Of a stretch of 64,000 bases of DNA, positions 1 to 64,000 are shown piece after piece. The position numbers were made by a program, and so were the translations under genes. This DNA comes from a virus: positions 1 to 64,000 of IMG/VR virus record IMGVR_UViG_3300025383_000011. One strand, 5' to 3'. The notes under the pieces are model-generated. The model was not told the DNA's origin, did no database searches, and saw only the letters and a program-made list of their open reading frames with translations. Each line of letters begins with the position of its first letter. The first letter of the stretch is position 1.

Positions 1-1
1 T

Positions 2-214
2 GATATTGCACGAGAAATATCCCGAGCTACCGATTCCGATAACATTGGTGTATACATACAAGCTGTCCACGGATGTTGCGAAAACAGAGGAATAATGGCA
101 CACAGTAGTCTAACACAGACTACAGTATTAAAAGGTGCGTTTCAAACTGATCCAGCAACTAAGAAAGAGTTTATGGACAATATTAAACTACAACAGGAGT
201 TTGCTCCGCGATGA
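2..214 (+). CDS. folE: GTP cyclohydrolase I, C-terminal part (5' end outside window)
   Basis: An open frame runs in from the left edge and ends at the TGA overlapping the next start. The 70 visible residues match the FolE C-terminus: an AVHGCCENRG stretch corresponding to the family's H-x-C-x3-R-G zinc and active-site segment, then a T-rich strand and a final F-x-x-D-P-A-T-K-x-E-F helix. FolE converts GTP to dihydroneopterin triphosphate, the first step of both folate and 7-deazaguanine (preQ0) synthesis. queD and queE 3.5 kb downstream make the deazaguanine route likely. Only the end of the gene is visible, so completeness cannot be judged. Confidence 0.85.
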   Translation, partial: DIAREISRATDSDNIGVYIQAVHGCCENRGIMAHSSLTQTTVLKGAFQTDPATKKEFMDNIKLQQEFAPR

Positions 215-480
215 AATGGTTAAAACGTAAACTAAGACGCTGGCTACAGGAAGAAGACTGCTATCCGGTAGAAGTTGCAATAAACACAGGTGCCAGGGCA
301 GTTGACGTGGAAGGTCTTTCATTCAATGTTATGCCAGCACAGGGCGGAACTGTGGTACAGATTCGTCATTACGATCGCAAAACAGATCGTAATAACAATG
401 TCACACACGTGATTCCCGACGGCGAAGACATTGCCGAACGTATTGGACAAATTGTCAGTATGGAGATACTAAGATCATGA
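211..480 (+). CDS. small conserved phage protein, unknown function
   Basis: 89 residues. The ATG overlaps the folE stop by 4 nt, so translation is probably coupled. The N-terminus is very basic (KWLKRKLRRWLQ). The C-terminal half has a strand-rich V-x-I-R-H-Y segment, an acidic helix and the ending I-V-S-M-E-I-L-R-S. This second half resembles the next gene's C-terminus (GG-x-x-V, then an acidic helix, G-x-I-x-x-M-x-x-L-K-S), so the two are probably diverged duplicates. I do not recognise the family. Confidence 0.8.
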   Translation: MKWLKRKLRRWLQEEDCYPVEVAINTGARAVDVEGLSFNVMPAQGGTVVQIRHYDRKTDRNNNVTHVIPDGEDIAERIGQIVSMEILRS

Positions 481-812
481 TCCCCAAACAATGGCGTATT
501 CGATTTTTCAACTGGCTGGGTGCAGGCAAATTAACATTAACACAAGATCAACCACAGGAATATAAAAACGTGAGTGCATACACAATCGGGGGCGGATTGA
601 ATTACAATCCTGGCTCCATCACACTAGGACCACAAACACAAGGTCCTATCACAGGACAAACACTGACACTTAAAATCACACCAGCTACAGGTGGACACAT
701 AGTATCAGTTTCAAACATGAACCAACCAGAAAATTTGTATATAATTGCAGACGATGCTGACTTTGATCGTGAGCTGGGCAAGATTATTACTATGAGCAAA
801 TTGAAATCATGA
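477..812 (+). CDS. small conserved phage protein, paralogue of the preceding gene
   Basis: 111 residues, with a 4-nt ATGA overlap with the gene before. The middle is rich in G, T, N, P and Q (residues about 35-70), as in low-complexity structural linkers. The C-terminal 45 residues resemble those of the preceding gene. No catalytic motif or membrane segment is visible. A small virion or assembly protein is possible, but that is a guess. Confidence 0.75.
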   Translation: MIPKQWRIRFFNWLGAGKLTLTQDQPQEYKNVSAYTIGGGLNYNPGSITLGPQTQGPITGQTLTLKITPATGGHIVSVSNMNQPENLYIIADDADFDRELGKIITMSKLKS

Positions 813-1171
813 TCGGCAGCATTGGTTCAGGTCCCAACGGTGGCTACTTGACAGTAAACGGTGGCTACACCAGTCTGCCCTATGTGTCTCCCAATTCAAA
901 CAATCCCATGACCGGAATGATTCGAACCAACGGCGGTCGTTTGGAAGTGTTTGACGGCAACAGCTGGATATCGTTTTCGGGCTCTGCTGCCGAAGTCAGT
1001 CTAAATGGTGCGGCTATTGCGGCGCTGGATTGGGCCAACCGTAAGATGATCGAAGAAGAAAAAATTCGCAGTCTTGCAGATAAAAGTGTAGCAGTAGCAG
1101 ATGCACTTGCAACTTACGAAAAAGCACGTGAACAACTTAATGTAGTAATGACCTTGGCGGACAAAAAATGA
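809..1171 (+). CDS. conserved phage protein with beta N-terminus and helical C-terminus
   Basis: 120 residues in an overlapping series of small genes (4-nt overlap at each end). Residues 1-35 are rich in G, N, S and P. Residues 36-55 (RTNGGRLEVFDGNSWISF) resemble the 'trimmed fibre' motif seen in phage structural proteins, where a G-x-L-E-V-F/Y-D-G-x-x-W stretch recurs. The last 60 residues form a charged helix with heptad-like spacing. A minor structural role is plausible but not shown. Confidence 0.75.
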   Translation: MIGSIGSGPNGGYLTVNGGYTSLPYVSPNSNNPMTGMIRTNGGRLEVFDGNSWISFSGSAAEVSLNGAAIAALDWANRKMIEEEKIRSLADKSVAVADALATYEKAREQLNVVMTLADKK

Positions 1172-1398
1172 TAGCACAAACATTAAACACTTTAACAGGC
1201 GAAATTTCAGGATTATGGAGCTGGGTTATTGGCATTGTTGCCGGTTGGGGGCTAACCCTTACCATTGTGGTTGGAGTTTTGGTCTACGCACACATTCGAA
1301 TCAATCGACTCAAACGTCGTGTCGAGCAGGTAAACAACCAATTGGTAACCGAAACTCGAGACCTTAGTATTAGATTGCGTACTTTAGAAAAACATTGA
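1168..1398 (+). CDS. small membrane protein with C-terminal coiled coil
   Basis: 76 residues. One hydrophobic segment spans about residues 16-43 (W-S-W-V-I-G-I-V-A-G-W-G-L-T-L). It is followed by a basic stretch (RINRLKRRVEQ) and a helix with leucines and valines at heptad spacing. The topology is a single inner-membrane anchor with a cytoplasmic coiled coil. Spanin and holin-like roles were considered, but nothing specific supports them. Confidence 0.75.
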   Translation: MIAQTLNTLTGEISGLWSWVIGIVAGWGLTLTIVVGVLVYAHIRINRLKRRVEQVNNQLVTETRDLSIRLRTLEKH

Positions 1399-1423
1399 CG
1401 CAAAAAGATCAATAAAGTAAAAT
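1395..1423 (+). promoter_or_regulatory. sigma70-type promoter for the exported protein gene
   Basis: TTGACG at 1395-1400, a 17-bp spacer and TAAAAT at 1418-1423 give five of six consensus matches in each box. It begins at the end of the previous gene and lies in the 58-bp gap before the ATG at 1457. No good Shine-Dalgarno sequence is visible between it and the start. Confidence 0.6.
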
Positions 1424-1456
1424 ACAAACTCGTTTAACTCTTAATTCTTAATCAAA

Positions 1457-1984
1457 ATGAAAAAATTTCTAACAGTATTACTTTTAACATTGTCATCTGT
1501 TTCATATGCCGAACAGGGTGATTTGGCTTTGGCAGTGACCGGTATCAGTGCTCACTTCAGCGAAGGCGGCAATTCAAACAAAAATGCCTACAACTGGGGC
1601 GGCGGTTTAAGTTATGAACCGCTGAATCGAGTAATTGTTTACGCAGGCGAGCAACGCAACAGTAAATGGCAAGATTCAGTCAAGTACGGTGCGGGATATA
1701 GATTTTTTCAGTCGGATAGTTTTTCTGCCACCATTGGTGTACAAAATGCCACCGGCTATGGATATGCCAATAAGAATGGTTCCTGGACCAATCAAGATCA
1801 ACAAAGCGTACAGTTGGCCGGATGCTACAAGATGTCAGTGTTTGACGGCGAGGAAAGCAAAAAACACAATCCATCATTGTGTGCTACTATGCCCTTGTAC
1901 TGGACCAACAATGGCAACAGTTCTGGTGGTGCAGATAGCGTGATGTTTTATATTCGAGTTCCACTGGTCAACTTGTTGAACTAA
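1457..1984 (+). CDS. exported protein, probably outer-membrane beta-barrel-like
   Basis: 175 residues with a clear signal peptide: KK, then a hydrophobic FLTVLLLTL core, then S-V-S-Y-A cut before E-Q-G. The mature part alternates aromatic or hydrophobic with polar residues (V-I-V-Y-A-G, Y-G-A-G-Y-R-F-F, S-A-T-I-G-V, V-M-F-Y-I-R-V), as in small outer-membrane barrels. Two cysteines in the mature protein (C-Y-K and L-C-A-T) could form a disulphide. It has its own promoter. A phage-encoded envelope protein could alter receptors, exclude other phages or modify lipid, but no active site was recognised. Confidence 0.7.
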   Translation: MKKFLTVLLLTLSSVSYAEQGDLALAVTGISAHFSEGGNSNKNAYNWGGGLSYEPLNRVIVYAGEQRNSKWQDSVKYGAGYRFFQSDSFSATIGVQNATGYGYANKNGSWTNQDQQSVQLAGCYKMSVFDGEESKKHNPSLCATMPLYWTNNGNSSGGADSVMFYIRVPLVNLLN

Positions 1985-1997
1985 AAAGGACTACTAA

Positions 1998-2087
1998 ATG
2001 AAATTTTGGGACATTGTTGGTTTGAGTATTTCATTGTTGGTATTAATCGGTTTTATCTACTATCAGATCGGGCATTTTGTTAAATGA
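1998..2087 (+). CDS. 29-residue single-span membrane protein
   Basis: A short frame begins with ATG at 1998, preceded by AAAGGA about 8 nt upstream. It ends in TGA at 2085-2087, overlapping the next gene's ATG by 4 nt. The product is MKFWDIVG, then a hydrophobic span (LSISLLVLIGFIYY), then a short polar tail. The ribosome site, coupling overlap and membrane span make it a likely real gene. Confidence 0.65.
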   Translation: MKFWDIVGLSISLLVLIGFIYYQIGHFVK

Positions 2088-2620
2088 GTAAAGTATATTA
2101 CAAACAATCAACAGTGAACACGTGGATACACGAAATTGTTCGTGCTATGCATCAAGACCGCTGGGTTCCAGACTATATAGTGGGTCTTACCCGCGGCGGT
2201 CTTGTGCCGGCCACAATGTTAAGTCACTACCTAGATGTGCCAATGGAAACACTCAAAGTGAGTCTGCGAGATGGCGGCGAAAACGGATGCGAAAGCAACT
2301 TGTGGATGGCCGAAGAAGCATTTGGGCATCGTGATTATGATCCAATGTCGGGCGACGATGGCCGTAAGAAAATTTTAATAGTAGACGACATCAACGACAC
2401 TGGCGCCACGCTGAACTGGATTCAAGAAGATTGGCCCAGTGGCTGCTTTCCCAATGACCCACGTTGGAAAGATGAAATTTGGGGACACAATGTTCGCACA
2501 GCGGTTCTTATCAACAACGAAGCCAGTGATTTCAAAACTGTAGACTATGTGGGTATGAGTATCAACAAACTCGAGGAACCAATTTGGTGTGTGTTTCCTT
2601 GGGAGGAGTGGTGGCATTAA
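2084..2620 (+). CDS. type I phosphoribosyltransferase-like protein
   Basis: 178 residues. Two PRTase hallmarks are clear: an N-terminal V-G-L-T-R-G-G-L-V-P loop (about 33-42) and the PRPP-binding signature K-I-L-I-V-D-D-I-N-D-T-G-A-T (about 95-108). These fit hypoxanthine or xanthine PRTases, which form nucleotides from a base and PRPP. The base specificity cannot be read, and a deazaguanine-related or salvage role are both possible. It is coupled to the tiny membrane gene upstream. Confidence 0.8.
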   Translation: MSKVYYKQSTVNTWIHEIVRAMHQDRWVPDYIVGLTRGGLVPATMLSHYLDVPMETLKVSLRDGGENGCESNLWMAEEAFGHRDYDPMSGDDGRKKILIVDDINDTGATLNWIQEDWPSGCFPNDPRWKDEIWGHNVRTAVLINNEASDFKTVDYVGMSINKLEEPIWCVFPWEEWWH

Positions 2621-2982
2621 AAGAGTTTTACCTTGACGAGTCACTGGATTGGAATGTGTTTTATCATCGCACCTGGAACTCGTATCTTGTCAAAGACACC
2701 ATAACCGACGAGGATCTTGTACAAGTGCTCAAAGGCAAAGGTCAATGCAGCATGACCGGCGATGACGACGGACCCGAGTTCAAACAGTTACGAAATCGTC
2801 TAGAAGAATTGGGCTATATTCGGTGCCAGAGATCTTGGTGGAACGGTGATGTTGTGCTCAAACCATTTCGATTAAATGGTGTCGTGTTCAAAAAAGACAC
2901 ACAGTTTTGCAGTGGTGCTGCCATGAAATATCATTTGCAATTTGAAAGACGATACAAAGAACAACAAGATGCCAAAGATTAA
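2611..2982 (+). CDS. hypothetical phage protein
   Basis: 123 residues from a GTG at 2611. This start was chosen because GGGAGG sits just upstream (2601-2606); GTG at 2608 is an in-frame alternative. The frame overlaps the PRTase stop by 10 nt. The protein is charged, with a helical middle (F-K-Q-L-R-N-R-L-E-E-L-G-Y-I) and a C-terminal helix. The middle could be a winged-helix-like DNA-binding element (L-G-Y-I-R-C-Q-R-S-W-W), but that is weak. Confidence 0.6.
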   Translation: MALKEFYLDESLDWNVFYHRTWNSYLVKDTITDEDLVQVLKGKGQCSMTGDDDGPEFKQLRNRLEELGYIRCQRSWWNGDVVLKPFRLNGVVFKKDTQFCSGAAMKYHLQFERRYKEQQDAKD

Positions 2983-3574
2983 CATAGTTGCACCAGTGGG
3001 TGGATACGGCAATCACGTGAGATGGCTGGTTGCACTGGATCCTACATTTACTTTGCGTTTTGACAATGTTGTGTTGACCACGCCCGAAGAAAAAGTAGAG
3101 TTTATCAAACAGAACATTTACTTTGCCGGTAGGTCTTGGCACAATTGGTTGGAGGTAGAATGGCGCTACAGAGATGCAATAAATTCTGTAATAAAATTTG
3201 CTCATTCGCACGTGGAAATATCCGGCTCCTTGCCAACTGTGGTGCTGATTATTGATCCCAATTTGGCCTATAGAAGTTATTTGAAATTCAACAGTAATCT
3301 AAATAACAAAGTAAAAACTCAATTTCTCAACGATATCGATGATACCAATCATAAAAATATTGTCTGGGCTGAATCGGGTAACACAGCAAGGGTCCTGAGA
3401 TCTGACATATTGTTTCAACCGGATCTGCATCAAATGTTTTATCAAGATTTAACAAGTTTTTTAGGATTGCAAAATTTATACGATCGGGCCAACCAAATAC
3501 ATCAAATTTGGTACCGCTGTCATCGACAAGCCGAGCAACAGTTTGTTAACGACATTGCAGCCGTATATAAATAA
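2969..3574 (+). CDS. conserved marine-phage protein of sulfotransferase-like shape
   Basis: 201 residues from ATG at 2969, overlapping the previous gene by 14 nt. It opens with I-N-I-V-A-P-V-G-G-Y-G-N-H-V-R-W-L, a loop reminiscent of a nucleotide or PAPS-binding P-loop in position but lacking GKS/T. It ends with an F-L-G-L, helix, W-Y-R-C-H pattern that recalls phage sulfotransferase-like proteins. I have met similar N-termini in T4-like cyanophages without a known function. A transferase role is inference. Confidence 0.6.
   Translation: MPKINIVAPVGGYGNHVRWLVALDPTFTLRFDNVVLTTPEEKVEFIKQNIYFAGRSWHNWLEVEWRYRDAINSVIKFAHSHVEISGSLPTVVLIIDPNLAYRSYLKFNSNLNNKVKTQFLNDIDDTNHKNIVWAESGNTARVLRSDILFQPDLHQMFYQDLTSFLGLQNLYDRANQIHQIWYRCHRQAEQQFVNDIAAVYK
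3566..3573 (+). promoter_or_regulatory. T4 late-promoter-like TATAAATA
   Basis: An exact TATAAATA, the T4 late -10 consensus, lies at the end of the preceding gene, about 85 nt before queD. An A/T-rich 8-mer can arise by chance, so this is only a candidate. Confidence 0.25.
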
Positions 3575-3609
3575 TGCTATCAAGCGGCCTTTTCTGGCAT
3601 TCATCCCGC

Positions 3610-3639
3610 TTTACAAATTCTGCAAGCCTATGCTATAAT
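3610..3639 (+). promoter_or_regulatory. sigma70-type promoter with extended -10, upstream of queD
   Basis: TTTACA at 3610-3615, an 18-bp spacer and TATAAT at 3634-3639. The -10 is preceded by TGC, giving an extended TGnTATAAT element. AGGAGA at 3647-3652 then places the ATG at 3659 at normal distance. This probably starts the queD-mazG-queE transcript. Confidence 0.65.
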
Positions 3640-3658
3640 CTAACATAGGAGAATCACA

Positions 3659-4162
3659 ATGGCAAACCAATCTAGACAATACAAATACACAAGTACCAAA
3701 GAGTACCACGACGCATTTCCTTGCGCTTACCGCCAATGGCGTGCCGACAGTCATTGTAATTTAATTCACGGCTATTCATTTAGTATGAAGTTTTACTTTG
3801 GCACAGACAATTTGGATGTACGCAACTGGGCTGCTGACTACGGCGGCTTAAAAGAACTAAAAGGCATTTTAGAAAGTCAATTTGATCATACGCTGTTAGT
3901 AGCAGAAGACGATCCCGAACTTGAAACTTACAAATTACTACAAGAAAAGAATCTTGCCAAACTAACTATTCTACCTAAACTAGGTTGCGAAGGTCTGGCA
4001 GATCAACTATACAAATATGTTAACGGTGTTTATATCCCGGATATGTGGGGTCAAGCAGAAGCAGATAGACTTTGGTGCTATCGCGTGGAAGTTAGAGAAA
4101 CGCAAAGCAATATGGCATACCGTGAAGGCCATCGTGAATGGAACGAGGACTTGTTTGCGTGA
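3659..4162 (+). CDS. queD: 6-carboxy/6-pyruvoyl-tetrahydropterin synthase-like protein
   Basis: 167 residues, the usual QueD/PTPS length. QueD makes 6-carboxytetrahydropterin from dihydroneopterin triphosphate for preQ0. The catalytic Cys (C33), the zinc-site His (H37 in H-C-N-L-I-H-G-Y), the F-D-H-T strand (about 76-79) and a C-E-G-L segment supplying the substrate-binding Glu are present. Two of the three canonical zinc histidines appear to be Tyr: Y24 (C-A-Y, usually A-A-H) and Y39 (H-G-Y, usually H-G-H). The H-G-Y form also occurs in related phage proteins as I recall them; the Y24 change is more unusual. It heads a unit with mazG and queE, and activity is uncertain because of the substitutions. 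Confidence 0.8.
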   Translation: MANQSRQYKYTSTKEYHDAFPCAYRQWRADSHCNLIHGYSFSMKFYFGTDNLDVRNWAADYGGLKELKGILESQFDHTLLVAEDDPELETYKLLQEKNLAKLTILPKLGCEGLADQLYKYVNGVYIPDMWGQAEADRLWCYRVEVRETQSNMAYREGHREWNEDLFA

Positions 4163-4431
4163 ACGCTAAAGTAAACGAAATACTAGACATACTTCAAGAA
4201 GAGTGTGCCGAAGTCATACAGGCCATCAGTAAAATTCGTCGTTTTGGTATTGACAATTCATACAAAGAAGGCGGCACTCAACGTGAACACTTGATTCAAG
4301 AGCTAGGAGATGTTACACTATTAATTGAATTGCTCAAGTCGCACGGTGTCTATACCGATTCAGAATTGAGAGAAGCACAAGTGAGGAAAAGTCAAAAATT
4401 AGTCAAATGGTCAAAGATATATGAAAATTAA
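4159..4431 (+). CDS. MazG-like nucleotide pyrophosphohydrolase
   Basis: 90 residues from GTG at 4159, which forms a GTGA overlap with the queD stop. The four-helix MazG signature is visible: E-E-C-A-E-V-I-Q-A near residue 15 and E-L-G-D-V near residue 50, giving the E-x-x-E and E-x-x-D metal ligands. Such proteins hydrolyse NTPs or dNTPs to monophosphates and pyrophosphate; phage versions have been linked to nucleotide-pool control. It lies between queD and queE, so a house-cleaning role in nucleotide supply fits. Confidence 0.8.
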   Translation: MNAKVNEILDILQEECAEVIQAISKIRRFGIDNSYKEGGTQREHLIQELGDVTLLIELLKSHGVYTDSELREAQVRKSQKLVKWSKIYEN

Positions 4432-5281
4432 AGTCAGCGAAATATTTTACAGTCTACAAGGCGAAGGTCGCTTTGTGGGAGTACCATCTGTATTCTTGAG
4501 AACATACGGATGTAACTTTACTTGTAGCGGGTTTGGATGCAAGCCGGGAGAAAAAAGTACAGGTGCTGATGAAGTTGCCAAAAAAGTAGAACTGTACAAA
4601 GACTTCTTGGATTTGCCTTTGGTAGAAACCGGTTGCGACAGTTATGCAAGTTGGCATCCGGCATTCAAACATTTGTCGCCCACTTACACTACAGATGAGC
4701 TGGTAGATCGAATGTTGGCACTAACTCCCAACGGTCATTGGATGCAAGCCAATGGCAATGATGTGCATTTGGTAATTACCGGTGGCGAACCTTTGTTGGG
4801 TTGGCAACGTGCTTATGCAGAATTGTTGAGTCATCCTGGTATGAAAGATTTAAAAAATATCACATTTGAGACCAACGGCACTCAAGAACTGCACGAAGAT
4901 TTTCGTGATTATTTGATTGACTGGGCTGAAGCTGTACCTGGACGTGAAGTCACGTTTAGCGTCAGTGCCAAACTGAGTGCAAGCGGCGAACTGTGGGAAG
5001 ATGCCATCAAACCATTGGTTGTCAACATTTATCAAACATATGGGCACGTGTATCTCAAATTTGTTGTTGAAACTGAAGATCATGTCAACGAAGCTGTTCG
5101 AGCTGTAGATGCTTTTCGTGCAGGTGGATTCAAAGGTACAGTATACCTAATGCCACAGGGCGGTGTTGTTACGCCATATGATGCCAACAAATTAAACATT
5201 GCCAATATCTGCTGTGAACGCGGGTTCAATTACAGCCCTAGATTGCACGTGGATCTTTGGGGTAACGGCTGGGGCAAGTAA
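4421..5281 (+). CDS. queE: 7-carboxy-7-deazaguanine synthase-like radical SAM enzyme
   Basis: 286 residues. The N-terminus has the QueE hallmark S-E-I-F-Y-S-L-Q-G-E-G (6-16) and a radical SAM cysteine motif, C31-N-F-T-C35. The SAM-binding segment I-T-G-G-E-P-L-L is near residue 120. QueE turns 6-carboxytetrahydropterin into 7-carboxy-7-deazaguanine. Cysteine spacing is odd: C31, C35, then C40 (CX3CX4C), with a further Cys at 72 (T-G-C-D-S-Y) that could supply the third cluster ligand. Some QueE proteins are known to have an insertion inside the cluster motif. It overlaps mazG by 11 nt. No queC or transglycosylase is visible here. Confidence 0.85.
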   Translation: MKIKVSEIFYSLQGEGRFVGVPSVFLRTYGCNFTCSGFGCKPGEKSTGADEVAKKVELYKDFLDLPLVETGCDSYASWHPAFKHLSPTYTTDELVDRMLALTPNGHWMQANGNDVHLVITGGEPLLGWQRAYAELLSHPGMKDLKNITFETNGTQELHEDFRDYLIDWAEAVPGREVTFSVSAKLSASGELWEDAIKPLVVNIYQTYGHVYLKFVVETEDHVNEAVRAVDAFRAGGFKGTVYLMPQGGVVTPYDANKLNIANICCERGFNYSPRLHVDLWGNGWGK

Positions 5282-5532
5282 TGTGGCCTGGATTTATTTC
5301 TAGTATGCCAATACCCGGTATGGATCAAACTTACGACCCGTTTTATAATAGAGCTGTGTGGGCATTAAAATTTGTATGGTGGCCACGCCGCAGTGACCTG
5401 ACCGGTCAGTGGATATGGTTATGTTGGGCCTATCGGGGCACAGCCGTATGGACCGGACCCGGTGATCCGGTGATTGAACATCGTTATCACGAAACGGTAG
5501 AACATCTTATTTGGCAATTGAAACGTGGATAA
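5281..5532 (+). CDS. small tryptophan-rich phage protein
   Basis: 83 residues with the start overlapping the queE stop (TAATG). It contains nine tryptophans, including W-W-P-R-R and W-I-W-L-C-W-A-Y-R-G-T-A-V-W, and a C-terminal amphipathic helix. There is no long hydrophobic span, so it is probably soluble or peripheral. Its function is unknown. Confidence 0.65.
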   Translation: MWPGFISSMPIPGMDQTYDPFYNRAVWALKFVWWPRRSDLTGQWIWLCWAYRGTAVWTGPGDPVIEHRYHETVEHLIWQLKRG

Positions 5533-6010
5533 CAAGAAATCAAACGTGTCCGATGGTCGTGAAAGTTTTGACATCACAGTCGGCAATACCTTGGTTGCAT
5601 TTTTCAATCGCAACGTAAGCACTTACCCAACCGAAGCCGGTGGTGTTAAATTTGATCTTATTCCAGTTGAGAAACAAAAAGACATCATGGTCAATGTGGC
5701 CCGTATGTATGCTCAACAAGAATACAATCGCATCACAGAATTGGTCGAAGTGCTGCAACGTCAGGCTGCAGAACTGAAACGGCGATTAGATATTACCGAC
5801 ATGGTACACGCCGCTAAATACGAGTTCCAAGTCTACCACGGCCAAACGTATTGGCTGGTTTACGAACACAACAAGCAAGGAACCAGATTAACCCACTTAG
5901 GGCCACACGATTGGTCTACTGGCGCACCTGCCGACTATGAATATATTTGTCAGGTTAAGTGGTTGGGTGATTACACCTGGATAGAAGTACCCGAAGAGGA
6001 CGTAAAATAA
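5525..6010 (+). CDS. DUF2452-like protein
   Basis: 161 residues from GTG at 5525, overlapping the previous stop by 8 nt. The middle is a long helix (Q-Q-E-Y-N-R-I-T-E-L-V-E-V-L). The C-terminal 70 residues follow the pattern I associate with DUF2452: A-A-K-Y-E-F, G-Q-T-Y-W-L-V-Y, L-G-P-H-D-W, a tyrosine-rich strand, and G-D-Y-T-W. The family is known from bacteria and T4-like marine phages, with no assigned function that I know of. Confidence 0.65.
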   Translation: MDNKKSNVSDGRESFDITVGNTLVAFFNRNVSTYPTEAGGVKFDLIPVEKQKDIMVNVARMYAQQEYNRITELVEVLQRQAAELKRRLDITDMVHAAKYEFQVYHGQTYWLVYEHNKQGTRLTHLGPHDWSTGAPADYEYICQVKWLGDYTWIEVPEEDVK

Positions 6011-6011
6011 T

Positions 6012-7181
6012 ATGGGAAATTTATTATTCATCATAGCCGCAATGGTGTTTGTGCCGTGGCTAATATTAAAGGTAACAAGATTAGAAAAGTGGGTACCGTT
6101 GCCAATGGCACAAATTGCATTTGGTATTTGTATGGGCCCAAGTGCGCTAGGACAGTTCTATCCCGAGTTGTTCAGCACAGTCTTTACACAACCAATCAAC
6201 ACAGGCCTAGATGCTATTCAAATTTTAGCAATTACCGTGTTTGCATTCATTGCCGGCATTGATCTTAAACCCAAGGAAGTTTTAGCACAAGAAGGTAACA
6301 GTATTTGGACACAGTCGTTCCAGGTTATTATTGTTCCTATCTTGTTAGCCGGTACTGCTTTTATGTTGTTCTTCGACAATCCAGTCTGGCATACCACCGA
6401 ACGGCCATTTTGGCAATATGCCTGGGGTATGGGTGTAGCCACTTGTATTACTGCTATGCCAATGTTGGTTATTGCTTGTAAAGAACTTGGTATGTGGCCA
6501 AGTAAGATGGGGCATAAATTATTAGCCCTTGTTACATTTGATGATTTAGTGCTATGGGTCACTGTTGCTGTTATTGTTAGTATGGGCAAATATGCCGTCT
6601 ATTCTAGCATTTTCTTTGCTGTGGTTGCTGTGCTATATTTTATCTGGCCAAAGATTTTAGAACTTGTTGGCGAAAAATCATATGCTAATTTAACTGTTGC
6701 GTTAGTATTATCTATGGCAGCATTTAGTCATTGGGCTGGACTACATTACGTATTAGGTGCTTTCTTGGCAGGTATGATTACACCACGAAATACAGTTAAA
6801 TGGAATGAAGGTATGGCCACACAACAAATGGTCTGGTTAATGCCTGTGTTCTTTATCTGGTCTGGATTAAAAACAAATTGGACATTGGACTTTGGTGTTA
6901 TCCTAGTAGGTGCTATTGGTATGTACATAATTGCTGTTGGGACAAAGTTTGTTGGTGTTTGGTTGGCCTACAAGGATCAAGGTATGCGAATTGTGTTCTT
7001 TAAAACTGCACTACTACAAAACAAAGGCCTAATGGAAATCTTCTTGGTAACTATGTTGTTGACTGCCGGTGTCATTAGTGTTAATATGTTTGCAGCCGTG
7101 GTTATTATGAGTGTAATCAGTACTGTTAGTGCTGTGCCATTGGCTAGAATGTTTTATGATCCAACAGTGGATAACAAATAA
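6012..7181 (+). CDS. CPA2-type monovalent cation/proton antiporter
   Basis: 389 residues, with about ten to twelve hydrophobic spans covering nearly the whole protein. Family marks are G-I-C-M-G-P-S-A-L-G (38-47), F-A-F-I-A-G-I-D-L-K (78-87) and F-D-D-L (176-179). In this superfamily the two adjacent Asp, here D177 and D178, mark the ion-binding site of electrogenic exchangers. The length fits the KefB/NhaP-like membrane domain without the C-terminal RCK domain. It would exchange Na+ or K+ for H+ across the host inner membrane. It lies within 2 bp of the preceding gene, inside a phage gene series. The product and ion are inferred. Confidence 0.85.
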   Translation: MGNLLFIIAAMVFVPWLILKVTRLEKWVPLPMAQIAFGICMGPSALGQFYPELFSTVFTQPINTGLDAIQILAITVFAFIAGIDLKPKEVLAQEGNSIWTQSFQVIIVPILLAGTAFMLFFDNPVWHTTERPFWQYAWGMGVATCITAMPMLVIACKELGMWPSKMGHKLLALVTFDDLVLWVTVAVIVSMGKYAVYSSIFFAVVAVLYFIWPKILELVGEKSYANLTVALVLSMAAFSHWAGLHYVLGAFLAGMITPRNTVKWNEGMATQQMVWLMPVFFIWSGLKTNWTLDFGVILVGAIGMYIIAVGTKFVGVWLAYKDQGMRIVFFKTALLQNKGLMEIFLVTMLLTAGVISVNMFAAVVIMSVISTVSAVPLARMFYDPTVDNK

Positions 7182-7190
7182 GGAGTAAAT

Positions 7191-7592
7191 ATGGGATTGT
7201 TAGATCGTTTTACAAAGAAACCGGTAGTGGAGGAAAAACCCAAAGCCGAAGCTGAACCTAAACCTAAGAAAAAGTCTGCCAAGGAATTGGCTACAGAAAA
7301 AGGCGAACCTTATGTGGCCATTCTCAGTGTAGAACTAGATCCTGAGAATATTGGCAACGGTGCATTTGAACTGGACTGGAATGACAAGTTTATTACCAAT
7401 CTGGTACGTGCCGGGTATCAGCTCAAGGCTGGCGAAGCAGAAAATGTCATTGTGGATCGTTGGTTTGCTGAGGTATGTAAGAATGTGTTGGCAGAAAACT
7501 TTGAACAATGGGAAGCTAACCAGCCAATGGAGGCCAGACCACGCAATATAGATCGTAGAGATCTAGGTGACGGACGTACCGAAGTATCGTGA
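7191..7592 (+). CDS. conserved T4-like marine phage protein
   Basis: 133 residues, preceded by AAGGAG. The first 45 residues are a flexible K/E/P/A-rich tail (E-A-E-P-K-P-K-K-K). A compact domain follows, with A-I-L-S-V-E-L-D-P-E-N-I-G-N-G-A-F-E-L-D-W-N and I-V-D-R-W-F-A-E-V-C-K-N-V. I recall this domain pattern from cyanophage and pelagiphage genomes, where it is uncharacterised. Its stop forms a GTGA overlap with the SGNH gene that follows. Confidence 0.7.
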   Translation: MGLLDRFTKKPVVEEKPKAEAEPKPKKKSAKELATEKGEPYVAILSVELDPENIGNGAFELDWNDKFITNLVRAGYQLKAGEAENVIVDRWFAEVCKNVLAENFEQWEANQPMEARPRNIDRRDLGDGRTEVS

Positions 7593-8275
7593 TTGTGTAT
7601 GTCAATGGCGACAGTCATAGTGCTGGAGCCCAAGCGGTAAATCCTTATTGTTTTGCCAACGACGATGCGTTGTATGTGGGTCTTGGGCGTCAAGCACACC
7701 CAGATAATTTACGTGTCAGCTACGGGTGCGAAATAGCCAACAAATTAAACGCAATGTTAGACTGCGATGCCGAATCGGCCAGCAGTAATGCTAGAATTAT
7801 ACGCACCACCAGAGACTATTTAAAAAACAATAGTCCAGATTTAATTATCATTGGGTGGTCCAATTGGACCAGAGAAGAATATCTGTATGACGGAATTTAC
7901 TGGCAAATTGCCGGCGTCGGAGTAGGTCTTGATTGGCCAGCAGCTGTGGTTGAATGGCATCGGGATTGGGTGATAAATAATAATTATAATCAACGAGTAA
8001 TCGAATCCCACAATGCCATATGGGAATTTCATCAAGAGCTTGAACACATACCCCATTTATTTTTTAATTGTTACGATACATTTACTCAAGTGCCCAAACG
8101 TGATTGGGGCGACAGCTATGTTGGTCCATATGACCATGAGTTGACCTATCGTGCTTGGCTAAACAATCGAGGATTTCAAACAGTCAATCCAGGATCGCAT
8201 CATTACGGAGCAGATGCACACAGGGCCTGGGCAGAATTTTTATATACAAATTATGATATTATATGTAAACGGTGA
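7589..8275 (+). CDS. SGNH-hydrolase-like protein, first of a tandem triplet
   Basis: 228 residues from GTG. Block I is N-G-D-S-H-S-A-G (6-13) with the putative nucleophile Ser. S-S-N-A-R supplies the block III Asn, and H-H-Y-G-A-D-A-H near the end could supply the catalytic Asp/His. SGNH enzymes are esterases or acetyltransferase partners acting on lipids or glycans. The I-I-I-G-W-S-N-W-T-R-E-E strand is shared by all three tandem copies. No signal peptide is seen, so it acts in the cytoplasm or on virion parts. Confidence 0.75.
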   Translation: MIVYVNGDSHSAGAQAVNPYCFANDDALYVGLGRQAHPDNLRVSYGCEIANKLNAMLDCDAESASSNARIIRTTRDYLKNNSPDLIIIGWSNWTREEYLYDGIYWQIAGVGVGLDWPAAVVEWHRDWVINNNYNQRVIESHNAIWEFHQELEHIPHLFFNCYDTFTQVPKRDWGDSYVGPYDHELTYRAWLNNRGFQTVNPGSHHYGADAHRAWAEFLYTNYDIICKR

Positions 8276-8969
8276 CAGCCATAGTGCTGGTTCAGAATTG
8301 GTTCACATCAAAGGACGTTATTTGATAGCACGTGAAACCGACGATGACGATTGGCAAGTGATTGGCGAATCTCGGGGTCGAGATCCGCACCCAGAATGTG
8401 TACAACGCAGTTACGGCAAGCTGTTGGCCGATCGTATTGGCGCCAAATTTGTGTGTGATGCTGTTTCAGCCAGCAGTAACGATCGCATACTTAGAACCAC
8501 TCGAGAATACCTCAAACACAATCGTCCCGATTCGATCATCATTGGATGGAGCACTTGGGAAAGAGAAGAATGGTTTCACGAAGGCACACAGCAATGGTGG
8601 CAAATCAATGGTGGCGGCGTTGGGTTTGATTGGCCTACCGAATTCAAAGAACGTTATAAACAATACGTGTTAAAAATTGACCACAAAAAATCAATGGAGA
8701 TTGCCCACACTCAAATTTGGCAGTTGCACCAGGAGCTCGATCAATTGGATATTCCGCATTTGTTTTTTAACACTTACAGTTGGTTTGATAAAGAAGATCA
8801 CCTAGATTGGGAGGGTCATTACTTTGAGCCGTATTCCAAGCAATTTACCTATTTTGAATGGTTGCGACTTCGTGGATTTCAGCGAGTGACCCCAGATTCT
8901 TACCACTATGGGCCGGACGCTCACCGCGCCTGGGCTGATTTTTTATATCAAAACTACTTCAACAAATGA
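8253..8969 (+). CDS. SGNH-hydrolase-like protein, second of the triplet
   Basis: 238 residues from the ATG at 8253, aligning with the start of its paralogues and overlapping the previous gene by 23 nt. Conserved blocks are L-Y-V-N-G-D-S-H-S-A-G, S-A-S-S-N-D-R-I, I-I-I-G-W-S-T-W-E-R-E-E, P-H-L-F-F-N-T-Y and H-Y-G-P-D-A-H-R-A-W. The N-terminal insert is longer than in the first copy. Substrate unknown. Confidence 0.75.
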   Translation: MILYVNGDSHSAGSELVHIKGRYLIARETDDDDWQVIGESRGRDPHPECVQRSYGKLLADRIGAKFVCDAVSASSNDRILRTTREYLKHNRPDSIIIGWSTWEREEWFHEGTQQWWQINGGGVGFDWPTEFKERYKQYVLKIDHKKSMEIAHTQIWQLHQELDQLDIPHLFFNTYSWFDKEDHLDWEGHYFEPYSKQFTYFEWLRLRGFQRVTPDSYHYGPDAHRAWADFLYQNYFNK

Positions 8970-9706
8970 TCCTGTACATAAACGGCGACAGCCATAGTGT
9001 TGGTGCAGAATTGGTACACAACCACAAAGGTGTATTAAAAGAACTAGACGACGTTACTGGCCAGTATCAGAGACTGCAAGGCAGCATCTTAGGAAAGAAT
9101 GTTCACACTGAATGCATCAAACGCAGTTACGGTCAACATCTGGCCAATCAACTGGGTGCCAATTTGGTGTGCGAAGCCCAATCAGGTGGTAGCAACGCCA
9201 GGATCATACGCACCACCAGAGAATATCTCAAACATACACAGCCTGATCTTATCATAATTGGTTGGAGTCCGTTTGAGCGAGAAGAGTGGTTGCACGATGG
9301 CGTTTATTATCAGGTGTCTGGCGGAGGTACCAAAACCGTACCAGCCGATCTAGCTGATCGGTATCGACAATGGGTAATCGATCAGCCCAGGCCCGAAATT
9401 ATCAATGCCAAAACTCTAGCATTGCACCAAGAAATTTTTCAGTTTCATCAAGAATTAGCCGACGCAAAAATACCACATTTGTTTTTTAATACATTTAACA
9501 GTTTTGAATTTGTGCCTAATATTGGTGGAACTCAGCTGGATTGGGGTAGACATTTTGTTGATCCTTACAGTGAATCAATGACCTATTGTGTGTGGCTAAA
9601 AACCCACAGTTACCAAACTGTTTCGCCCGGCAGTATGCATTTTGGGCCATCTGCACACAAGGCCTGGGCTGATTTTTTGTACCAAAATTACTTTAAAAAC
9701 GATTGA
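8966..9706 (+). CDS. SGNH-hydrolase-like protein, third of the triplet
   Basis: 246 residues, with a 4-nt ATGA overlap. Block I is N-G-D-S-H-S-V-G and block III G-G-S-N-A-R; the ending is H-F-G-P-S-A-H-K-A-W. The Asp expected two to three residues before the final His (D-A-H in copies 1 and 2) is Ser here (S-A-H), so its catalytic dyad may differ or be lost. Confidence 0.75.
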   Translation: MILYINGDSHSVGAELVHNHKGVLKELDDVTGQYQRLQGSILGKNVHTECIKRSYGQHLANQLGANLVCEAQSGGSNARIIRTTREYLKHTQPDLIIIGWSPFEREEWLHDGVYYQVSGGGTKTVPADLADRYRQWVIDQPRPEIINAKTLALHQEIFQFHQELADAKIPHLFFNTFNSFEFVPNIGGTQLDWGRHFVDPYSESMTYCVWLKTHSYQTVSPGSMHFGPSAHKAWADFLYQNYFKND

Positions 9707-9731
9707 CCTTAAATGAATAATATGCTATTAT
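9703..9731 (+). promoter_or_regulatory. sigma70-type promoter just before the exonuclease gene
   Basis: TTGACC at 9703-9708, a 17-bp spacer and TATTAT at 9726-9731, preceded by TGC (extended -10). The expected transcription start is at or next to the ATG at 9738, so the message would be leaderless unless translation starts further down. No Shine-Dalgarno is seen. Confidence 0.5.
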
Positions 9732-9737
9732 TATGTT

Positions 9738-10733
9738 ATGAGATATCTAATTGTTGACACAGCCAATACATTTTTTCGTGCTAGACATAGTGCCCATCGT
9801 CAGAGTGACACGTGGGACAAACTAGGTTTTGCTATTCACGTGACTCTTGCCAGTGTTAATAAATGCTGGAGAGATCAAAAAGCTGATCACGTTATTTTTT
9901 GTTTGGAAGGACGTAGCTGGCGCAAAGATCATTACGAGCCCTACAAGAAAAACCGTGCAGTTGCCCGTGCCGCACTCACAGAAAAAGAAGCCGAAGAAGA
10001 TCGATTGTTTTGGGAAACCTTCGACAATCTCAAAGACTTTTTAAGTACCAAAACCAATTGTACTGTATTGCAACACCCCAATTTAGAAGCAGATGATCTA
10101 GTGGCTGGATGGATTCAAAGTCATCCCGAGGATCATCACACCATTGTCAGTAGCGACACCGACTTTCACCAGTTACTGGCCGACAACGTAAATCAATATA
10201 ACGGAATTGCAGATGAGCTCCACACTATTCAAGGTATTTTCGACAAAAAAGGTAAGGCAGTCATCGATAAAAAAACTAAGGAAGCAAAAACAATTCCGGA
10301 TCCTAAGTGGATACTTTTCGAAAAGTGTATGCGAGGAGATCCAACCGACAATATCTTTTCGGCGTACCCCGGGGTCCGCAAAGTGGGAAGTAAAAATAAA
10401 GTGGGACTTGCAGAGGCATTTGCCGACAAAGATTCGAAAGGCTTTGCTTGGAACAACCTAATGCTACAGCGTTGGACCGACCACAACGGCGTGGAACATC
10501 GTGTCTTGGATGACTACAATCGCAATCGTGTGCTGGTAGATCTTACAGCACAGCCCGATGACGTCAAAGTTAAAATTGCTGAAACCATTGCGTCTGGTAG
10601 TGTTCCACTCAATCGTCCAATGGTAGGAGCTCAGTTTTTGAAGTTTTGTGGCAAGTATGATCTGATCAAAATGTCAGAGCAAGCTGATGGTTTTGTTAAA
10701 TTTTTAGAAGCACCGTATCCGGAGAACGTATGA
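9738..10733 (+). CDS. rnh: 5'-3' exonuclease (T4 RNase H / FEN-like)
   Basis: 331 residues, near the T4 RNase H length. Metal-binding blocks are in family order: L-I-V-D-T-A-N at the N-terminus, L-E-A-D-D-L-V-A near residue 117, S-S-D-T-D-F near 140, and R-G-D-P-T-D-N-I near 202 leading into the helix-hairpin-helix-like P-G-V-R-K-V-G-S-K. Such enzymes remove RNA primers and 5' flaps during lagging-strand synthesis. The basic Y-K-K-N-R segment after H-Y-E-P matches the helical arch. It ends with an ATGA overlap into the exported protein gene. Confidence 0.85.
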   Translation: MRYLIVDTANTFFRARHSAHRQSDTWDKLGFAIHVTLASVNKCWRDQKADHVIFCLEGRSWRKDHYEPYKKNRAVARAALTEKEAEEDRLFWETFDNLKDFLSTKTNCTVLQHPNLEADDLVAGWIQSHPEDHHTIVSSDTDFHQLLADNVNQYNGIADELHTIQGIFDKKGKAVIDKKTKEAKTIPDPKWILFEKCMRGDPTDNIFSAYPGVRKVGSKNKVGLAEAFADKDSKGFAWNNLMLQRWTDHNGVEHRVLDDYNRNRVLVDLTAQPDDVKVKIAETIASGSVPLNRPMVGAQFLKFCGKYDLIKMSEQADGFVKFLEAPYPENV

Positions 10734-11506
10734 AAAAACTGCTAGTGTCAATTTTATTGTTAACCAGTGCCGGTGTTTATGCACAGCACGATGTTGATTT
10801 TTATAAAAGCCACAATCCCAGTGTACCAAGCGAAGTAACGGCCAGGGATTATGCTCCAGATCATTATATTGATACTGCCCGTTACCCTGATGGTGACAAA
10901 ATTGATTATGTGTTGACTGAGTATCCGGGTGCAAAACCCAAGTATGCTATCATTGTAATGCCTGGCGGCAACGGCACAATTGGATTGCAAAAAGAAGAAG
11001 ATGGTCGTATTTTTTTCAGTGCCAAAGGTAATTTTTTAGTTCGTGCCAGATTGTTGTTTGCTGATCAGGAAACTGTGGCAGTGGTAACAGATCGAGGCGG
11101 CAGCGCCAACCGTATGCGGGGCATTGTGGCAGATTTACAAAATCGTTATCCCGGTATCAAGGTGTACATTGCCGGGACCAGCTACAGCACAAAAGACACA
11201 CTATACTATGCCAATAAAATGGATGGAGAAGTTGCCGGATTTATACACACTTCATCGGTCGGGGCCATTGACGGGCGTGGCTTAAAAAGCAGAAATCTTG
11301 TTGTTGGACACATCTACGACAGTTGCCGTTGGACCAGTGGCCCAAATTCTGTGCGTGAAGCACAGCGTTACGGCACAGATGCTGTCATGATGGAAGGTGG
11401 CTACAACAGTGGAGACGAATGTGGACCTTGGTCCAATCACGGGTTCCTGGGTATCGAAAAAGAAACAGTGGCATCAATCAAAGAATGGATGAAAAAAGGA
11501 TCATAG
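10730..11506 (+). CDS. exported alpha/beta-hydrolase-like protein
   Basis: 258 residues with a signal peptide (K-K-L-L-V-S-I-L-L-L-T-S-A-G-V-Y-A, then Q-H). The mature protein has an oxyanion-type P-G-G-N-G loop and a nucleophile elbow G-T-S-Y-S, then a late S-N-H-G-F that could carry the catalytic His. Three cysteines (D-S-C-R and D-E-C-G among them) may form a disulphide in the periplasm. A secreted hydrolase acting in the envelope is inferred; the substrate is unknown. It overlaps the exonuclease by 4 nt, an unusual neighbour. Confidence 0.7.
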   Translation: MKKLLVSILLLTSAGVYAQHDVDFYKSHNPSVPSEVTARDYAPDHYIDTARYPDGDKIDYVLTEYPGAKPKYAIIVMPGGNGTIGLQKEEDGRIFFSAKGNFLVRARLLFADQETVAVVTDRGGSANRMRGIVADLQNRYPGIKVYIAGTSYSTKDTLYYANKMDGEVAGFIHTSSVGAIDGRGLKSRNLVVGHIYDSCRWTSGPNSVREAQRYGTDAVMMEGGYNSGDECGPWSNHGFLGIEKETVASIKEWMKKGS

Positions 11507-11507
11507 T

Positions 11508-11675
11508 ATGAACAGTATTCAACGTTGGTATAGAAATAATTATGTAGAAATCACCTGGTTTATCATTGGCTGGTTGAGTCTAGATGCCTTGCGCGAATTT
11601 GCAGTGGGCAACTGGGGCGGTGTTTCTTTTGACCTGGCATTTATTGCACTCAATTATTTTTTAAGTCGTAAATGA
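11508..11675 (+). CDS. 55-residue membrane protein
   Basis: A short frame of 55 residues starts 1 nt after the hydrolase stop and ends with a 4-nt overlap with the next ATG. It has hydrophobic stretches at about 16-26 (I-T-W-F-I-I-G-W-L) and 40-51 (S-F-D-L-A-F-I-A-L-N-Y-F), ending S-R-K. AAAAGGA precedes the ATG by about 9 nt. Function unknown. Confidence 0.65.
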   Translation: MNSIQRWYRNNYVEITWFIIGWLSLDALREFAVGNWGGVSFDLAFIALNYFLSRK

Positions 11676-11872
11676 GTAAAAGTAAACTTAAAGAAACTGT
11701 GTTGATTTGGACTGCCTTGCTGATCCTAGGTGGATCCTTGGGTGGCTTGATCTACGGCATCAACGCCACTTTGCCACACGAAGTTGGATATGATTGTCGC
11801 TTGGCAGAAATTAGCCCTGACATACCAGTCAAGGTCAAAGAAGAATGTAGAAAACAAAGGATGGTAAAATAA
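11672..11872 (+). CDS. small single-span membrane protein
   Basis: 66 residues. Basic N-terminus (S-K-S-K-L-K-E-T), one hydrophobic span (about 10-30, L-I-W-T-A-L-L-I-L-G-G-S-L-G-G-L-I-Y-G), then a 36-residue tail with two cysteines (D-C-R and E-C-R) that may pair in the periplasm. It is coupled to both neighbours. No known phage lysis protein is clearly matched. Confidence 0.7.
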   Translation: MSKSKLKETVLIWTALLILGGSLGGLIYGINATLPHEVGYDCRLAEISPDIPVKVKEECRKQRMVK

Positions 11873-12270
11873 TGTTAGATTGTTTGATCATGGGCGACAG
11901 TATCGCCAAAGGTGTAAGTGACATACGAACCGAATGTGTAGCGTATGTGAAGTCCGGAATCAACAGTCGTAACTGGCTCAATGCCAATGTTGGCAAAAGT
12001 CCATACCTGGCAAAAAATGTCATTATCAGCCTTGGCTCCAATGATCTGTCAGATACCAATACTTTAGAAGAGTTGCGTACCATTAGACGGTTGACACAGG
12101 CCAATCGAGTGTATTGGATTATGCCAAGCATCAAGCCGGGAGTTATGCAGGCTGTTGCTGTGGTGGCAAAAGAAAACGGAGACACCGTATTAACTGGAGC
12201 ACCAAGGAGCGCCGACGGCGTACATCCAACTTACGCTGGATATAAAAAAATTGCAGAGGAAACAAAATGA
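11872..12270 (+). CDS. small SGNH-fold esterase-like protein
   Basis: 132 residues, start overlapping the previous stop (TAATG). All SGNH blocks are compact and clear: I-M-G-D-S-I-A (block I), a strand ending with G-I-N-S (block II Gly), L-G-S-N-D-L (block III Asn), and D-G-V-H-P-T (block V Asp/His). This length is short for the family. It lacks a signal peptide and is unlike the triplet at 7.6-9.7 kb. Confidence 0.75.
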   Translation: MLDCLIMGDSIAKGVSDIRTECVAYVKSGINSRNWLNANVGKSPYLAKNVIISLGSNDLSDTNTLEELRTIRRLTQANRVYWIMPSIKPGVMQAVAVVAKENGDTVLTGAPRSADGVHPTYAGYKKIAEETK

Positions 12271-12743
12271 CCGAACTGATAGCAAAACCCATAGTAAAAA
12301 ATAAAATGTGGATCGTAGAAGATTCCGGCCGCAAAGTTGGAAACATAATGGCCATTGAAGAAGGCGGCTTTGTTTATGTTCACGACAATCAACGTGAAAT
12401 GTTTTCCACAATCAAACTGTTGAGTAAAAAATACAATATCGAATTTGCCAAGGCAGAAAAAGTCAAGAAAGAAAAACAAGATGTATATGATGTTTACGGA
12501 TTCCCTACTAATAGTCGACCACACAATCAGGTCTTGGATGTACAACGCTATCTTCCAATTTACACAAAAGGTGCAAAGTCAAAGAGCTTTTTCTGTGCTG
12601 GCTACTACATTATCAAATTCTCTAGTACTTGGGTTCGTGCATATTGTCCAAAACTTATTACGTTGAATCGTTACGAATATCAAGGTCCTTTCAAGACTCA
12701 AGACCGTATGATAGAATCAATGAAAGAGGCAAATGGACAATAA
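12267..12743 (+). CDS. conserved phage protein, unknown function
   Basis: 158 residues with an ATGA overlap. N-terminal strands (K-M-W-I-V-E-D-S-G-R-K-V-G-N-I) are followed by a lysine-rich helix and a C-terminal domain with Y-Y-I-I-K-F-S-S-T-W-V-R-A-Y-C-P-K. I recognise the general look of a core T4-like marine phage protein, but no role is known to me. Confidence 0.7.
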   Translation: MTELIAKPIVKNKMWIVEDSGRKVGNIMAIEEGGFVYVHDNQREMFSTIKLLSKKYNIEFAKAEKVKKEKQDVYDVYGFPTNSRPHNQVLDVQRYLPIYTKGAKSKSFFCAGYYIIKFSSTWVRAYCPKLITLNRYEYQGPFKTQDRMIESMKEANGQ

Positions 12744-12948
12744 CTTATCTTTTCATATCAAATTGTTCAACGACCGAGTAAGAACAATGAATCAAAGCAA
12801 TGGCAAATTATTGACCTTAAATGCACAGGAAGCTAGAAGTTTACACGCTGAAATTTACGATTTGATGGCCACAATTTCCAGTTTAAGCAAGACTCAGGAC
12901 AGCTCAATTGTCGGTGTCAGCATCAATATGGACGGCGGTGGTTTTTAA
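12733..12948 (+). CDS. small phage protein, unknown function
   Basis: 71 residues overlapping the previous gene by 11 nt. It is mostly helical (N-A-Q-E-A-R-S-L-H-A-E-I-Y-D-L-M-A) and ends M-D-G-G-G-F. Such a flexible glycine plus final aromatic tail appears in small phage replication-related proteins, but that is only a resemblance. Confidence 0.65.
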   Translation: MDNNLSFHIKLFNDRVRTMNQSNGKLLTLNAQEARSLHAEIYDLMATISSLSKTQDSSIVGVSINMDGGGF

Positions 12949-12965
12949 AGTGCGTATATTAAGAA

Positions 12966-12973
12966 GATAAATA
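12966..12973 (+). promoter_or_regulatory. T4 late-promoter-like GATAAATA
   Basis: A one-mismatch TATAAATA box lies in the 49-bp gap before the gene at 12998, at a distance (25 nt to the ATG) that would leave room for a ribosome site (CAAGGA). Candidate only. Confidence 0.3.
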
Positions 12974-12997
12974 AAGTGTAGATCAAGGATATATGAA

Positions 12998-13285
12998 ATG
13001 AGTCGACCAAAGCCAACGGTGTTGTTGGACCACGTAAATAAAACTACTTATAAAAGCGAACAGGTGCTGAGTTCTGAAGGCATCTGGGCAGTCTTTTATG
13101 ATAACCAACCTATCAATCTAAAGACTCATAATATTTTAGTTGCATACCCAGGACCAAAATACAAAAAAGTTTCTTTCAGTAATCCAGGACACGCCATCAA
13201 CTTGGCCAAAAAATTAAACGTTCTTTTCAAGACCGACAAGTTCACTGTGGTGCTGTTACGTGCCGGTGACCAAATCTACCCCTAA
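12998..13285 (+). CDS. hypothetical phage protein
   Basis: 95 residues. AAGGATAT precedes the ATG. Short strands (A-V-F-Y-D-N-Q-P, N-I-L-V-A-Y-P-G-P-K-Y-K-K-V-S-F) suggest a small beta fold with a helix (A-I-N-L-A-K-K-L-N). No family recognised. The next gene begins inside its end. Confidence 0.65.
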   Translation: MSRPKPTVLLDHVNKTTYKSEQVLSSEGIWAVFYDNQPINLKTHNILVAYPGPKYKKVSFSNPGHAINLAKKLNVLFKTDKFTVVLLRAGDQIYP

Positions 13286-13661
13286 GCGTTATACTCAACG
13301 CCAACTCACAAAAATATTTTGCCAGCAGGCCAATGTGCCTATTGCTCAGACTACCGAGATGCAGCAACGCTGGTGGAAAAATCCCACAGATGCCAACAGT
13401 CTTAGACTGACTTTGCAAGGCTTACAGTTTGTCAAGGCTGTTCTCAAATTGACCAGTTACGAGTTTCCACTTCGAGACGAACTTACCAATCACAATCTTC
13501 TTCAATTGGAACGTGTGTTCAAAGGTATGTACTATCTGCTGAAGAGACAAAAGTTAATTGTATTTGAGGAAGAGGAGGCCACAATGTTGACTTTGTACGG
13601 CAACGACCTTCGAGGCTATTTAGAAAACCTTGAACAAAATCAGGAGCCTGATCAAAACTGA
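13260..13661 (+). CDS. hypothetical helical phage protein
   Basis: 133 residues from a GTG at 13260, overlapping the preceding gene by 26 nt; GTG at 13266 is an alternative. Mostly alpha-helical and basic at the N-terminus (K-R-Y-T-Q-R-Q-L-T-K), with acidic tail E-Q-N-Q-E-P-D-Q-N. It is the last plus-strand gene of the left arm and runs 10 nt into the convergent epimerase gene. Confidence 0.65.
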   Translation: MPVTKSTPKRYTQRQLTKIFCQQANVPIAQTTEMQQRWWKNPTDANSLRLTLQGLQFVKAVLKLTSYEFPLRDELTNHNLLQLERVFKGMYYLLKRQKLIVFEEEEATMLTLYGNDLRGYLENLEQNQEPDQN

Positions 13662-14620
13662 TCTAAGAAGTCTTGTGCAAGGAACCAGTCCAAGTAAGCA
13701 GGAATACCTTGTTCGATATCAACTGTAGGACGCCAATTGGTCATCTCAACCATACGACTACTGTCTAAGGTATCGCGGTTGGGATAAAAAGCATCGTGTG
13801 GTTCTACAACAATCTCTGCGGGAATACGAGCACGTACCAGTTCAGCGGCTTCAATAATCTTGCGTCCATTGTTACGAGTGCAGTTAAAGATTTGATTGGC
13901 TGCATTGGGATTGACAGCAGCTTCGGCAAACGCACTGGCTACATCAGTGACATAACTAAAGTCCAATTTATTGTCTGGGCCATTAACAATCATCTGACCA
14001 GTCTTGAGTGCAGCCACAGTCATTTTACTAATAACACGCACTACCATATCTCTTGTGCCATACAATGCGCTTGGACGCAGAATAGAATATTCTATACCGT
14101 GTTCTTTATTCCAAATCTTACACATACGTTCGCATTGTAGTTTATAGCTACCATACAAGGTCAGTGGATTACATACCGCATCTTCATTGGGCGCACCGTC
14201 AAATGCATCGAAGTCTCCGTAGACCATTGAGCTCGATGCCAATACAAAACGCTTGACCTCATACTTGACACATAGATCCAAGGCAATAGCAGTGGCCGCT
14301 ACCATATTGGTTGTGGCATCCACTACATTCTTCTTGACCATCTTGGCATTGGGATATGTAGCAAGATCAATAACCACATCAGGTCTGGCAGCATCGAATA
14401 CAGCGTTCATAAATGTAGCATCACATACATCACCTTGGTAGTGACAATGAGCACCCATATAACTGATACGCTGATCCATAACCGGTTCGTATTCCCACGG
14501 TTGGTATTCGCCGTAGTTATGATGTAGGTCAACTGTGTGTATTTCGTGTCCCGATTCCAACAGTTGACGAGCTGTATGATGCCCAATAAATCCGTGCCCG
14601 CCCAATATTAATATTTTCAT
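13652..14620 (-). CDS. SDR-family nucleotide-sugar epimerase/dehydratase
   Basis: 322 residues. N-terminal Rossmann motif G-G-H-G-F-I-G, then D-L-A-T-Y, the catalytic S-S-S-M-V-Y-G (Ser/Thr) and Y-G-S-Y-K (the Y-x-x-x-K pair), then R-P-S-A-L-Y-G. These place it with extended SDRs that epimerise, reduce or dehydrate NDP-sugars. The gene is last in a set with a DegT aminotransferase, a PIG-L deacetylase and a second epimerase, so it probably builds an unusual sugar. The exact sugar cannot be read from sequence. Confidence 0.85.
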   Translation of the reverse strand: MKILILGGHGFIGHHTARQLLESGHEIHTVDLHHNYGEYQPWEYEPVMDQRISYMGAHCHYQGDVCDATFMNAVFDAARPDVVIDLATYPNAKMVKKNVVDATTNMVAATAIALDLCVKYEVKRFVLASSSMVYGDFDAFDGAPNEDAVCNPLTLYGSYKLQCERMCKIWNKEHGIEYSILRPSALYGTRDMVVRVISKMTVAALKTGQMIVNGPDNKLDFSYVTDVASAFAEAAVNPNAANQIFNCTRNNGRKIIEAAELVRARIPAEIVVEPHDAFYPNRDTLDSSRMVEMTNWRPTVDIEQGIPAYLDWFLAQDFLDQF

Positions 14621-15666
14621 TTTAATGCCTTTACAATACGCTCAACTTCGGCGTCAGTTAGTGTGTGTTGATTTGGTACTGTAAAACTGATAGATTTTAG
14701 TCTATCGCTTACAGGAAAAGATCGTTTTGTAGTGTAGAGAGATTCGTCATTGACTGTATGGCGATAATGCACAGCAGCGCCAATACCTTGACTGTTTAAG
14801 TTATTTACTCGTTCGTCACGATCTTCTGCTTGAAATACCAACTTGTGGTAGGTATTTTTCATTAATCCGGTAGAATCGTTGGCTGATTTTAAATTGCAAT
14901 TGGTTCTTATATACTCGCTGATTCGGGTACGGCGTTCCTGCCAGTTTTGGGAATATTTAAGTCCTACCAGTACTGCGGCCACTTCCATGGTGCTCATTAT
15001 GCTGTTTAACCCGGCACCCACAGCCACATCATCGTTTCGTAATTTACCGTGAATACGTAAACGTCTAGCCAAATTGGCCATGTCCTCATTGTCAGTCAAT
15101 AATGCACCGCCCGATCCCCAACTAGAAATAGTTTTGCTGGGACTGAAGCTGACACAACTTATCAGACCTTTTTTAGCACTCCAGCTTTCCCAATCGTGGC
15201 TTTCTAAACTTTGAGCAGCATCATTGACAATGGGCATACTTAACCGAGTTAAGCTGTGCCAATCACTCATATTACCAAAAAGGTCAACTGGCACTACTGC
15301 ATCTACCTTGCCAATTTTGGATACATCAATGGTGTAGTTTTCTGTCACATCAATTGGAACTACTTGGTAGCCTGCTCTAGCAACGGCGTGTGCAGTGGCG
15401 GTAAATGTGTAATTACCCACAGCTACTCGTGCATTTCGCGGCAGTTTCAGTGCCTGCAGAGCCAGGTCTAATGCGTCAGTACAGCTACCCGTCACTACGC
15501 AATATTTTCTATCGTACCGACGGCACAGTTCGGCTTCCAGTAACTGTGCAGGCTCACCATTTTGGGCAATACCTTGCTGATGATATCGATCAGTTAACTC
15601 AAATACTTCATCACGAATCTGAGCCCAGGCTCGGTCGGTTTGGAATAGTGCAATCTTATCTGACAT
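14617..15666 (-). CDS. DegT/DnrJ/EryC1 sugar aminotransferase
   Basis: 349 residues from ATG at 15666 (M-S-D-K-I-A-L-F), chosen over the longer frame because it overlaps the previous stop by only 11 nt. PLP marks are present: G-S-C-T-D-A-L for phosphate binding, V-P-V-D-L-F-G-N, D-A-A-Q-S, and S-F-S-P-S-K-T-I-S-S-W-G-S-G-G-A with the Schiff-base Lys. The enzymes transfer an amino group to a keto sugar nucleotide. It lies between the PIG-L gene and the epimerase, with a 4-nt overlap to the latter. Confidence 0.85.
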   Translation of the reverse strand: MSDKIALFQTDRAWAQIRDEVFELTDRYHQQGIAQNGEPAQLLEAELCRRYDRKYCVVTGSCTDALDLALQALKLPRNARVAVGNYTFTATAHAVARAGYQVVPIDVTENYTIDVSKIGKVDAVVPVDLFGNMSDWHSLTRLSMPIVNDAAQSLESHDWESWSAKKGLISCVSFSPSKTISSWGSGGALLTDNEDMANLARRLRIHGKLRNDDVAVGAGLNSIMSTMEVAAVLVGLKYSQNWQERRTRISEYIRTNCNLKSANDSTGLMKNTYHKLVFQAEDRDERVNNLNSQGIGAAVHYRHTVNDESLYTTKRSFPVSDRLKSISFTVPNQHTLTDAEVERIVKALK

Positions 15667-16276
15667 ATTTGTATAATAGTGTAAATGCTTCGGCATCTGG
15701 GTTGCCAGATTTATCACCGTAGACTCGACTCAAATTTCTAATCTGTTCTAGTTTATCTTCGGTAATATAACTACCGTAACATTGTAACAGACTTTGCTTG
15801 AAATTCCAATCGATTCCTATGTACATATTGGCCGTATTGGTACGGTATTGATACGAATAGGGCCACGATGTCATTGTCCAAACTTCAACAGCACGTTTCT
15901 GTAACAAGGGCCAAGCCAGTTCGTATGTGGTTCTATGGTCCTGGTGAAAATCCTCGGGATTGGGTATAATGGCAATGTCACAGGTATCTATCAACTTGCC
16001 CAATTCGGTCATTGTGTTATTGTCGCAAACCAAATTGGGTCTGCCATTTTCGTGTAGGTCAGTGTCTAACACACGTAATTCAAATCCCGACAGCTTGTAA
16101 CTCTGTTCTAGTTCGTGTTCCACAATCCATTTGCTTCTGTCACTGTTGATTTCGGCACTGGGCTTGACTGTAACAACTGAAACAATTTCTGCACCGGCGT
16201 CTTGGAAACGTTTCAGTGTACCGCTGCAGGCAATTTCTAAATCATCCGGGTGTGGTGTTACAGCTAGAATTTTCAT
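15656..16276 (-). CDS. PIG-L/LmbE-family deacetylase
   Basis: 206 residues from ATG at 16276, which makes an ATGA overlap with the upstream epimerase. Zinc-site motifs are A-V-T-P-H-P-D-D (His-x-Asp-Asp near residue 10) and H-Q-D-H-R near residue 112. These enzymes remove N-acetyl groups from sugars such as GlcNAc derivatives. With an aminotransferase next door, an amino sugar is the likely substrate. Confidence 0.85.
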   Translation of the reverse strand: MKILAVTPHPDDLEIACSGTLKRFQDAGAEIVSVVTVKPSAEINSDRSKWIVEHELEQSYKLSGFELRVLDTDLHENGRPNLVCDNNTMTELGKLIDTCDIAIIPNPEDFHQDHRTTYELAWPLLQKRAVEVWTMTSWPYSYQYRTNTANMYIGIDWNFKQSLLQCYGSYITEDKLEQIRNLSRVYGDKSGNPDAEAFTLLYKYVR

Positions 16277-17244
16277 TTTAATTTTGTTTGCCAAAAGGCA
16301 CTTTCAGTAAACCACCGATGGTAGCGTTCAAATCCTTCTTCTACATCAACTTGGGGATCGAACCCAAAGTCTCTACGTGCCGCTGTGATATCCAATGCTC
16401 CGCGACTGGGGAAATCTGCATCCTTGTCTCCACACTCAATGGAACCACTGCCAGCAATACGCACAGCCAACTCTGCAGCTTCTAGCAGCGTGGTGCTGTG
16501 GCTTTTGGTAATATTATAGGTACCATTTACAGCACTATCGCTCAAGGTGGCTTGTACAATACCACGTGCAGCGTCTTCCACATAGGTAAAGTCTAAGGTT
16601 TCATTGGCACCGTTGACTTTAAGAGTTTCGCCTCGCAATGCGCTGAGCATAAATTTGCTGACCACGCGATCTTCAACATCCAATTCTCCGTAAACAGCAC
16701 TGGGACGAATAACCACGTGATCAAAGCAACCGCGACGGGTGTAGTCTTTGACAAGATGTTCTCCCATGAGCTTCATAATGCCGTATTGTCCTTGCGGTTG
16801 ACATACGGCTGTTTCTACAACATCGTTTTCAAAATTGCCGTATACCATACTGCTGCTGATATAAACAAATTTGGGTATATTAAATGTCTTGGTCAATTCC
16901 AACAAGTTGACCAGGCCAGTACACATTACTTCGCTACCCCAAACAGGATTGGAGCTGACCACTTTTTGTCTAGGAAAACTGGCCAAATGTATAACTGCAT
17001 CTGCATTGAACGAAAAAGACATAAAGAAATTTTTAACTAGATCGTGTTCTCTGAGATCAATGTGATGTACGGCCGCTCGTATACGAGCCAGTCTAGCACG
17101 AGTCAAGTAGGTCAACTCATCCTGTGGAACAAATCCGTAATCGGTCACGTTGTCCAACACAAAACAATCGTGTCCTAGTTCTTCTAACTGACGTACTACG
17201 TTGTGGCCAATAAAGCCGGCCCCGCCTGTTATTAGGAATTTCAT
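16273..17244 (-). CDS. second SDR-family nucleotide-sugar epimerase
   Basis: 323 residues, paralogous to the one at 13.65-14.6 kb. G-G-A-G-F-I-G-H-N Rossmann loop, Y-I-S-S-S-M-V-Y-G-N-F, Y-G-I-M-K catalytic pair, R-P-S-A-V-Y-G-E. It ends right where the PIG-L gene begins. It starts one base before the ThyA stop region, so the sugar genes are translated on the same message as thymidylate synthase. Confidence 0.85.
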   Translation of the reverse strand: MKFLITGGAGFIGHNVVRQLEELGHDCFVLDNVTDYGFVPQDELTYLTRARLARIRAAVHHIDLREHDLVKNFFMSFSFNADAVIHLASFPRQKVVSSNPVWGSEVMCTGLVNLLELTKTFNIPKFVYISSSMVYGNFENDVVETAVCQPQGQYGIMKLMGEHLVKDYTRRGCFDHVVIRPSAVYGELDVEDRVVSKFMLSALRGETLKVNGANETLDFTYVEDAARGIVQATLSDSAVNGTYNITKSHSTTLLEAAELAVRIAGSGSIECGDKDADFPSRGALDITAARRDFGFDPQVDVEEGFERYHRWFTESAFWQTKLK

Positions 17245-18156
17245 TTATACTGCCATTTCTGCTTGAATTGCTCCGTGACTTTGATACCCGTCCAAGCGAA
17301 TATCTGCCATAGTAAACTTTGTGATGTCAGTGACATCAGGATTGAGCCAAAGAGTTGGTGCAGGTAATGGTTCACGCTTCAATTGTTCTTTTACCTGTTC
17401 TATGTGATTTAGATATATGTGTGCATCGCCGAGCGTGTGAACAAACTCACCTAGTCCAAGACCGCACACTTGAGCTATCAGGGCCGTTAAAAGGCTGTAG
17501 CTAGCGATATTAAAGGGTACACCTAAAAACATATCACAACTTCTTTGATACATTTGACAGGACAACTTGTTATCCCGTGAAACATAAAACTGAGCCAGCA
17601 CGTGGCAAGGTGGCAAAGCCATTTGATCCAGTTCGCCTGGGTTCCACGCACTCAATATGTGTCTGCGACCGTAAGGGTCTCGCTTGATACCGGTAATCAA
17701 TGTTTGAAGTTGATCGGTTTCTACTTCTTGTATGCCACCTTGAATACTGAAATAACTGCCTAGATCGTTTTTGATACTGCCAGACTTAACGTGCTGTGAG
17801 CTGCGCCAGTGGCGCCATTGGACCCCATACACACGACCCAGGTCGCCTTCGTATTGTGCTCGAGGTTTCCAGTAAGGTGCTAGAGCATTTGGTGTCCAAA
17901 TAGTGGTAGTACCGGCGGCTGTGCCGTGGGTAATTTCTGCCAGTCTACGCTCATTGCCCGATCCTTCGATCATCCATAACAGTTCGCCCACACAGGCACG
18001 CCAGGCCAACTTTTTGGTTGTTACAGCAGGAAAACTGGCAGACAAGTCATAGCGTTGTTGCATACCAAACAGGCCAATAGTGCCCACACCGGTACGGTCG
18101 TCACGTTGTTCGCCCAATTCAAGTACTTGTTGTAATGCGTCTAAATATTGTTTCAT
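17245..18156 (-). CDS. thyA: thymidylate synthase
   Basis: 303 residues, of the ThyA (not ThyX) type. Visible landmarks: R-D-D-R-T-G-V-G-T near the start, the folate/dUMP-binding W-R-A-C-V-G-E-L-L-W, the catalytic Cys184 in L-P-P-C-H, Q-R-S-C-D-M-F-L-G-V-P-F-N-I-A-S-Y, and G-D-A-H-I-Y. It makes dTMP from dUMP with methylene-tetrahydrofolate and yields dihydrofolate, which the DHFR 1.5 kb upstream in the same direction recycles. It has a 4-nt overlap with the SGNH gene upstream. Confidence 0.95.
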   Translation of the reverse strand: MKQYLDALQQVLELGEQRDDRTGVGTIGLFGMQQRYDLSASFPAVTTKKLAWRACVGELLWMIEGSGNERRLAEITHGTAAGTTTIWTPNALAPYWKPRAQYEGDLGRVYGVQWRHWRSSQHVKSGSIKNDLGSYFSIQGGIQEVETDQLQTLITGIKRDPYGRRHILSAWNPGELDQMALPPCHVLAQFYVSRDNKLSCQMYQRSCDMFLGVPFNIASYSLLTALIAQVCGLGLGEFVHTLGDAHIYLNHIEQVKEQLKREPLPAPTLWLNPDVTDITKFTMADIRLDGYQSHGAIQAEMAV

Positions 18157-18923
18157 AAATTTAATTGTTTCACTATGTAGTCAAATAGTATTTTATGACC
18201 TTTGCGGTTAGGATGCAAGCCATCTGGATGAAATATAAGTTCTTGCATAATACGACTATGGTCTTGTAGTGAATCAACCTCTTGTCGAATACGGTTGGCT
18301 GTGTCTGCGTCAAAATCGGATAAATCAATGTAGTCAATACCCCAGGTATAACTGATAACAAATTCGGGATCATTGATGTGTTTGTGTTCGTCCAGGTGGC
18401 CTACCAACATATACATCAAACTTGGTACCAACGGATTCAACTGTTGATATGGGCCAAATAGATTTGTGTTCAAATTGGAATTGCCACCTATGCAATGTAT
18501 AGTGGTGTCAAAACGTTTGCCTACTTCGTTTAGCTGTTGATAAATTTGATCTTGTGTGCGTCGTAATAGTGCAATGACTCCGCCAGCTTCTTTGATTTTG
18601 TCGGCAAACCCTTTGAGATTTTTGACAGTTGCATTGCGATGGAGACGTGCTGCAAGCAAGGCCGGCATAACAATATCCAACAACGGATCAGCTAAAAAAT
18701 AAAAAACAACGTCGCCGGCGGTGTGGTGTTGTTCCATATGTCTTTCTAAAGAAACAATAGATCGTTGATGCCAACTGCGAGCCAGGCTGGCTTCTATCAC
18801 TTGATATCCGTATTCTTCGAAGTATTGTGCCAATCCACGATGCAACACACGGGGTTTACCGTTTTCCCATTCGCCTCGAGCCCAACTGCCGCCGCCTACA
18901 AAAATTTTAGGTTTATTTTGCAT
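18153..18923 (-). CDS. SGNH-like protein, tandem copy A
   Basis: 256 residues. Block I-like G-G-G-S-W-A-R-G-E-W at residues 10-19 has the Ser in G-x-S-W rather than GDS; G-N-S-N could supply Gly/Asn, and P-D-G-L-H-P-N-R-K-G-H the Asp/His at the C-terminus. It is the closer copy of a pair. It lies between thyA and its paralogue and is co-transcribed with them. Confidence 0.7.
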   Translation of the reverse strand: MQNKPKIFVGGGSWARGEWENGKPRVLHRGLAQYFEEYGYQVIEASLARSWHQRSIVSLERHMEQHHTAGDVVFYFLADPLLDIVMPALLAARLHRNATVKNLKGFADKIKEAGGVIALLRRTQDQIYQQLNEVGKRFDTTIHCIGGNSNLNTNLFGPYQQLNPLVPSLMYMLVGHLDEHKHINDPEFVISYTWGIDYIDLSDFDADTANRIRQEVDSLQDHSRIMQELIFHPDGLHPNRKGHKILFDYIVKQLNL

Positions 18924-18925
18924 TG

Positions 18926-19708
18926 TTAAAGTAAATTTAATTTTTCCGTTAGATAATCAAACAACACTCGATGTGCTGCTTGGTTCGGATGTATGCCGTC
19001 AGGCCGAAACGGATCCTCACGAAACAGCTTGAGATTATCGATCAATTCTTCAGCTTCGGCCAATATACGCTTGCCCAGCTCACGATCAAAAATTGAAAAA
19101 TCAATAATGTCTTGATCCCACGTGTGTACCACACCAAAGGTTTGATTTTGGCAACGACTGTGCTCGCTAAAGTGCCCTACCAGTAAGTATATCCAAGAAG
19201 GTACTATGCTGACTAAATTTTTAAATTCTGCCATTACGTCTTGGTTGATGTTGAAAGTACCGCCTATACAGTATATTTGAGTATTGTACTGTTGTGCAGT
19301 TTGATTCAGCTGAGAATAAATTTTTTGTTGTTGCTCAACAACTAGATTTTTTAATCCGCCGGCTTGTTGTATGCATTGTGAGAATTTTGGCAATACCACA
19401 TTCTCGTGAGACTTTAATGTACCTGTTTCTATTTTTTCAAGTGTAATAAGATCTGTCAAGGGATCGGCTTGTATCCACAGTATTACGTCACCGGGCTGAT
19501 AGGATTCAGCTAATTTTTGATCTAAGATTTGGTTTATTTTTTGATGATATGTGCGTGGCTTGGCCGAGTTAACAACTTGATAGCCAGCTTCGGTAAAGTA
19601 TTGTTGTATACCACCGTGTATGACTTCTGCTCCGTGCCATTCGCCCATGGCCCAACTAAGGCCGGCTACAAATATTTTAGGTTTTTGCTCGTTTAAAGAT
19701 GGGATCAT
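18926..19708 (-). CDS. SGNH-like protein, tandem copy B
   Basis: 260 residues from ATG at 19708; a longer frame to 19762 would overlap the DHFR gene more. Motifs match copy A: V-A-G-L-S-W-A-M-G-E-W, I-Y-C-I-G-G-T-F-N-I-N, and P-D-G-I-H-P-N-Q-A-A-H near the end. The pair sits between thyA and DHFR genes, though nothing in the sequence ties it to folate chemistry. Confidence 0.7.
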   Translation of the reverse strand: MIPSLNEQKPKIFVAGLSWAMGEWHGAEVIHGGIQQYFTEAGYQVVNSAKPRTYHQKINQILDQKLAESYQPGDVILWIQADPLTDLITLEKIETGTLKSHENVVLPKFSQCIQQAGGLKNLVVEQQQKIYSQLNQTAQQYNTQIYCIGGTFNINQDVMAEFKNLVSIVPSWIYLLVGHFSEHSRCQNQTFGVVHTWDQDIIDFSIFDRELGKRILAEAEELIDNLKLFREDPFRPDGIHPNQAAHRVLFDYLTEKLNLL

Positions 19709-20177
19709 AGATTGTGAATACCGATTGAAAATCCTTACTGACTTGAGCACGTACTGGAACAAACCCAGTCAGCATTTCTTTTAAATTTATTCTGGTATCA
19801 GCACGATAAGATCCTTTGATATGTGTGGCATAAATTCTGTCAAACAAATCGTGTGCTTGTTCCAGCAATGCCGCGCCACCGATCACAAACACAGTTTTAT
19901 CCGGGTGACGACTTTCAAGTTCTAACAGTCGTTCTTTGATGTCACCACTGACAGGACTTGCGTGTAGTACTGGCTTGTGTGTAAACACGTAAACTGTACG
20001 ACCTGGCAGGGGCTTGGGCATCTTGGCATCATCCCAAGTATTGCGGCCGCATACTACTACGTGTCCGTCAGTTATTCGTTGAAAGTTGGCTAAATCTTCA
20101 GCGTTATGAGGCCACGGCAATGTACCGTTGAACCCCATACCGCCGTTGAAGTCAACGGCAAATATGGCATTAATCAT
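19677..20177 (-). CDS. dihydrofolate reductase
   Basis: 166 residues, typical DHFR size. Landmarks: A-V-D-F-N-G-G-M-G-F-N-G-T-L-P-W-P, with Asp or Glu of the active site following in the A-E-D-L-A-N-F helix; V-V-C-G-R-N-T-W for NADPH; F-V-I-G-G-A-A-L-L; Y-A-T-H-I. It reduces dihydrofolate to tetrahydrofolate using NADPH, closing the cycle with ThyA. It has an ATGA overlap with the upstream gene. Confidence 0.9.
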   Translation of the reverse strand: MINAIFAVDFNGGMGFNGTLPWPHNAEDLANFQRITDGHVVVCGRNTWDDAKMPKPLPGRTVYVFTHKPVLHASPVSGDIKERLLELESRHPDKTVFVIGGAALLEQAHDLFDRIYATHIKGSYRADTRINLKEMLTGFVPVRAQVSKDFQSVFTIYDPIFKRAKT

Positions 20178-20521
20178 AAATCTTTTAAGAGTTGATCGGT
20201 GATGGGTTGTATAAACTTGGCTACGCTATCTACACTGATATGAAAATCAACGTCTTGAATAATGTCATCAAGGTCGTGTAATTTTTTATTGATCAGTTGT
20301 TCTACAAATTCAGGTTCGGCACCTTCGTCAATCATTTCTGCAATGTTGACATCGACACTGGTACCGTCTTTGAGGTTAACTGTGATGTAGCGTAACACAC
20401 CAATGGGTACTTGCTCTTTGTTAATTTCTTTAATGAGCTTTTCCCACTGGTCTTTTCTATTTAAATTAAGCCGCTTGCTTTTTGGCTGGCGTGGCTTTTT
20501 TGGCTCTTGTTGTTTTGGCAT
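20174..20521 (-). CDS. hypothetical phage protein with basic N-terminus
   Basis: 115 residues. The first 25 residues are rich in K, P, Q and R (K-K-P-R-Q-P-K-S-K-R). The rest is acidic, with a short domain (V-D-V-N-I-A-E-M-I-D-E-G-A-E-P). The gene start lies 56 nt inside the upstream gene in another frame, so one stretch encodes two lysine-rich tails. Function unknown. Confidence 0.6.
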   Translation of the reverse strand: MPKQQEPKKPRQPKSKRLNLNRKDQWEKLIKEINKEQVPIGVLRYITVNLKDGTSVDVNIAEMIDEGAEPEFVEQLINKKLHDLDDIIQDVDFHISVDSVAKFIQPITDQLLKDL

Positions 20522-21164
20522 TTTTAGCAGGTTTCAGTGTGGATGCTTCGGCTTCTAATCTTTTTGCTTCAGCAATTAACTGAGCAGCCTGTGCTTTCAT
20601 TTGTTCAGCTTGACTTAGTCTTTGTGCAGCTAGATCATCGTCACTTAACACACCTTTGATGTATGCAGCGGCATTGTTGGTTGCTTCAACGTCTAGGTTA
20701 GTACGACTAACACTGGTGTTGTTTGGAGGCATACCAACTTCGCGACCTTGACGAACTTTCTTGGTCTGCATACCTGCTTCTTTGTCTAGATCAGCTAGGC
20801 GTTTGACAGCTTGCTCACCTTTGCTCATTTCGTCCAAGATGCTGTTTAATTCATCTAGGCGCACACTTGATTTGGCAGTAGGAGTGATTAAGATTTGGCT
20901 GGTAGGCACTTTCTTGATAAAACCTTCTTTGTGTAGTACGTCAAGTGCATTACGACCATCGGCCATTACTGTACGGAACAGCACATCGCTGAAGTCAGTG
21001 GCATTTTGACCAATTGGGCTTTCCAATGCTTTCATAACTTCGTCGTGGATCATACGTGGCAATGTGTCGCTGTATGCTACTAGGCCCATATGGTCTTCAT
21101 TTGGGACCTTGCGCCATAGTAATACTATTTTTCTGTTGTTGTGTTTACCAACGTGCTTAATCAT
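20466..21164 (-). CDS. conserved T4-like phage protein with histone-like tail
   Basis: 232 residues after an AAGGAAA ribosome site. Residues 1-100 form a compact domain (K-I-V-L-L-W-R-K-V-P-N-E-D-H-M-G-L-V, then P-R-M-I-H-D-E-V). Residues about 165-205 are an alanine-rich coiled coil. The tail is basic (T-T-R-A-K-K-A-T-P-A-K-K-Q-A-A), like histone H1 or nucleoid proteins. I recall the N-terminal domain as conserved in marine T4-like phages, without known function. Confidence 0.75.
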   Translation of the reverse strand: MIKHVGKHNNRKIVLLWRKVPNEDHMGLVAYSDTLPRMIHDEVMKALESPIGQNATDFSDVLFRTVMADGRNALDVLHKEGFIKKVPTSQILITPTAKSSVRLDELNSILDEMSKGEQAVKRLADLDKEAGMQTKKVRQGREVGMPPNNTSVSRTNLDVEATNNAAAYIKGVLSDDDLAAQRLSQAEQMKAQAAQLIAEAKRLEAEASTLKPAKNAKTTRAKKATPAKKQAA

Positions 21165-21179
21165 TTTGATTTTCCTTTA

Positions 21180-21482
21180 TTATTCTGCAGCAGCATCTTC
21201 AGCTGATTCAGCTGATTCTGTGGCAGTACTGCTAATAGTTTCATCACTTGATGGAGCCGAAGATGCAGCAGTTAATGCTCCACTGGCTGATAAGAATGTG
21301 GTCAAGCGATCAAATAGTCCGCCAACTTGGCTGAGTTCTTCGGCTTTAAAAGCACCACGCTGTGTGGTAAGTTGAATAACTTGAGCACACAACAATAAAT
21401 CCTGAAGTGTGAGCTGTGGACCAGCTGGGGTTGTTGCTACTGTGTCTTCTGTAGTCTGTTCTACTGTTGTATTTTCTTGCAT
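21180..21482 (-). CDS. small conserved phage protein
   Basis: 100 residues. Both ends are acidic and low-complexity (T-E-D-T-V-A-T-T-P-A and E-S-A-E-S-A-E-D-A-A-A-E). The centre is a helical domain (L-T-L-Q-D-L-L-L-C-A-Q-V-I-Q-L-T-T-Q-R-G-A-F). It lies just upstream of the basic-tailed protein, with which an acidic partner could pair; that is inference. Confidence 0.7.
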   Translation of the reverse strand: MQENTTVEQTTEDTVATTPAGPQLTLQDLLLCAQVIQLTTQRGAFKAEELSQVGGLFDRLTTFLSASGALTAASSAPSSDETISSTATESAESAEDAAAE

Positions 21483-21544
21483 AGTGTCTCCGTAATAAAC
21501 TATGCATATATTTACGATCTGTAACAGACCATAAAAAATTTTTC

Positions 21545-21832
21545 TTAACCAAAATCGTGTTGGTTAATTTGATCCAAAATTAAAGCAAACATACTGGCTT
21601 CGCCGGCTATTTCAAAAGCGGCTCTTTTTTGCATTTGCACGTGGCCGTCGGCATCTTTATAATACCAATCGCCGTACCAAAACCGACCAGTCAAATTGGT
21701 CCAAATCCAATCACTGATGATCTTGGGACTGGCCACTAGATCAAAATCCACTGCGGTAAAATGTGGTGGGCAGTAGGACAGTTCTCTTAGTCCAAAAACG
21801 GCCAATGGATTGGCTTCTCCGTGTTTAAGCAT
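21545..21832 (-). CDS. hypothetical phage protein
   Basis: 95 residues with several tryptophans (D-W-I-W-T-N, F-W-Y-G-D-W-Y-Y). Its start overlaps the previous gene by 8 nt. No motif recognised. Confidence 0.65.
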   Translation of the reverse strand: MLKHGEANPLAVFGLRELSYCPPHFTAVDFDLVASPKIISDWIWTNLTGRFWYGDWYYKDADGHVQMQKRAAFEIAGEASMFALILDQINQHDFG

Positions 21833-22121
21833 TCTTTTCTTTGATAGCGTCTATAGTTGATTGACTGAGCTCACCTTCAATGATCTTGAATTTGGTATCT
21901 GCTTGATTGAGCTCGGGCAACGTGATGCGGTCCCGTAACAGTTCTTCGGCATCACGCACAAACACTTCAGTGGCCTGATATTGTTTGGTGTACTGTGCAA
22001 TTTCTACACTTCGCATAAGATCGTCCAAGGTATTTTCTAGCCGAAGCATACGCACCTGTAACTTCAGTGCCAATTCACGTGCAGCTTTGGGTTTTAGTTT
22101 GGTTGGGTCTTGAAATTCCAT
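21825..22121 (-). CDS. small coiled-coil phage protein
   Basis: 98 residues, almost all helical. The R-E-L-A-L-K-L-Q-V-R-M-L-R-L-E-N-T-L-D-D segment has leucines at heptad spacing. It is coupled to both neighbours by short overlaps. Function unknown. Confidence 0.65.
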   Translation of the reverse strand: MEFQDPTKLKPKAARELALKLQVRMLRLENTLDDLMRSVEIAQYTKQYQATEVFVRDAEELLRDRITLPELNQADTKFKIIEGELSQSTIDAIKEKNA

Positions 22122-22336
22122 TATTTAATTCCTAAGGTTGTGGGGCTGTGATCCAATCTATCGCCATGCTCATCTGAGTAAAAGGTTGCGGTCTTGTCTG
22201 TTATTGTAACAGATAAATCTGAATGAAGCAAGTCGTAATCGGTAAATTCAAAGGTATCAGTATATACTCTAAATCGGTACTGCCCATCGGCACACCAAAT
22301 TAATACACCTTCAACTCCGTCAGCTGATATTTTCAT
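22121..22336 (-). CDS. small beta-rich phage protein
   Basis: 71 residues from ATG at 22336, preferred to the longer frame because it gives a 4-nt overlap with the upstream stop. Short strands alternate (V-L-I-W-C, Y-R-F-R-V-Y, S-V-T-I-T). Function unknown. Confidence 0.6.
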   Translation of the reverse strand: MKISADGVEGVLIWCADGQYRFRVYTDTFEFTDYDLLHSDLSVTITDKTATFYSDEHGDRLDHSPTTLGIK

Positions 22337-22566
22337 TGCCGTAATGTCTCCCACATATAGGTTGGATCGTCTTTGGGTACAACAGCCACCATTTTGATCC
22401 AGCCACGTTCATAAGCCTGTGCAATGATACTAGCATACTCTCTAGGACACTGGCTGGTAATTTCAATACCAGCACGGTTGGCTAAAGTGAAAGATCCTTG
22501 TAGTTGAAAACTTGGATCACCTTTACGCAAAGTGACCCAAGGCGTTTCGCTTACAGAGAATATCAT
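22333..22566 (-). CDS. small phage protein
   Basis: 77 residues, mixed alpha/beta (F-T-L-A-N-R-A-G-I-E-I, A-Y-E-R-G-W-I-K-M-V-A-V-V). It is translationally coupled to the FAELIVREC-type gene upstream. Function unknown. Confidence 0.6.
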   Translation of the reverse strand: MIFSVSETPWVTLRKGDPSFQLQGSFTLANRAGIEITSQCPREYASIIAQAYERGWIKMVAVVPKDDPTYMWETLRQ

Positions 22567-22754
22567 TCTTCAACTCCGAAATGTTGTAAAATCTGCTCAC
22601 TACAATGTTCTCTACTTCTAGCATCATCCCCGGGCCCAGGACGACTGACACACAATAACGCACATTCTCTCACAATCAACTCGGCGAACCTTTCTATCTC
22701 TGCGTTTACTGTGATACCAGCCCGATGGGCCAACTGAGCAAGGGTGAGGTTCAT
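22563..22754 (-). CDS. FAELIVREC-family small protein, copy 1
   Basis: 63 residues. An N-terminal helix with a G-I turn is followed by F-A-E-L-I-V-R-E-C-A and, after a spacer, I-L-Q-H-F-G-V-E-E. Three more genes between 24.5 and 25.5 kb share this architecture. I know the F-A-E-L-I-V-R-E-C ... HFGVE pattern from many tailed phages, always as tiny unknown proteins. Confidence 0.75.
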   Translation of the reverse strand: MNLTLAQLAHRAGITVNAEIERFAELIVRECALLCVSRPGPGDDARSREHCSEQILQHFGVEE

Positions 22755-22945
22755 TTTCTTAGAATCCTAATTATTCCATCAGGAGTATTATTAATATTAT
22801 ATTGAAGGTCATTCAACTTGTTAGTTTCACTTAACCTTTCCAATGTCTCATTTGATTTATCATTTTTGACATCTTCCCATAATGGTTGTTTCTTCATACT
22901 TCTACACCAATTTTGAGATTGAAGTTTTTTGGTTCTATTACCCAT
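22751..22945 (-). CDS. small hypothetical protein
   Basis: 64 residues, lysine- and asparagine-rich, unlike its GC-richer neighbours. It sits directly after the NUMOD3-like gene (3-nt gap) and before a FAELIVREC gene (4-nt overlap). It may be cargo or a remnant of the homing-type element next to it. Confidence 0.5.
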   Translation of the reverse strand: MGNRTKKLQSQNWCRSMKKQPLWEDVKNDKSNETLERLSETNKLNDLQYNINNTPDGIIRILRK

Positions 22946-22948
22946 AAC

Positions 22949-23569
22949 TTATAGTAATCCTTGTTTCTTATATTCTTTTTCAAGCAGGTCCTTTGGAACA
23001 CTATCACTTTTTCCAAGTCCTAACTTACGCTTTAACTCTTGTCTAATCCTTGCCTTCTGACCTTGAATCTCTTTGGTTGATTCTTTGTGAGTTTTACCGA
23101 GCATACTTGTACCATATGATCCGTTTGCCTTGCGAGTTGCTACAATCTTTTTAACCACATTTTTTCGTTGCCCGGAGGCGTGTTGATCTCTTAGAGATTG
23201 CCTTCTTTTTTTACGACCAACTGCGGCCCTTTCAGTACCAAGCATTTCCTCAAGAGTTTTACCACGCATAGCATCACCAATGCGTTTCTTTTCTTCCTCG
23301 GTGTACGGATTGAGTTTTCTATACTCAATATTGGATAAACGAATCTTTTCAACAATAGCCTCGAACTCGGGAGAATCGGCTCGTTCTGCCATTGCCTTTT
23401 CAATGGCCTTTTGATGACGCTCTTTGAATGTTGGATCTTGAAAAAGAAGTTTTATGATCTCCCCATTACCAGCATAGCGAACTCGTTTAGCAAAGTCATC
23501 ACTTAACAGTTCTTCATTGCTGATGCCAGGAAGTTCTTGGTTGCCCCAATTGTCTTTTTTCAAGCTCAT
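22949..23569 (-). CDS. NUMOD3-like DNA-binding protein without nuclease domain
   Basis: 206 residues, highly charged. Two NUMOD3-like turns are visible: E-E-E-K-K-R-I-G-D-A-M-R-G-K-T and M-L-G-K-T-H-K-E-S-T-K-E. These are DNA-reading modules normally attached to HNH or GIY-YIG homing nucleases. Neither an H-N-H triad nor a GIY motif is seen, so this is an orphan or decayed homing-type protein. Its A-rich codon use also differs from neighbours, fitting horizontal arrival. Confidence 0.55.
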   Translation of the reverse strand: MSLKKDNWGNQELPGISNEELLSDDFAKRVRYAGNGEIIKLLFQDPTFKERHQKAIEKAMAERADSPEFEAIVEKIRLSNIEYRKLNPYTEEEKKRIGDAMRGKTLEEMLGTERAAVGRKKRRQSLRDQHASGQRKNVVKKIVATRKANGSYGTSMLGKTHKESTKEIQGQKARIRQELKRKLGLGKSDSVPKDLLEKEYKKQGLL

Positions 23570-24402
23570 TGTCCTTCTCCCCAGTTACCAATTTGGTTGT
23601 CTGCTAATGTCTCCCAATCTTTAGGGAAATGGTGACGCAAGTCAGCAAGTTTTACAGCCACACGAGGAGTAATCTCTGTGAGAGTTTTATAGTTTTTGTT
23701 GATGTATTTCAGTGCATCTGCTTGAACTTCATCTGGGTACCCACAAATACCATCTTGCTCAAATGCTTCGCAATTGGCCCCGAGCATATCTACTTCTTTG
23801 ATAAGGTGAAGTGTGTATAACAACTTTTCGTCATCGTTGAAATAGCATTTAATAATATTAAAACGACTTACCAAGGCATCGTAGTGCTGTTTGGCGGCCT
23901 TCTTAATATCTGCCATTGTGTCGTTAGTAATCCAAATTACCGTGCCGTCATATTCAAACGACATAGGCACATCTAATGCAATCATCAATGGATTTCGTTG
24001 TGCTCGTTCCCAACTAATCTGGCGAGGACGACTTGATGGCTCAGTGGCACCTTTAATCATATCAAGAATATCACGCTTTTCGCTACCGCTACGATGAATC
24101 AGGTCACAGTCGTCTAAGATGAGAACACGATGTTTGGCACGATTTTGATACAGTTTAACATATAAGGCCGCGGCTGAAATTGAGCCACCTTTGATATATT
24201 CTGCGTCCGGTTGTGCGTTCCTGTCTGCAAATGCTTTACGCACCCAGTGGGTCTTGCCGGTACCGGCATCACCAGAAATTAATAGTCCTTTGATAGCACT
24301 ATCTTTGTTGTCAATAAATGATCCTGTCATTTTGTATACAGTATCAAATTTATCAACCACCCGTTGAACAACGGGATTTGTAATGAGAGTTTCAGTTGTC
24401 AT
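23566..24402 (-). CDS. AAA+ ATPase
   Basis: 278 residues. Walker A G-D-A-G-T-G-K-T at 44-51, Walker B V-L-I-L-D-D-C-D near 94-101, sensor-like V-I-W-I-T-N-D near 153. This resembles a DnaC/helicase-loader or ORC-type AAA+ fold with a small C-terminal domain. It could act in DNA replication or in remodelling a phage complex. A clear promoter lies 85 nt upstream. Confidence 0.8.
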   Translation of the reverse strand: MTTETLITNPVVQRVVDKFDTVYKMTGSFIDNKDSAIKGLLISGDAGTGKTHWVRKAFADRNAQPDAEYIKGGSISAAALYVKLYQNRAKHRVLILDDCDLIHRSGSEKRDILDMIKGATEPSSRPRQISWERAQRNPLMIALDVPMSFEYDGTVIWITNDTMADIKKAAKQHYDALVSRFNIIKCYFNDDEKLLYTLHLIKEVDMLGANCEAFEQDGICGYPDEVQADALKYINKNYKTLTEITPRVAVKLADLRHHFPKDWETLADNQIGNWGEGQ

Positions 24403-24486
24403 ATAGTTCCTTTCTGAATTGTCTTGACAAATCTAACCATTTAGTAGGTTTTCTTTTAGATGCCTAGACATCTAACCCACACGCAT

Positions 24487-24515
24487 ATAATAGCACATCT
24501 ATTTATTCTTGTCAA
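24487..24515 (-). promoter_or_regulatory. strong sigma70-type promoter for the AAA+ gene
   Basis: On the minus strand, TTGACA (24515-24510), a 17-bp spacer and TATTAT (24492-24487): a perfect -35 and one mismatch in the -10. It lies partly at the 3' end of the upstream gene and about 85 nt before the AAA+ start. Confidence 0.7.
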
Positions 24516-24712
24516 TCCTTGATGTATCCAAAATGCTCTAATATATTCTTAGGATCAGAACACAATCCGGCACATTCCTTCACAATCAACTCGGCGAACT
24601 TTTCCAAGTATTCTTCTGGAGTATAGTTGTCTATCATTTCTCTGCCACTATCGTCCCAAAGTGTAAATCCTATACCAGCCTCGAGGGCAAGTTCTCTAAT
24701 CCGCTCATTCAT
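24512..24712 (-). CDS. FAELIVREC-family small protein, copy 2
   Basis: 66 residues. I-R-E-L-A-L-E-A-G-I, then F-A-E-L-I-V-K-E-C-A-G-L-C and I-L-E-H-F-G-Y. The spacing between the two blocks is shorter than in copy 1. Last gene before the AAA+ promoter. Confidence 0.75.
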   Translation of the reverse strand: MNERIRELALEAGIGFTLWDDSGREMIDNYTPEEYLEKFAELIVKECAGLCSDPKNILEHFGYIKD

Positions 24713-24869
24713 AGTATGGGTCCTGTGCTATACCTACATTAAGTTTGAACCAATCAATCTTAACTTTATTGTCTTGATATACTCTATCAACTTCAACACC
24801 GTTTTCTATTACTGTGGTCATATCGTCCCAGGTAATAGTAGCTCTATAGTTAATATCTTCTTCGTTCAT
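24705..24869 (-). CDS. 54-residue hypothetical protein
   Basis: A short frame from ATG at 24869, forming a 4-nt ATGA overlap with the upstream stop, and ending 8 nt inside the next gene. The product starts M-N-E-E-D-I-N-Y-R-A-T-I-T-W-D-D-M and ends A-Q-D-P-Y-Y-E; it is acidic and strand-rich. The overlaps on both sides support a real gene. Confidence 0.6.
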   Translation of the reverse strand: MNEEDINYRATITWDDMTTVIENGVEVDRVYQDNKVKIDWFKLNVGIAQDPYYE

Positions 24870-25105
24870 TCTTCAACTCCGAAAACTGAAATTTTCTTAA
24901 CCATATCACCTAACCGCAGTTCCACAGATAAACGACGCTCGTTTCCGTTAAACATTCCGTCGCTAACTACAGCCGTATTGGCGATTTCATTAAACAATAA
25001 CTCGGCGAACTTTTCTAATTCGTTGTATGACATATTGCCGTCACTTAGATTAGCCTCTGTAATGCCAACCTGTTCACTAAGTTCTCTAATCTTCTTCTCG
25101 TTCAT
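24866..25105 (-). CDS. FAELIVREC-family small protein, diverged copy 3
   Basis: 79 residues. N-terminal I-R-E-L-S-E-Q-V-G-I and F-A-E-L-L-F-N-E-I are recognisable, but the Cys is lost and the end reads V-F-G-V-E-E. A basic/acidic insert lies between the blocks. It is the most changed of the four copies. Confidence 0.7.
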   Translation of the reverse strand: MNEKKIRELSEQVGITEANLSDGNMSYNELEKFAELLFNEIANTAVVSDGMFNGNERRLSVELRLGDMVKKISVFGVEE

Positions 25106-25284
25106 TCAAATGCACCTTCCATATCCTGTTGCACCATATCATACATCGAACTATAACAAGTTGGACAAAATGCTACAGGTAATATTCCAAAGTAGCCTTG
25201 TACTCCGCCTTCGTCATCTGTAAACTCACAACTGCATACATTACATTTGTGGGTATCGCCCACGTGCTCTAATCCTTCGATCAT
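25102..25284 (-). CDS. small zinc-ribbon protein
   Basis: 60 residues. Two CxxC knuckles, K-C-N-V-C near residue 14 and F-C-P-T-C near 39, with an acidic spacer, fit a zinc ribbon. Such proteins often bind nucleic acid or RNA polymerase. It is overlapped by 4 nt on both sides. Confidence 0.7.
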   Translation of the reverse strand: MIEGLEHVGDTHKCNVCSCEFTDDEGGVQGYFGILPVAFCPTCYSSMYDMVQQDMEGAFE

Positions 25285-25481
25285 TCTTCAACTCCAAAAT
25301 GTTCTAGAATCATTCTGTTTGACCACTTACCCCAATCTTCACTATATTGATTTTTTACCACTTCAGCACATTCTCTCACAATTAACTCGGCAAATAGATC
25401 TAATCCTTCTGGATCTGGATTATCTGCTACTCCAGCCTGCAGAGCAAAATCTTTAATTTGTTTTTTCATAGTCTCAATCAA
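25281..25481 (-). CDS. FAELIVREC-family small protein, copy 4
   Basis: 66 residues with the cleanest form of both blocks: L-F-A-E-L-I-V-R-E-C-A-E-V-V and M-I-L-E-H-F-G-V-E-E. A W-G-K-W-S-N-R linker separates them. Confidence 0.75.
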   Translation of the reverse strand: MIETMKKQIKDFALQAGVADNPDPEGLDLFAELIVRECAEVVKNQYSEDWGKWSNRMILEHFGVEE

Positions 25482-25668
25482 TTTGCACGTCGACCAAACA
25501 ACCGTCTCGAAAGATATAGTACATTTCTAAACTGTAACCACCTCGCGGTACCGAGACCCATACACATCCATTACCCGGTTGCATAGTGTAGTCATCGTAG
25601 CCATTGCGACGCATTTCTTCTATTACCACCAGACGTTCAAACTCATTTACTTCTTGTACTGCTATCAT
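25474..25668 (-). CDS. small hypothetical protein
   Basis: 64 residues. A helix (E-F-E-R-L-V-V-I-E-E-M-R-R-N-G-Y) is followed by strands (V-W-V-S-V-P-R-G-G-Y). It overlaps the VWA gene by 4 nt. Function unknown. Confidence 0.6.
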   Translation of the reverse strand: MIAVQEVNEFERLVVIEEMRRNGYDDYTMQPGNGCVWVSVPRGGYSLEMYYIFRDGCLVDVQID

Positions 25669-26921
25669 TTTTCTGCATCTTCATAGTGAGCGTATACACC
25701 AAATTCGGGCTCTGCGTTCTTGTTGCCTTTGATAATCCAAACAGTATCGCAATACTGCTCAACTTCTTCTGGACTCCAACCAAAGAAACAGTAGTCAGTA
25801 AACATAATCAGCTTTTTGGGCTCAATTTGGTTTTCTTCCAACCACTTCCATACACAATGCGGATCTGTACCGCCGCCGCCACCGGGCACAAACTCTTCGA
25901 TATTGGCAATGTTATCGCTGGTAAACACTTCGCTATTGTGTACTTCGGTATCCCAACCTACCACGTGTATACGATACTCATCGTAACTTTCCATAATACC
26001 TTTGATTTCACTTAGGAAGATTTTAAGATCGTTGTCGGTAATAGAACCCGAAGTATCAATGCCAATTACTACATCAATCTGTTCGCCGGGCTTCATACCG
26101 GGCATAACAGCATCCATATGCCAACTCCGACGACTTGGGCGAGCCCAGGTAAAGTCACTTTTTACAGTTGACTCAATCTGTTGCTGTAGCAATTCGCGCC
26201 AGTTCATAACCGGCTCGCATAGATCGCGAATCATACGCTTGACACCGCCGGGAATATTACCAGCACCTGCAGCATTGGCCGCCGCTAGTACTGCTTCTTT
26301 GACTTCGTCGCGGATTGCTTTCTTTTCTTCTTCACTCAGTCTAGGGCGGCCGTTGCCGGGTTTGTCTCCATCACCGTCGCCTTCACCATCTTCGCCTTCA
26401 CCATCCAAGTGTTCGTCCAATAGACGTTTCATCAATTCATCAATATTGATCTTGTCAGCATTTTCGTACAAGTCATCGTAGACTTCTTCGGCGCTCATAC
26501 CTTTGTATTTAGAATCGTAAAGTGCTACAGGAATCTTGTCACCAACTCGTTGTTCTACCAAATCCCAGTTTACACAATAGTCATCGGCAATATTCCACAG
26601 TTTGGGATCACGATTACCACGACGTCCCATATGATCATAGACCGCGTGTAACACTTCGTGGCCTACCAAGAACTCCAACTGTTTGAGTGGTAGTGAGTTT
26701 ACAAATTCACTATTGTAGTAGAACTTGCGACCATCTGTTGCGGCAGTAGGACACCAGCCATCAGCATTGATCAATGTCATACGAGTGGCCAAGTTGCCAA
26801 AGAACGGAGCACGAAGTAACAAGCCGATACGTGCAGTCACCAATTTTTCACGTGCTGACGCATCTACTTTGGGATCTGTTTCTATTACTTTTTTGCTTTT
26901 TTCTGCTAGTGTAGTTGACAT
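25665..26921 (-). CDS. VWA-like / putative metallopeptidase (DUF2201-type)
   Basis: 418 residues. The N-terminal half carries H-E-V-L-H-A-V-Y-D-H (88-97), an H-E-x-x-H zinc site. An acidic low-complexity linker (G-E-D-G-E-G-D-G-D-G-D) follows. The C-terminal part has a von Willebrand A site: I-G-I-D-T-S-G-S-I, a MIDAS-like D-x-S-x-S variant. This pair of domains is typical of DUF2201 proteins that partner MoxR ATPases. A MoxR gene lies 0.7 kb upstream in the same direction. A protein-remodelling pair acting on a phage or host complex is likely. Confidence 0.8.
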   Translation of the reverse strand: MSTTLAEKSKKVIETDPKVDASAREKLVTARIGLLLRAPFFGNLATRMTLINADGWCPTAATDGRKFYYNSEFVNSLPLKQLEFLVGHEVLHAVYDHMGRRGNRDPKLWNIADDYCVNWDLVEQRVGDKIPVALYDSKYKGMSAEEVYDDLYENADKINIDELMKRLLDEHLDGEGEDGEGDGDGDKPGNGRPRLSEEEKKAIRDEVKEAVLAAANAAGAGNIPGGVKRMIRDLCEPVMNWRELLQQQIESTVKSDFTWARPSRRSWHMDAVMPGMKPGEQIDVVIGIDTSGSITDNDLKIFLSEIKGIMESYDEYRIHVVGWDTEVHNSEVFTSDNIANIEEFVPGGGGGTDPHCVWKWLEENQIEPKKLIMFTDYCFFGWSPEEVEQYCDTVWIIKGNKNAEPEFGVYAHYEDAEK

Positions 26922-26945
26922 AGTCGCTCCTTAACTTATGTATAT

Positions 26946-26991
26946 ATTATAGCATTTTGATCATTATGTGTCTGTGGCTTTTTTGCCACAG
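26946..26991 (-). promoter_or_regulatory. promoter with operator-like inverted repeat, for the VWA gene
   Basis: On the minus strand: CAGACA (26974-26969), 17 bp, TATAAT (26951-26946) preceded by TGC. A perfect inverted repeat, CTGTGGC-A6-GCCACAG (26991-26972), overlaps the -35. The same layout recurs upstream of the ParB-like gene. As a transcript signal the repeat is followed by T5 only on the plus strand, so an operator is as likely as a terminator. Confidence 0.5.
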
Positions 26992-26994
26992 TTT

Positions 26995-27285
26995 TTAGCC
27001 CCACTGTAGCATAACCGCACTTAAAGTGGCATCATCTTTGAGGTACAATCTCAAATTATTAAACTCTGTGTCCCAGGACCAAACTCGGTCTGATTCCATC
27101 TTTGTTTTCCCGGGAACCATTCGAATAAACCCAAGCTCGGAACTGGGTCCAAATACCGACCAACACCATTCGCGCCAGCCTTTAAACTCTTCGATTCTTT
27201 CATCCTTGCCGATAACATTAGGCTCTATTACATATTTGAATATCATATGACCGTTATATCTGCGATCTAGTTTAGTGACTTTCAT
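26995..27285 (-). CDS. hypothetical phage protein
   Basis: 96 residues from ATG at 27285, chosen because AAGGAAAT lies just upstream; a longer frame would sit deep within the previous gene. It has strand and tryptophan-rich stretches (W-R-E-W-C-W-S-V-F-G, R-V-W-S-W-D-T-E-F). No family recognised. Confidence 0.6.
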   Translation of the reverse strand: MKVTKLDRRYNGHMIFKYVIEPNVIGKDERIEEFKGWREWCWSVFGPSSELGFIRMVPGKTKMESDRVWSWDTEFNNLRLYLKDDATLSAVMLQWG

Positions 27286-27538
27286 TGTATTTCCTTGCCC
27301 TTGCGGCGAACACATCGTTGGCCCGTGCAACTGTGTCATAACTTGTAGAAACTGGCGCTGATACGGTAACAGAGCCTTGGCGTTCTTCTTGACAGATCTT
27401 TTCATCGTGTATGACCCTTGCTATTTTACAGTCTTGATTGGCCACAGCACTGACAGCGTGATCGGTTAGGCCCTTGCCAGTGGTTTCATACGTGACTACA
27501 CTGGAAATACCCAGCACAAGAATGATAGTTTCTAGCAT
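27272..27538 (-). CDS. small membrane-anchored protein
   Basis: 88 residues. The N-terminus is hydrophobic (T-I-I-L-V-L-G-I-S-S-V-V-T-Y), followed by a polar domain with two cysteines (D-C-K and I-C-Q) and a serine/threonine/valine-rich stretch. The anchor with an exported tail is a likely topology. CCTCCTTA lies just upstream of the ATG, the reverse of a ribosome site. Confidence 0.6.
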   Translation of the reverse strand: MLETIILVLGISSVVTYETTGKGLTDHAVSAVANQDCKIARVIHDEKICQEERQGSVTVSAPVSTSYDTVARANDVFAARARKYNESH

Positions 27539-27593
27539 AAGAATAAGGAGGACTTACGGCTTGCACCTGCCCCCTGCCTGTGACAGCAACCGT

Positions 27594-28700
27594 TTACTTA
27601 CCGCCTGCGGCAATAATGTACTTGCCGTAGCGTTTATGGAACTCATCAAAGTTCTTGAGCTTACCTGGTACTAAGGGCAAGTTATAAGTGGTCAATGCAA
27701 CTCTAGCACCCATAACAACCAACTCAGTACTGAAATTATCCATCATAAAGCGGAAGAAACAATCGGCCATTTTGTGCCATTCTTCAACTTTAGATTTGCC
27801 CAATTTGGCATAGGCGTCTTGTAATTCGTAGCACATAGATACTGTCAACGAATACATAGCCGACACTTCTTTGACTTCTAATTCCTTGACCTTGCCACTC
27901 AAAATATCACTTGGATTAGGCATACGGCTAGCGTGTTTACGATGAGCCATAAACTTCACTGCCAAGCCATCGCCTACAGTACCCGAAATCAAATCACTTA
28001 ATTCAGCATCTGTGGCATCTTCGTCGTACAAGAACTCTGACACGAAACTCCAAGAGCGTGGTGTAGCAAAAGCACGTGAGCTTGAACGTGGGTTAAAGTC
28101 CATCAAGTCTTGCTTGGCAAAACCAATGTAACCTACCACGTCTTTGTGTACACGATTAGCCACAGCCCACTCGTTCCAACTATCATAGTCAGCACGTACT
28201 TCTAGGTGTACAAAACGATTGCTCAAGGGCATTGGCATACGGAATGAAACACCTTTGTCTGATTCGCGATTACCTGCGGCAACAATAACTACGTTTTCTG
28301 GCAAATGATACTTGCCAAGACGACGATTGAGAATCAGCTGATATGCCGCGGCTTGTACAGCCGGTGCCGCCACGTTCATCTCGTCCAAGAACAAGACCAC
28401 TACCGGATACTCTCGGCTCATTTCTTCTGTTGGCAAATCAACAGGTTCAGCCCAATCCATCTTGCCTGAATCTTTGTTATAGAATGGAATACCACGCAAA
28501 TCTGTCGGCTCCATTTGACCCAAACGCAGGTCGATACAATGACCGCCCAATTCACTGGCCAAACCAGCAACCAACTCTGATTTACCAATACCGGGAGGAC
28601 CCCAGATAAAAACAGGACGTTTTACTTTGAACGCACGAAGCAAACGGCTACGACATTCGCTTGGCGTTACGGTACGATTTTCACTTACTTGACTCATCAC
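27594..28700 (-). CDS. MoxR-family AAA+ ATPase
   Basis: 368 residues. Walker A G-P-P-G-I-G-K-S (34-41), an L-R-L-G-Q-M-E-P-T-D-L-R-G-I-P segment typical of MoxR, Walker B V-L-F-L-D-E-M-N (about 103-110), and sensor A-A-G-N-R-E (about 146-151). MoxR ATPases work as chaperones with VWA proteins to mature or unfold complexes. The VWA gene is the next large gene downstream. It has its own promoter. Confidence 0.85.
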   Translation of the reverse strand: MMSQVSENRTVTPSECRSRLLRAFKVKRPVFIWGPPGIGKSELVAGLASELGGHCIDLRLGQMEPTDLRGIPFYNKDSGKMDWAEPVDLPTEEMSREYPVVVLFLDEMNVAAPAVQAAAYQLILNRRLGKYHLPENVVIVAAGNRESDKGVSFRMPMPLSNRFVHLEVRADYDSWNEWAVANRVHKDVVGYIGFAKQDLMDFNPRSSSRAFATPRSWSFVSEFLYDEDATDAELSDLISGTVGDGLAVKFMAHRKHASRMPNPSDILSGKVKELEVKEVSAMYSLTVSMCYELQDAYAKLGKSKVEEWHKMADCFFRFMMDNFSTELVVMGARVALTTYNLPLVPGKLKNFDEFHKRYGKYIIAAGGK

Positions 28701-28731
28701 AGGCTCCTAAAAATTTAACTACTGAAACTAC

Positions 28732-28760
28732 ATTATACATTATTGACAATTATTTGTCTG
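28732..28760 (-). promoter_or_regulatory. promoter for the MoxR gene
   Basis: On the minus strand: CAGACA (28760-28755), 17 bp and TATAAT (28737-28732). The A6 tract and ACAG sequence just upstream resemble the other YAGAC promoters. AGGAG lies before the ATG. Confidence 0.5.
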
Positions 28761-28769
28761 TTGTTTTTT

Positions 28770-28809
28770 AGCAAAAGATGCTGGTTTTTATTTAGAGTCA
28801 AAAACCAGC
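28770..28809 (-). terminator. hairpin, possible terminator after the 57-residue gene
   Basis: A perfect 10-bp inverted repeat, GCTGGTTTTT (28780-28789) and AAAAACCAGC (28800-28809), with a 10-nt loop. On the minus strand it is followed by ATCTTTTG, a weak U tract. It lies between a minus-strand stop at 28875 and the MoxR promoter, the expected place for a terminator. Confidence 0.45.
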
Positions 28810-28874
28810 AAAAAGTGACCGCAAGTTTCTGGGGTATCAAGGCTCCCCAAGGATCGCACGACCCCATTACAGCC

Positions 28875-29048
28875 TTAAACCAATTCCGCTTGCAAAATAT
28901 CAACCACTTCAGCGAACGATACCTGCGCTTCGCTAGCAATATAGTCAATATCTTCAGCGGTAAAATCTGCCATTGAAGAATATTTAAATTGTTTTACCAA
29001 CAACTGAGCAATACGTTCAACTTCTTTAACTGGATTATATTTAGGCAT
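28875..29048 (-). CDS. 57-residue hypothetical protein
   Basis: A frame of 57 residues from ATG at 29048, with AAGGAG about 6 nt upstream. The product is helical and acidic (V-E-R-I-A-Q-L-L-V-K-Q-F, F-T-A-E-D-I-D-Y-I-A, V-S-F-A-E-V-V-D-I-L). It lies between the 87-residue gene and the hairpin, in the same direction, with an uninterrupted frame. Function unknown. Confidence 0.7.
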   Translation of the reverse strand: MPKYNPVKEVERIAQLLVKQFKYSSMADFTAEDIDYIASEAQVSFAEVVDILQAELV

Positions 29049-29057
29049 AACCACTCC

Positions 29058-29321
29058 TTATCTTGAAAGATTCATTATACGACCTTGGAACTCACTGAAG
29101 TCCACACGCCAAGGCACAAACATTTCGATACCGACGCGACCTTTATCTTCTGCATCGCTCCAACTATCTTTGGTAACTACAATCTTGTAGGCTTGAAAAC
29201 CCATTTCAGTATTGTGGGCATCAACGACACGACCTTCAATAAAACAGTCTTCGCGGCCCAACATTGGCTTGAAGTCATATGCACGAATTGTATCACCTTC
29301 AACCACTGTTAATCCAATCAT
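29058..29321 (-). CDS. small phage protein, unknown
   Basis: 87 residues, beta-rich: I-R-A-Y-D-F-K-P, C-F-I-E-G-R-V-V-D-A, Y-K-I-V-V-T-K-D. It starts after CAAGGAGC. I recall similar proteins in T4-like aquatic phages, with no role known. Confidence 0.7.
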   Translation of the reverse strand: MIGLTVVEGDTIRAYDFKPMLGREDCFIEGRVVDAHNTEMGFQAYKIVVTKDSWSDAEDKGRVGIEMFVPWRVDFSEFQGRIMNLSR

Positions 29322-29350
29322 TTTTGCTCCTTGTTATTCACTATACAAGT

Positions 29351-29379
29351 ATTATAGCATTTTGGCTATTTTGGGTCTA
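29351..29379 (-). promoter_or_regulatory. promoter for the 87-residue gene
   Basis: On the minus strand: TAGACC (29379-29374), 17 bp and TATAAT (29356-29351) with TGC directly before it (extended -10). It lies in the 119-bp gap after the methyltransferase gene; I saw no strong terminator in that gap. Confidence 0.5.
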
Positions 29380-29440
29380 CCAGAATATTAAGTGCTGTAA
29401 GTCGTTGATTTTATTGGATTTTTTACAGCAGAATGGCAGT

Positions 29441-30589
29441 CTACGGGCGGCGAAACAGGTAAATTCCTTCGCTTTTATAGGCTTTTTCCAACTTGCCGTT
29501 GCCAACTCCCGGGCGGACGTTTAACAGCATATCTATCTGCTCTATGTATTGGAATCCTACCTTTTCACTTAGAGCTTTCCAGCGATCCACAATAGCAAAC
29601 GATTCTTTACCGTTTTTGTAGTCAGCAATATTGACAGCGTAGATTGAATCTGGCGCCAGGGCCCGGTGAATCATTTTGAGTGTGGGTGCCACATAACCTT
29701 CAAACCACGCATCCAAGTTGTTGTACCTGTTCATACACTGAGTGGGCTCGTCGGTATAGGTTTCCAAGTTAAAGTAGGGCGGACTTGAAAATGCCGCATC
29801 GTAGGTACCTGGTTCGGGATCAAATTCTTCACTGGGCATACAATTCATACTGAATCCACTGCCTTGGCCTTCTTCAGTCAACAGCTCGCCCAGAGCTTGG
29901 AGACCTTGAAAAGTTCTAGTATTGGGATCAATGCCGGTATAATTGTATGCCATACGGCTGGTCATTGCCCCCATCATACGTCCGCCGTAACCCGAACTAA
30001 AGTCTAACACATTGCCCCACATAGTAGGACAGATATATTCCCAAACAGCACGAGCATTCATTGGCTTGAAGTTTTGTATAGTGCCGCCGTTAACCAGTTC
30101 CAACGCACGACGCAGATTTTTAGGTATAACGCTGTCCTTGCCTTCGTCACGATGCACATAACACAGTTTAATAGCACGTTTGAGTTTATTGTCGTGGTTG
30201 AAACGAGCTTTCATACTCACAGTTGCGTTGTCGTTCCATTTTGCATCTTGCATATTAGGAAACCAAAAACGTCCCAGTGGTAGTCCATCATTGTTACCCA
30301 CGCCTAATTGACGGTTGACCACACTTTTATTTGCACGAGCTACCTCACGTATCTGTTCTCTGCATCCATCTAGATCAAAGTAAGTGATAGGTACACGATT
30401 GATGCTTCGGTATATATCAAACACTTCTTGCTGAATAGCTTCGCGACCAGCTTCATCTGCAGCCAGCCAGCGTTCCTTGCTGAGTGCTCGCAACTGTGGC
30501 AGGACTGATTCGTATCCGGTGCATACGGCAGAAGTGGGGGTGTAACCCCACTCCTGACATAATTGCTGATAGTATTGGTTAAGTATCAT
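29441..30589 (-). CDS. DNA methyltransferase (SPPY type)
   Basis: 382 residues. A SAM-binding region L-D-F-S-S-G-Y-G-G-R (195-204) is followed by the catalytic S-S-P-P-Y-F (268-273), so the order is motif I then IV. SPPY motifs occur in amino-methylating enzymes for N4-cytosine or N6-adenine. The N-terminal 180 residues are an unrecognised domain with many basic residues and probably hold the target recognition region. No cognate restriction nuclease is obvious, although an HNH gene is coupled to its start. Confidence 0.75.
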   Translation of the reverse strand: MILNQYYQQLCQEWGYTPTSAVCTGYESVLPQLRALSKERWLAADEAGREAIQQEVFDIYRSINRVPITYFDLDGCREQIREVARANKSVVNRQLGVGNNDGLPLGRFWFPNMQDAKWNDNATVSMKARFNHDNKLKRAIKLCYVHRDEGKDSVIPKNLRRALELVNGGTIQNFKPMNARAVWEYICPTMWGNVLDFSSGYGGRMMGAMTSRMAYNYTGIDPNTRTFQGLQALGELLTEEGQGSGFSMNCMPSEEFDPEPGTYDAAFSSPPYFNLETYTDEPTQCMNRYNNLDAWFEGYVAPTLKMIHRALAPDSIYAVNIADYKNGKESFAIVDRWKALSEKVGFQYIEQIDMLLNVRPGVGNGKLEKAYKSEGIYLFRRP

Positions 30590-31035
30590 TTACCGGTCAT
30601 TTTAAACAGTTCATCAAACATATCAACAGCCGACATAGATGTTTTACCTTTATCGTCTCTACCGGGAGTATCTCGATGACCGTTATAATCACCTTGACGC
30701 ATACCTTTTTCTTGGTGACAATTCAAACATAGTTCTTGCAAATTAGCAGGGTCATTGTTAGTACTATCACCATCGATATGATCAATATGAAACTTACCAC
30801 GCACATCACTTATCAAAGAATGATCTGTTGCACAAGGAAATCCTAAATGTCCAGATTGATTCTTACAGGCATTTTGTTTATAAGGTGCCACACCCCAAGG
30901 TAAAGCGGCGCCGGTATAACTAGCAATATGACAATTACCGCAGTACACTCTATATCGTACACCCGGTACCCCAACACGACCTTTGATAGGAGTACAAGGT
31001 TTTCCGCATCCAGGGTTTATACAAGTTGGTCTCAT
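30586..31035 (-). CDS. HNH endonuclease
   Basis: 149 residues. The HNH fold is clear at 78-107: H-I-D-H-I-D-G-D, N-N-D-P-A-N-L-Q, and L-C-L-N-C-H. The N-terminus adds more Cys pairs (C-I-N-P-G-C-G-K-P-C and Y-C-G-N-C), likely zinc sites. Free-standing HNH genes in phages are often homing or packaging nucleases. It overlaps the methyltransferase and GIY-YIG-like genes by 4 nt each. Confidence 0.8.
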   Translation of the reverse strand: MRPTCINPGCGKPCTPIKGRVGVPGVRYRVYCGNCHIASYTGAALPWGVAPYKQNACKNQSGHLGFPCATDHSLISDVRGKFHIDHIDGDSTNNDPANLQELCLNCHQEKGMRQGDYNGHRDTPGRDDKGKTSMSAVDMFDELFKMTGK

Positions 31036-31394
31036 ACTTCCTCCGTAAAATATTTAATTGTTGGCAACTCTTCAATTTCATAGTTGATCCAACCTCTAAT
31101 TTGTTCCAGTGTTATATCTTCCATTAACCATTCGTATTTGGTATTTCTAGATCCAACAACCAGGTGATCACTAAAAACTGTTTTGATACGTGACTCTAAA
31201 GTTTTAATTACTCGGCTAGGACCGGTCCACAAATCACAAAATACTACTCGGTGTCCGTTTGCACCTTCGTACTTGATAGCCCGCCTAACATAGTTGGAAG
31301 TGATACCAAAGCAAATGCGAGTCGCAATGGTACCGTCTTCCAATATGATCTGCTTGGTCCAAAGATACAACCACGCCTGATCAGATACCGACAT
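31032..31394 (-). CDS. GIY-YIG-like nuclease (T5orf172/MUG113 type)
   Basis: 120 residues from ATG at 31394. This start overlaps the ParB-like stop by 14 nt and is more natural than the longer frame. The fold pattern is W-L-Y-L-W, C-F-G-I-T-S-N, an arginine in V-R-R-A-I-K-Y, L-E-S-R-I-K-T-V-F, and Y-E-W-L for the catalytic Glu. A C-terminal helical tail follows. It probably cuts DNA. Confidence 0.65.
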   Translation of the reverse strand: MSVSDQAWLYLWTKQIILEDGTIATRICFGITSNYVRRAIKYEGANGHRVVFCDLWTGPSRVIKTLESRIKTVFSDHLVVGSRNTKYEWLMEDITLEQIRGWINYEIEELPTIKYFTEEV

Positions 31395-32550
31395 AAAGCA
31401 CCATATCGTTGATTGCTGGTGCTGCCAATGTGCCGCCACAGTTTTTGTAATCAAGAATCAGAATCGGGGTCAAGCAACGGTCGGACCAGCTTTCTTTCAG
31501 CTTTTGTTTTTTCTGAAACTTTTTCAATCGTGACTTGCAGTCTTCGTGGAATGCTTTGGGTGTTCCGTAATTGTGTTGTACGTGTCGGAACAAGTCGGCT
31601 TCAAATGCAGGAGTAATGACAAATCCTGTGTCACGTGCTTCGGCAGCCAACCTACCAAACGCCAAAATAAAGCCGCCGTCTACGCCGTCCTCGTGTGGGA
31701 AATAGGTATCGTGCCATTTGAGTGCCCAGTCCAAATTGTCAAGGCCATCTTCAAAGTCCTGATTGTTTTGAGTACCGTGTCCAGCAATATTATTGATACC
31801 AGCAATGTATGTGATCATACCGGGCTTTTTCTTTTGACCTTGTGCGCTGGGTGCCGGATACATATTGTTACGTTCTAACACTTCTTGTATTTTTAAACTT
31901 TGCACATCTTCACGCAGAGTAGAACCGTACAAGCGAACACCGTTAACACGCGAGCGGTGTGTCCAATACTGTCCAATTGGCTTGCGACCGTTGCCACCAA
32001 GTCTACGGAAACCATAGTTGCCTACTGCTTCGCCAGTTAAAGTTGATCCCGGTATTGTCAAATCGTCATCGACTACTTTGCATTGAATTTTAGTACCCGG
32101 AGCAATTAAACCAAAATGTAACATCACTGCAAATGCACTACCACTCTGTTGCCCCTCCCAGGAACTGTAACGCCCAGTTTCTTTGATGTAGATAACATTA
32201 AGTGGTTGCATAACACGTGGATCAAACAGTTCAATAATGTTGTCGGCGATGTGTGCGATTTCAATACCGCGTTGGATATCGACGTTGAAGTCAATCAGGT
32301 CCACGTCGATTTCCATAAGACGCCCAAAGTGTGCCTGTGTATACACATTGCTCTTGAGACGTTTTTTAAGATTCTGTATGCTTGCAATTATTCTTGGATC
32401 GCTGATCAATGGAGCGATGCGAGTTGGCATATCCACGTACTTGGTTTGTGGTGTGCTTAACAATTGATTTTGGATTGCCGCAATTGGTGCATATGGATTT
32501 GGTCCGCGGTTGACCGTGCGTGGTACTACTAGATGTGAGGCATTTTTCAT
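31381..32550 (-). CDS. ParB/Srx-like domain protein
   Basis: 389 residues. A region near 85-130 runs D-F-N-V-D-I-Q-R-G, a long helix, M-Q-P-L-N-V-I-Y-I, Y-S-S-W-E-G-Q-Q-S-G, resembling the ParB/sulfiredoxin fold seen with DGQ-R signatures. The rest is alpha-helical and basic (F-Q-K-K-Q-K-L-K). In phages such proteins sit beside DNA methyltransferases and nucleases, as here. Function in DNA binding or modification is inferred. Confidence 0.65.
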   Translation of the reverse strand: MKNASHLVVPRTVNRGPNPYAPIAAIQNQLLSTPQTKYVDMPTRIAPLISDPRIIASIQNLKKRLKSNVYTQAHFGRLMEIDVDLIDFNVDIQRGIEIAHIADNIIELFDPRVMQPLNVIYIKETGRYSSWEGQQSGSAFAVMLHFGLIAPGTKIQCKVVDDDLTIPGSTLTGEAVGNYGFRRLGGNGRKPIGQYWTHRSRVNGVRLYGSTLREDVQSLKIQEVLERNNMYPAPSAQGQKKKPGMITYIAGINNIAGHGTQNNQDFEDGLDNLDWALKWHDTYFPHEDGVDGGFILAFGRLAAEARDTGFVITPAFEADLFRHVQHNYGTPKAFHEDCKSRLKKFQKKQKLKESWSDRCLTPILILDYKNCGGTLAAPAINDMVLYVGI

Positions 32551-32582
32551 TTTAAGTTTCCTTAATTAAACTCCGTAGAGTT

Positions 32583-32590
32583 GATTTATA
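32583..32590 (-). promoter_or_regulatory. T4 late-promoter-like TATAAATC
   Basis: On the minus strand TATAAATC lies between the host-like promoter and the ParB-like ATG at 32550. One mismatch to the T4 late consensus. Candidate only. Confidence 0.25.
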
Positions 32591-32622
32591 AAATACTGTA
32601 CGCACTCGCATACAGTCAAAAC

Positions 32623-32669
32623 AGTATAAACTAAAGAAACTTAAAAGTCTGTCGCTTTTTTACAACAGA
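32623..32669 (-). promoter_or_regulatory. promoter and operator-like repeat for the ParB-like gene
   Basis: On the minus strand: CAGACT (32651-32646), 17 bp and TATACT (32628-32623). Upstream, CTGTTGT-A6-GCGACAG forms an imperfect inverted repeat whose right arm merges into the -35. The layout copies that before the VWA gene at 26.95 kb. Confidence 0.5.
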
Positions 32670-34490
32670 TTACCAAATTTTGGTTTTGTACTTGTTATAG
32701 TAGTAATCTTGGCACCAAGCCCAGTCAAAGCTGAGTTTGAGTGCTTCGTAATCTCCCCCAACTGCGTCGTGATACTCGACACCATCTGCGGCACCTTGAA
32801 TACAGTACTCGGCGTTTTTCCCTTCAGCCACTGTGCACCAGGTTTTGAGTCTGTGTTGAATTTCCAAGCCAGCACCCAACACCACTTCACGCTGTAGTTT
32901 CATTGTTTCACGGAAAGCACTACGCCAGGTGATCCAAGGATCCGTGTTGAAACGACTGATACTGGCGCACACCGGAACCACTTCGTGTGCTTTGCTCAAG
33001 GTAAAGTCCAATCCCGGATCGGTTTCTAACACCAGCTTCTTGTTGTACAAATTGATGTTCATGGCACCATACTCTAGACCGTTTAAGGGATTACGACTGT
33101 GAAAAATATAGTGTTTGGGTTCTTGAAAATAGTCCGGTACAAAGTCAAACTCAAATGTGGGCAACACTTCGGTCTTGGCAAATACTGCATAGAACCAGGG
33201 TGTGTCACTCAACTTGGCAGCGGCTTTGTAAGCAGCTTCACGCCCAGTGACTCCATCACTGCGTTTGGCCCAAGGACAGATACGAGCCAGTGCTTGCCAA
33301 TTATCTTCAGCCATGGGTTCGCCATTGCTGATAAACACCACGTCTGGACGTTCGTCCTGTAACACATAGGTGTTGGTGCGTTTTTCAATATAGGGATAAT
33401 CGTACACTTGTACTCGCAGATGATTTTTAACTTCACGTGGTACCAAGGCTGTGTCACCTGATCTGTTGGCACGACTCAAGATGCGATCTTTTTGACTCCA
33501 CAAGCAATGCCAGGACGCAAACTTCAAATCTGCAACTCGAGTAAACATTGCATAAGGTGCGGTGAAGTTGTAATTCTTGATTTCTTCAATTAGATTATCC
33601 GACTCATAGTAGTGTACAGGAATATCAAATCGCGCGACTGTTTGATCTTCACAATAGTTGATCACATTGAACCAATCCAGCAACTCCAAGTCCACCATTT
33701 GCTGTGTAAAACTGGGCACGTGTACATAGAATGTGTCGCCACGTGTTTGGTTACCGGATGGAAAACAGTGAATCATTTCACGCTGGTGTGGTTCTGGATG
33801 CCAGGTAAAGTCAAAATCAGTGTAGTCACAAATACTGCTGGCAATCCATACAAACTCTGTGGTAGCCAGGTTGGCAATGCGCTTGAACACATTGAGATGA
33901 TTGTCTACATAACGTGTGAGTTTGATGTCTGGGTACCGAGCTTTCAGTTGTTGAAACTGTGCGGCACTTTCAGGATTTAAAAAATCCATATAAAATATCT
34001 GTGTGGCATTGGCTCGTATTTTTTGATCTAACATATACTTGATGCCAGCTGTGCCAGGATATACAGGACCGCCATCACGTTGCCATTGTGTGCCAAAGTG
34101 ATACTCGTACGGCTCTTCTGTTTCGTCTGGGTGCCACGAATAATCAAACTGACTGTCATCTATGTTGTCGGGGACTGACCAAATTGCTCGATTAGGCAGT
34201 CGAGTCACTGACTGATCTGCGTGAAAATTGTACTGTCTATTGGCCACTGTGCGTCGGTTTGCCAGATACACTCCGCCGGTGCGTTGCCATTGACTAGGCC
34301 AGGTGTGTATGTGTTCTGTTTCCCAGGGAACTGGTACATAGTCAAAATCAAATCCTGTGTAGTCATTGCCCCCATAAATATACCAGTAGTGACTAGTACG
34401 ACTCAACTCGGCAGCTTGATCAATTGACTCAGCCGGACGCTCAAAAGCAAATAGATTTGGTTTTGGTCCATAATAAAAAACATCAAACAT
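32670..34490 (-). CDS. large glycosyltransferase-like protein
   Basis: 606 residues. Two or three related segments of about 90 residues lie in the first 280, each with F-D-F-x-W/Y-x-P (G-F-D-F-D-Y-V-P, D-F-D-F-T-W-H-P, F-E-F-D-F-V-P). A domain near 375-606 with V-F-I-S-N-G-E-P and I-C-P-W-A-K-R-S-D-G-V-T-G-R-E matches the GT-A-like protein at 53.9-54.8 kb. It is probably a multi-domain sugar transferase. It starts 1 nt from the divergent gene at 34492, so any promoter must lie inside that gene. Confidence 0.65.
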   Translation of the reverse strand: MFDVFYYGPKPNLFAFERPAESIDQAAELSRTSHYWYIYGGNDYTGFDFDYVPVPWETEHIHTWPSQWQRTGGVYLANRRTVANRQYNFHADQSVTRLPNRAIWSVPDNIDDSQFDYSWHPDETEEPYEYHFGTQWQRDGGPVYPGTAGIKYMLDQKIRANATQIFYMDFLNPESAAQFQQLKARYPDIKLTRYVDNHLNVFKRIANLATTEFVWIASSICDYTDFDFTWHPEPHQREMIHCFPSGNQTRGDTFYVHVPSFTQQMVDLELLDWFNVINYCEDQTVARFDIPVHYYESDNLIEEIKNYNFTAPYAMFTRVADLKFASWHCLWSQKDRILSRANRSGDTALVPREVKNHLRVQVYDYPYIEKRTNTYVLQDERPDVVFISNGEPMAEDNWQALARICPWAKRSDGVTGREAAYKAAAKLSDTPWFYAVFAKTEVLPTFEFDFVPDYFQEPKHYIFHSRNPLNGLEYGAMNINLYNKKLVLETDPGLDFTLSKAHEVVPVCASISRFNTDPWITWRSAFRETMKLQREVVLGAGLEIQHRLKTWCTVAEGKNAEYCIQGAADGVEYHDAVGGDYEALKLSFDWAWCQDYYYNKYKTKIW

Positions 34491-34491
34491 A

Positions 34492-35790
34492 ATGTATAAC
34501 TTATCCGTTCATTACGAAAATATCTACAACTACCTACGTACTATTATAGCAGATGCCCGGGTCGGATATCTACATCCTTTTGGGTCAACTCAACCAGAAC
34601 ATATAGAAATCTTGCGGGACGATTCAAATCCGCCTGATCAAAGAGATCCACCACAGCGTCACGGTCCATTGTTTATGTTTCAAGATCAAGAGCCAATTGA
34701 TTTTGATTACAATCGACCCTTGTTTGATCATTTAAAATGGAAAGTACACGCACCTTGTATATTAGTTACCACCGAACAAGAAAGTGCCGATGCAGAACTG
34801 GTTTATGCAGAATACCCATTTGCTCGATTAAATTACTTCTTTCATATATTTGCTGCAGCCGATTGGTTTCGTGGACACCAATACTTGCCAGGCCTGGTTG
34901 CTCCTGCTGACCGCGTCTTAGAAAAAACTTATATATCATTTAATAGACTAACCAGTAATAGACGTATCTATCGTAGCTTGCTGGTCAACGAATTGTACAA
35001 AAACAATCTACTAGACTCGGGCTATGTGAGCTACAGTCATCATTGTCCCGACGATGGTGCATTTGACGACAACCTACGCAAAGGTGTACCTGAATATGAA
35101 TTTGATCCAGCCTACATAGAAGAAGCCATTGCCAACATCAATCAAATACCAGAATTGCGTATTGACTTTCCCGGGCAACCAATACCCAATCAAAGTATGA
35201 ACCTAGGGCCACTGGAGAATCTTATGCGTAGTTTTGTTTATGTGGTAACAGAAACCTGTTACTTCCAACGCAAGACTCACCTGACTGAAAAGATTTTTAA
35301 ACCCATTGTGTTGCGTATGCCATTTATATTGACCGGTTGTGCTTACAATCTAGATTACTTACGCAGTTATGGTTTCCGTACATTCTCGGACTACTGGGAC
35401 GAAAGTTATGATCGAATAGAAGATCCTGTGGCTCGATTGCAGGCCATTGTGCAAGTATTACAAACCATTGATCAAATGTCAAAGGACGAACAGAAAGCCA
35501 TGCTGTTGGATATGCAACCGATACTGGATCACAATTACAATTTGTTTAACAACGAATTGGTAGATCGGGAATGGGCTAGATTAAAACAGAGTTTACGAGA
35601 TATGTGCGATCTTTATAGATTTCAGTTTCCATATAGACCCAACCATAGACTAGGGCAGGCAATTCCAATGGATTATCCTATAGATAAAAATCCCAATGCA
35701 CTGGTATGGAAGGCTGAACCTGGATATTTTAATCCACACCCGTTGCCAGACGACCAACAACCGTTTGGATTTAAGATCGCCCCCAAGTAA
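34492..35790 (+). CDS. glycosyltransferase-like protein (GT10-like C-terminus), plus strand
   Basis: 432 residues, alone on the plus strand in a minus-strand region. The C-terminal half has H-L-T-E-K-I-F-K-P, M-P-F-I-L, G-F-R-T-F-S-D-Y-W-D-E-S-Y-D. This block is shared by three other proteins in the window and resembles the donor-binding half of GT-B fucosyltransferase-like enzymes. The N-terminal half is unique (F-M-F-Q-D-Q-E-P). Its ATG is 1 nt from the divergent start, and its end overlaps the DUF2061 gene by 20 nt. Confidence 0.65.
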   Translation: MYNLSVHYENIYNYLRTIIADARVGYLHPFGSTQPEHIEILRDDSNPPDQRDPPQRHGPLFMFQDQEPIDFDYNRPLFDHLKWKVHAPCILVTTEQESADAELVYAEYPFARLNYFFHIFAAADWFRGHQYLPGLVAPADRVLEKTYISFNRLTSNRRIYRSLLVNELYKNNLLDSGYVSYSHHCPDDGAFDDNLRKGVPEYEFDPAYIEEAIANINQIPELRIDFPGQPIPNQSMNLGPLENLMRSFVYVVTETCYFQRKTHLTEKIFKPIVLRMPFILTGCAYNLDYLRSYGFRTFSDYWDESYDRIEDPVARLQAIVQVLQTIDQMSKDEQKAMLLDMQPILDHNYNLFNNELVDREWARLKQSLRDMCDLYRFQFPYRPNHRLGQAIPMDYPIDKNPNALVWKAEPGYFNPHPLPDDQQPFGFKIAPK

Positions 35791-35974
35791 TACGATTCCA
35801 TACACGCTCGTGTAACCAAAATAAAAATATTTTGGTCAATATTTCTGTAAAAGCAATTCCGCTGGCCAGTAATACTTGCCCGGTTATAAGCCAACTGATA
35901 ACAAAGGTATCTATAGTTCCGGTAATTCGCCAGCTTATTGCTTTTGCCAAACTACGTATAGGCTGATCACTCAA
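35771..35974 (-). CDS. DUF2061-type small membrane protein
   Basis: 67 residues. It matches the DUF2061 pattern closely: R-S-L-A-K-A-I-S-W-R-I-T-G-T, D-T-F-V-I-S-W-L-I-T-G, then a second span, and H-E-R-V-W-N-R-I. Two transmembrane helices are seen. The family is bacterial and phage-borne, with no firm role. It is the last gene of the minus-strand train and overlaps the preceding gene by 8 nt. Confidence 0.8.
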   Translation of the reverse strand: MSDQPIRSLAKAISWRITGTIDTFVISWLITGQVLLASGIAFTEILTKIFLFWLHERVWNRITWGRS

Positions 35975-36803
35975 GTCCTAGAGTCTTTCTAATCTTAGTG
36001 GCGCTGATATCTGTTACACTTTCATCAAAAGTTTCTTCTGCGTGAGTATAACCAACTCCACGACCCCACCCAATGTGTACAATATTGGGTACCACTTGTA
36101 TTTCGTACTGTCCTTGATAGATAGGATCCAAATCACGACGAATAAATGCCTTGACTTTTTCTATTTCAAACGGATTTGAGCCTTGCCATCCTTGTACATC
36201 GCGTACTTGAATAATCACTTGCCCTGTACGTGCTATCAGTCGGTCGAACAGCGCACGGTGTCCATCGTGCCACGGTTGCCAACGTCCCAACATTTGTACT
36301 GTTTCGCGTTTCCAATCAAATACAGGACGGCGACGATTGGCCACAATATGTTCGCCAATAAACTCGGCCCACTTTTCTGCATTCTGCTCGGTGATGCGGA
36401 AATCGTAATGTTCGGGTTCAACAAATGCTTTGTTGGTATCAGCATAACGACCTTCGCGGATAGTGTCTACCCAGATGGTCCAGTCGGCCTTGAAATTGTT
36501 GCGTTGCTCAACTAAGGGTGCAACAAAGTCACAGATCACATAGTCACCGCCAGCTTCCATACTGAATTGAAACATACGCAAGCTCTGACGAATACGTCCA
36601 TCATTTGAAAAATCCCAGTCGTTGTACTTGCGACGTACATCATCGGCATTGAACCAGTTGACTTTGACTTGATTGTCCATTGGTTCCATAATAGCACGAC
36701 TGTAACTGATGGAACCGTGTAGTTCTAGGTATTTTTTAAGTGCAGCCGCCAAGGTTGTTTTGCCTGAGCCAGGAAGGCCCATTATTAGAATACGTTGACT
36801 CAT
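35967..36803 (-). CDS. bifunctional P-loop kinase / nucleotidyltransferase
   Basis: 278 residues from ATG at 36803, preceded by AAAGGAAA. The N-terminal half has a P-loop G-L-P-G-S-G-K-T-T (9-17) and looks like an APS-kinase or polynucleotide kinase-like domain. The C-terminal half has G-R-W-Q-P-W-H-D-G-H (173-182), an HxGH nucleotidyltransferase signature, and I-S-A-T-K-I-R near the end, as in NMN or cytidylyl transferases. The fusion could phosphorylate then nucleotidylate one substrate, possibly a sugar or cofactor. Substrate unknown. Confidence 0.7.
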   Translation of the reverse strand: MSQRILIMGLPGSGKTTLAAALKKYLELHGSISYSRAIMEPMDNQVKVNWFNADDVRRKYNDWDFSNDGRIRQSLRMFQFSMEAGGDYVICDFVAPLVEQRNNFKADWTIWVDTIREGRYADTNKAFVEPEHYDFRITEQNAEKWAEFIGEHIVANRRRPVFDWKRETVQMLGRWQPWHDGHRALFDRLIARTGQVIIQVRDVQGWQGSNPFEIEKVKAFIRRDLDPIYQGQYEIQVVPNIVHIGWGRGVGYTHAEETFDESVTDISATKIRKTLGLE

Positions 36804-36814
36804 TGATTTTTCCT

Positions 36815-37381
36815 TTACCAAATATCCGATGGAATTTCTGTGGCCCTGAAGCCTTGATACAAACTGTATCTTTTGTCTACTACAAAATTTTTCATACCGT
36901 GTGGTGTACGTGTTGGATACAACATCATATAACCACAATTGGGGCGGAATGGTACTGTGTGCCAGGCATCCTGGTCGTAACAGTAGGTTCCCATATTTTC
37001 ATTGCCTTCAGACAAATACACCTGCACATTGACATAATGATTTGGGCTTACATCACCATCGTGTATGGTATTGATATATCCATCAGGGTCACGCCATAAT
37101 TGCGGATTGTTTTGATACAACTTAACACCAGTAACTGATTCAGCAAATTCAATAACAGGAGCTAGCTCAATGCGTATTTGTTCACACAAGTGGTTGTACA
37201 ATGCCTCTGTTTCTTCTGTTTCTTCTGGGCGAAACTGTAGTCTAGGAAAAGCAGAGTTGCCGTCATATTGTTTTAACCAATTGGTGGTGTCTCTGTCAAA
37301 GACTGACACCAACTGCTGGAACAAGCTGTTGCTAAAAACATTGTCAAGACGATAAAATTTTTCTGTAACTGTTACGAACAT
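36815..37381 (-). CDS. 2OG-Fe(II) oxygenase-like protein
   Basis: 188 residues. The C-terminal half follows the prolyl hydroxylase-like pattern: T-I-H-D-G-D, N-V-Q-V-Y-L-S-E-G, G-T-Y-C-Y, and T-P-H-G-M with a late His. The first iron site reads H-D-G-D rather than a strict H-x-D, so the ligand pair needs care. Such enzymes hydroxylate proteins, nucleic acids or small molecules. It overlaps the carbamoyltransferase by 10 nt. Confidence 0.6.
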   Translation of the reverse strand: MFVTVTEKFYRLDNVFSNSLFQQLVSVFDRDTTNWLKQYDGNSAFPRLQFRPEETEETEALYNHLCEQIRIELAPVIEFAESVTGVKLYQNNPQLWRDPDGYINTIHDGDVSPNHYVNVQVYLSEGNENMGTYCYDQDAWHTVPFRPNCGYMMLYPTRTPHGMKNFVVDKRYSLYQGFRATEIPSDIW

Positions 37382-38847
37382 ACTCGTGCTCCATAGTGCA
37401 TTTCAAAACGATCAGCATCTTCTCTGTCGTTCACAATGGGTTCACCTTTGATATTAAGACTGGTGTTTAACAGCATAGGACAACCTGTTACCACATACCA
37501 TTTTTCTAACAGTTCTCTAATTCCCGAACCATCTCGTGGTACTGTTTGTATACGACTAGTGCCGTCGCGATGAACGATAGCAGGAAATAAGTCAGGATCC
37601 CTGCAACGACCGATGACTTGCATATACCTAGTGTCAACGAAACCGCTAGGCATATCAAAATACTCATTGACATATTCCTCCAAAATAACTGGCGCGAACG
37701 GTCTAAATTCTTGTCTACGTTTGATTGCATTTACTTTGTCCTTTATATCTGGTCCTCTGGGGTCGGCGAGGAGACTTCTGTTTCCAAGGGCTCGGGGGCC
37801 AAATTCTGCTCTTCCGGAGGCCACCCCCACGAGTCTATCACTGAGTAAGCAATCAAGGACGGCATTAACAGGATACGGGCCGCTGATTTCTGTACCAAGG
37901 AATGCGTTTTTGAACTCAATTGGTCCGCCGTAGGCCAGTGCGGCTGCTCCGAGACTACTACCAGCATCGCCAGGATTAGGCATAATCCAAATCTTTTCAA
38001 AATACTCACCGAGGTTTCTATTTGCTAAACAATTAAGGGCTACACCGCCCTGATATACTAAATTTGTGCTCCAGCCAAAATCTTTGGCACGACGCATAAC
38101 ATTATATATCAAATTTTCACAAAAGGCCTGACTGGAACTGGCAATATCGTATTCCAAGTGCTTGGCCAAAAACTCTTCATCTACTCCTAGATGCAAATTT
38201 TGTGAAAATTCAATATTCCATTCGTTGGTCATCACTGCCGATTTTATCTGTGCCGCGGCCTTGGGTTCTCCATAAGCAGCCATTCCCATTAGGATATATT
38301 CGTCTTCGTTGGGTTTCAATCCCACACGCTTGGTCATGGCACTATAAAATAGTCCTATGCTGTGCGGATATCGCTGACCCCACAGTCGCTTATACTCAGC
38401 ACGACCATCAACATAGTGTGCGCCCCATATGGTAATACTGTCCCATTCGCCAATGGCATCGATCACAACCACAGTGGCTCGATCAAATGGACTGGTTTGA
38501 AAACCAGCAGCTGCGTGACTCAGATGATGCCCGTGTGTGCTGATTGGAACATTGTCAAAATACCCACGTAACTGTTGCCTGAGTACTTGTCTAGTGGTCA
38601 GCTTGTTCCATTCTACACCTTGTCCCGAGTACCACTGACGTAACTGCTTTTTCCAAGGAGTTTCGTAGTAGGCAATATGATCAATGTGGCGACCATCTGA
38701 TAACTCCCAAAACATTGCAGGGTGCAGATTGGCATCGTTTTTGATCTTGCTGTACCGTTCGGCGTGACCAGCGTACACTATTTCGCCATTGTTGATCACC
38801 GTGGCGGATGCATCGTGGAAACCGGCGCTGATTCCTAGTATGTTCAT
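37372..38847 (-). CDS. NodU/CmcH-family carbamoyltransferase
   Basis: 491 residues. N-terminal L-G-I-S-A-G-F-H-D-A-S-A, the metal-site H-G-H-H-L-S-H-A-A, D-A-I-G-E-W-D, Y-Q-G-G-V-A-L-N-C, then the YrdC-like C-domain with G-R-A-E-F-G-P-R-A-L-G-N-R-S. These enzymes transfer carbamoyl from carbamoyl phosphate (via carbamoyl-AMP) to a hydroxyl, often on a sugar or antibiotic. Neighbouring glycosyltransferases suggest a carbamoylated glycan. It is slightly shorter than bacterial members but all core motifs seem intact. Confidence 0.85.
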   Translation of the reverse strand: MNILGISAGFHDASATVINNGEIVYAGHAERYSKIKNDANLHPAMFWELSDGRHIDHIAYYETPWKKQLRQWYSGQGVEWNKLTTRQVLRQQLRGYFDNVPISTHGHHLSHAAAGFQTSPFDRATVVVIDAIGEWDSITIWGAHYVDGRAEYKRLWGQRYPHSIGLFYSAMTKRVGLKPNEDEYILMGMAAYGEPKAAAQIKSAVMTNEWNIEFSQNLHLGVDEEFLAKHLEYDIASSSQAFCENLIYNVMRRAKDFGWSTNLVYQGGVALNCLANRNLGEYFEKIWIMPNPGDAGSSLGAAALAYGGPIEFKNAFLGTEISGPYPVNAVLDCLLSDRLVGVASGRAEFGPRALGNRSLLADPRGPDIKDKVNAIKRRQEFRPFAPVILEEYVNEYFDMPSGFVDTRYMQVIGRCRDPDLFPAIVHRDGTSRIQTVPRDGSGIRELLEKWYVVTGCPMLLNTSLNIKGEPIVNDREDADRFEMHYGARVCS

Positions 38848-38945
38848 TTATAGATAAATGGATCTCGTTTACGTAGTTCTTTTAATTTTTTACGATAACG
38901 TAATTCTAAAGTGATTTTATTGTAAAGATTTCGTAACCATTGCAT
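38844..38945 (-). CDS. 33-residue basic microprotein
   Basis: A frame from ATG at 38945 encodes M-Q-W-L-R-N-L-Y-N-K-I, then a K/R/L-rich helix, ending K-R-D-P-F-I-Y-K. It begins inside the end of the upstream gene and ends in a 4-nt ATGA overlap with the carbamoyltransferase start. I recall small proteins ending in DPFIYK from cyanophage-type genomes. The coupling overlap supports a real gene. Confidence 0.55.
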   Translation of the reverse strand: MQWLRNLYNKITLELRYRKKLKELRKRDPFIYK

Positions 38946-39732
38946 TGAATTGATCTTTCATTATGTGTGCTGCCGCTGTGTGTGCTGCTTCTAGTGGATG
39001 GGTAGTACCTATTGGGTATTTATTCTCCAAAGCCCACTGATAAAAACCTCTTGGGTCCGTTGTTTGTGTTGCTTCTGTTCCGGCTGGAAACCAAAACCAA
39101 TTGGCTTGATCCCGGTGTATTTGTTCAGTTAGACTATGTATGCTAGCATCTGCTGTTTGTATTGTATGATTGTACCATATGCAATTATCGGCACAGGTAA
39201 ACAAATAAGGTATACTGTTGGTTTTTAAATAATTTTGTAAGTATGTAATTTCTTTGAGCGTGGTATAAATTTCCCAGTACTCGCTGTCGCCCACGTTCTT
39301 ATAAAAGGATTTGGCAAAGTCGGCTATACCGTTTTCCTTGGCTTTGGTTATATTTTTAATTTGCTCATACAAAATATTGCTATTTTGATTTACAAATTCT
39401 TTTTCTATAGTTGCAGGATCATCCCGTACAGTCCACGGAGTAATAGTATACCAAGGACTGCCGCGTTGATTGGTATGATAATTAAAGCGAAATTCATAGC
39501 GACCAGGAAAGGTCCACGATACTATCACAGCAGGACGTTCAGGCCATATGGCTTCGCATTCAGCAATAACACGATGTGCTATGCCATCATTGCCTAAACC
39601 GGGCCAGGCCACGCATTGATACTGGTGTTCTTGAGACAACAAAGCCGCAAAGGTGCTTTGACTGTGTCTGCCGTTACAGTCTGCCAACTCGCTGCCGTAT
39701 ACGAAACTGTCACCTCCGGCTACTATAATCAT
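38917..39732 (-). CDS. SGNH-like protein
   Basis: 271 residues. Block I A-G-G-D-S-F-V-Y-G near residue 5-13, G-L-G-N-D-G for the Asn block, S-W-T-F-P-G-R, and T-H-P-L-E-A-A-H for the final His. It lies with sugar-modifying genes; an acetyl-ester role is possible. Confidence 0.65.
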   Translation of the reverse strand: MIIVAGGDSFVYGSELADCNGRHSQSTFAALLSQEHQYQCVAWPGLGNDGIAHRVIAECEAIWPERPAVIVSWTFPGRYEFRFNYHTNQRGSPWYTITPWTVRDDPATIEKEFVNQNSNILYEQIKNITKAKENGIADFAKSFYKNVGDSEYWEIYTTLKEITYLQNYLKTNSIPYLFTCADNCIWYNHTIQTADASIHSLTEQIHRDQANWFWFPAGTEATQTTDPRGFYQWALENKYPIGTTHPLEAAHTAAAHIMKDQFNAMVTKSLQ

Positions 39733-40789
39733 ATCCAGGCTTCATCATATCTATTTGCATTTGTTTGTAAGTGGAATCGCTCCAGCAGTAGTCGTACTGT
39801 TGTACAACTCCGTCAATTTCTATACGCTGTATGTCCAAGTGGCTGCCCAAGATGTCCCATATGGTCTTGTAGTCTGTGGTACCAAAACTGGCCTGTAGAT
39901 CAATTTGACCCAGCGGCAGGTAACCCAGACTCAACGTGGTATCGCTGGGATCTCTATTGTTTTTGATCAACCAAGATTCAAATTCTGTTTGTTCTTTGTC
40001 GTGCCAAGGGTGCCCGCCATTGCGAACAACATCATTGCCCCACTCAACATCAAACTCGCCCGAGTAATATCTCAGTTCTGTAATAGCTTCGCATACTGTG
40101 TCAGTGAGTTCAGGTGCGTGTTCATCACGGAATACTTCGTACAAAGTCTTACCTATCTGTGTCCAGTGCATATATACACCGCCCAACACACGATCATATC
40201 CGTTGATGCGAAAGCCCTCACGGTGCTCGGGTTTTAAATCATATCGACGTGCATTTATAAATGTGGTAATTTGACTGGGACGTACCCAATAAGGATCTGT
40301 GGCCAATTTGCGTTGACTCAAGATCAAGTTTTCCATTTCGTGACAGATGTTGTTCAGTTGACGAATAGCATACTTGGTATCATAGTCAGCACGTTTGTAC
40401 CACTCACTTAGTCCCCATACCGTACCTTGCAAGCGTTCAAAATGATTGTGTAACCGGTTCATCATATCGTGATTGATGCCGTTTTCGGCATAATCAAATC
40501 CAACTACATTTTTGGGGGTAAACAATTCCCAGATAAAGTATTCACTGTTAAAGAAAAGATTAATGGTTCGTGTGTGTTGATTGAGTTCGTTACACAGATA
40601 TTCCAGTGTGCGAGCAGTCTTGGGAAAACCCATAAAACAAAAGTTTTTTTCTAGTAGGTTACCAGACTCCAGTAGATCTCGCAGAGCCACTTGCCAATCT
40701 TGGGCCAGCGAGGTGTCGTTGGGAACGATAGTATAGTCTACTTGATCGTTCCGGTCTAAAGGGTTACGCAATACTACTTTAATTGTCAA
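39710..40789 (-). CDS. conserved phage protein, unknown function
   Basis: 359 residues. A mixed fold with N-terminal strands (V-V-L-R-N-P-L), Y-F-I-W-E-L-F and many aromatic residues (G-V-Y-M-H-W-T-Q-I-G). C-terminal Y-L-P-L-G-Q-I-D. No catalytic motif stands out. It overlaps its neighbours by 11 and 23 nt in the radical SAM operon. Confidence 0.65.
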   Translation of the reverse strand: MTIKVVLRNPLDRNDQVDYTIVPNDTSLAQDWQVALRDLLESGNLLEKNFCFMGFPKTARTLEYLCNELNQHTRTINLFFNSEYFIWELFTPKNVVGFDYAENGINHDMMNRLHNHFERLQGTVWGLSEWYKRADYDTKYAIRQLNNICHEMENLILSQRKLATDPYWVRPSQITTFINARRYDLKPEHREGFRINGYDRVLGGVYMHWTQIGKTLYEVFRDEHAPELTDTVCEAITELRYYSGEFDVEWGNDVVRNGGHPWHDKEQTEFESWLIKNNRDPSDTTLSLGYLPLGQIDLQASFGTTDYKTIWDILGSHLDIQRIEIDGVVQQYDYCWSDSTYKQMQIDMMKPGYDYSSRR

Positions 40790-42089
40790 TTGAATCCCAC
40801 CATTCGAGTGCTTGAGGTCTTAAGGACATGATGTCTCTAAAAGTATACTGGTCTTTTCGGATTTTTTCAAGTTCTAATATACGAGCTTTGCCCTTTCTGA
40901 GACCGGCTTCGTATTCTGCGGGCCACTGTTCAGCAAATGTGGGTCTAGTTTTTAGCTGGACAAGTATATCCCGTAACGGGCCGGTTAGAGGTTTACCCTC
41001 AGGAGTGCCATTCAGGATTTCGTCTACCCAGGGTTCCAAAATGGATCTGGGCAGGGCCAACGGCGACATAACAATGTCCGGGCTAAAACTAAAAACTACT
41101 TTGGCTAGTACGTCTACACCTAGTGTTTCTGCGAGCGATTGTATCGCTTGTACTTCAAAGAGTCCTGGTGTAGTAAGAGTGAAGTCCAAACGGATCTGGC
41201 GGCGGTGACTGTGGTACGCAAGTCCTTCGCGGATGTTCTCAAGCCACTGATCAAAATCAAGACCTGATCTAATATACTCGCCAATTCGGCCCGTGCCATC
41301 GATGCTTGCACAGATTTGCCAGTCACGTAACCCAGATAGTATATCCCTAAACAAATTGATACCGCGATAATTGATGCGACTAAGATTTGTGTTATACCTA
41401 GCGTAAACATTTTTTCCATCTCCAAGTTCTATGATCCGTTGCATATACTTCCAGTGTTGCTCGTACATCAACGGTTCACCTCCCACCCAATACACCTCTT
41501 CCACTCGGTGTTCCTCAACAGCAGTAGCAAACTCTTGCTCTACCTGGGTGTCTTGAAACTTTACTATTTGTTCTTTGACCTCAGGGCGCATCCAATGTGT
41601 ATTAGGATTGTCCCAATCAATCATATTATGTTGTCGTTGCTCACTCTCCCAAGCACTCGACAGCATATCGCCGCACATACGGCATTTAAAATTACACAGG
41701 TTACTAAACCTATAATCCCACGAGACTGGCTTCATTGTCGTGTAGCCCGTATCATCAGTATGTTCCAGGGCCTGTAAATACTTATGACCAAATAAACTGT
41801 TAAAATACGAGCGGTAAACGTCGGTATTCAGCAACTTGCTGTTGCACACATCACATTCGGGCAAGGTTTCTCCGGCCATCATACGACGGCGCACACTTTT
41901 CATATGTTCACTGTTCCAATGCTCATCCAATGAAATAGGTATGTACTTGCCGGTACCCGATGTAGTATCAATGTACTGTTGAAAATTCTGCGCAGGCTCT
42001 CTTGACGCACAACACATTCTACGCTCAGTTTGCGGGCTGAGATAGGTATGAGTCCAAGGTGCCATACAAAGTGTTGCTGGTTTATCCAT
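40779..42089 (-). CDS. radical SAM protein with N-terminal SPASM/twitch domain, 1
   Basis: 436 residues. Cysteines C8, C26, C27, C79 and C82 (C-M-A-P-W-T-H, M-C-C, C-D-V-C) form a SPASM/twitch-like auxiliary Fe-S domain placed before, not after, the core. The core CX3CX2C is C132/C136/C139 (S-N-L-C-N-F-K-C-R-M-C). W-V-G-G-E-P binds SAM. The enzyme should make a 5'-deoxyadenosyl radical, but the target is unknown. Last of six such genes. Confidence 0.85.
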   Translation of the reverse strand: MDKPATLCMAPWTHTYLSPQTERRMCCASREPAQNFQQYIDTTSGTGKYIPISLDEHWNSEHMKSVRRRMMAGETLPECDVCNSKLLNTDVYRSYFNSLFGHKYLQALEHTDDTGYTTMKPVSWDYRFSNLCNFKCRMCGDMLSSAWESEQRQHNMIDWDNPNTHWMRPEVKEQIVKFQDTQVEQEFATAVEEHRVEEVYWVGGEPLMYEQHWKYMQRIIELGDGKNVYARYNTNLSRINYRGINLFRDILSGLRDWQICASIDGTGRIGEYIRSGLDFDQWLENIREGLAYHSHRRQIRLDFTLTTPGLFEVQAIQSLAETLGVDVLAKVVFSFSPDIVMSPLALPRSILEPWVDEILNGTPEGKPLTGPLRDILVQLKTRPTFAEQWPAEYEAGLRKGKARILELEKIRKDQYTFRDIMSLRPQALEWWDSIDN

Positions 42090-43047
42090 TTATAAATTCC
42101 ATTAAGGGTTCGACTATTGACTGGTAGAACGATACATCAACAGCAGATCTATTGTGAAACAAACTGGAATTGTGCGCCATTTTGTCTCGAGTTTCTTGAC
42201 TGTATCCTTGCAGCTGATAATTTTTTATCTGTTCGTACACTAGATCCAATCGGTTGAGTTTGAAATCGTATGACTCGTCGAATAAATTACTGTATGTTTC
42301 AAACCCCGAGCGTTGTAAAAAATCCAATGTACCAACTCCGCCCAGCATCACAAACGGTTGTTGTAATGCTAGAGGTTTCATTGTTTTTTCTGTGACAAAT
42401 ATTTCGTCTGTGTTCATTTGTGTTTCTACCACTATGTTGATTTCTGTACGATTGTACCACGCAGGATTTATGTAACGATCCCATCTATCCCAATACTCTT
42501 TGTGTCCGGGGCTGTCGTGTTCAATATCGCCATCGATACGCACTCCACGATCAACATAACTGTATAGTCCTTGCTCCAAGATTGGAGTAAACTTGTTGTA
42601 TATATCGTCTCTAAAAGGTCTAGCAAAATTCATCATCAGCAAAAACTTTTTGTCTGGTGTGTAGGTACGTTCTACTGTGTAGTTGCTCAATCGATTTTCG
42701 TGATACCAAAAATACAACGGAACTTCCAAGGTATTTGGTGGAGTATTTGTGCTCTCTGATCCAACCACGTGCAACACCGTTGTTTCAGTATGCGACGAAC
42801 TGCTTTGTTTTTCCAACAGCGACTCAAACACCAATCGATAACCATCCCCGACCAATTGATCAACAGTTGTTTTATTTTTGTGATATTGATAATGATTGCA
42901 CACAAACAAGGTTGATTGTTTGTCGTATGCACGGTGCGGATCATAGAATTCAAAATCAAAAGCCTGACCAATTATACTACGATACTCTAATAAGGTTATC
43001 TGTGTATAGTTGTTGTGATCCCAAAAACCAACCAGTTTAATCTTCAT
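42082..43047 (-). CDS. glycosyltransferase-like protein (GT10-like C-terminus)
   Basis: 321 residues. The C-terminal T-E-K-T-M-K-P-L-A-L-Q-Q-P-F-V, G-F-E-T-Y-S-N-L-F-D-E-S-Y-D block matches the proteins at 34.5, 51.9 and 53.0 kb. The N-terminal part is a different Rossmann-like half (V-G-F-W-D-H-N-N-Y). It lies between radical SAM genes 1 and 2, so the two classes are co-expressed. Confidence 0.65.
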   Translation of the reverse strand: MKIKLVGFWDHNNYTQITLLEYRSIIGQAFDFEFYDPHRAYDKQSTLFVCNHYQYHKNKTTVDQLVGDGYRLVFESLLEKQSSSSHTETTVLHVVGSESTNTPPNTLEVPLYFWYHENRLSNYTVERTYTPDKKFLLMMNFARPFRDDIYNKFTPILEQGLYSYVDRGVRIDGDIEHDSPGHKEYWDRWDRYINPAWYNRTEINIVVETQMNTDEIFVTEKTMKPLALQQPFVMLGGVGTLDFLQRSGFETYSNLFDESYDFKLNRLDLVYEQIKNYQLQGYSQETRDKMAHNSSLFHNRSAVDVSFYQSIVEPLMEFING

Positions 43048-44254
43048 ATCCCATTGCTCTGGCTATTTCAGGGTGCGTGTCCAAGAAGTTTTGTTTGCGG
43101 TGTGCATCGGTACGTTGCATCTTAAACAAAAATTCCGATCCGTCGCTGCCTGAACCTAATTCAATGAAATTGATTATGTTGTTGATTTCTCGTTGATAAT
43201 GACTGTTTTTCCAAAATGTAGTTTTTAATTTGTTTAACACCAGTTCATTGGCAGCCGGAGTCATACGTTGTATGCTCATATGATCAGGACTGTGCATCAT
43301 ATTGAAATAAATGTCTCCAAACCCTTTGGTGTCGGCCCAGTCTAGTAATTCATCCAAGTAATAGACATTTTGAATATTGACAGTAAAACACAACTGTGTG
43401 GTGATATTGGGTGTGTCAACACGTTTGGCAAAGTGTACATCGTCGATAATTTTATTTGCCAAATCCCACTTGGCCCCGTAGCGTTCATATTCAAAACGAT
43501 CGCCTACGTTGTCAATACTGAACGCAATATCTACACGACCAAATTGATTCCAAATCTGTGTGTTTTCACTCAGTTCCTGCGTGGCATTGGTGTTGTAGTG
43601 TATGTCAATGTTCTTGCTGTAACCCAAGGCAGCCGCATATCTCAGTAGATCAAAATGCTCTTGTATCATCCAGGGTTCACCACCGGTAAATTCAAAATAC
43701 TTGATGTTGGGCAATAGTTCACGTAGGTTGTCCCAGAAGATTGTTGTTTTGCGTGGCCAGGCACCGGCCTTTAGCCAGGTGTAGGCAATGTGACTCTTCT
43801 TATCAAAGTCTTTGGGCATATATGCTAATTCTTCTTCGGCCCACTTGCTGCTTGACCACGATCCACAAATACGACATTTGAGATTGCAGATGTTACCCAA
43901 CTTCAAATCCACAAACCATAGCTGGTCAGGATTATCGTTCGCCCAGTCAACCTTGTCGTACAAGTGCTTGAGTCTAACTTGACTATGGATGCGTTTGCTG
44001 TCGCGGCCGGCAGCTTCTTCATCCCAACAACGACTACAGGTTGCTGGCTTTTCCCCGGCACGAAACTGTCTACGTAGATTTTGCATATACTCGCTGTGAT
44101 ATGCAGTTTCCAAGTTGGTTTCATTTAGATCGTATTTTTTACCTGTGGCATCAACTATTTCCTCGTGTGCCATACAGCAAGGACGTGTAGTGCCCATCGG
44201 GCTGGTCTCAATGGAGATCCAAGGTAACATACAAATTGTTTTAGGTAACGTCAT
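43037..44254 (-). CDS. radical SAM protein with N-terminal SPASM/twitch domain, 2
   Basis: 405 residues. Auxiliary Cys C8, C26/C27 (R-P-C-C), C73/C76; core C123/C127/C130 (N-I-C-N-L-K-C-R-I-C). F-T-G-G-E-P-W supplies the SAM-binding turn. D-L-K-L-G-N-I-C-N-L-K precedes the core, as in its closest paralogue, gene 3. It ends with D-A-H-R-K-Q-N-F-L-D-T-H-P-E, shared with the others. Confidence 0.85.
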   Translation of the reverse strand: MTLPKTICMLPWISIETSPMGTTRPCCMAHEEIVDATGKKYDLNETNLETAYHSEYMQNLRRQFRAGEKPATCSRCWDEEAAGRDSKRIHSQVRLKHLYDKVDWANDNPDQLWFVDLKLGNICNLKCRICGSWSSSKWAEEELAYMPKDFDKKSHIAYTWLKAGAWPRKTTIFWDNLRELLPNIKYFEFTGGEPWMIQEHFDLLRYAAALGYSKNIDIHYNTNATQELSENTQIWNQFGRVDIAFSIDNVGDRFEYERYGAKWDLANKIIDDVHFAKRVDTPNITTQLCFTVNIQNVYYLDELLDWADTKGFGDIYFNMMHSPDHMSIQRMTPAANELVLNKLKTTFWKNSHYQREINNIINFIELGSGSDGSEFLFKMQRTDAHRKQNFLDTHPEIARAMGYED

Positions 44255-45446
44255 ACCGCATTGCTTTTGCTATTTCTGGATGTGTGTCTGCAAAATTTTC
44301 TCCACGGATACGATCCAACTGTTTCATTTCCTCACGGAATCTGACTCCGTCTTTGCTTTCAGCATTGTTGATAAAATCAATTATTTGATCAATTTCGCGA
44401 CGGTGGCGGTCAATAAATTTGCCTGAGTTTAATTTTTCAATTACCAATTGTTTTGCTTCCGGCGGCATTGTACCAATACTCAAATAGGCCGCTTCGTGAA
44501 CTAATCCAAAGTTTTCGTGATCAAAGTCTTGTTCGGCTATCCACGCACACAATTCCTCAAGATAATAAACATTTTGTATACTCACAGTAGGATTAACCTG
44601 TAGCTCTATATGTGGAAGACGAGCTTTCATTGCACGAAATCTTTGTATGTTTGCATTGACTTCCGACCACTTGGCTCCTGAACGTTCTAGTTCAAAACGT
44701 TTGCCCAATCCGTCAATGCTAAATGCTATTTCAACACGTTTGAAGTTTTTCCATAATTCTTCAGCACCTTCGGGGAATACAGTTCCATTGGTATTGTAAA
44801 ATAAATGTTGATAACGACTGGAACCTGTGTCTACGCTGTACTGCAACAGGTCAAAGTGTTCTTGAATCATAAAAGGCTCACCGCCAGTGAAATCTAAAAA
44901 TTTAATCTTGGGTATCAAAGTTCGTACTTCTTCCCAAAATGTTGTACTGGTACGTGGCCATTCGCCTTCTACTAGCCAGGTCTTGCTTTGATGAGTTCGT
45001 CTTTCTTTGTATGGAACCTGCATTAGACTCTCCTGTGCCCACTTGCTGCTGATCATAGGACCACATATACGACATTTGAGATTGCAGATATTGCCCAATT
45101 TCAAATCCAAGTATAAAAAATGTTTAGGCACGACAGTATTAAAATTTACCAAAGGCAACAGCATATTCATTTTCTGCAAATGATTAACACGTTTGCTGAT
45201 TTTGCCCACAGCTTCCTCATTCCAGCAACGACGACACGCTCGAGGTTTGCCACCATCAATGAATTCTTGTCGCAAATCTTTCATATAATTGCTGTGAAAG
45301 ATTTCCATTATACTGTCGGTAGCAAGATTGTATGGAGTGCCATCATCACGTTTGATTACGTCCTCGCTAATGCAACAAGGGCGTACTGTGCCTACTGTGT
45401 TGGCAGCCAGACTGGTCCAAGGCAACATACACTTGTGATCAGCCAC
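44241..45446 (-). CDS. radical SAM protein with N-terminal SPASM/twitch domain, 3
   Basis: 401 residues, the closest match to gene 2. Auxiliary Cys C6, C24/C25, C71/C74; core C121/C125/C128. F-T-G-G-E-P-F, then F-Y-N-T-N-G. Its end, F-A-D-T-H-P-E-I-A-K-A-M, nearly equals that of gene 2, suggesting a recent duplication. Confidence 0.85.
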   Translation of the reverse strand: MADHKCMLPWTSLAANTVGTVRPCCISEDVIKRDDGTPYNLATDSIMEIFHSNYMKDLRQEFIDGGKPRACRRCWNEEAVGKISKRVNHLQKMNMLLPLVNFNTVVPKHFLYLDLKLGNICNLKCRICGPMISSKWAQESLMQVPYKERRTHQSKTWLVEGEWPRTSTTFWEEVRTLIPKIKFLDFTGGEPFMIQEHFDLLQYSVDTGSSRYQHLFYNTNGTVFPEGAEELWKNFKRVEIAFSIDGLGKRFELERSGAKWSEVNANIQRFRAMKARLPHIELQVNPTVSIQNVYYLEELCAWIAEQDFDHENFGLVHEAAYLSIGTMPPEAKQLVIEKLNSGKFIDRHRREIDQIIDFINNAESKDGVRFREEMKQLDRIRGENFADTHPEIAKAMRYDVT

Positions 45447-46764
45447 CGTTTAATTCCTTAAATTCAGGAAATAAATCCCAGAAACATTCATTTCGTACTG
45501 CGTCTAGTTTGGCAGTTTCTTCTACAAACCGTGGCCAATGTTTGGTACCATCAGTGCCGCGCATTAGACTCAGTAAACTTTGATATCCTGTGGTAGCACG
45601 ACGCAAACTGTCTTGTGGATCTAACCACTCAATATGACGTTCATATGCCGGATAGATGACACGCTGTTTAAACTCCTCCGGGAAGATATCAATTCTATAC
45701 CATTCGGGACTTTGGCAAATGTTGATATTCCAATCCTTGGCTTGAATCAATCCCAACCGAGTCCATTCCTGATGGAAGTCCAGCACGTGTAGTACATTCA
45801 TTGAGCTAACAGTTGAGCTTACATAAAAATCCACGTGTGGCACTTCTGCCATCATACGTTCGCGGTTTTCTACTGTTTGACGCCAGTCTGCACCTTTGCG
45901 TATAAGTTCTGCTTGAGGACCCATACCATCTAGACTAGCACCTACTGAAACATTCTTAAAGTGTTTCCAATATTCAAACACGTGCTTGTCTTTGTAACGC
46001 ATTTCACTGAAGTTTGTATTGTATTGAATACGTACATCAGTTTTGCCGGCATCAATTAGCTTTTCTAATAAAGCATAATGCTCTTTCATAATTAACGGCT
46101 CGCCGCCAGCAAAGTAAACCTGTTCTAGATACGGAACGTGCTCAAGCATTTGCTCTTGCATTGCATCCTCGTCTCCTGCAGCGTACTCCACTCGTGACAT
46201 ATCACGACCAAGCACATCTGGAACGCGGTTATATAACTTAACGTGATCGTTGTACCAGTTGCTACTGAAAATAGGACCGCAGGAACGACAGCGGAAATTG
46301 CAGAGATTACTAAAACGCACATCCCAATACCTAATCTTGAATTCAGGATGTGTGCCATCATCTTGTGTCGCATTTGTTTCCTTAATTAAATGTCCGTAGT
46401 TACGATTACTATCGTTACGCATACTAAACGCACCGTGCCGCTCTTGCTCGTAGCACTTGGTACATTCTTTACTGGGTTGATCTGCAAGCATATTGACACG
46501 CAACTGCCGGTACCGGTCTTGGTTCCACACTTCTCGCATTGTGTGTTGACGTAAGTCGCCCACTGGATGCCAATAGTCAGCCAAACAGCAAGGATACACA
46601 CGACCGTCTGGGAAGGCGTGCATATGAGTCCAAGGCAACATACAGAATGTTTCGCTCTGAGTCAAGCGATGCCACTCTTGTTCTGTCAATTCTGTGCGTT
46701 CAATGAAATAAGGCGCACGAGCATTGTAGTCGTAACCCTTGTTGTAAAAATCTTGTTTGCTCAT
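45439..46764 (-). CDS. radical SAM protein with N-terminal SPASM/twitch domain, 4
   Basis: 441 residues with the most SPASM-like front: C41-M-L-P-W-T-H, P-D-G-R-V-Y-P-C59-C60, P-V-G-D-L, M-R-E-V-W-N, C101-T-K-C104. Core C155/C159/C162 (N-L-C-N-F-R-C-R-S-C) and F-A-G-G-E-P-L. A 40-residue N-terminal extension precedes the domain (Y-N-K-G-Y-D-Y-N-A-R-A-P-Y). Confidence 0.85.
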   Translation of the reverse strand: MSKQDFYNKGYDYNARAPYFIERTELTEQEWHRLTQSETFCMLPWTHMHAFPDGRVYPCCLADYWHPVGDLRQHTMREVWNQDRYRQLRVNMLADQPSKECTKCYEQERHGAFSMRNDSNRNYGHLIKETNATQDDGTHPEFKIRYWDVRFSNLCNFRCRSCGPIFSSNWYNDHVKLYNRVPDVLGRDMSRVEYAAGDEDAMQEQMLEHVPYLEQVYFAGGEPLIMKEHYALLEKLIDAGKTDVRIQYNTNFSEMRYKDKHVFEYWKHFKNVSVGASLDGMGPQAELIRKGADWRQTVENRERMMAEVPHVDFYVSSTVSSMNVLHVLDFHQEWTRLGLIQAKDWNINICQSPEWYRIDIFPEEFKQRVIYPAYERHIEWLDPQDSLRRATTGYQSLLSLMRGTDGTKHWPRFVEETAKLDAVRNECFWDLFPEFKELNGG

Positions 46765-48110
46765 AACGTGTTGTACCAGCCTGCCAAGGCAGGAAATGTT
46801 GCTGTGAAGTTTTTACCGCGACGCTGGTCATACTGTGTATAAAACTTCTTAAAGTCTTGTTGTAGTACTGATTGTTCTGCAGCATCTGCGTGTGGTGTTT
46901 TGACCACATCCAAATAGTCAATCAAGCGTTGCAGTTGATTGCGTTCATACTCGTGCAAGAATTCGTCATTGCTGTTTGTGTCTAACCAATCTTGCAAGCG
47001 AATTTTGTAGTGTGTTCGTAATACATCTGGAAGAACCAGTGGACTTTGAAAACTTGGAAATCTTAAAATATTTAGCGAGAAACTAGGGAAGTTCTTTCCG
47101 TACTCACGTTTCCAATTCATACAGCACTCTAAGAAACTGTCTAGTGTGTCTAAACACAAGGCATTGATAGTACACATCACGTGGAAGCCACGTAGTTTAC
47201 CTGAGTCCATAATCTTTTCACAGTTGTTGGCCCAGTCGTCCCAGACAAGTCCATCGCGTATGTATTCGGCTTGTAGACCGATGCTTTCATTACTGGTATA
47301 TAAGTCAACAGTGACTCCATCAATGGCTGCTAGCAAACGATTTACGTCTACATCAGTACCTAGGTTACTGTTAATAGCAAGACGTGTAGAACTCTTGCCT
47401 TTGTTAGTTTTAAACCATTCAATTAGTTTCCAGGTCTCTGGCGACATAAGTGGCTCACCGCCAGTGATACGTAATTCTTTTAATGTTCTGTGTAGATCTG
47501 TTTCCCACCATTTGTGAAATGCTTCTACATACGGGTTAACTTCGCCGAAGCGATAAAGTTGACTGCTATCGTGAGGGTGAGTAAAGTGGTTGCGGCCGTC
47601 GCTAACCAATTGGGTGTATGGCCCGTGTTGCTTAAGGTCACGTACCCAGCTACTACTAAAAGCAGGGTTGCAGTAGCTACAAGCAAATTGACAGGTACGG
47701 TCAAACGCGATTTCAAGTGTTTGTAAATCCACATCTTCTTCTGCAGGAGTGTTGTAAGCAAGATCCAAATCCTTATCATCATATATAACAGTTTTGTACA
47801 CACGGTCACTGATGTTGTCGCGACCAATGTCTTCAATCTTCCAACAGTATTCGCAACCGACAGGACGTTCGCCCCGTTGCATTTGAGCACGTTCTGATTT
47901 CTTTTTAGCGGTATTATGTAATGCCTTGGGATTGGCACGTACTTCGTCAACACTAACCTGATGTGGCAACGGGTGATGGCAACTAGTAGTTTGCCCTGAC
48001 CCTAACCATATAGTAGCATTGTACCATTTGGCTCCGCAGAAGCTTTCCGACTTGATGTCGATCACCCGGCGTTTGTATTCTAAATCGGTTTCATTGTTAA
48101 TTCTGGGCAT
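46761..48110 (-). CDS. radical SAM protein with N-terminal Cys/His domain, 5
   Basis: 449 residues. Here the front pair is T-S-C44-H-H-P rather than P-C-C, with C25, C86 and C89 kept. Core C140/C144/C147 (R-T-C-Q-F-A-C-S-Y-C) and I-T-G-G-E-P-L. A-L-H-N-T and S-D-R-V-Y are shared with gene 6 only. So genes 5 and 6 form a subfamily whose auxiliary cluster may use His or have an open site. Confidence 0.85.
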   Translation of the reverse strand: MPRINNETDLEYKRRVIDIKSESFCGAKWYNATIWLGSGQTTSCHHPLPHQVSVDEVRANPKALHNTAKKKSERAQMQRGERPVGCEYCWKIEDIGRDNISDRVYKTVIYDDKDLDLAYNTPAEEDVDLQTLEIAFDRTCQFACSYCNPAFSSSWVRDLKQHGPYTQLVSDGRNHFTHPHDSSQLYRFGEVNPYVEAFHKWWETDLHRTLKELRITGGEPLMSPETWKLIEWFKTNKGKSSTRLAINSNLGTDVDVNRLLAAIDGVTVDLYTSNESIGLQAEYIRDGLVWDDWANNCEKIMDSGKLRGFHVMCTINALCLDTLDSFLECCMNWKREYGKNFPSFSLNILRFPSFQSPLVLPDVLRTHYKIRLQDWLDTNSNDEFLHEYERNQLQRLIDYLDVVKTPHADAAEQSVLQQDFKKFYTQYDQRRGKNFTATFPALAGWYNTL

Positions 48111-49482
48111 AGTATCGGCATTCGTTCCAAAATTCCCGCATCTCTGGGAAAGTTTCTAAAAAGTCGGTGTTGCGTCGTTGATCGTGTTCGTGGAAAAATC
48201 TATAAAAATCTGCACGTTGTAGTTTAACATATCCTGGATCCAAATTGCGACCTTCCTTCATCCAATCAATATCGCGGCGCATACGTTGTACTTCGTAGTC
48301 CTTGAATCCGTGAAATGGATCTTCGGCAGTTTCCAAATTCAGTTCCATCCAGTCAGCCACACGTTCCAATACCCCCACGTAAACTTCAGGCAAGATTTGT
48401 AAACTTTGCCAACGCGGTTGACGTAGTAACGGAGTATCAAACCAAACACGTTGATATGTGGTACTGTGCGTTCTGCGTAGACTCAAAATATAATCTAGCT
48501 GTCGTTGTAAACCCAATACGCTTAGGTTATTCATTGTGATAATAAATGTAAGACTGTTGCGATAAGGAACTTCTGTCAGGTAACGTTCAACATAGCTGAC
48601 CAGACGATTCATATTCAAACCGTTGCGTATGTATTCTGCGTGAGCTGGTATACCTGAGTCTAAACTCACGTACTGCATAAAGTGTTCAATTTGAGTTGAA
48701 CACAAGCGTTTTACATAATCTAGATAGCGTTCAAACAATGCTGGTTCTACGCTGAAGTTTGATGTCACATTCAGGTGCAATTCAGGATTAGGCAAGGCCA
48801 ACACATAGTCAAATACCTTGAATGTGTTACGATCCATCAGGGGTTCGCCACCGGTCATACGGAAATGTTTCAGTTGCGGATAAAGTGTAGGCCACCAGGC
48901 CCAAAATGCATCAACATAAGGATTATCTTGGGAATGAGGAATAGGCCTGTTGCGACCAACAAAATGGCTAGCATCGTTATGAACAGTACTGGTTGGGTAT
49001 CCGCCAAACCTATCAACTTCTTGCTGCCAGCTACTACTAAACTGGGGACTACAATAACTGCATTTGAGATTACACGCATGATTAAAGTTAACTTCGACGT
49101 ACGACGGAACAACGTCGTCTTCATTTCCGGCACTGGATCTAATAGGTTCATAATCTTCTGCTGCCCAAGGCTCTCCTGATCTATAATGTCTATCGCTTAG
49201 GTTACCCAAGTCTTCTTGTGTCCAGCAATAGCTACATTCTTGTGGACGTTCGTCTTTGAGCATAATAACACGTTGCTTTTTCTTATGCTCGGTATTGTGT
49301 AATGCACCCGGATTGTCTTTTAATACTGCGGGATCAATTTGATGCAAGGGCGGATGATAGCAACTGTTGTTGAGTCCTGTAGGCAAGTGTAGACTCACCT
49401 GTTTCCATTTGGCCAAACAGAGTGCTGGTCCTAATTTTTCTTTCATCTGCTCAGCGGCAGACATAAAGTCGCTTTTACTCAA
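48097..49482 (-). CDS. radical SAM protein with N-terminal Cys/His domain, 6
   Basis: 461 residues, sister of gene 5. Front residues C22, N-S-C41-Y-H-P, C83/C86 (C-S-Y-C-W); core C137/C141/C144 (H-A-C-N-L-K-C-S-Y-C). M-T-G-G-E-P-L and the ending D-Q-R-R-N-T-D-F-L-E-T-F-P-E. First of the radical SAM series in transcription order after the SGNH genes; it overlaps gene 5 by 14 nt. Confidence 0.85.
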   Translation of the reverse strand: MSKSDFMSAAEQMKEKLGPALCLAKWKQVSLHLPTGLNNSCYHPPLHQIDPAVLKDNPGALHNTEHKKKQRVIMLKDERPQECSYCWTQEDLGNLSDRHYRSGEPWAAEDYEPIRSSAGNEDDVVPSYVEVNFNHACNLKCSYCSPQFSSSWQQEVDRFGGYPTSTVHNDASHFVGRNRPIPHSQDNPYVDAFWAWWPTLYPQLKHFRMTGGEPLMDRNTFKVFDYVLALPNPELHLNVTSNFSVEPALFERYLDYVKRLCSTQIEHFMQYVSLDSGIPAHAEYIRNGLNMNRLVSYVERYLTEVPYRNSLTFIITMNNLSVLGLQRQLDYILSLRRTHSTTYQRVWFDTPLLRQPRWQSLQILPEVYVGVLERVADWMELNLETAEDPFHGFKDYEVQRMRRDIDWMKEGRNLDPGYVKLQRADFYRFFHEHDQRRNTDFLETFPEMREFWNECRYYAQN

Positions 49483-50192
49483 ACCAAGTTTCTCTCTTTA
49501 AGGTTAGCAATAAGGTATTTGACAAATTCTGTATGCGCTTCAGGACCGGGATGGGTTGGATCGGCCCAGCTGTCAATTTCGCCAGCAATCTTGTGCGGAG
49601 TTTGTAACACTAGGTTTTGTTTGTCGATCATATCATACAAGTGTGAATTGACTCGCAGATCTTTTAACTCTCTCACAGAACAAAACAGGTATGGCTGATT
49701 CATTGATTTTAATACACCTTGCAGTCCTATAATTTTGGTAAGACTTCTATGATAATGGCTTTCATAATCGGTATGATTGTAAAATTCGTCAAACAGTTGT
49801 TTGACGCTTTCACCTTCGTTATTGATGTAACCGCAACCAAATACCCAATCCTTTTCCACATAGTCTTGATCGTTTTCAGGCCAAATAACTTTGCTGGGCC
49901 AATCATTCTGTCGGCTTTGATATAGGCTGGTGTAAGTAGTATCAGCAAATTTGGTGATGTCTCTGACTTTGATATCAAACCGTCTAAAGTCGCACCACAT
50001 GACCATTACTAGATCGTATTTTCTTTGTGCTAACTCGGATATGGTAGTGGCATAGATATATTCGTTACCTGCTCCGGCCTGTGCAAGATTGATAATATCG
50101 CACTCGATATTTTGTTCCAGTTGCTCTTGTAGTATATAAGGCCACGATCCAGCACCTCTAGCAACACTGGGTCCATTGACTAAAATTTTCAT
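49479..50192 (-). CDS. SGNH-like protein
   Basis: 237 residues. Block I N-G-P-S-V-A-R-G-A-G with Ser, G-A-G-N-E-Y for Gly/Asn, M-V-M-W-C-D-F-R-R, and D-P-T-H-P-G-P-E-A-H for Asp/His. It has an ATGA overlap with radical SAM gene 6, and follows another SGNH gene directly. Confidence 0.65.
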   Translation of the reverse strand: MKILVNGPSVARGAGSWPYILQEQLEQNIECDIINLAQAGAGNEYIYATTISELAQRKYDLVMVMWCDFRRFDIKVRDITKFADTTYTSLYQSRQNDWPSKVIWPENDQDYVEKDWVFGCGYINNEGESVKQLFDEFYNHTDYESHYHRSLTKIIGLQGVLKSMNQPYLFCSVRELKDLRVNSHLYDMIDKQNLVLQTPHKIAGEIDSWADPTHPGPEAHTEFVKYLIANLKERNLV

Positions 50193-51089
50193 TTAAAATC
50201 TCCTGGGTAATTGTGGGCCGGCCCATACACGGCCAAGTGGTTGTTTGGTCATTATCATTTCATTCACTGTATTGGTCCACTCTACTGTATTGCTGTTAAT
50301 TTCTATTTCAGGTGCTACCGTATTCAAGTACAACAAGTATTCGGCTGGCATTGGATGTGTGTTGGTTCTAAATAACAAACGCTTGCTGAATTGATGTTTT
50401 TCGTTGATCTCTACCTTGACACGATTGTCGACTCCACTAAAGTCCTGCTGAACAAATTGTTCCCACGTTGGCCAATTGGCGCCACGTAAAACTGTGTATT
50501 CTTGTTCAAGTCCTTTTATGTCTACATACCCCTTGCGACTGTACCAATCAAAATTGAATATTGCTTCGTATACGCTGGGTTTAACTGCAGCTAGTTCGTT
50601 GGCGTATAGTGTGGTTATTTCGTTGTCTATACTAAAAATTTTAAAAATATTATCATCAGGTACATTAAACGGCACTATACTAAAAAACTTGTACTCACAG
50701 CCAATTGAATCCAGTACAGCTTTAGCCGCAGACAAGTGTGCCATATCTCGAATTAGGTAGCCGGTGGGGTCGGCAAATTTTGCAACAAAATCTTCGCTGT
50801 AGGTTGTTTGATTATAGATACTACCCGGAGTAATCCATTGTTCACTTGCAACCCAACGGTCCTCGCGGCCTATGCTGCTCCACATAATCATCACAACATC
50901 ATCCCGGGTGATACGGTTACGTTTGTGGCATTCCATTAGGCTATAAAAAATAAAACTATTGCCTGCACCATCTTGTCCCCAATTGGAATACGATTTGTAC
51001 TGACGTCCCACTATGTCGGCCCAGGTTGGATAGTATATGCTGTTAGTAAAGCTACAGCCAAATGCAAAGAATCTTTGATCTTGTTTCAT
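50193..51089 (-). CDS. SGNH-like protein
   Basis: 298 residues. F-A-F-G-C-S-F-T-N-S (block I), G-A-G-N-S-F (block III), M-I-M-W-S-S-I-G-R-E-D-R, and N-T-H-P-M-P for the final His. Block I has G-C-S rather than G-D-S, a change seen in other members of this superfamily. It overlaps the radical SAM gene upstream by 4 nt. Confidence 0.65.
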   Translation of the reverse strand: MKQDQRFFAFGCSFTNSIYYPTWADIVGRQYKSYSNWGQDGAGNSFIFYSLMECHKRNRITRDDVVMIMWSSIGREDRWVASEQWITPGSIYNQTTYSEDFVAKFADPTGYLIRDMAHLSAAKAVLDSIGCEYKFFSIVPFNVPDDNIFKIFSIDNEITTLYANELAAVKPSVYEAIFNFDWYSRKGYVDIKGLEQEYTVLRGANWPTWEQFVQQDFSGVDNRVKVEINEKHQFSKRLLFRTNTHPMPAEYLLYLNTVAPEIEINSNTVEWTNTVNEMIMTKQPLGRVWAGPQLPRRF

Positions 51090-51925
51090 TTTGTAATTAC
51101 GTTATTGTAATGTAAAACTATGCTTTCGTCATCCTTGGCTGTGGGGCACATAGTACATACACGATGTGGTCGACCATAATTGTTGAGGAATGCTGCAATT
51201 GCCTCATCTGGGCTATCGGGTGTAATGTACTGCCCGCGATATGGTTTCCACGCCGGATCTGTTATGCCAAAACGATCTAGTGTTTGTTCTAACCCGCCCA
51301 ACGTACTACACTTGTACAACTTGCCCTGAAACATCAGCGGACATTTTTGTTGCATACAAATTTCAAACGATTCTGCTGGATTACTATTAAACGGCATCAT
51401 ATTTGGATAGTCGTTCTTATAGTACTTGATAAATGTCAGTGGGCGATTGACTTGAAATCGCAGGCCGTTTGTGGTCTTGTAACGATAGATGCCAAACTCG
51501 TACACAGGTTCCCATTTGTACATTGAAAATATTTTGCGTATCACTGCTTCTACACGCTCACTGTGTTGATGTGCAGTAATCTTAAAAACAAAGTTACCCA
51601 CTTCGTGTGCTGTTTCTAATACATCCAAGTGTCGGTCCAGCAGTTCACCGTTGGTACTAAAGCGTATGGGACTTGTAGGCAACAGTTCTCTTAGTCCACG
51701 TATCCATTGCTTGAGCTCGGGATTGATCAAGGGTTCGCCGCCCATGATGCCAAAGTCTTCGATATCCATACGTGGCAACCAAGATTCAATTTCTCTGCGA
51801 CCGTCCTCCCATTTGACATAACCTGTGTGCTTTAGGTCAGCGTAATTGCTGCACCCAAGACAACTTAGATTACAGAATTGTGTAACCATCATTTCTACAA
51901 ACGGCAAGTGGTGTTTAGTTGTCAT
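51086..51925 (-). CDS. radical SAM protein with C-terminal Cys tail, 7
   Basis: 279 residues, with the usual order: core first, C18/C22/C25 (F-C-N-L-S-C-L-G-C), M-G-G-E-P-L, then C-terminal cysteines (K-C-P-L, K-C-S-T-L, R-V-C-T-M-C-P) that could hold an auxiliary cluster. It therefore differs in architecture from the six N-terminal SPASM/twitch paralogues. It is coupled to SGNH and glycosyltransferase genes. Confidence 0.8.
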   Translation of the reverse strand: MTTKHHLPFVEMMVTQFCNLSCLGCSNYADLKHTGYVKWEDGRREIESWLPRMDIEDFGIMGGEPLINPELKQWIRGLRELLPTSPIRFSTNGELLDRHLDVLETAHEVGNFVFKITAHQHSERVEAVIRKIFSMYKWEPVYEFGIYRYKTTNGLRFQVNRPLTFIKYYKNDYPNMMPFNSNPAESFEICMQQKCPLMFQGKLYKCSTLGGLEQTLDRFGITDPAWKPYRGQYITPDSPDEAIAAFLNNYGRPHRVCTMCPTAKDDESIVLHYNNVITK

Positions 51926-52982
51926 TTACAAAGATCTTTTCTACAGTGGTAGTAGTCAACGACAAAAGTGTTTGATAGTTGTGCTCAAATATTTCTTGCA
52001 TATCTGCAAGTGCTCGGGCCATTTCAGCCGGAGTCCAACGACTTATTGTTTCTAATAATTTACTAACTTCGTGAATACGATTGGCTAATCCGTACTCGTC
52101 GTATCCTTCATCCCAATACTTGTTAAAAGTACAAAATCCTAAACGACGAAGATTGGCCAAATGATTGCGAGGAGTAACTGAAACAAAAGGTCTACGTGCA
52201 ATCATTGGTCGCCAGGTCTTTTCAGTACAAAAGAAAACACCATCGGCCATATAAGTTTCGTGTGCCACATCAACAAAAATTGAATTGTAATAATTCAGTA
52301 TGTTTAAATTGTTAGGCATCTGTATAGGATAACAATCTTGACTTTGGTTGATGTAGTTGCCTTTGCCAGAGATAAACTCCACGTCCTCGGCAATGGTTCT
52401 AGGGCAGTCTTGTAAAAACGCAACCACCTCAGGCAATATGTCACAACCAAACTCAACCAAATCTTCTAGTCCCACGTAATCAACAAGGTCCTCGGATTTT
52501 CTCAGATAATGTGTGCCTATTCCGCAATTATAAGTTTGCAAAGTTTTGTCTGCGTAACGACTGTGTAACAATGCAGCTGTCCATAATCGGTTCCAGTTAC
52601 TTTTGCCAACAAAATGACCAAAATGATATGTTGGAGCAAATTCTGGTGTGACAGGATTTTGTCTTATCCATCCACGTATGCGAGTCAGTTCATACCAGGC
52701 TGTGGCCACACGTTGTATCTGATACGATTCATGATTCTCCAGCATATTGCCAGTGCGTATGGTAACACGCTGTTTGGCATAACCGGTATGATCGCAAAAT
52801 CTATCTAGTACATTGTATAGACCATTGGCTCTAAATGATGCTGCTTCGGGAGTGATGTCAATCACAATGTTTTGATCGTTTTTTAAACAATCGTACATAT
52901 AGTGTACCAGGGCATCTTTTAACCAAGTCTTGTAGTCGCTGCCGGCGGCCACACGATATGATCCAGTTGTTTCATTCAACAT
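51915..52982 (-). CDS. glycosyltransferase-like protein (GT10-like C-terminus)
   Basis: 355 residues. T-E-K-T-W-R-P-M-I-A-R-R-P-F-V-S-V, L-G-F-C-T-F-N-K-Y-W-D-E-G-Y-D. The N-terminal half has many aromatic residues and a basic patch. It is paralogous to, and overlaps by 11 nt, the next upstream gene. Confidence 0.65.
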   Translation of the reverse strand: MLNETTGSYRVAAGSDYKTWLKDALVHYMYDCLKNDQNIVIDITPEAASFRANGLYNVLDRFCDHTGYAKQRVTIRTGNMLENHESYQIQRVATAWYELTRIRGWIRQNPVTPEFAPTYHFGHFVGKSNWNRLWTAALLHSRYADKTLQTYNCGIGTHYLRKSEDLVDYVGLEDLVEFGCDILPEVVAFLQDCPRTIAEDVEFISGKGNYINQSQDCYPIQMPNNLNILNYYNSIFVDVAHETYMADGVFFCTEKTWRPMIARRPFVSVTPRNHLANLRRLGFCTFNKYWDEGYDEYGLANRIHEVSKLLETISRWTPAEMARALADMQEIFEHNYQTLLSLTTTTVEKIFVNDN

Positions 52983-53925
52983 AATTTATGGTTTTTGAAA
53001 ACTTTTTTTCGATTAGTAAATTGTAATTGTGATCTAGTATTGGTTGCATATCAGCGTACATTTGTGCCAGCTGATCTGTTGATCGAGACGATAGCGTATC
53101 AATAAGATCGAGAATCTTAGTATATTTATGTTTAATTCCGTAGCCATCATAGTCTTCATTCCAGAAGCTGCCAAATGTTCTAAAGCCCATTTGTCTTAGA
53201 TGTATCAGGTGGCATTTTGGTCCCATTGTTATAAACGGTTTTTTTAACAGCATTGGGCGAATGGTTTTTTCTGTGGGAAAAAAATTACGTCCATTCACAA
53301 AAGTTTCAGCCACTATGTCTATTAGAAAGTCTTGATAAAAATTGGCCAATTGTTCTGTGTGCTGTTGAGTTGACACCCCAATGGTGTAACCATCTTGATT
53401 TTCAATTTGTACAGGGAAATGATCGGCGGCCAATAAAAAGTTCCGGGCCGATGGCAAATCAATTTCAAACAATCGTTGCATTTCAAATAACCGGCGGTCA
53501 ACATCGTCGTGTGGATTAGAACGAAAATTAATTACAGATTTGTCTGCGTGGTTAATTTGCAAATGCCCAGCAATGCCCATACGATTCCACGTGGCTCGAT
53601 TATACAATGCACCAAATATTTTTCGACGATTCCAAACCTGATACGGTGTATAGTCTGTGTTGCCAGTGGTATAAAAGAATCTAAAAGCCGAATCGTGTAC
53701 ACGTATTTGATAAACCGGGTGATACTCAACCACGTTACCAGTCACAATAGTTACCGATTTGAATCTAAAACAATCCAGCAGTTCGTATATGCCCAGGGAT
53801 TCCAAACACCCACCTTCGTAGTTGGTATTTAGAATAATATTTTGATCTTGATTGCGAGCCAAAAAGGCAATCAGCTCCAGCCGATTGAATATATGGTTAT
53901 CGTTGATGTTTAAAAATAGCGTCAT
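52972..53925 (-). CDS. glycosyltransferase-like protein (GT10-like C-terminus)
   Basis: 317 residues. T-E-K-T-I-R-P-M-L-L-K-K-P-F-I, M-G-F-R-T-F-G-S-F-W-N-E-D-Y-D (Asn in place of the usual Asp), M-Q-P-I-L-D-H-N-Y-N-L. The last string also occurs in the plus-strand paralogue at 34.5 kb, which points to a close relationship. Confidence 0.65.
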   Translation of the reverse strand: MTLFLNINDNHIFNRLELIAFLARNQDQNIILNTNYEGGCLESLGIYELLDCFRFKSVTIVTGNVVEYHPVYQIRVHDSAFRFFYTTGNTDYTPYQVWNRRKIFGALYNRATWNRMGIAGHLQINHADKSVINFRSNPHDDVDRRLFEMQRLFEIDLPSARNFLLAADHFPVQIENQDGYTIGVSTQQHTEQLANFYQDFLIDIVAETFVNGRNFFPTEKTIRPMLLKKPFITMGPKCHLIHLRQMGFRTFGSFWNEDYDGYGIKHKYTKILDLIDTLSSRSTDQLAQMYADMQPILDHNYNLLIEKKFSKTINYVE

Positions 53926-54818
53926 TCCCTTGCCATTGGTCCTTTATTTTTAAAATTACTACGATAGTGATATTTAAAAAAACGACTTTCCTCTGCATCC
54001 ATATCCACAATAGGCAGACTCAAACGCATACGCAATTTGTCTCCGATGTCTCGGCACTCGTCGGCGCCGTGGTCTTTGTATTGCAGCCATAGCTCTGCCA
54101 AGGCATCAAAATTTTGTACTTGGCGATAATCCCAGTCTCCCAGCATTGTCATATATGTGCCAAGACGTGCACCATATATGGCCCAAAAGCCATTGTTGGC
54201 ATCTGCACCCACTGTTTGCCACACACACAAATGATCGTAGTTGCGATTGTTAACCTTGCTTTCAAACTCCAGTAGGCTTGGCTTGGCTCCACGATCTAAA
54301 CACATTTTAACACCTTCTCTAAATCCGGCACGCCAGGCTTGAAAAGGAGTGCCGTTGGGATAGGTGGTTGAATAGCAGTCGGCCATGGCCCAGTAGTTGG
54401 GATAAAAACAAAACTCCACATCGTTTTCTGCTGTGCCATCTGAGTTTTCGTGAGTACGCATTGCATAAACAAATTCTTTGGTCCAGCAACTCATACCACC
54501 GTTGCCGTACATCAATCCATTAACAGCGTTGCGAGCCCGCCAACGAAAAACGCAAGAGTCATTAGTATCATTGAGGGCCAATTGGAGATTGAAGAATTCA
54601 GGATCAGGAATGTTATCCCCATCGATAAGAACAAAACGGTCTGTGTCGCTAGCGTCTGCAGCCGCTTTGTGAGCGGCGTCACTGCCTTTAACTCCGTCCA
54701 CTCTTTTGGCCCACGGAACCATGTTTGAGATTTGTATCCAGAATTCTTCTTTTCTTGGTTCGTCATAGGTTAAAAATATGCAGTCTAAATCTGCAATGTC
54801 AATTATTTTTGTACTCAT
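53922..54818 (-). CDS. GT-A-like glycosyltransferase
   Basis: 298 residues. N-terminal I-F-L-T-Y-D-E-P and V-L-I-D-G-D-N near residue 75, a likely D-x-D metal and nucleotide-sugar site. W-A-K-R-V-D-G-V-K-G-S-D-A-A-H-K-A matches the C-terminal domain of the 606-residue protein at 32.7 kb. Cytoplasmic, no membrane segment. Confidence 0.7.
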   Translation of the reverse strand: MSTKIIDIADLDCIFLTYDEPRKEEFWIQISNMVPWAKRVDGVKGSDAAHKAAADASDTDRFVLIDGDNIPDPEFFNLQLALNDTNDSCVFRWRARNAVNGLMYGNGGMSCWTKEFVYAMRTHENSDGTAENDVEFCFYPNYWAMADCYSTTYPNGTPFQAWRAGFREGVKMCLDRGAKPSLLEFESKVNNRNYDHLCVWQTVGADANNGFWAIYGARLGTYMTMLGDWDYRQVQNFDALAELWLQYKDHGADECRDIGDKLRMRLSLPIVDMDAEESRFFKYHYRSNFKNKGPMARE

Positions 54819-55164
54819 AATATTCAGTTTCTTGTGCCGTTTCGTTTTCTTCCAATATTAGTCCTGCGTGATTTTTTACCACACAATGGCCTTTTGTGCC
54901 ACGTTTCAATAGCACTCGGTACTTGTTGTCGGGGTCTTTTTTTACCAGTTTGCCATCAACTACAGTATATAAAAAATATGTATTGTAGATAGATTTATCA
55001 ACCACTATGTAATTGCCAGACTCGGGGTGGTTTTGCATCGAGCAACCGACAATGTCTCCAAGCTCGTCATAATAAAATCTATGTTCAATCACCGGCACTG
55101 GTATTTCCTGTGCGGCCATTACTGCGTTAACTTCTTCCCAAAATTTAATTTCTTCTGGACTCAT
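54799..55164 (-). CDS. hypothetical phage protein
   Basis: 121 residues. Acidic N-terminal helix (S-P-E-E-I-K-F-W-E-E-V-N), then strands (Y-I-V-V-D-K-S-I-Y-N-T-Y-F-L-Y) and a basic segment (L-L-K-R-G-T-K-G-H). Overlaps both neighbours. Not recognised, though its position suggests a role with the sugar transferases. Confidence 0.6.
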   Translation of the reverse strand: MSPEEIKFWEEVNAVMAAQEIPVPVIEHRFYYDELGDIVGCSMQNHPESGNYIVVDKSIYNTYFLYTVVDGKLVKKDPDNKYRVLLKRGTKGHCVVKNHAGLILEENETAQETEYYEYKNN

Positions 55165-56005
55165 AGTATTCTATCAATTCTTTGGTTGCGTATTTTTTGT
55201 CATAGTAGTGAACTGGATGGTATTGATTTTGATTGTTAATACGTATCATATCACCATCACGTTCGGCTACCACTGTTTCTAACCAGCTACGTGCATCACT
55301 CCAATTTTGTATGCCTGACTTCATATGTACAAAATTGATAAAATCCATTGAAGGAATAGTACATAGCTCTTCGCCAATCAACAACGCTGTTACTGCATAA
55401 AGCACATCGGTGCTGGGAGTTTCCTCTCGACAATTTTTAAATAAGTCTCGAACTTCTGCCCAGTTACGGTATACTGTTTCTGCCAAGGCAAAAAAGTTAA
55501 ACGCTTCTTGACTGTATCTAAAATACATCAAACCATTGTACACATCCGGCAATTCGTTATCGTCAAAAAATTGTCGATATTTTCTTACATCACTGGGTTT
55601 TCCCTGGTAGTTTTTACATCCTGTGCTGAGCACTATATTGCGTAGTCTAAAAGCTGGCCACCAGTGATCTATACTGCCAGTAAACAACAAATCACTTTCT
55701 AGTTTGACAGTTTCTTTAAATGGCGATAGACGTAGTGCTTGATATTCATTAGCCAGTTTCCAATTGCTGGAAGGGTCATTATTATCGGTGGGCAAATCAA
55801 TAATATAATCAAAAGTATTACGATGAAGGTCATTTACTTTCTCCCGTGTGGCCGCATCAACAATTACCGCATACCGGTTATTTTTCTGCGTTGCCTTGAT
55901 GTTAAGAGCTTGCAGGTAAGCCAGCTCCAAATAATCTACTGATGCTGTGTTCTGTGCAAACGTAACAAATCCTTGAGGTTCTCTACTCACACATGGTCTC
56001 CACAA
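55145..56005 (-). CDS. GT-A/GT8-like glycosyltransferase
   Basis: 286 residues from ATG at 56005; GTG at 55990 is an alternative giving an 8-nt overlap with the upstream stop. F-V-T-F-A-Q-N-T at the start, K-L-E-S-D-L-L-F near residue 104 in place of a D-x-D motif (D to E-S-D), and Y-N-G-L-M-Y-F. The fold resembles GT8-type proteins. Paralogue of the next gene upstream. Confidence 0.6.
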   Translation of the reverse strand: MWRPCVSREPQGFVTFAQNTASVDYLELAYLQALNIKATQKNNRYAVIVDAATREKVNDLHRNTFDYIIDLPTDNNDPSSNWKLANEYQALRLSPFKETVKLESDLLFTGSIDHWWPAFRLRNIVLSTGCKNYQGKPSDVRKYRQFFDDNELPDVYNGLMYFRYSQEAFNFFALAETVYRNWAEVRDLFKNCREETPSTDVLYAVTALLIGEELCTIPSMDFINFVHMKSGIQNWSDARSWLETVVAERDGDMIRINNQNQYHPVHYYDKKYATKELIEYYESRRN

Positions 56006-56828
56006 ATTGTTTAAACGAGTCAGTCAGCAGGTAATCTTTATCTAATATATGCAGGCCTTGACGTGGCAGAATTGATGTTGTTGGATAAGTTCCATCTGAC
56101 GACAAGGTATGGTTAATTTTTAACAGACTACCGACAGGTTCTATAGATTCAATTTCGTGATAGATACTGAGCATTGTCCAAGGAATACTTTCTGATTCGT
56201 TTAGGCAGTAGCCGTTTAATATATTGTTTGCTATGGCAAACGCATAATCATTTCTAAATCGATCGGTGGTTATATTATACAGAGCTCGATAATATCTGTA
56301 ATTTCTTTGTATGCGTCCCACTAGATCAAACAGCATACGACTGCGTTCACGTTTTCTAAACAACACCACTGTGGCCCATACAAAAGGTAAACTGGTATTG
56401 CCCATGACATCGTTATCATTGCCGGATGTTGATTGATTATGATGCATCAATTGATAATCAAATTCTGTTTCAAACAAGGTATTGATACTGCGGTCCAACA
56501 CAAGATAATCGGTATCCAACAATACAGTTTCATCGTACGGGCTTAATTCATAAGCCAAGTATCGACCAAAATTGCGCCAGGCTATGGTTTGATTGTTGAT
56601 AGCACCACGATAATTTACCTGTCCAGCATCGGGAGTCAGTCGAATGATGTGATCGTATGCAAAGGTAGGATTGCTGTCCAAATCTGTCACAATGGTCACA
56701 GGTAATCCTAGATTGTGTTGTATTAATCGACTGGACTGATCGGCTATGGCAACATAATCTACTTTTTCGGTATTAAAGGCAAATACCAGTACGCCTCTAG
56801 ACACGTCGGATACGTCGGAGTTCTGCAT
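55983..56828 (-). CDS. GT-A/GT8-like glycosyltransferase
   Basis: 281 residues from ATG at 56828; GTG at 56804 would reduce the overlap with the upstream gene to 8 nt. V-L-L-D-T-D-Y-L-V-L-D near residue 105 is a clear D-x-D site. V-F-A-F-N-T-E-K-V-D-Y begins the Rossmann half, and the end has L-H-I-L-D-K-D-Y-L-L-T. Likely a nucleotide-sugar-dependent transferase. Confidence 0.65.
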   Translation of the reverse strand: MQNSDVSDVSRGVLVFAFNTEKVDYVAIADQSSRLIQHNLGLPVTIVTDLDSNPTFAYDHIIRLTPDAGQVNYRGAINNQTIAWRNFGRYLAYELSPYDETVLLDTDYLVLDRSINTLFETEFDYQLMHHNQSTSGNDNDVMGNTSLPFVWATVVLFRKRERSRMLFDLVGRIQRNYRYYRALYNITTDRFRNDYAFAIANNILNGYCLNESESIPWTMLSIYHEIESIEPVGSLLKINHTLSSDGTYPTTSILPRQGLHILDKDYLLTDSFKQFVETMCE

Positions 56829-57117
56829 ATTGTTGATGCCAGGTATTCATTACCTGCTGATAGTGTTCGGTGGCCATTTCAAGAAATGCCTGCTGATTGA
56901 TTTTTATTGGATTACCGTAGGTATCTTCCAAAAATAAACTGTCCGGATCTCCGCGCCAGGTTGATACAAAAGCATACAATTCGGGTGTAATTTTAAACAG
57001 TCCGCCGTTGCAGGCCATATGTAAATCGGCCTGTATTTTTTCCCGTAAGATTTTTTTATTGGCCTGGTAGTTGGTAGCACGACGTACTTCGGTTGTAAGT
57101 TTTTCGATTTCGTTCAT
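56797..57117 (-). CDS. conserved phage protein, first gene of the large operon
   Basis: 106 residues, highly helical (I-E-K-L-T-T-E-V-R-R-A-T-N-Y-Q-A-N-K-K), with a G-L-F-K-I-T-P-E-L-Y turn and W-H-Q-Q-Y-A-E-L-R-R at the end. I recognise a common marine T4-like phage pattern, function unknown. It starts 25 nt after a promoter -10 (57143-57148) placed in the terminator loop. Confidence 0.7.
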   Translation of the reverse strand: MNEIEKLTTEVRRATNYQANKKILREKIQADLHMACNGGLFKITPELYAFVSTWRGDPDSLFLEDTYGNPIKINQQAFLEMATEHYQQVMNTWHQQYAELRRIRRV

Positions 57118-57118
57118 G

Positions 57119-57160
57119 ATAGAATAAAAGGTGTAGATAGTTATTATACTATGCTACACC
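57119..57160 (-). terminator. intrinsic terminator of the tail-fibre operon
   Basis: On the minus strand: GGTGTAG (57160-57154), an inner loop with ATAGT/ACTAT, CTACACC (57136-57130), followed by TTTTATTCT. A stem of at least 7 bp and a U tract, directly between the tail gene stop at 57183 and the next gene. Confidence 0.7.
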
Positions 57161-57171
57161 CTTAAGGTCAA
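57143..57171 (-). promoter_or_regulatory. sigma70-type promoter inside the terminator
   Basis: On the minus strand: TTGACC (57171-57166), 17-bp spacer, TATAAT (57148-57143). The -10 is in the terminator loop. The start site is expected near 57136, about 20 nt before the ATG. It probably starts the glycosyltransferase/radical SAM operon. Confidence 0.7.
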
Positions 57172-57182
57172 CCTGGTTGGGT

Positions 57183-58136
57183 TTAAGAAACGCTGACTGA
57201 TCCCCAGCTAGCGCCTAAGAAATTGGATTCTGGGTATACCACGTCGATGCGATGATTCCAACTGACGTTAAAGTCTTTGTTACCAAAGTCGGATACTAAT
57301 GCACCCATATGCACATACATTTTGAAATAAATTACACTTCCGGCGTCGCCGTGACTGCCTTGTGTACCGTTTGAATACACATTGACTGCTGCCCAGTCGC
57401 CGCTGTATGGATAGTTGCTGCTGGTTATGTACACAATTGATTGCTCAGTGGTGCCAGTGTTGTAGTATCCAATACTGGTGTTGTTGACAGTTTGGCTATA
57501 ACCTGAACCGGTTCTACCGCCGTTGCTGTGAGCACCGTAGTTGTTGATACTGCCAATGCAATTGATCAATGTGGTCAAGTCGCCGGCACGGCCATGGCCG
57601 CCATTGTTGGTAACGCTGGTAGTTACAAAGTTTAATTTGCCGCCGGCATTGAAGAAATAACGTGCAGCATCAGCGCCGCCGCTGAATGTCACTGTGCGAA
57701 CAGCATAATAATCTAAAGCAGCCGAAGTTGAACCAGAATTTGGGTTGAATGTGTACCCAGAACTTTGTGATGTGCTACCCTGGCTGGCGTAATTTAAACG
57801 ATTGTCGTACAAGGTGCCCAATGCAGTTTGCAAAGCTGACATATAGGAAATTGTGTTACCTTGCACTACTGGAGTAATTAGTGCAGGATTTGGACTGCTA
57901 GTACCACTTTGGTGTTTGGACATATTGTTGACTGTGGTCATCAATGTTCCCCACTGTGTAGCTGTTACGTTGGTACCAGTGCTAGCTGACTGTGTAAAAG
58001 ATTGTCCGTATCCAGCATCGCCATATCCAATTCCCCAAACTGCGTTCAATTGACCGCGGGTGGTTGATGGATTAGCGCCGACTAACGTGTTATTAAAGTC
58101 GCCTTGTGTAATTAGTCCGCCTTGCTGATATGCCAT
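57183..58136 (-). CDS. tail fibre-associated structural protein
   Basis: 317 residues. N-terminal Q-G-D-F-N-T-L-x-G then R-G-Q-L-N-A-V-W-G-I-G-Y-G-D-A-G-Y-G-Q, low in charged residues and high in G, N, S and T; the end is strand-rich (V-S-W-N-H-R-I-D-V-V-Y-P). I recall this N-terminal pattern from T4-like cyanophage structural proteins near tail fibre genes. AAGGGAAAT precedes the ATG. Confidence 0.7.
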   Translation of the reverse strand: MAYQQGGLITQGDFNNTLVGANPSTTRGQLNAVWGIGYGDAGYGQSFTQSASTGTNVTATQWGTLMTTVNNMSKHQSGTSSPNPALITPVVQGNTISYMSALQTALGTLYDNRLNYASQGSTSQSSGYTFNPNSGSTSAALDYYAVRTVTFSGGADAARYFFNAGGKLNFVTTSVTNNGGHGRAGDLTTLINCIGSINNYGAHSNGGRTGSGYSQTVNNTSIGYYNTGTTEQSIVYITSSNYPYSGDWAAVNVYSNGTQGSHGDAGSVIYFKMYVHMGALVSDFGNKDFNVSWNHRIDVVYPESNFLGASWGSVSVS

Positions 58137-58153
58137 TTTATTTCCCTTTGTAC

Positions 58154-59887
58154 TTACGAATTTATTTTAACTATTGCTTCAATTATACCTTCACCCTCGT
58201 ATGTTTTGTCAACCAAACTGCGTCCAATAACATTCCAAGGTGTTAATTCATGTGCTTGTCCGGCACGGGCTAACCCATTTCCGGCACTGACTAAACGACT
58301 GCCCTTGGCAATTAAACCAACGGCTCTTACAGGAACACGTCCGCTCATTGCAATCGGTGGATGAGTAGCATCTGTGCCAGCAGTTGAATTCATTAAGTAA
58401 GCTGCATTAGTACTTATGACGCCAAACACTTTATCGCTTAAATCAGCTACCACTTTAGTAATTTCTGCCGGGCCACCCATCTCTACCACAGTACCTGGCT
58501 CATATTCTGCGTCGGCTTCAAATCGTTCGGCTATGTCAGCGTACTGTGCTTGAACTGATCTACCATACACAATATTAAATTGGTTGTTTTGAGTACCCAA
58601 ATTGTAAAGTAGTGTGCTGGTTGGCACAATATTGCCTGTAACTGCGGTTGTTCCGTTCAACGTAGCATTGGTAAATGCCGCTGTGCCTGTTGCTGTCAAC
58701 GCACCGCCAACAGATAAACCGCCGCCGATGATTGCAGAATTGACCTGAGCCACGTTGCCATATATGGTTCCCCAATAAGCGTTGGTAGCACCCAAATTGA
58801 TAACTAAATTGGATGCTGGGGTCAAACTGTTGGTAATGGTCACTGTGGTAAATTTGGCCACGTTTGGCGTTATCAAACCAATTGGGGTATTTTGAATACC
58901 GCCGCCACTGACTGTTAAACTGCCACCCGATGTTGTGGCAATTTCTGAACCGTTGTATGTGGCATAACCAGTTAAATTTATAGTGCCGCTGGCGTTTAGA
59001 TTGACAACATTACCCAAATTGGTAATATTTGGCTGGCTAGCCGTTAAAAGTGTACCGGTAAATCCTTGACTTGCACTGACCGAGCTGGCTGTTACTCCAG
59101 TGGCTGTTACACTGGTAGCAACCACGTTACCTGTCAGTGTGCCGTTGAGATTTGGACTGTTGACTGCTGTTGCTGTTACTGTGCCAGCTGATAATGTGGT
59201 ACCAGTGATATCTGCAGCAACCAAACCGCCTGTGGTTGTTCTTTGTACCAATGTACTTGCTGTGGCGGCGGTGTCTTGAGTGTTTAATCCCAGTGCTGGT
59301 ACATTTGTTGTGCTGAAATTTAAACCAGGTTTAACATTACCAAACCCGGTTACTGCTGTTTGAAAAGGAACATCGTGTGATAAAATAGCGTAAATTGTAC
59401 CGTTGATTTTGAACTGTACAACCACGTGTGTGCCCGACGATGTGTCAGTCATTGTGGCCGGGAAAGCACCTGTATCTGCTACACCCACTAGGGTTTGTGG
59501 ACCAACTGTGATCCAGCTGGTACCGGAATATACTTTTAGCTGACTGTGTGTGGTATCAAACCATAAGTCGCCGCCCAGGGCACTTAGATCGCCCGGAGGA
59601 CTGCTGAATGGGCTGGCAGTAGCACCAGTTGAAATCTTCCAACTAGTACCGGAATATACTTTAAGAATGTTGTTTGTTGTGTCCCACCATAATTGTCCCT
59701 TGAGTGGGTTGGCTGGGCTGGTATTGTTGGAGAAATTTTCCAACAATCTTACAAAATTGTCATTCAAAAACGCACCGTAGCCAGCGTAATTTTTGCCAAT
59801 TAAAACTAAGCTGGTACTGGTATTATCTACTGTACCGTCGCTGACAATAATTGATTCGCCGTCTGATTTGTTAATTGTATATGACAT
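58154..59887 (-). CDS. tail fibre/adhesin protein
   Basis: 577 residues. Two copies of a G-D-L-W-F/W-D-T-T, K-V-Y-S-G-T-S-W module near 60-135, typical of phage fibre N-termini. A long Thr/Val/Gly/Asn-rich region with repeated T-G-N-V and A-T short strands fits a trimeric fibre shaft. The C-terminal 130 residues (A-D-I-A-E-R-F-E-A-D, V-V-E-M-G-G, V-F-G-V-I-S) resemble the peptidase_G2-type intramolecular chaperone seen on fibres, but that is tentative. AAGGAT before the start. Confidence 0.75.
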   Translation of the reverse strand: MSYTINKSDGESIIVSDGTVDNTSTSLVLIGKNYAGYGAFLNDNFVRLLENFSNNTSPANPLKGQLWWDTTNNILKVYSGTSWKISTGATASPFSSPPGDLSALGGDLWFDTTHSQLKVYSGTSWITVGPQTLVGVADTGAFPATMTDTSSGTHVVVQFKINGTIYAILSHDVPFQTAVTGFGNVKPGLNFSTTNVPALGLNTQDTAATASTLVQRTTTGGLVAADITGTTLSAGTVTATAVNSPNLNGTLTGNVVATSVTATGVTASSVSASQGFTGTLLTASQPNITNLGNVVNLNASGTINLTGYATYNGSEIATTSGGSLTVSGGGIQNTPIGLITPNVAKFTTVTITNSLTPASNLVINLGATNAYWGTIYGNVAQVNSAIIGGGLSVGGALTATGTAAFTNATLNGTTAVTGNIVPTSTLLYNLGTQNNQFNIVYGRSVQAQYADIAERFEADAEYEPGTVVEMGGPAEITKVVADLSDKVFGVISTNAAYLMNSTAGTDATHPPIAMSGRVPVRAVGLIAKGSRLVSAGNGLARAGQAHELTPWNVIGRSLVDKTYEGEGIIEAIVKINS

Positions 59888-59904
59888 CTTCTATCCTTTG
59901 ATAA

Positions 59905-59912
59905 TATTTATG
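59905..59912 (-). promoter_or_regulatory. T4 late-promoter-like CATAAATA
   Basis: On the minus strand, one mismatch from TATAAATA, followed by TTAT, 18 nt before the fibre gene start at 59887. It lies in an A/T-rich inverted repeat. Candidate late promoter. Confidence 0.35.
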
Positions 59913-59935
59913 CTAATATTATTCATTTTTGCGTC

Positions 59936-61885
59936 TTAAATTACTTTCTGTATGTAATACAGAGCGTAATAACTTGGTGTAATATCTACGGCTGTTGCGC
60001 CGCCAGCGTTTGCTGTACTGCCCGACAAAGTTATGCTGTGTGTATGTACATCAACCGGTGTTAATGTAGTGGTTGTGGCCACTGTGATTCCTGTTGTTGC
60101 TGTTTGAGTCTGGCTATTTCCAGAATCTGCGTTTAATCCGCCGGCACCTGTGTTGCCGCCACCTGCGTGTAGTGTTTGCGGTGTAGCGTAGGTGTGTGCG
60201 TGTCCAGCATCTGATACCACTGATGTGGATGTGGCAGTATGATTATGAGCTCCCGCTCCACTAGTAGTAGCTGTGATAGCATTGATACTGTGCGAGTGAG
60301 TTGGCATTTGTGTAGCTGTCAGTGTCACTGATGTGTTTCCACCAGTTGAGCCGGGGGTATAAGCGCCGCCAGCTGCAACAACAAACCGATCAACTAAATT
60401 TACTGTACCACCTTGGCCATTACAAATATGCCAGCCAAACGGAATAGTGTTGCCACTGTACATAATGATAGCACCAGTTGGCAACAAACTGTGTACAAAC
60501 TGTGTGCTGGCAATTGAATCATTTTTTGTTGCTACGTTTACGGTGGTTGCTAACGAATTTACTAAATTGGTGTTGGTAAACACATTGTTTGTACCAGCTA
60601 CACCAGACACATTACCACCAGTGGCCTGTATGTTAGCAGTGGTCAATTGGCCAACTGTTCCGTTGGTTGCTGTTACTGTTGCCAAATTGGTAGCACTACC
60701 GCCGGTGATTTGTGCATTGGCAGTTGAGAAATTTGTGGCTGTTTCATTTACCACTGTGCTGTTTGTGATATTTACACTACCACCAGTGATTGCAACATTG
60801 CCAGATGCAAAATTGGCAATTTGTGCTGTGTTAGAATTTAAATTTGTCAGTGTGGACTGTGTGGCTGATAATGCAGTTAGTCCTGTTGCAGAGCCACCAG
60901 TTACAGTAACATTACTTGAGTTTAGATTTGTAACCAAAGCTGTGGCAACTGTTAAATTGGTTAGATTGGCTGTGCCACCAGTGATTGCAACATTGCCAGA
61001 TGCAAAATTGGCAACCTGTGCTGTGGTAGCAGATAACGTTGCTAGTCCGGATACGGCGCCACCTGTAATTTGTGCGTTGACTGTGCTGACTGTGGTAGCT
61101 TGGACATTGGTCGATACCACGTTGCCAGTATGTGTGCCAAAACTGTTGCCGGTGACATTGCCAATGACATTTCCTGTCAATGTTCCGCTAATGGTTGATG
61201 CTATCACATTTCCTATAACTGTAGCAGCTTGAACTGTGGTTCCTGCTACATTGCCTGTTAAATTACCAACCACGTTGGTGTTTATTGTTGCGCCAGCAAT
61301 GGTATTGTTAATGGTAATTCCCGGATTGATTCGCGGAAATCCTGTGGCGAATCCCGAAGGAGTAAAAGATGTGTCGGTGCTAAATGTTGCAATAACAACG
61401 TTACCGTATTGCAATTTTAATATGTTGTGCGATAGCCCTGATGTACCTGCATCATCTACACTGACCGGAATAGCACCACTTACACCTTGTGCTTTTGTGT
61501 AGATCGGACCAACAGGTTTAAACTGCCCCTGGTCCCAAATACTCATTTGGTTGGTTGTAGTATTGAACCAAATGTCGCCATCTTTTGATATAGCGGGTTG
61601 AATACCCGAATTGGTAACACCTGATACTGGAACGTAACCCTGTGTTGTATAAACTTTTAAAATTTGATTGGTTTTATCAAAATACAGCTGACCTTGCAAA
61701 GAAATACCACTTGGAGATGTTGGGCCAGCAAAATTTTCCAGTAAGTGTACTAGATTTTCGTTAAGAAGAGATCCATATCCTACAAAATTAGGACCAGGCA
61801 ATGTCAACGCAGTGGTGGTATCTACTGTACCATCTTGTATGGTAATTAAATTAGTACCGTCTGCTTTAGTAACTGTGTATGGCAT
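59936..61885 (-). CDS. tail fibre with phage collar domain
   Basis: 649 residues. The N-terminus matches the neighbour fibre (V-T-K-A-D-G-T-N-L-I-T-I-Q-D-G-T-V-D, L-L-E-N-F-A). A shaft of repeats with V-T-G-G-S/N-V-A-I-T-G-G occupies about 215-470. The collar domain near 500-545 is clear: P-F-G-W-H-I-C-N-G-Q-G-G, D-R-F-V-V-A-A-G-G, Q-M-P-T-H-S-H. The end Y-Y-A-L-Y-Y-I-Q-K-V-I is classic for this family. It likely binds the host surface. Confidence 0.85.
   Translation of the reverse strand: MPYTVTKADGTNLITIQDGTVDTTTALTLPGPNFVGYGSLLNENLVHLLENFAGPTSPSGISLQGQLYFDKTNQILKVYTTQGYVPVSGVTNSGIQPAISKDGDIWFNTTTNQMSIWDQGQFKPVGPIYTKAQGVSGAIPVSVDDAGTSGLSHNILKLQYGNVVIATFSTDTSFTPSGFATGFPRINPGITINNTIAGATINTNVVGNLTGNVAGTTVQAATVIGNVIASTISGTLTGNVIGNVTGNSFGTHTGNVVSTNVQATTVSTVNAQITGGAVSGLATLSATTAQVANFASGNVAITGGTANLTNLTVATALVTNLNSSNVTVTGGSATGLTALSATQSTLTNLNSNTAQIANFASGNVAITGGSVNITNSTVVNETATNFSTANAQITGGSATNLATVTATNGTVGQLTTANIQATGGNVSGVAGTNNVFTNTNLVNSLATTVNVATKNDSIASTQFVHSLLPTGAIIMYSGNTIPFGWHICNGQGGTVNLVDRFVVAAGGAYTPGSTGGNTSVTLTATQMPTHSHSINAITATTSGAGAHNHTATSTSVVSDAGHAHTYATPQTLHAGGGNTGAGGLNADSGNSQTQTATTGITVATTTTLTPVDVHTHSITLSGSTANAGGATAVDITPSYYALYYIQKVI
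60780..60819. repeat. 40-nt direct repeat in fibre gene, copy 1
   Basis: Identical over 40 nt to 60975-61014, beginning CCACCAGTGATTGCAACATT. It encodes part of the shaft repeat (A-N-F-A-S-G-N-V-A-I-T-G-G). Spacing 195 nt gives a natural target for unequal recombination. Confidence 0.7.
60975..61014. repeat. 40-nt direct repeat in fibre gene, copy 2
   Basis: Second copy of the repeat described at 60780. The flanking bases differ, so the identical core is limited to this unit and may reflect recent duplication or gene conversion. Confidence 0.7.
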
Positions 61886-61909
61886 ATATATTTTATCTTT
61901 GTTATTACT

Positions 61910-61917
61910 TATTTATC
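61910..61917 (-). promoter_or_regulatory. T4 late-promoter-like GATAAATA
   Basis: On the minus strand, one mismatch from TATAAATA, 25 nt before the fibre gene start at 61885. Candidate late promoter for the collar fibre. Confidence 0.35.
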
Positions 61918-61923
61918 GTATTT

Positions 61924-63282
61924 TTACGCTGTTAATGTCCAGTTGCCCGGGGTACTCCACCGGTGCGTTACCCATCCATCATTGACTGTGATGCTGTCGC
62001 CGCCGGTAAAAAATGCCGATAGTGCTTGATATTGCACTATCACTGTGCCTGATCCCCCGGTACCACCATTGGTATAAGAGCTGTGCATACTACCACCCCC
62101 GCCGCCACCAGTGCCATCCTGTCCATTTCCGCCATTTCCCACACCGCCTCCGCAGTTGGCATTTCCGCCAGGTCCTGTACCACCGGGTCCTTGATTTCCG
62201 TAGCCACCACCACCGCCTCCGGCCAATTGAAAAGTCAGACCGCCCTGGGTTATGGTTAAACCAGTACCGCCATCACCGCCGGTATCGCCGTTGCTTTGAT
62301 TTCCCGGGCTGTTGTAGCCACCGCCGCCGCCACCACCAGCTTGTCCATAGCCTTGCCAAATACCAGTTCCGCCGCTATTTCCTTGTCCGCTTACACCCGA
62401 GCCGCCACCGTGCGTATTTACATATCCGCAACCACCGCCGCCTGAGCCGCCATCGCCCACTGTTTGGTTTGGAGTTCCCCAGCCACCGTTGCCGCCACCA
62501 ATGGCCAACAACGGGTTTCCAGTAATTACTGGAGCTGTCATTCTGGTATGCCATACCACATTTCCGTAGCGATCGTAAAGGGCTGCAGCAAATAGTGCTG
62601 GTCCGCCATCATTGAGTGCCTGTACAGTAATTGTTTGCACCCCAGCATTGACAAAAAACGAACCTGATCCATTGGTACTGCCCCAATCGTCGTTGCCAAC
62701 CACATAGTTACCATCCACGTACACTCTGATATGATTGTCAGCCGATGCTGTGATAGTATAGTAGCCGCTGGTAGCAACATTTACGATGTAGTCCACTGTG
62801 ACCCACGAGCCCACTGGGCTTACAAAATCTTGACTGGTCCAAACTCCATATGTGTTTAGAAATCCGTTGTATACTGGGTATGTGCCAGCGTAAACTGGTC
62901 GATCGACTCCGCCAATTACACTTGGTTGTGGTGTTATTCCAAAATAACTATTTTGTCCACTGGCGTTTGCGCCACCGCCTGCACCCACTGTGACATAGTG
63001 CGGTTGACTGACAGAAAGCTCAACATTGTTTTGCATCACTACGCCGCCGGCTCCGCCACCGCCTCCGCCTTCCCAACCGTAGCCAACACCTCCGCCACCG
63101 CCACCGGCAACTACAATTACATTGGCAAACACATTGGGTGGCCAAAATTGTTGCCACTGTCCATTCTTTTTATTCCAACCAGCACGTATGCTCGATGCGT
63201 GTCCAGCCGACGTATTCACATAAGGCGCAGCAACTGATTGCCACACGCCATTGTTGTTGACAAATATTCCGCGGCCGGCCAT
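61924..63282 (-). CDS. glycine-rich virion adhesin with PA14-like region
   Basis: 452 residues. Long glycine runs (A-G-G-G-G-G-G-V-G, G-G-G-G-G-G-Y) as in polyglycine-helix adhesins such as the GP38-like tips. Near residue 150-235 a PA14/carbohydrate-binding-like segment is seen: Y-T-I-T-A-S-A-D-N-H-I-R-V-Y-V-D-G, T-I-T-V-Q-A-L. The end, W-V-T-H-R-W-S-T-P-G-N-W-T-L-T-A, is a compact tip. Recognition of host surface glycans is likely. It starts after AGGTAGG. Confidence 0.75.
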   Translation of the reverse strand: MAGRGIFVNNNGVWQSVAAPYVNTSAGHASSIRAGWNKKNGQWQQFWPPNVFANVIVVAGGGGGGVGYGWEGGGGGGAGGVVMQNNVELSVSQPHYVTVGAGGGANASGQNSYFGITPQPSVIGGVDRPVYAGTYPVYNGFLNTYGVWTSQDFVSPVGSWVTVDYIVNVATSGYYTITASADNHIRVYVDGNYVVGNDDWGSTNGSGSFFVNAGVQTITVQALNDGGPALFAAALYDRYGNVVWHTRMTAPVITGNPLLAIGGGNGGWGTPNQTVGDGGSGGGGCGYVNTHGGGSGVSGQGNSGGTGIWQGYGQAGGGGGGGYNSPGNQSNGDTGGDGGTGLTITQGGLTFQLAGGGGGGYGNQGPGGTGPGGNANCGGGVGNGGNGQDGTGGGGGGSMHSSYTNGGTGGSGTVIVQYQALSAFFTGGDSITVNDGWVTHRWSTPGNWTLTA

Positions 63283-63285
63283 TGA

Positions 63286-64000
63286 TTAACCTACCTGAAA
63301 CCAGAAGTCGCCGTTGTTTCCGCCACTGGGTGGATTAGGTGATACTGTATAATTAAATTTTTGTGCTGCAATAGCGCCAGTTACAAATGCTGTAGTAGCC
63401 AACTGTGTGCTGTTGGTGCCAGCAGGAGCAGTAGGTGCTGTGGGTGTTCCAGTAAATGCTGGACTACCAATGTTGGCCTTGAGTGCCAAGTCAGCATTGA
63501 GTGTGTTGATCAATGATGCTTCAAACGCTGAAATTTGTGTAGACAATGCAGCATTTAATGCAGAACTGGTTGTATCAACATAAGCTGTACTGGCTATAAC
63601 TGTGTTGTTGGAATTCAAAGTCGCTGTTGGAACAGTAGGTGTTCCTGTCAATGCTGCACTATTCAATGGCGCCAATGTTGGAATAGTGTTGTTGATGCTG
63701 ACCACATTGCCTTGTAAAGTGGCAATTTGACCGGAAAAAGTAGCTACATTGGAATTTAATGCTGTGGATACTGCGTTGACGTTGGCGTTGATATTGTTTG
63801 TAGCTGTGTTTAAATTGGTTGCTGTATCTGACCGCAAAGTGTTGATGTTTGCTGTCAATGCGGCCACTGCAGAATTCAAATTGGTAGTGGTTGTTTGTGC
63901 CAACAATCCAATATTGGCGTTGAGAACCACAACGTTTTGATCAACGTAACTTTTATTTGTTACCGAATTTGGGTTACTGGCACTGGTCAACGGTATAGGC
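63286..64000 (-). CDS. tail fibre, C-terminal part (5' end outside window)
   Basis: The frame continues past the right edge, so the first TTG within it is not a real start. The visible 238 residues begin P-L-T-S-A-S-N-P-N-S-V-T-N-K-S-Y-V-D-Q, a fibre signature. A coiled-coil-like N/T/A repeat follows, then A-L-T-G-T-P-T-V-P and A-F-T-G-T-P-T-A-P-T-A-P, each ending with an A-x-V-D/T segment. These are common shaft repeats. It ends F-W-F-Q-V-G. Confidence 0.75.
   Translation of the reverse strand, partial: PIPLTSASNPNSVTNKSYVDQNVVVLNANIGLLAQTTTTNLNSAVAALTANINTLRSDTATNLNTATNNINANVNAVSTALNSNVATFSGQIATLQGNVVSINNTIPTLAPLNSAALTGTPTVPTATLNSNNTVIASTAYVDTTSSALNAALSTQISAFEASLINTLNADLALKANIGSPAFTGTPTAPTAPAGTNSTQLATTAFVTGAIAAQKFNYTVSPNPPSGGNNGDFWFQVG

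Follow-up and report, generated by a model that had tools for sequence, protein, structure and literature searches.

Genes of the Locus

The window, i.e., a stretch of 64,000 nucleotides comprising positions 1 to 64,000 of a 133-kb viral record (IMG/VR IMGVR_UViG_3300025383_000011), carries on its minus strand six open reading frames (ORFs) for radical SAM proteins in which a Cys-rich domain precedes the radical SAM core (Table 1; genes are named by their first coordinate). An earlier note on this DNA had placed six such paralogues at these positions and had pointed to an NCBI-type family of N-terminal twitch proteins. This family is NF033640 (N_Twi_rSAM), and the profile search that the note proposed assigns all six ORFs to it at 290−398 bits (48097, 290; 46761, 296; 45439, 398; 43037, 335; 40779, 293; 44241, 351), where the curated cut-off is 170 bits. 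Two further copies are found on the record outside the window (88970−90079 and 94028−95299), with scores of 244 and 296 bits, and the record also holds two core-first radical SAM genes with a SPASM-like end (87690 and 93022).

Table 1. Features of the locus (window coordinates)
Feature	Position	Strand	Remarks
Core partner, NodU/CmcH-type O-carbamoyltransferase	37372..38847	-	491 aa; Pfam Carbam_trans_N and _C
SGNH-like protein, frequent companion	38917..39732	-	271 aa; GDSFVYG motif by eye
Core partner protein	39710..40789	-	359 aa; C-terminal PGYDYSSR motif; 38/40 loci
Core enzyme 5, N-twitch radical SAM	40779..42089	-	436 aa; 38/40 loci
Variable cassette gene, glycosyltransferase-like by eye	42082..43047	-	TEKTMKP motif
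Core enzyme 4, N-twitch radical SAM	43037..44254	-	405 aa; 39/40 loci
Variable N-twitch radical SAM, paralogue of 43037	44241..45446	-	401 aa; GTG start
Core enzyme 3, N-twitch radical SAM	45439..46764	-	441 aa; N-terminal KGYDYNAR motif
Core enzyme 2, N-twitch radical SAM	46761..48110	-	449 aa; 40/40 loci
Core enzyme 1, N-twitch radical SAM	48097..49482	-	461 aa; TTG start as listed
Two SGNH-like cassette genes	49479..50192, 50193..51089	-	motif reading; variable among 40 loci
Variable radical SAM, core first, Cys-rich C-terminus	51086..51925	-	Pfam Radical_SAM 53.5 bits
Conserved glycosyltransferase-like protein (by eye)	53922..54818	-	298 aa; 32/40 loci, 61−100% identity
Conserved small protein	54799..55164	-	121 aa; 30/40 loci; no family match
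GT8-like glycosyltransferase	55145..56005	-	weak profile match to glycogenin, E 9e-4
Putative glycosyltransferase, syntenic	55983..56828	-	32/40 loci; DTDYLV motif by eye
First gene of the operon	56797..57117	-	106 aa; 31/40 loci, median 55% identity
Sigma-70-type promoter at operon head, TTGACC-17-TATAAT	57143..57171	-	motif match
Fiber-like protein (by eye), directly upstream of operon	57183..58136	-	ARYFFNAGG motif conserved
Virion/tail-fiber-like protein, upstream of operon	58154..59887	-	577 aa; PHROG virion structural and tail fiber
T4-type late motif CATAAATA, ahead of fiber gene 58154	59905..59912	-	7/7 relatives
Tail (collar) fiber protein	59936..61885	-	649 aa; PHROG tail fiber; Pfam Collar slightly below cut-off

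Domain Architecture and Conserved Cysteines

A central Pfam Radical_SAM match is present in all six ORFs (E ≤ 0.001, in some cases below the Pfam cut-off), and each ORF has one CX3CX2C and one GGEP motif behind the Cys-rich domain, the order that had been read from the sequence at the outset. Pfam SPASM is above cut-off at the N-terminus of 43037, 44241 and 45439, narrowly misses it in 40779 (20.9 versus 21.5) and gives no match in 46761 and 48097. In these last two ORFs the P-C-C motif, previously attributed to all six, is replaced by SCHHP/SCYHP. The description of 51086 as a gene of reversed order holds in that its core comes first and extra Cys residues follow at the C-terminus; a Pfam SPASM match to this ORF falls short of E 0.001.

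Eight paralogues were aligned, i.e., the six ORFs of the window and the additional pair outside it. Invariant in all eight are four Cys at the N-terminus (C41, C60, C101 and C104, ORF 45439 numbering), three core Cys (C155, C159 and C162) and the GGEP motif. The five ortholog groups described below each keep the same seven Cys (26−28 distinct sequences), with one exception sequence in one group; in 48097, Cys 22, 41, 83 and 86 and Cys 137, 141 and 144 are invariant in 26 sequences. Two [4Fe-4S] clusters are predicted, one of them an auxiliary cluster bound by the N-terminal four-Cys set.

An AF2 model of 45439 (pLDDT 78) matches the radical SAM fold, and its structure matches include SkfB, a sactipeptide enzyme, anSME, viperin and MoaA. 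The region around the core Cys and the clusters is of too low confidence to judge the Cys geometry. Profile searches gave at best ~30 bits for viperin (NF038283, cut-off 180) and 41 bits for MoaA (TIGR02666, ORF 51086, cut-off 284); the radical SAM alignment, used as a profile against the PDB, found no match, and megablast against phage records matched nothing.

A Conserved Five-Enzyme Block

Clustering with homologues in other phages, as the earlier note had advised, separates 48097, 46761, 45439, 43037 and 40779 into five ortholog groups, and a tree places each enzyme in its own group, mostly with strong support, which rules out six equivalent recent duplicates. Almost all related viral loci have the five in the same order, at 57−87% identity. 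The sixth copy, 44241, had been counted as an equal member; the tree places it with 43037 as a variable paralogue, and among 40 loci a relative of >50% identity is found only in the near-identical record L013.

The block also takes in 39710, an uncharacterized phage protein, and the carbamoyltransferase 37372; identity, order and co-occurrence of the core genes and these two partners are kept in 33−40 of 40 loci (36 of 40 for 48097, at 67−100% identity). The eight-paralogue alignment is too diverse to serve as a query for a collection scan. An independent scan anchored on 39710 identified at least 538 viral stretches. In 67 loci the flanking sequence is long enough for a comparison; 45439 and 40779 are present in all 67, 46761 in 66, 37372 in 61, 48097 in 60 and 43037 in 55, where loci lacking 43037 mostly have a 44241-like paralogue in its place. 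Each of 24 records harbors 5−14 N-twitch genes. The carbamoyltransferase, which scores below the NodU equivalog cut-off, is found in 22 of 24 records (56−100% identity), including one (G014) that has retained it although it lies ~100 kb away. Thus, what was taken for one phage's battery of six is instead a five-enzyme block across hundreds of viral contigs. The five-enzyme row with its two partners looks like a dedicated multi-step pathway, in line with the multi-step modification proposed previously.

The AF2 model of 39710 (pLDDT 86) matches only uncharacterized phage proteins in BFVD and has no significant match in the PDB. A cyclophilin-like fold was dropped (probability ≤ 0.21, rmsd > 8), and a homologue in Agrobacterium phage Atu_ph07, hinted at by structure, was absent from the profile search. 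A GYDY[NS] motif is common to 39710 and 45439.

The block adjoins tail-fiber genes in uncultured giant T4-like viruses of bacteria. The T4-type major capsid protein is 70% identical to those of Vibrio phage 2.275.O and Sinorhizobium phage Phosso and 68% to that of PA5oct, as expected of a jumbo T4-like myovirus.

Swappable cassettes comprise the sixth enzyme and several genes of glycosyltransferase-like, SGNH and additional radical SAM proteins. This variability at the locus would fit a loose set of auxiliary radical SAM genes, gathered in a plastic host-recognition region and sharing no joint pathway, as would the pelagimyophages, in which a hypervariable host-recognition cluster gains radical SAM cassettes next to tail fibers and GT8 enzymes (PMC7029224). 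However, radical SAM genes are variable extras in pelagimyophages, whereas here a five-member core is constant, and the persistence of the five enzymes, 39710 and 37372 in 33−40 of 40 and 55−67 of 67 loci makes such a loose set highly improbable and largely refutes it.

Operon, Promoters and Fiber Genes

The five enzymes and 39710 lie in an 18-gene overlapping operon. Between 38917 and 57117 every gene overlaps or abuts the next, and there is therefore no intergenic room for a precursor peptide gene, consistent with the earlier failure to see one. The promoter at the operon head is matched at 10 or more of 12 positions in 18 of 23 relatives (shuffles, 5%), and the upstream fiber genes bear T4-type late motifs. 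A de novo count recovered ATAAATA upstream of structural genes; enrichment of the exact T4 late promoter TATAAATA was absent. By its sequence, the operon promoter would be of an early type and the enzymes would be made early. The overlapping operon agrees with the co-expression proposed previously, but it is headed by a separate sigma-70-type promoter, distinct from the late-type motifs of the fiber genes.

In nearly all loci that extend far enough, the operon is immediately preceded by fiber-like genes of the same orientation. The enzymes could modify virion polypeptides, chiefly these tail fibers, in a manner resembling that of RiPP systems (crosslinks, epimers or oxidized side chains) but without a separate precursor. 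Peptides are common substrates of SPASM/twitch enzymes, the structure matches include SkfB, the sactipeptide enzyme and anSME, and N-twitch copies in Elusimicrobia are fused to TPR repeats, usually a protein-binding element. We nevertheless consider this role doubtful. Relatives of the adjacent fiber-like protein (57183, in 30 of 40 loci) have a median identity of only 36%, compared to 57−87% for the enzymes, its alignment shows no obvious modification motif, and the promoter classes of operon and fibers differ. Furthermore, glycan-type genes predominate, and Pfam matches of 76 accessory representatives included no peptidase, exporter, precursor or other peptide-system family.

Accessory Genes

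The accessory ORFs between the core genes encode SGNH/GDSL, DUF6071, epimerase, DegT, hexapeptide transferase, aminotransferase, extra radical SAM and Fe-S assembly proteins, the last being of PaaD type in ten loci. The survey of relatives covered ORFs of at least 100 aa; few accessory ORFs have 100−149 aa, and most of these encode Fe-S assembly proteins. The glycosyltransferase readings of 53922, 55983, 42082, 51915 and 52972 are based on motifs seen by eye and have no database match (no Pfam match for 53922, 55983 and 42082), and 53922 has motifs in common with 32670−34490. Relatives of 42082 occur in 11 of 40 loci at ~31% identity, and an ortholog of 51086 among the 40 loci is found in L013 only. 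The SGNH-like 38917 has no Pfam match; its family is present in 23 of 40 loci and a related cluster in 50 of 95, and the SGNH-like 49479 has a weak DUF6071 match. A DegT aminotransferase, epimerases and PIG-L are encoded elsewhere in the window, and a small protein at record position 95310 has a carbohydrate-binding match below cut-off (E 0.0056).

Because predicted base-modification systems include carbamoyltransferases and glycosyltransferases, the pathway might instead modify a base or nucleotide, with carbamoylation or glycosylation as the following step, to evade host nucleases. The early-type promoter, the viperin and MoaA structure matches (both nucleotide enzymes) and the thymidylate synthase, PTPS and QueE-like genes of the record would agree with such DNA hypermodification, but the thymidylate synthase passes ordinary ThyA equivalog cut-offs and the block lies beside fiber and glycan-type genes rather than DNA metabolism, which makes it quite improbable. 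A search for Tet/JBP in ten large records gave no match and, being run without a positive control, proves nothing.

Alternatively, the product could be a small molecule (a cofactor, toxin, antiviral nucleotide or signaling compound) for host takeover or competition between phages rather than a surface glycan. Auxiliary-cluster enzymes make intermediates of butirosin and molybdopterin, the early-type promoter would suit such a product, and bacterial N-twitch units stand alone, e.g., one in Oligoflexia (L055) without adjacent glycan genes. On the other hand, genes for export, a carrier protein or resistance were not seen, and the tight synteny with glycosyltransferase-like genes and fibers also speaks against this explanation, which we regard as unlikely.

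Relation to Known Systems

The enzyme family and phages with multiple radical SAM genes were known before; a description of the fixed module was not found in the literature. The NF033640 proteins have the same N-terminal Cys domain and core as the six ORFs, but the family definition has no attached function and does not include the five-member phage block, 39710 or the carbamoyltransferase. In canonical SPASM/twitch enzymes the auxiliary domain is C-terminal to the core, whereas it is N-terminal here, and RiPP maturase systems have precursor and peptide-system genes nearby, neither of which is seen in the phage operon. The large T4-like environmental virus TARA_ERS488813_N000010 similarly combines many radical SAM genes (12) with PaaD; the part of PMC5332604 that describes it treats Fe-S metabolism, not N-twitch architecture or a conserved block, and the comparison is by description. 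The cultured Vibrio phage K566/K567 has four N-twitch radical SAM genes among two GT8 genes and a GT4-like gene, but these enzymes (~22% identity) are not orthologous to the five and have no 39710 or carbamoyltransferase homologue as neighbors. BtrN, a twitch radical SAM enzyme with a four-Cys auxiliary cluster, oxidizes an aminocyclitol (PMC9012708); one such cluster is expected here too, and the BtrN substrate is carbohydrate-like, but BtrN is a single enzyme and has no significant sequence match to the block.

Proposed Function

The reading that we prefer, at a probability of about 0.45, is that the block is a biosynthetic module conserved in jumbo T4-like phages, in which five different N-twitch radical SAM enzymes would work in series, most likely on a carbohydrate. 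In each enzyme, the substrate would lose a hydrogen to a SAM-derived radical and the electron to the four-Cys auxiliary cluster, in a two-electron oxidation resembling that of BtrN. The 39710 protein may be a partner or scaffold, and the carbamoyltransferase would perform a finishing step. The substrate could be a free or nucleotide-linked carbohydrate or one already on a surface glycan; the glycosyltransferases of the operon would hand it on, and the exchangeable SGNH enzymes would trim or acylate it. With enzymes made early from the sigma-70-type promoter, the destination may be a glycan of the host envelope, thereby blocking rival phages, or the phage's own fiber glycan, with a slight lean toward the former.

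The more specific proposal, that the fixed set of five enzymes, phage-specific partner and carbamoyltransferase makes a hitherto unknown modified glycan of the host envelope or tail fibers and is kin to a simpler set that persists in the chromosomes of bacteria (Bdellovibrionota), is more tentative. A surface-glycan pathway is favored because GT8, SGNH, carbamoyltransferase and sugar-nucleotide enzymes keep company with the block and because the Vibrio phage K566 cluster also has glycosyltransferases, with an LpxC gene nearby. Oxidation of an aminocyclitol by BtrN is a point for a carbohydrate substrate, and the peptide-modifying role of many characterized SPASM enzymes is one against it. The Oligoflexia unit, the TPR repeats in Elusimicrobia and the by-eye motifs behind several glycosyltransferase readings also count against a glycan.

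Implications

The joint retention of five distinct radical SAM enzymes across hundreds of viral contigs implies a chemistry for which it pays a phage to devote much of its coding capacity. For the functionless family NF033640, the seven co-conserved genes provide a fixed context that is open to testing, and some of the radical SAM and Fe-S genes reported from viromes may reflect one module rather than host metabolism. These observations suggest that phages make their own unusual surface chemistry.

The five-enzyme core

The five enzymes encoded by 48097, 46761, 45439, 43037 and 40779 (genes are named by their lower coordinates in the window) each have their own ortholog, in conserved order, in 36−40 of the 40 viral loci found in a first scan anchored on 45439, at 57−87% identity except in one locus (L013), which represents essentially the same virus. 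Several others of the 40 differ very little from one another, so that each gene is represented by about 24−28 distinct sequences. The core is accompanied by 39710, an uncharacterized phage protein, in 38 of these loci, and by 37372, a NodU/CmcH-type O-carbamoyltransferase, in 33. Because the 45439 anchor favors relatives of one enzyme, a second scan was anchored on 39710, which yielded at least 538 confirmed viral stretches. Among the best 67 loci with sufficient flanking sequence, taken from the best 80 by identity and therefore a sample of nearer relatives, 45439 and 40779 were present in all 67, 46761 in 66, 37372 in 61, 48097 in 60 and 43037 in 55; the loci lacking 43037 mostly carry a paralogue resembling 44241 in its position.

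In a tree, the five enzymes fall into separate groups, most of them strongly supported (SH-aLRT, a quick method). From these separate ortholog groups and the joint retention, we infer that the five are distinct enzymes kept together rather than fresh duplicates, as expected of a pathway. Around this core, ORFs 44241, 42082, 49479, 50193, 51086, 51915 and 52972 form variable cassettes. Across 24 related records, the number of N-twitch genes ranges from 5 to 14, and 22 of them contain the carbamoyltransferase, in one case about 100 kb distant from the block.

Searches with 45439, 48097, 40779, 53922 and 39710 did not find the block among 50,697 records of deposited phage genomes, and we found no description in the open-access literature of the five-enzyme block, its pairing with 39710 and the carbamoyltransferase, or its separate promoter. 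Radical SAM cassettes have been reported in the host-recognition clusters of pelagimyophages (PMC7029224), and one T4-like TARA genome with twelve radical SAM genes is described in PMC5332604.

The record (133,207 bases) probably represents part of a jumbo phage genome: its major capsid protein shares ~70% identity with those of Vibrio phage 2.275.O, Sinorhizobium phage Phosso and Pseudomonas phage PA5oct, all jumbo T4-like phages, and block-bearing relatives are found on contigs as long as 374 kb.

Family assignment and predicted cluster ligands

The six paralogous radical SAM ORFs proposed in the earlier note are all present on the minus strand and score 290−398 bits against NF033640 (N_Twi_rSAM; curated cutoff 170 bits), a family already known to NCBI without a function attached. 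Two more members, at 88970−90079 and 94028−95299, lie beyond the window in the same record. The N-terminal Cys domain exceeds the Pfam SPASM cutoff in three of the six and falls just below it in a fourth. In an alignment of all eight paralogues, four N-terminal Cys residues, CX3CX2C and GGEP are invariant, and the seven Cys residues are kept within each of the five ortholog groups (26−28 distinct sequences each), with one exception sequence.

A second radical SAM island (87690−95753 of the record) contains two N-twitch genes and two in which a SPASM-like part comes last; it resides amid genes resembling, by eye, the T4 gp47/gp46 recombination genes and ends in a small protein with a subthreshold CBM60 match. 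Other features of the window are listed in the table. In the QueE-like gene the motif is CNFTCSGFGC, with CX3CX4C spacing in place of CX3CX2C, and the gene has no Pfam match.

Features identified in the window
Feature	Position	Strand	Basis
PTPS gene near QueE-like gene	3659−4162		
QueE-like gene, SLQGEGRF start	4421−5281	+	
Na+/H+ exchanger-family transporter, phage-encoded	6012−7181	+	Pfam Na_H_Exchanger, E 3e-22
Two adjacent SGNH-like genes, look like tandem duplication	8214−9706	+	
Fusion of P-loop (APS-kinase-like) kinase and nucleotidyltransferase-like domain	35967−36938	−	
Sigma-70-type promoter TTGACC-17-TATAAT	57171−57143	−	Motif in window

Operon and timing

The operon starts downstream of the fiber genes 59936−61885, 58154−59887 and 57183−58136. 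From 38917 to 57117 all genes overlap or abut, leaving no room between them for a precursor peptide gene, which bears out the earlier impression that none is evident. In a de novo motif count, ATAAATA, the T4 late promoter core, was enriched 17-fold upstream of genes, mainly structural ones. It precedes fiber gene 58154 in 7/7 relatives, and was found before the first operon gene in 0/23; that gene is preceded by a sigma-70-type promoter (≥10/12 matches) in 18/23 relatives (shuffles, ~5−7% for either motif). Because of this difference in promoter motifs, the enzymes are probably made before the fibers.

The partner protein 39710

The structural model of 39710 is confident (pLDDT 86); it has no significant relative among solved structures, and its structural kin are only uncharacterized phage proteins. 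One of these, a 768-residue uncultured phage protein (BFVD A0A6J5T9P3), has about half its length covered by the 39710 fold, and the remaining half might reveal the role of 39710. Our guess is a scaffold or substrate-binding protein. A GYDY[NS] motif is common to two unrelated core proteins, at the C-terminus of 39710−40789 (PGYDYSSR) and the N-terminus of 45439−46764 (KGYDYNAR), and does not occur elsewhere among the proteins examined; it is perhaps a common docking tag.

Gene company and substrate

Within the block, 95 loci contain 337 accessory ORFs in 84 clusters, the two largest of which are SGNH-like proteins (53 and 51 ORFs, 50 loci each). Pfam matches of 76 cluster representatives are to radical SAM, SGNH/GDSL, DUF6071, SPASM, aminotransferases including DegT, hexapeptide transferase, epimerase, B12-binding and Fe-S assembly families, and none to peptidases, exporters or RiPP families. 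The PaaD/MIP18-type Fe-S assembly protein (PF01883), found within the block in ten loci (e.g., L043:5871−6173), is likely a helper for loading the many clusters. About seven SGNH-like genes are seen in the window, i.e., the tandem-looking pair and, by eye, 11872, 18153, 38917, 49479 and 50193.

ORF 55145 weakly matches glycogenin, and genes for a DegT aminotransferase, two epimerases and a PIG-L deacetylase are present elsewhere in the window. In some relatives, the kinase/nucleotidyltransferase fusion adjoins the carbamoyltransferase; the fusion protein could supply an activated sugar or alditol. Among cultured phages, N-twitch-like genes were detected only in Vibrio phages K566 and K567, apart from a single gene in Vibrio phage phi-pp2. 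In K566, four such genes are found amid two GT8 genes and one GT4-like gene; LpxC and an annotated PagP are encoded close by. Mainly because of this separate association with glycan genes, we prefer a carbohydrate as the substrate.

Bacterial relatives

A genome scan identified homologues in MAGs of the Bdellovibrionota, Bacteroidota and Elusimicrobiota, as well as in strain BMA12 of Agaribacillus aureus. An Oligoflexia contig harbors a four-gene unit of the 45439, 46761 (twice) and 48097 types, without glycan genes, and a Bdellovibrionales contig the 45439 and 48097 types; homologues of 39710 and 37372 were not found in the flanks of these loci. In a 2.9 Mb Elusimicrobia MAG (G030; loci L062, L067), NF033640 has 84 matches, some of which carry fused tetratricopeptide repeats. 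The phage block may thus have grown out of an older set of bacterial genes.

Proposed mechanism and destination

Established radical SAM chemistry predicts that SAM is cleaved at the CX3CX2C cluster of each enzyme and that a hydrogen is then abstracted. The twitch cluster, held by four Cys residues as in BtrN (PMC9012708), would likely act as the electron acceptor in a two-electron oxidation. Five oxidations, together with carbamoyl and glycosyl transfers, would then yield a heavily altered, carbamoylated sugar. The position beside the fibers fits the virion as its destination. The early-type promoter, the presence of LpxC and PagP near the K566 genes, and the pelagimyophage authors' view that phage GT8 enzymes modify the host O-chain (PMC7029224) are consistent with the host envelope as destination.
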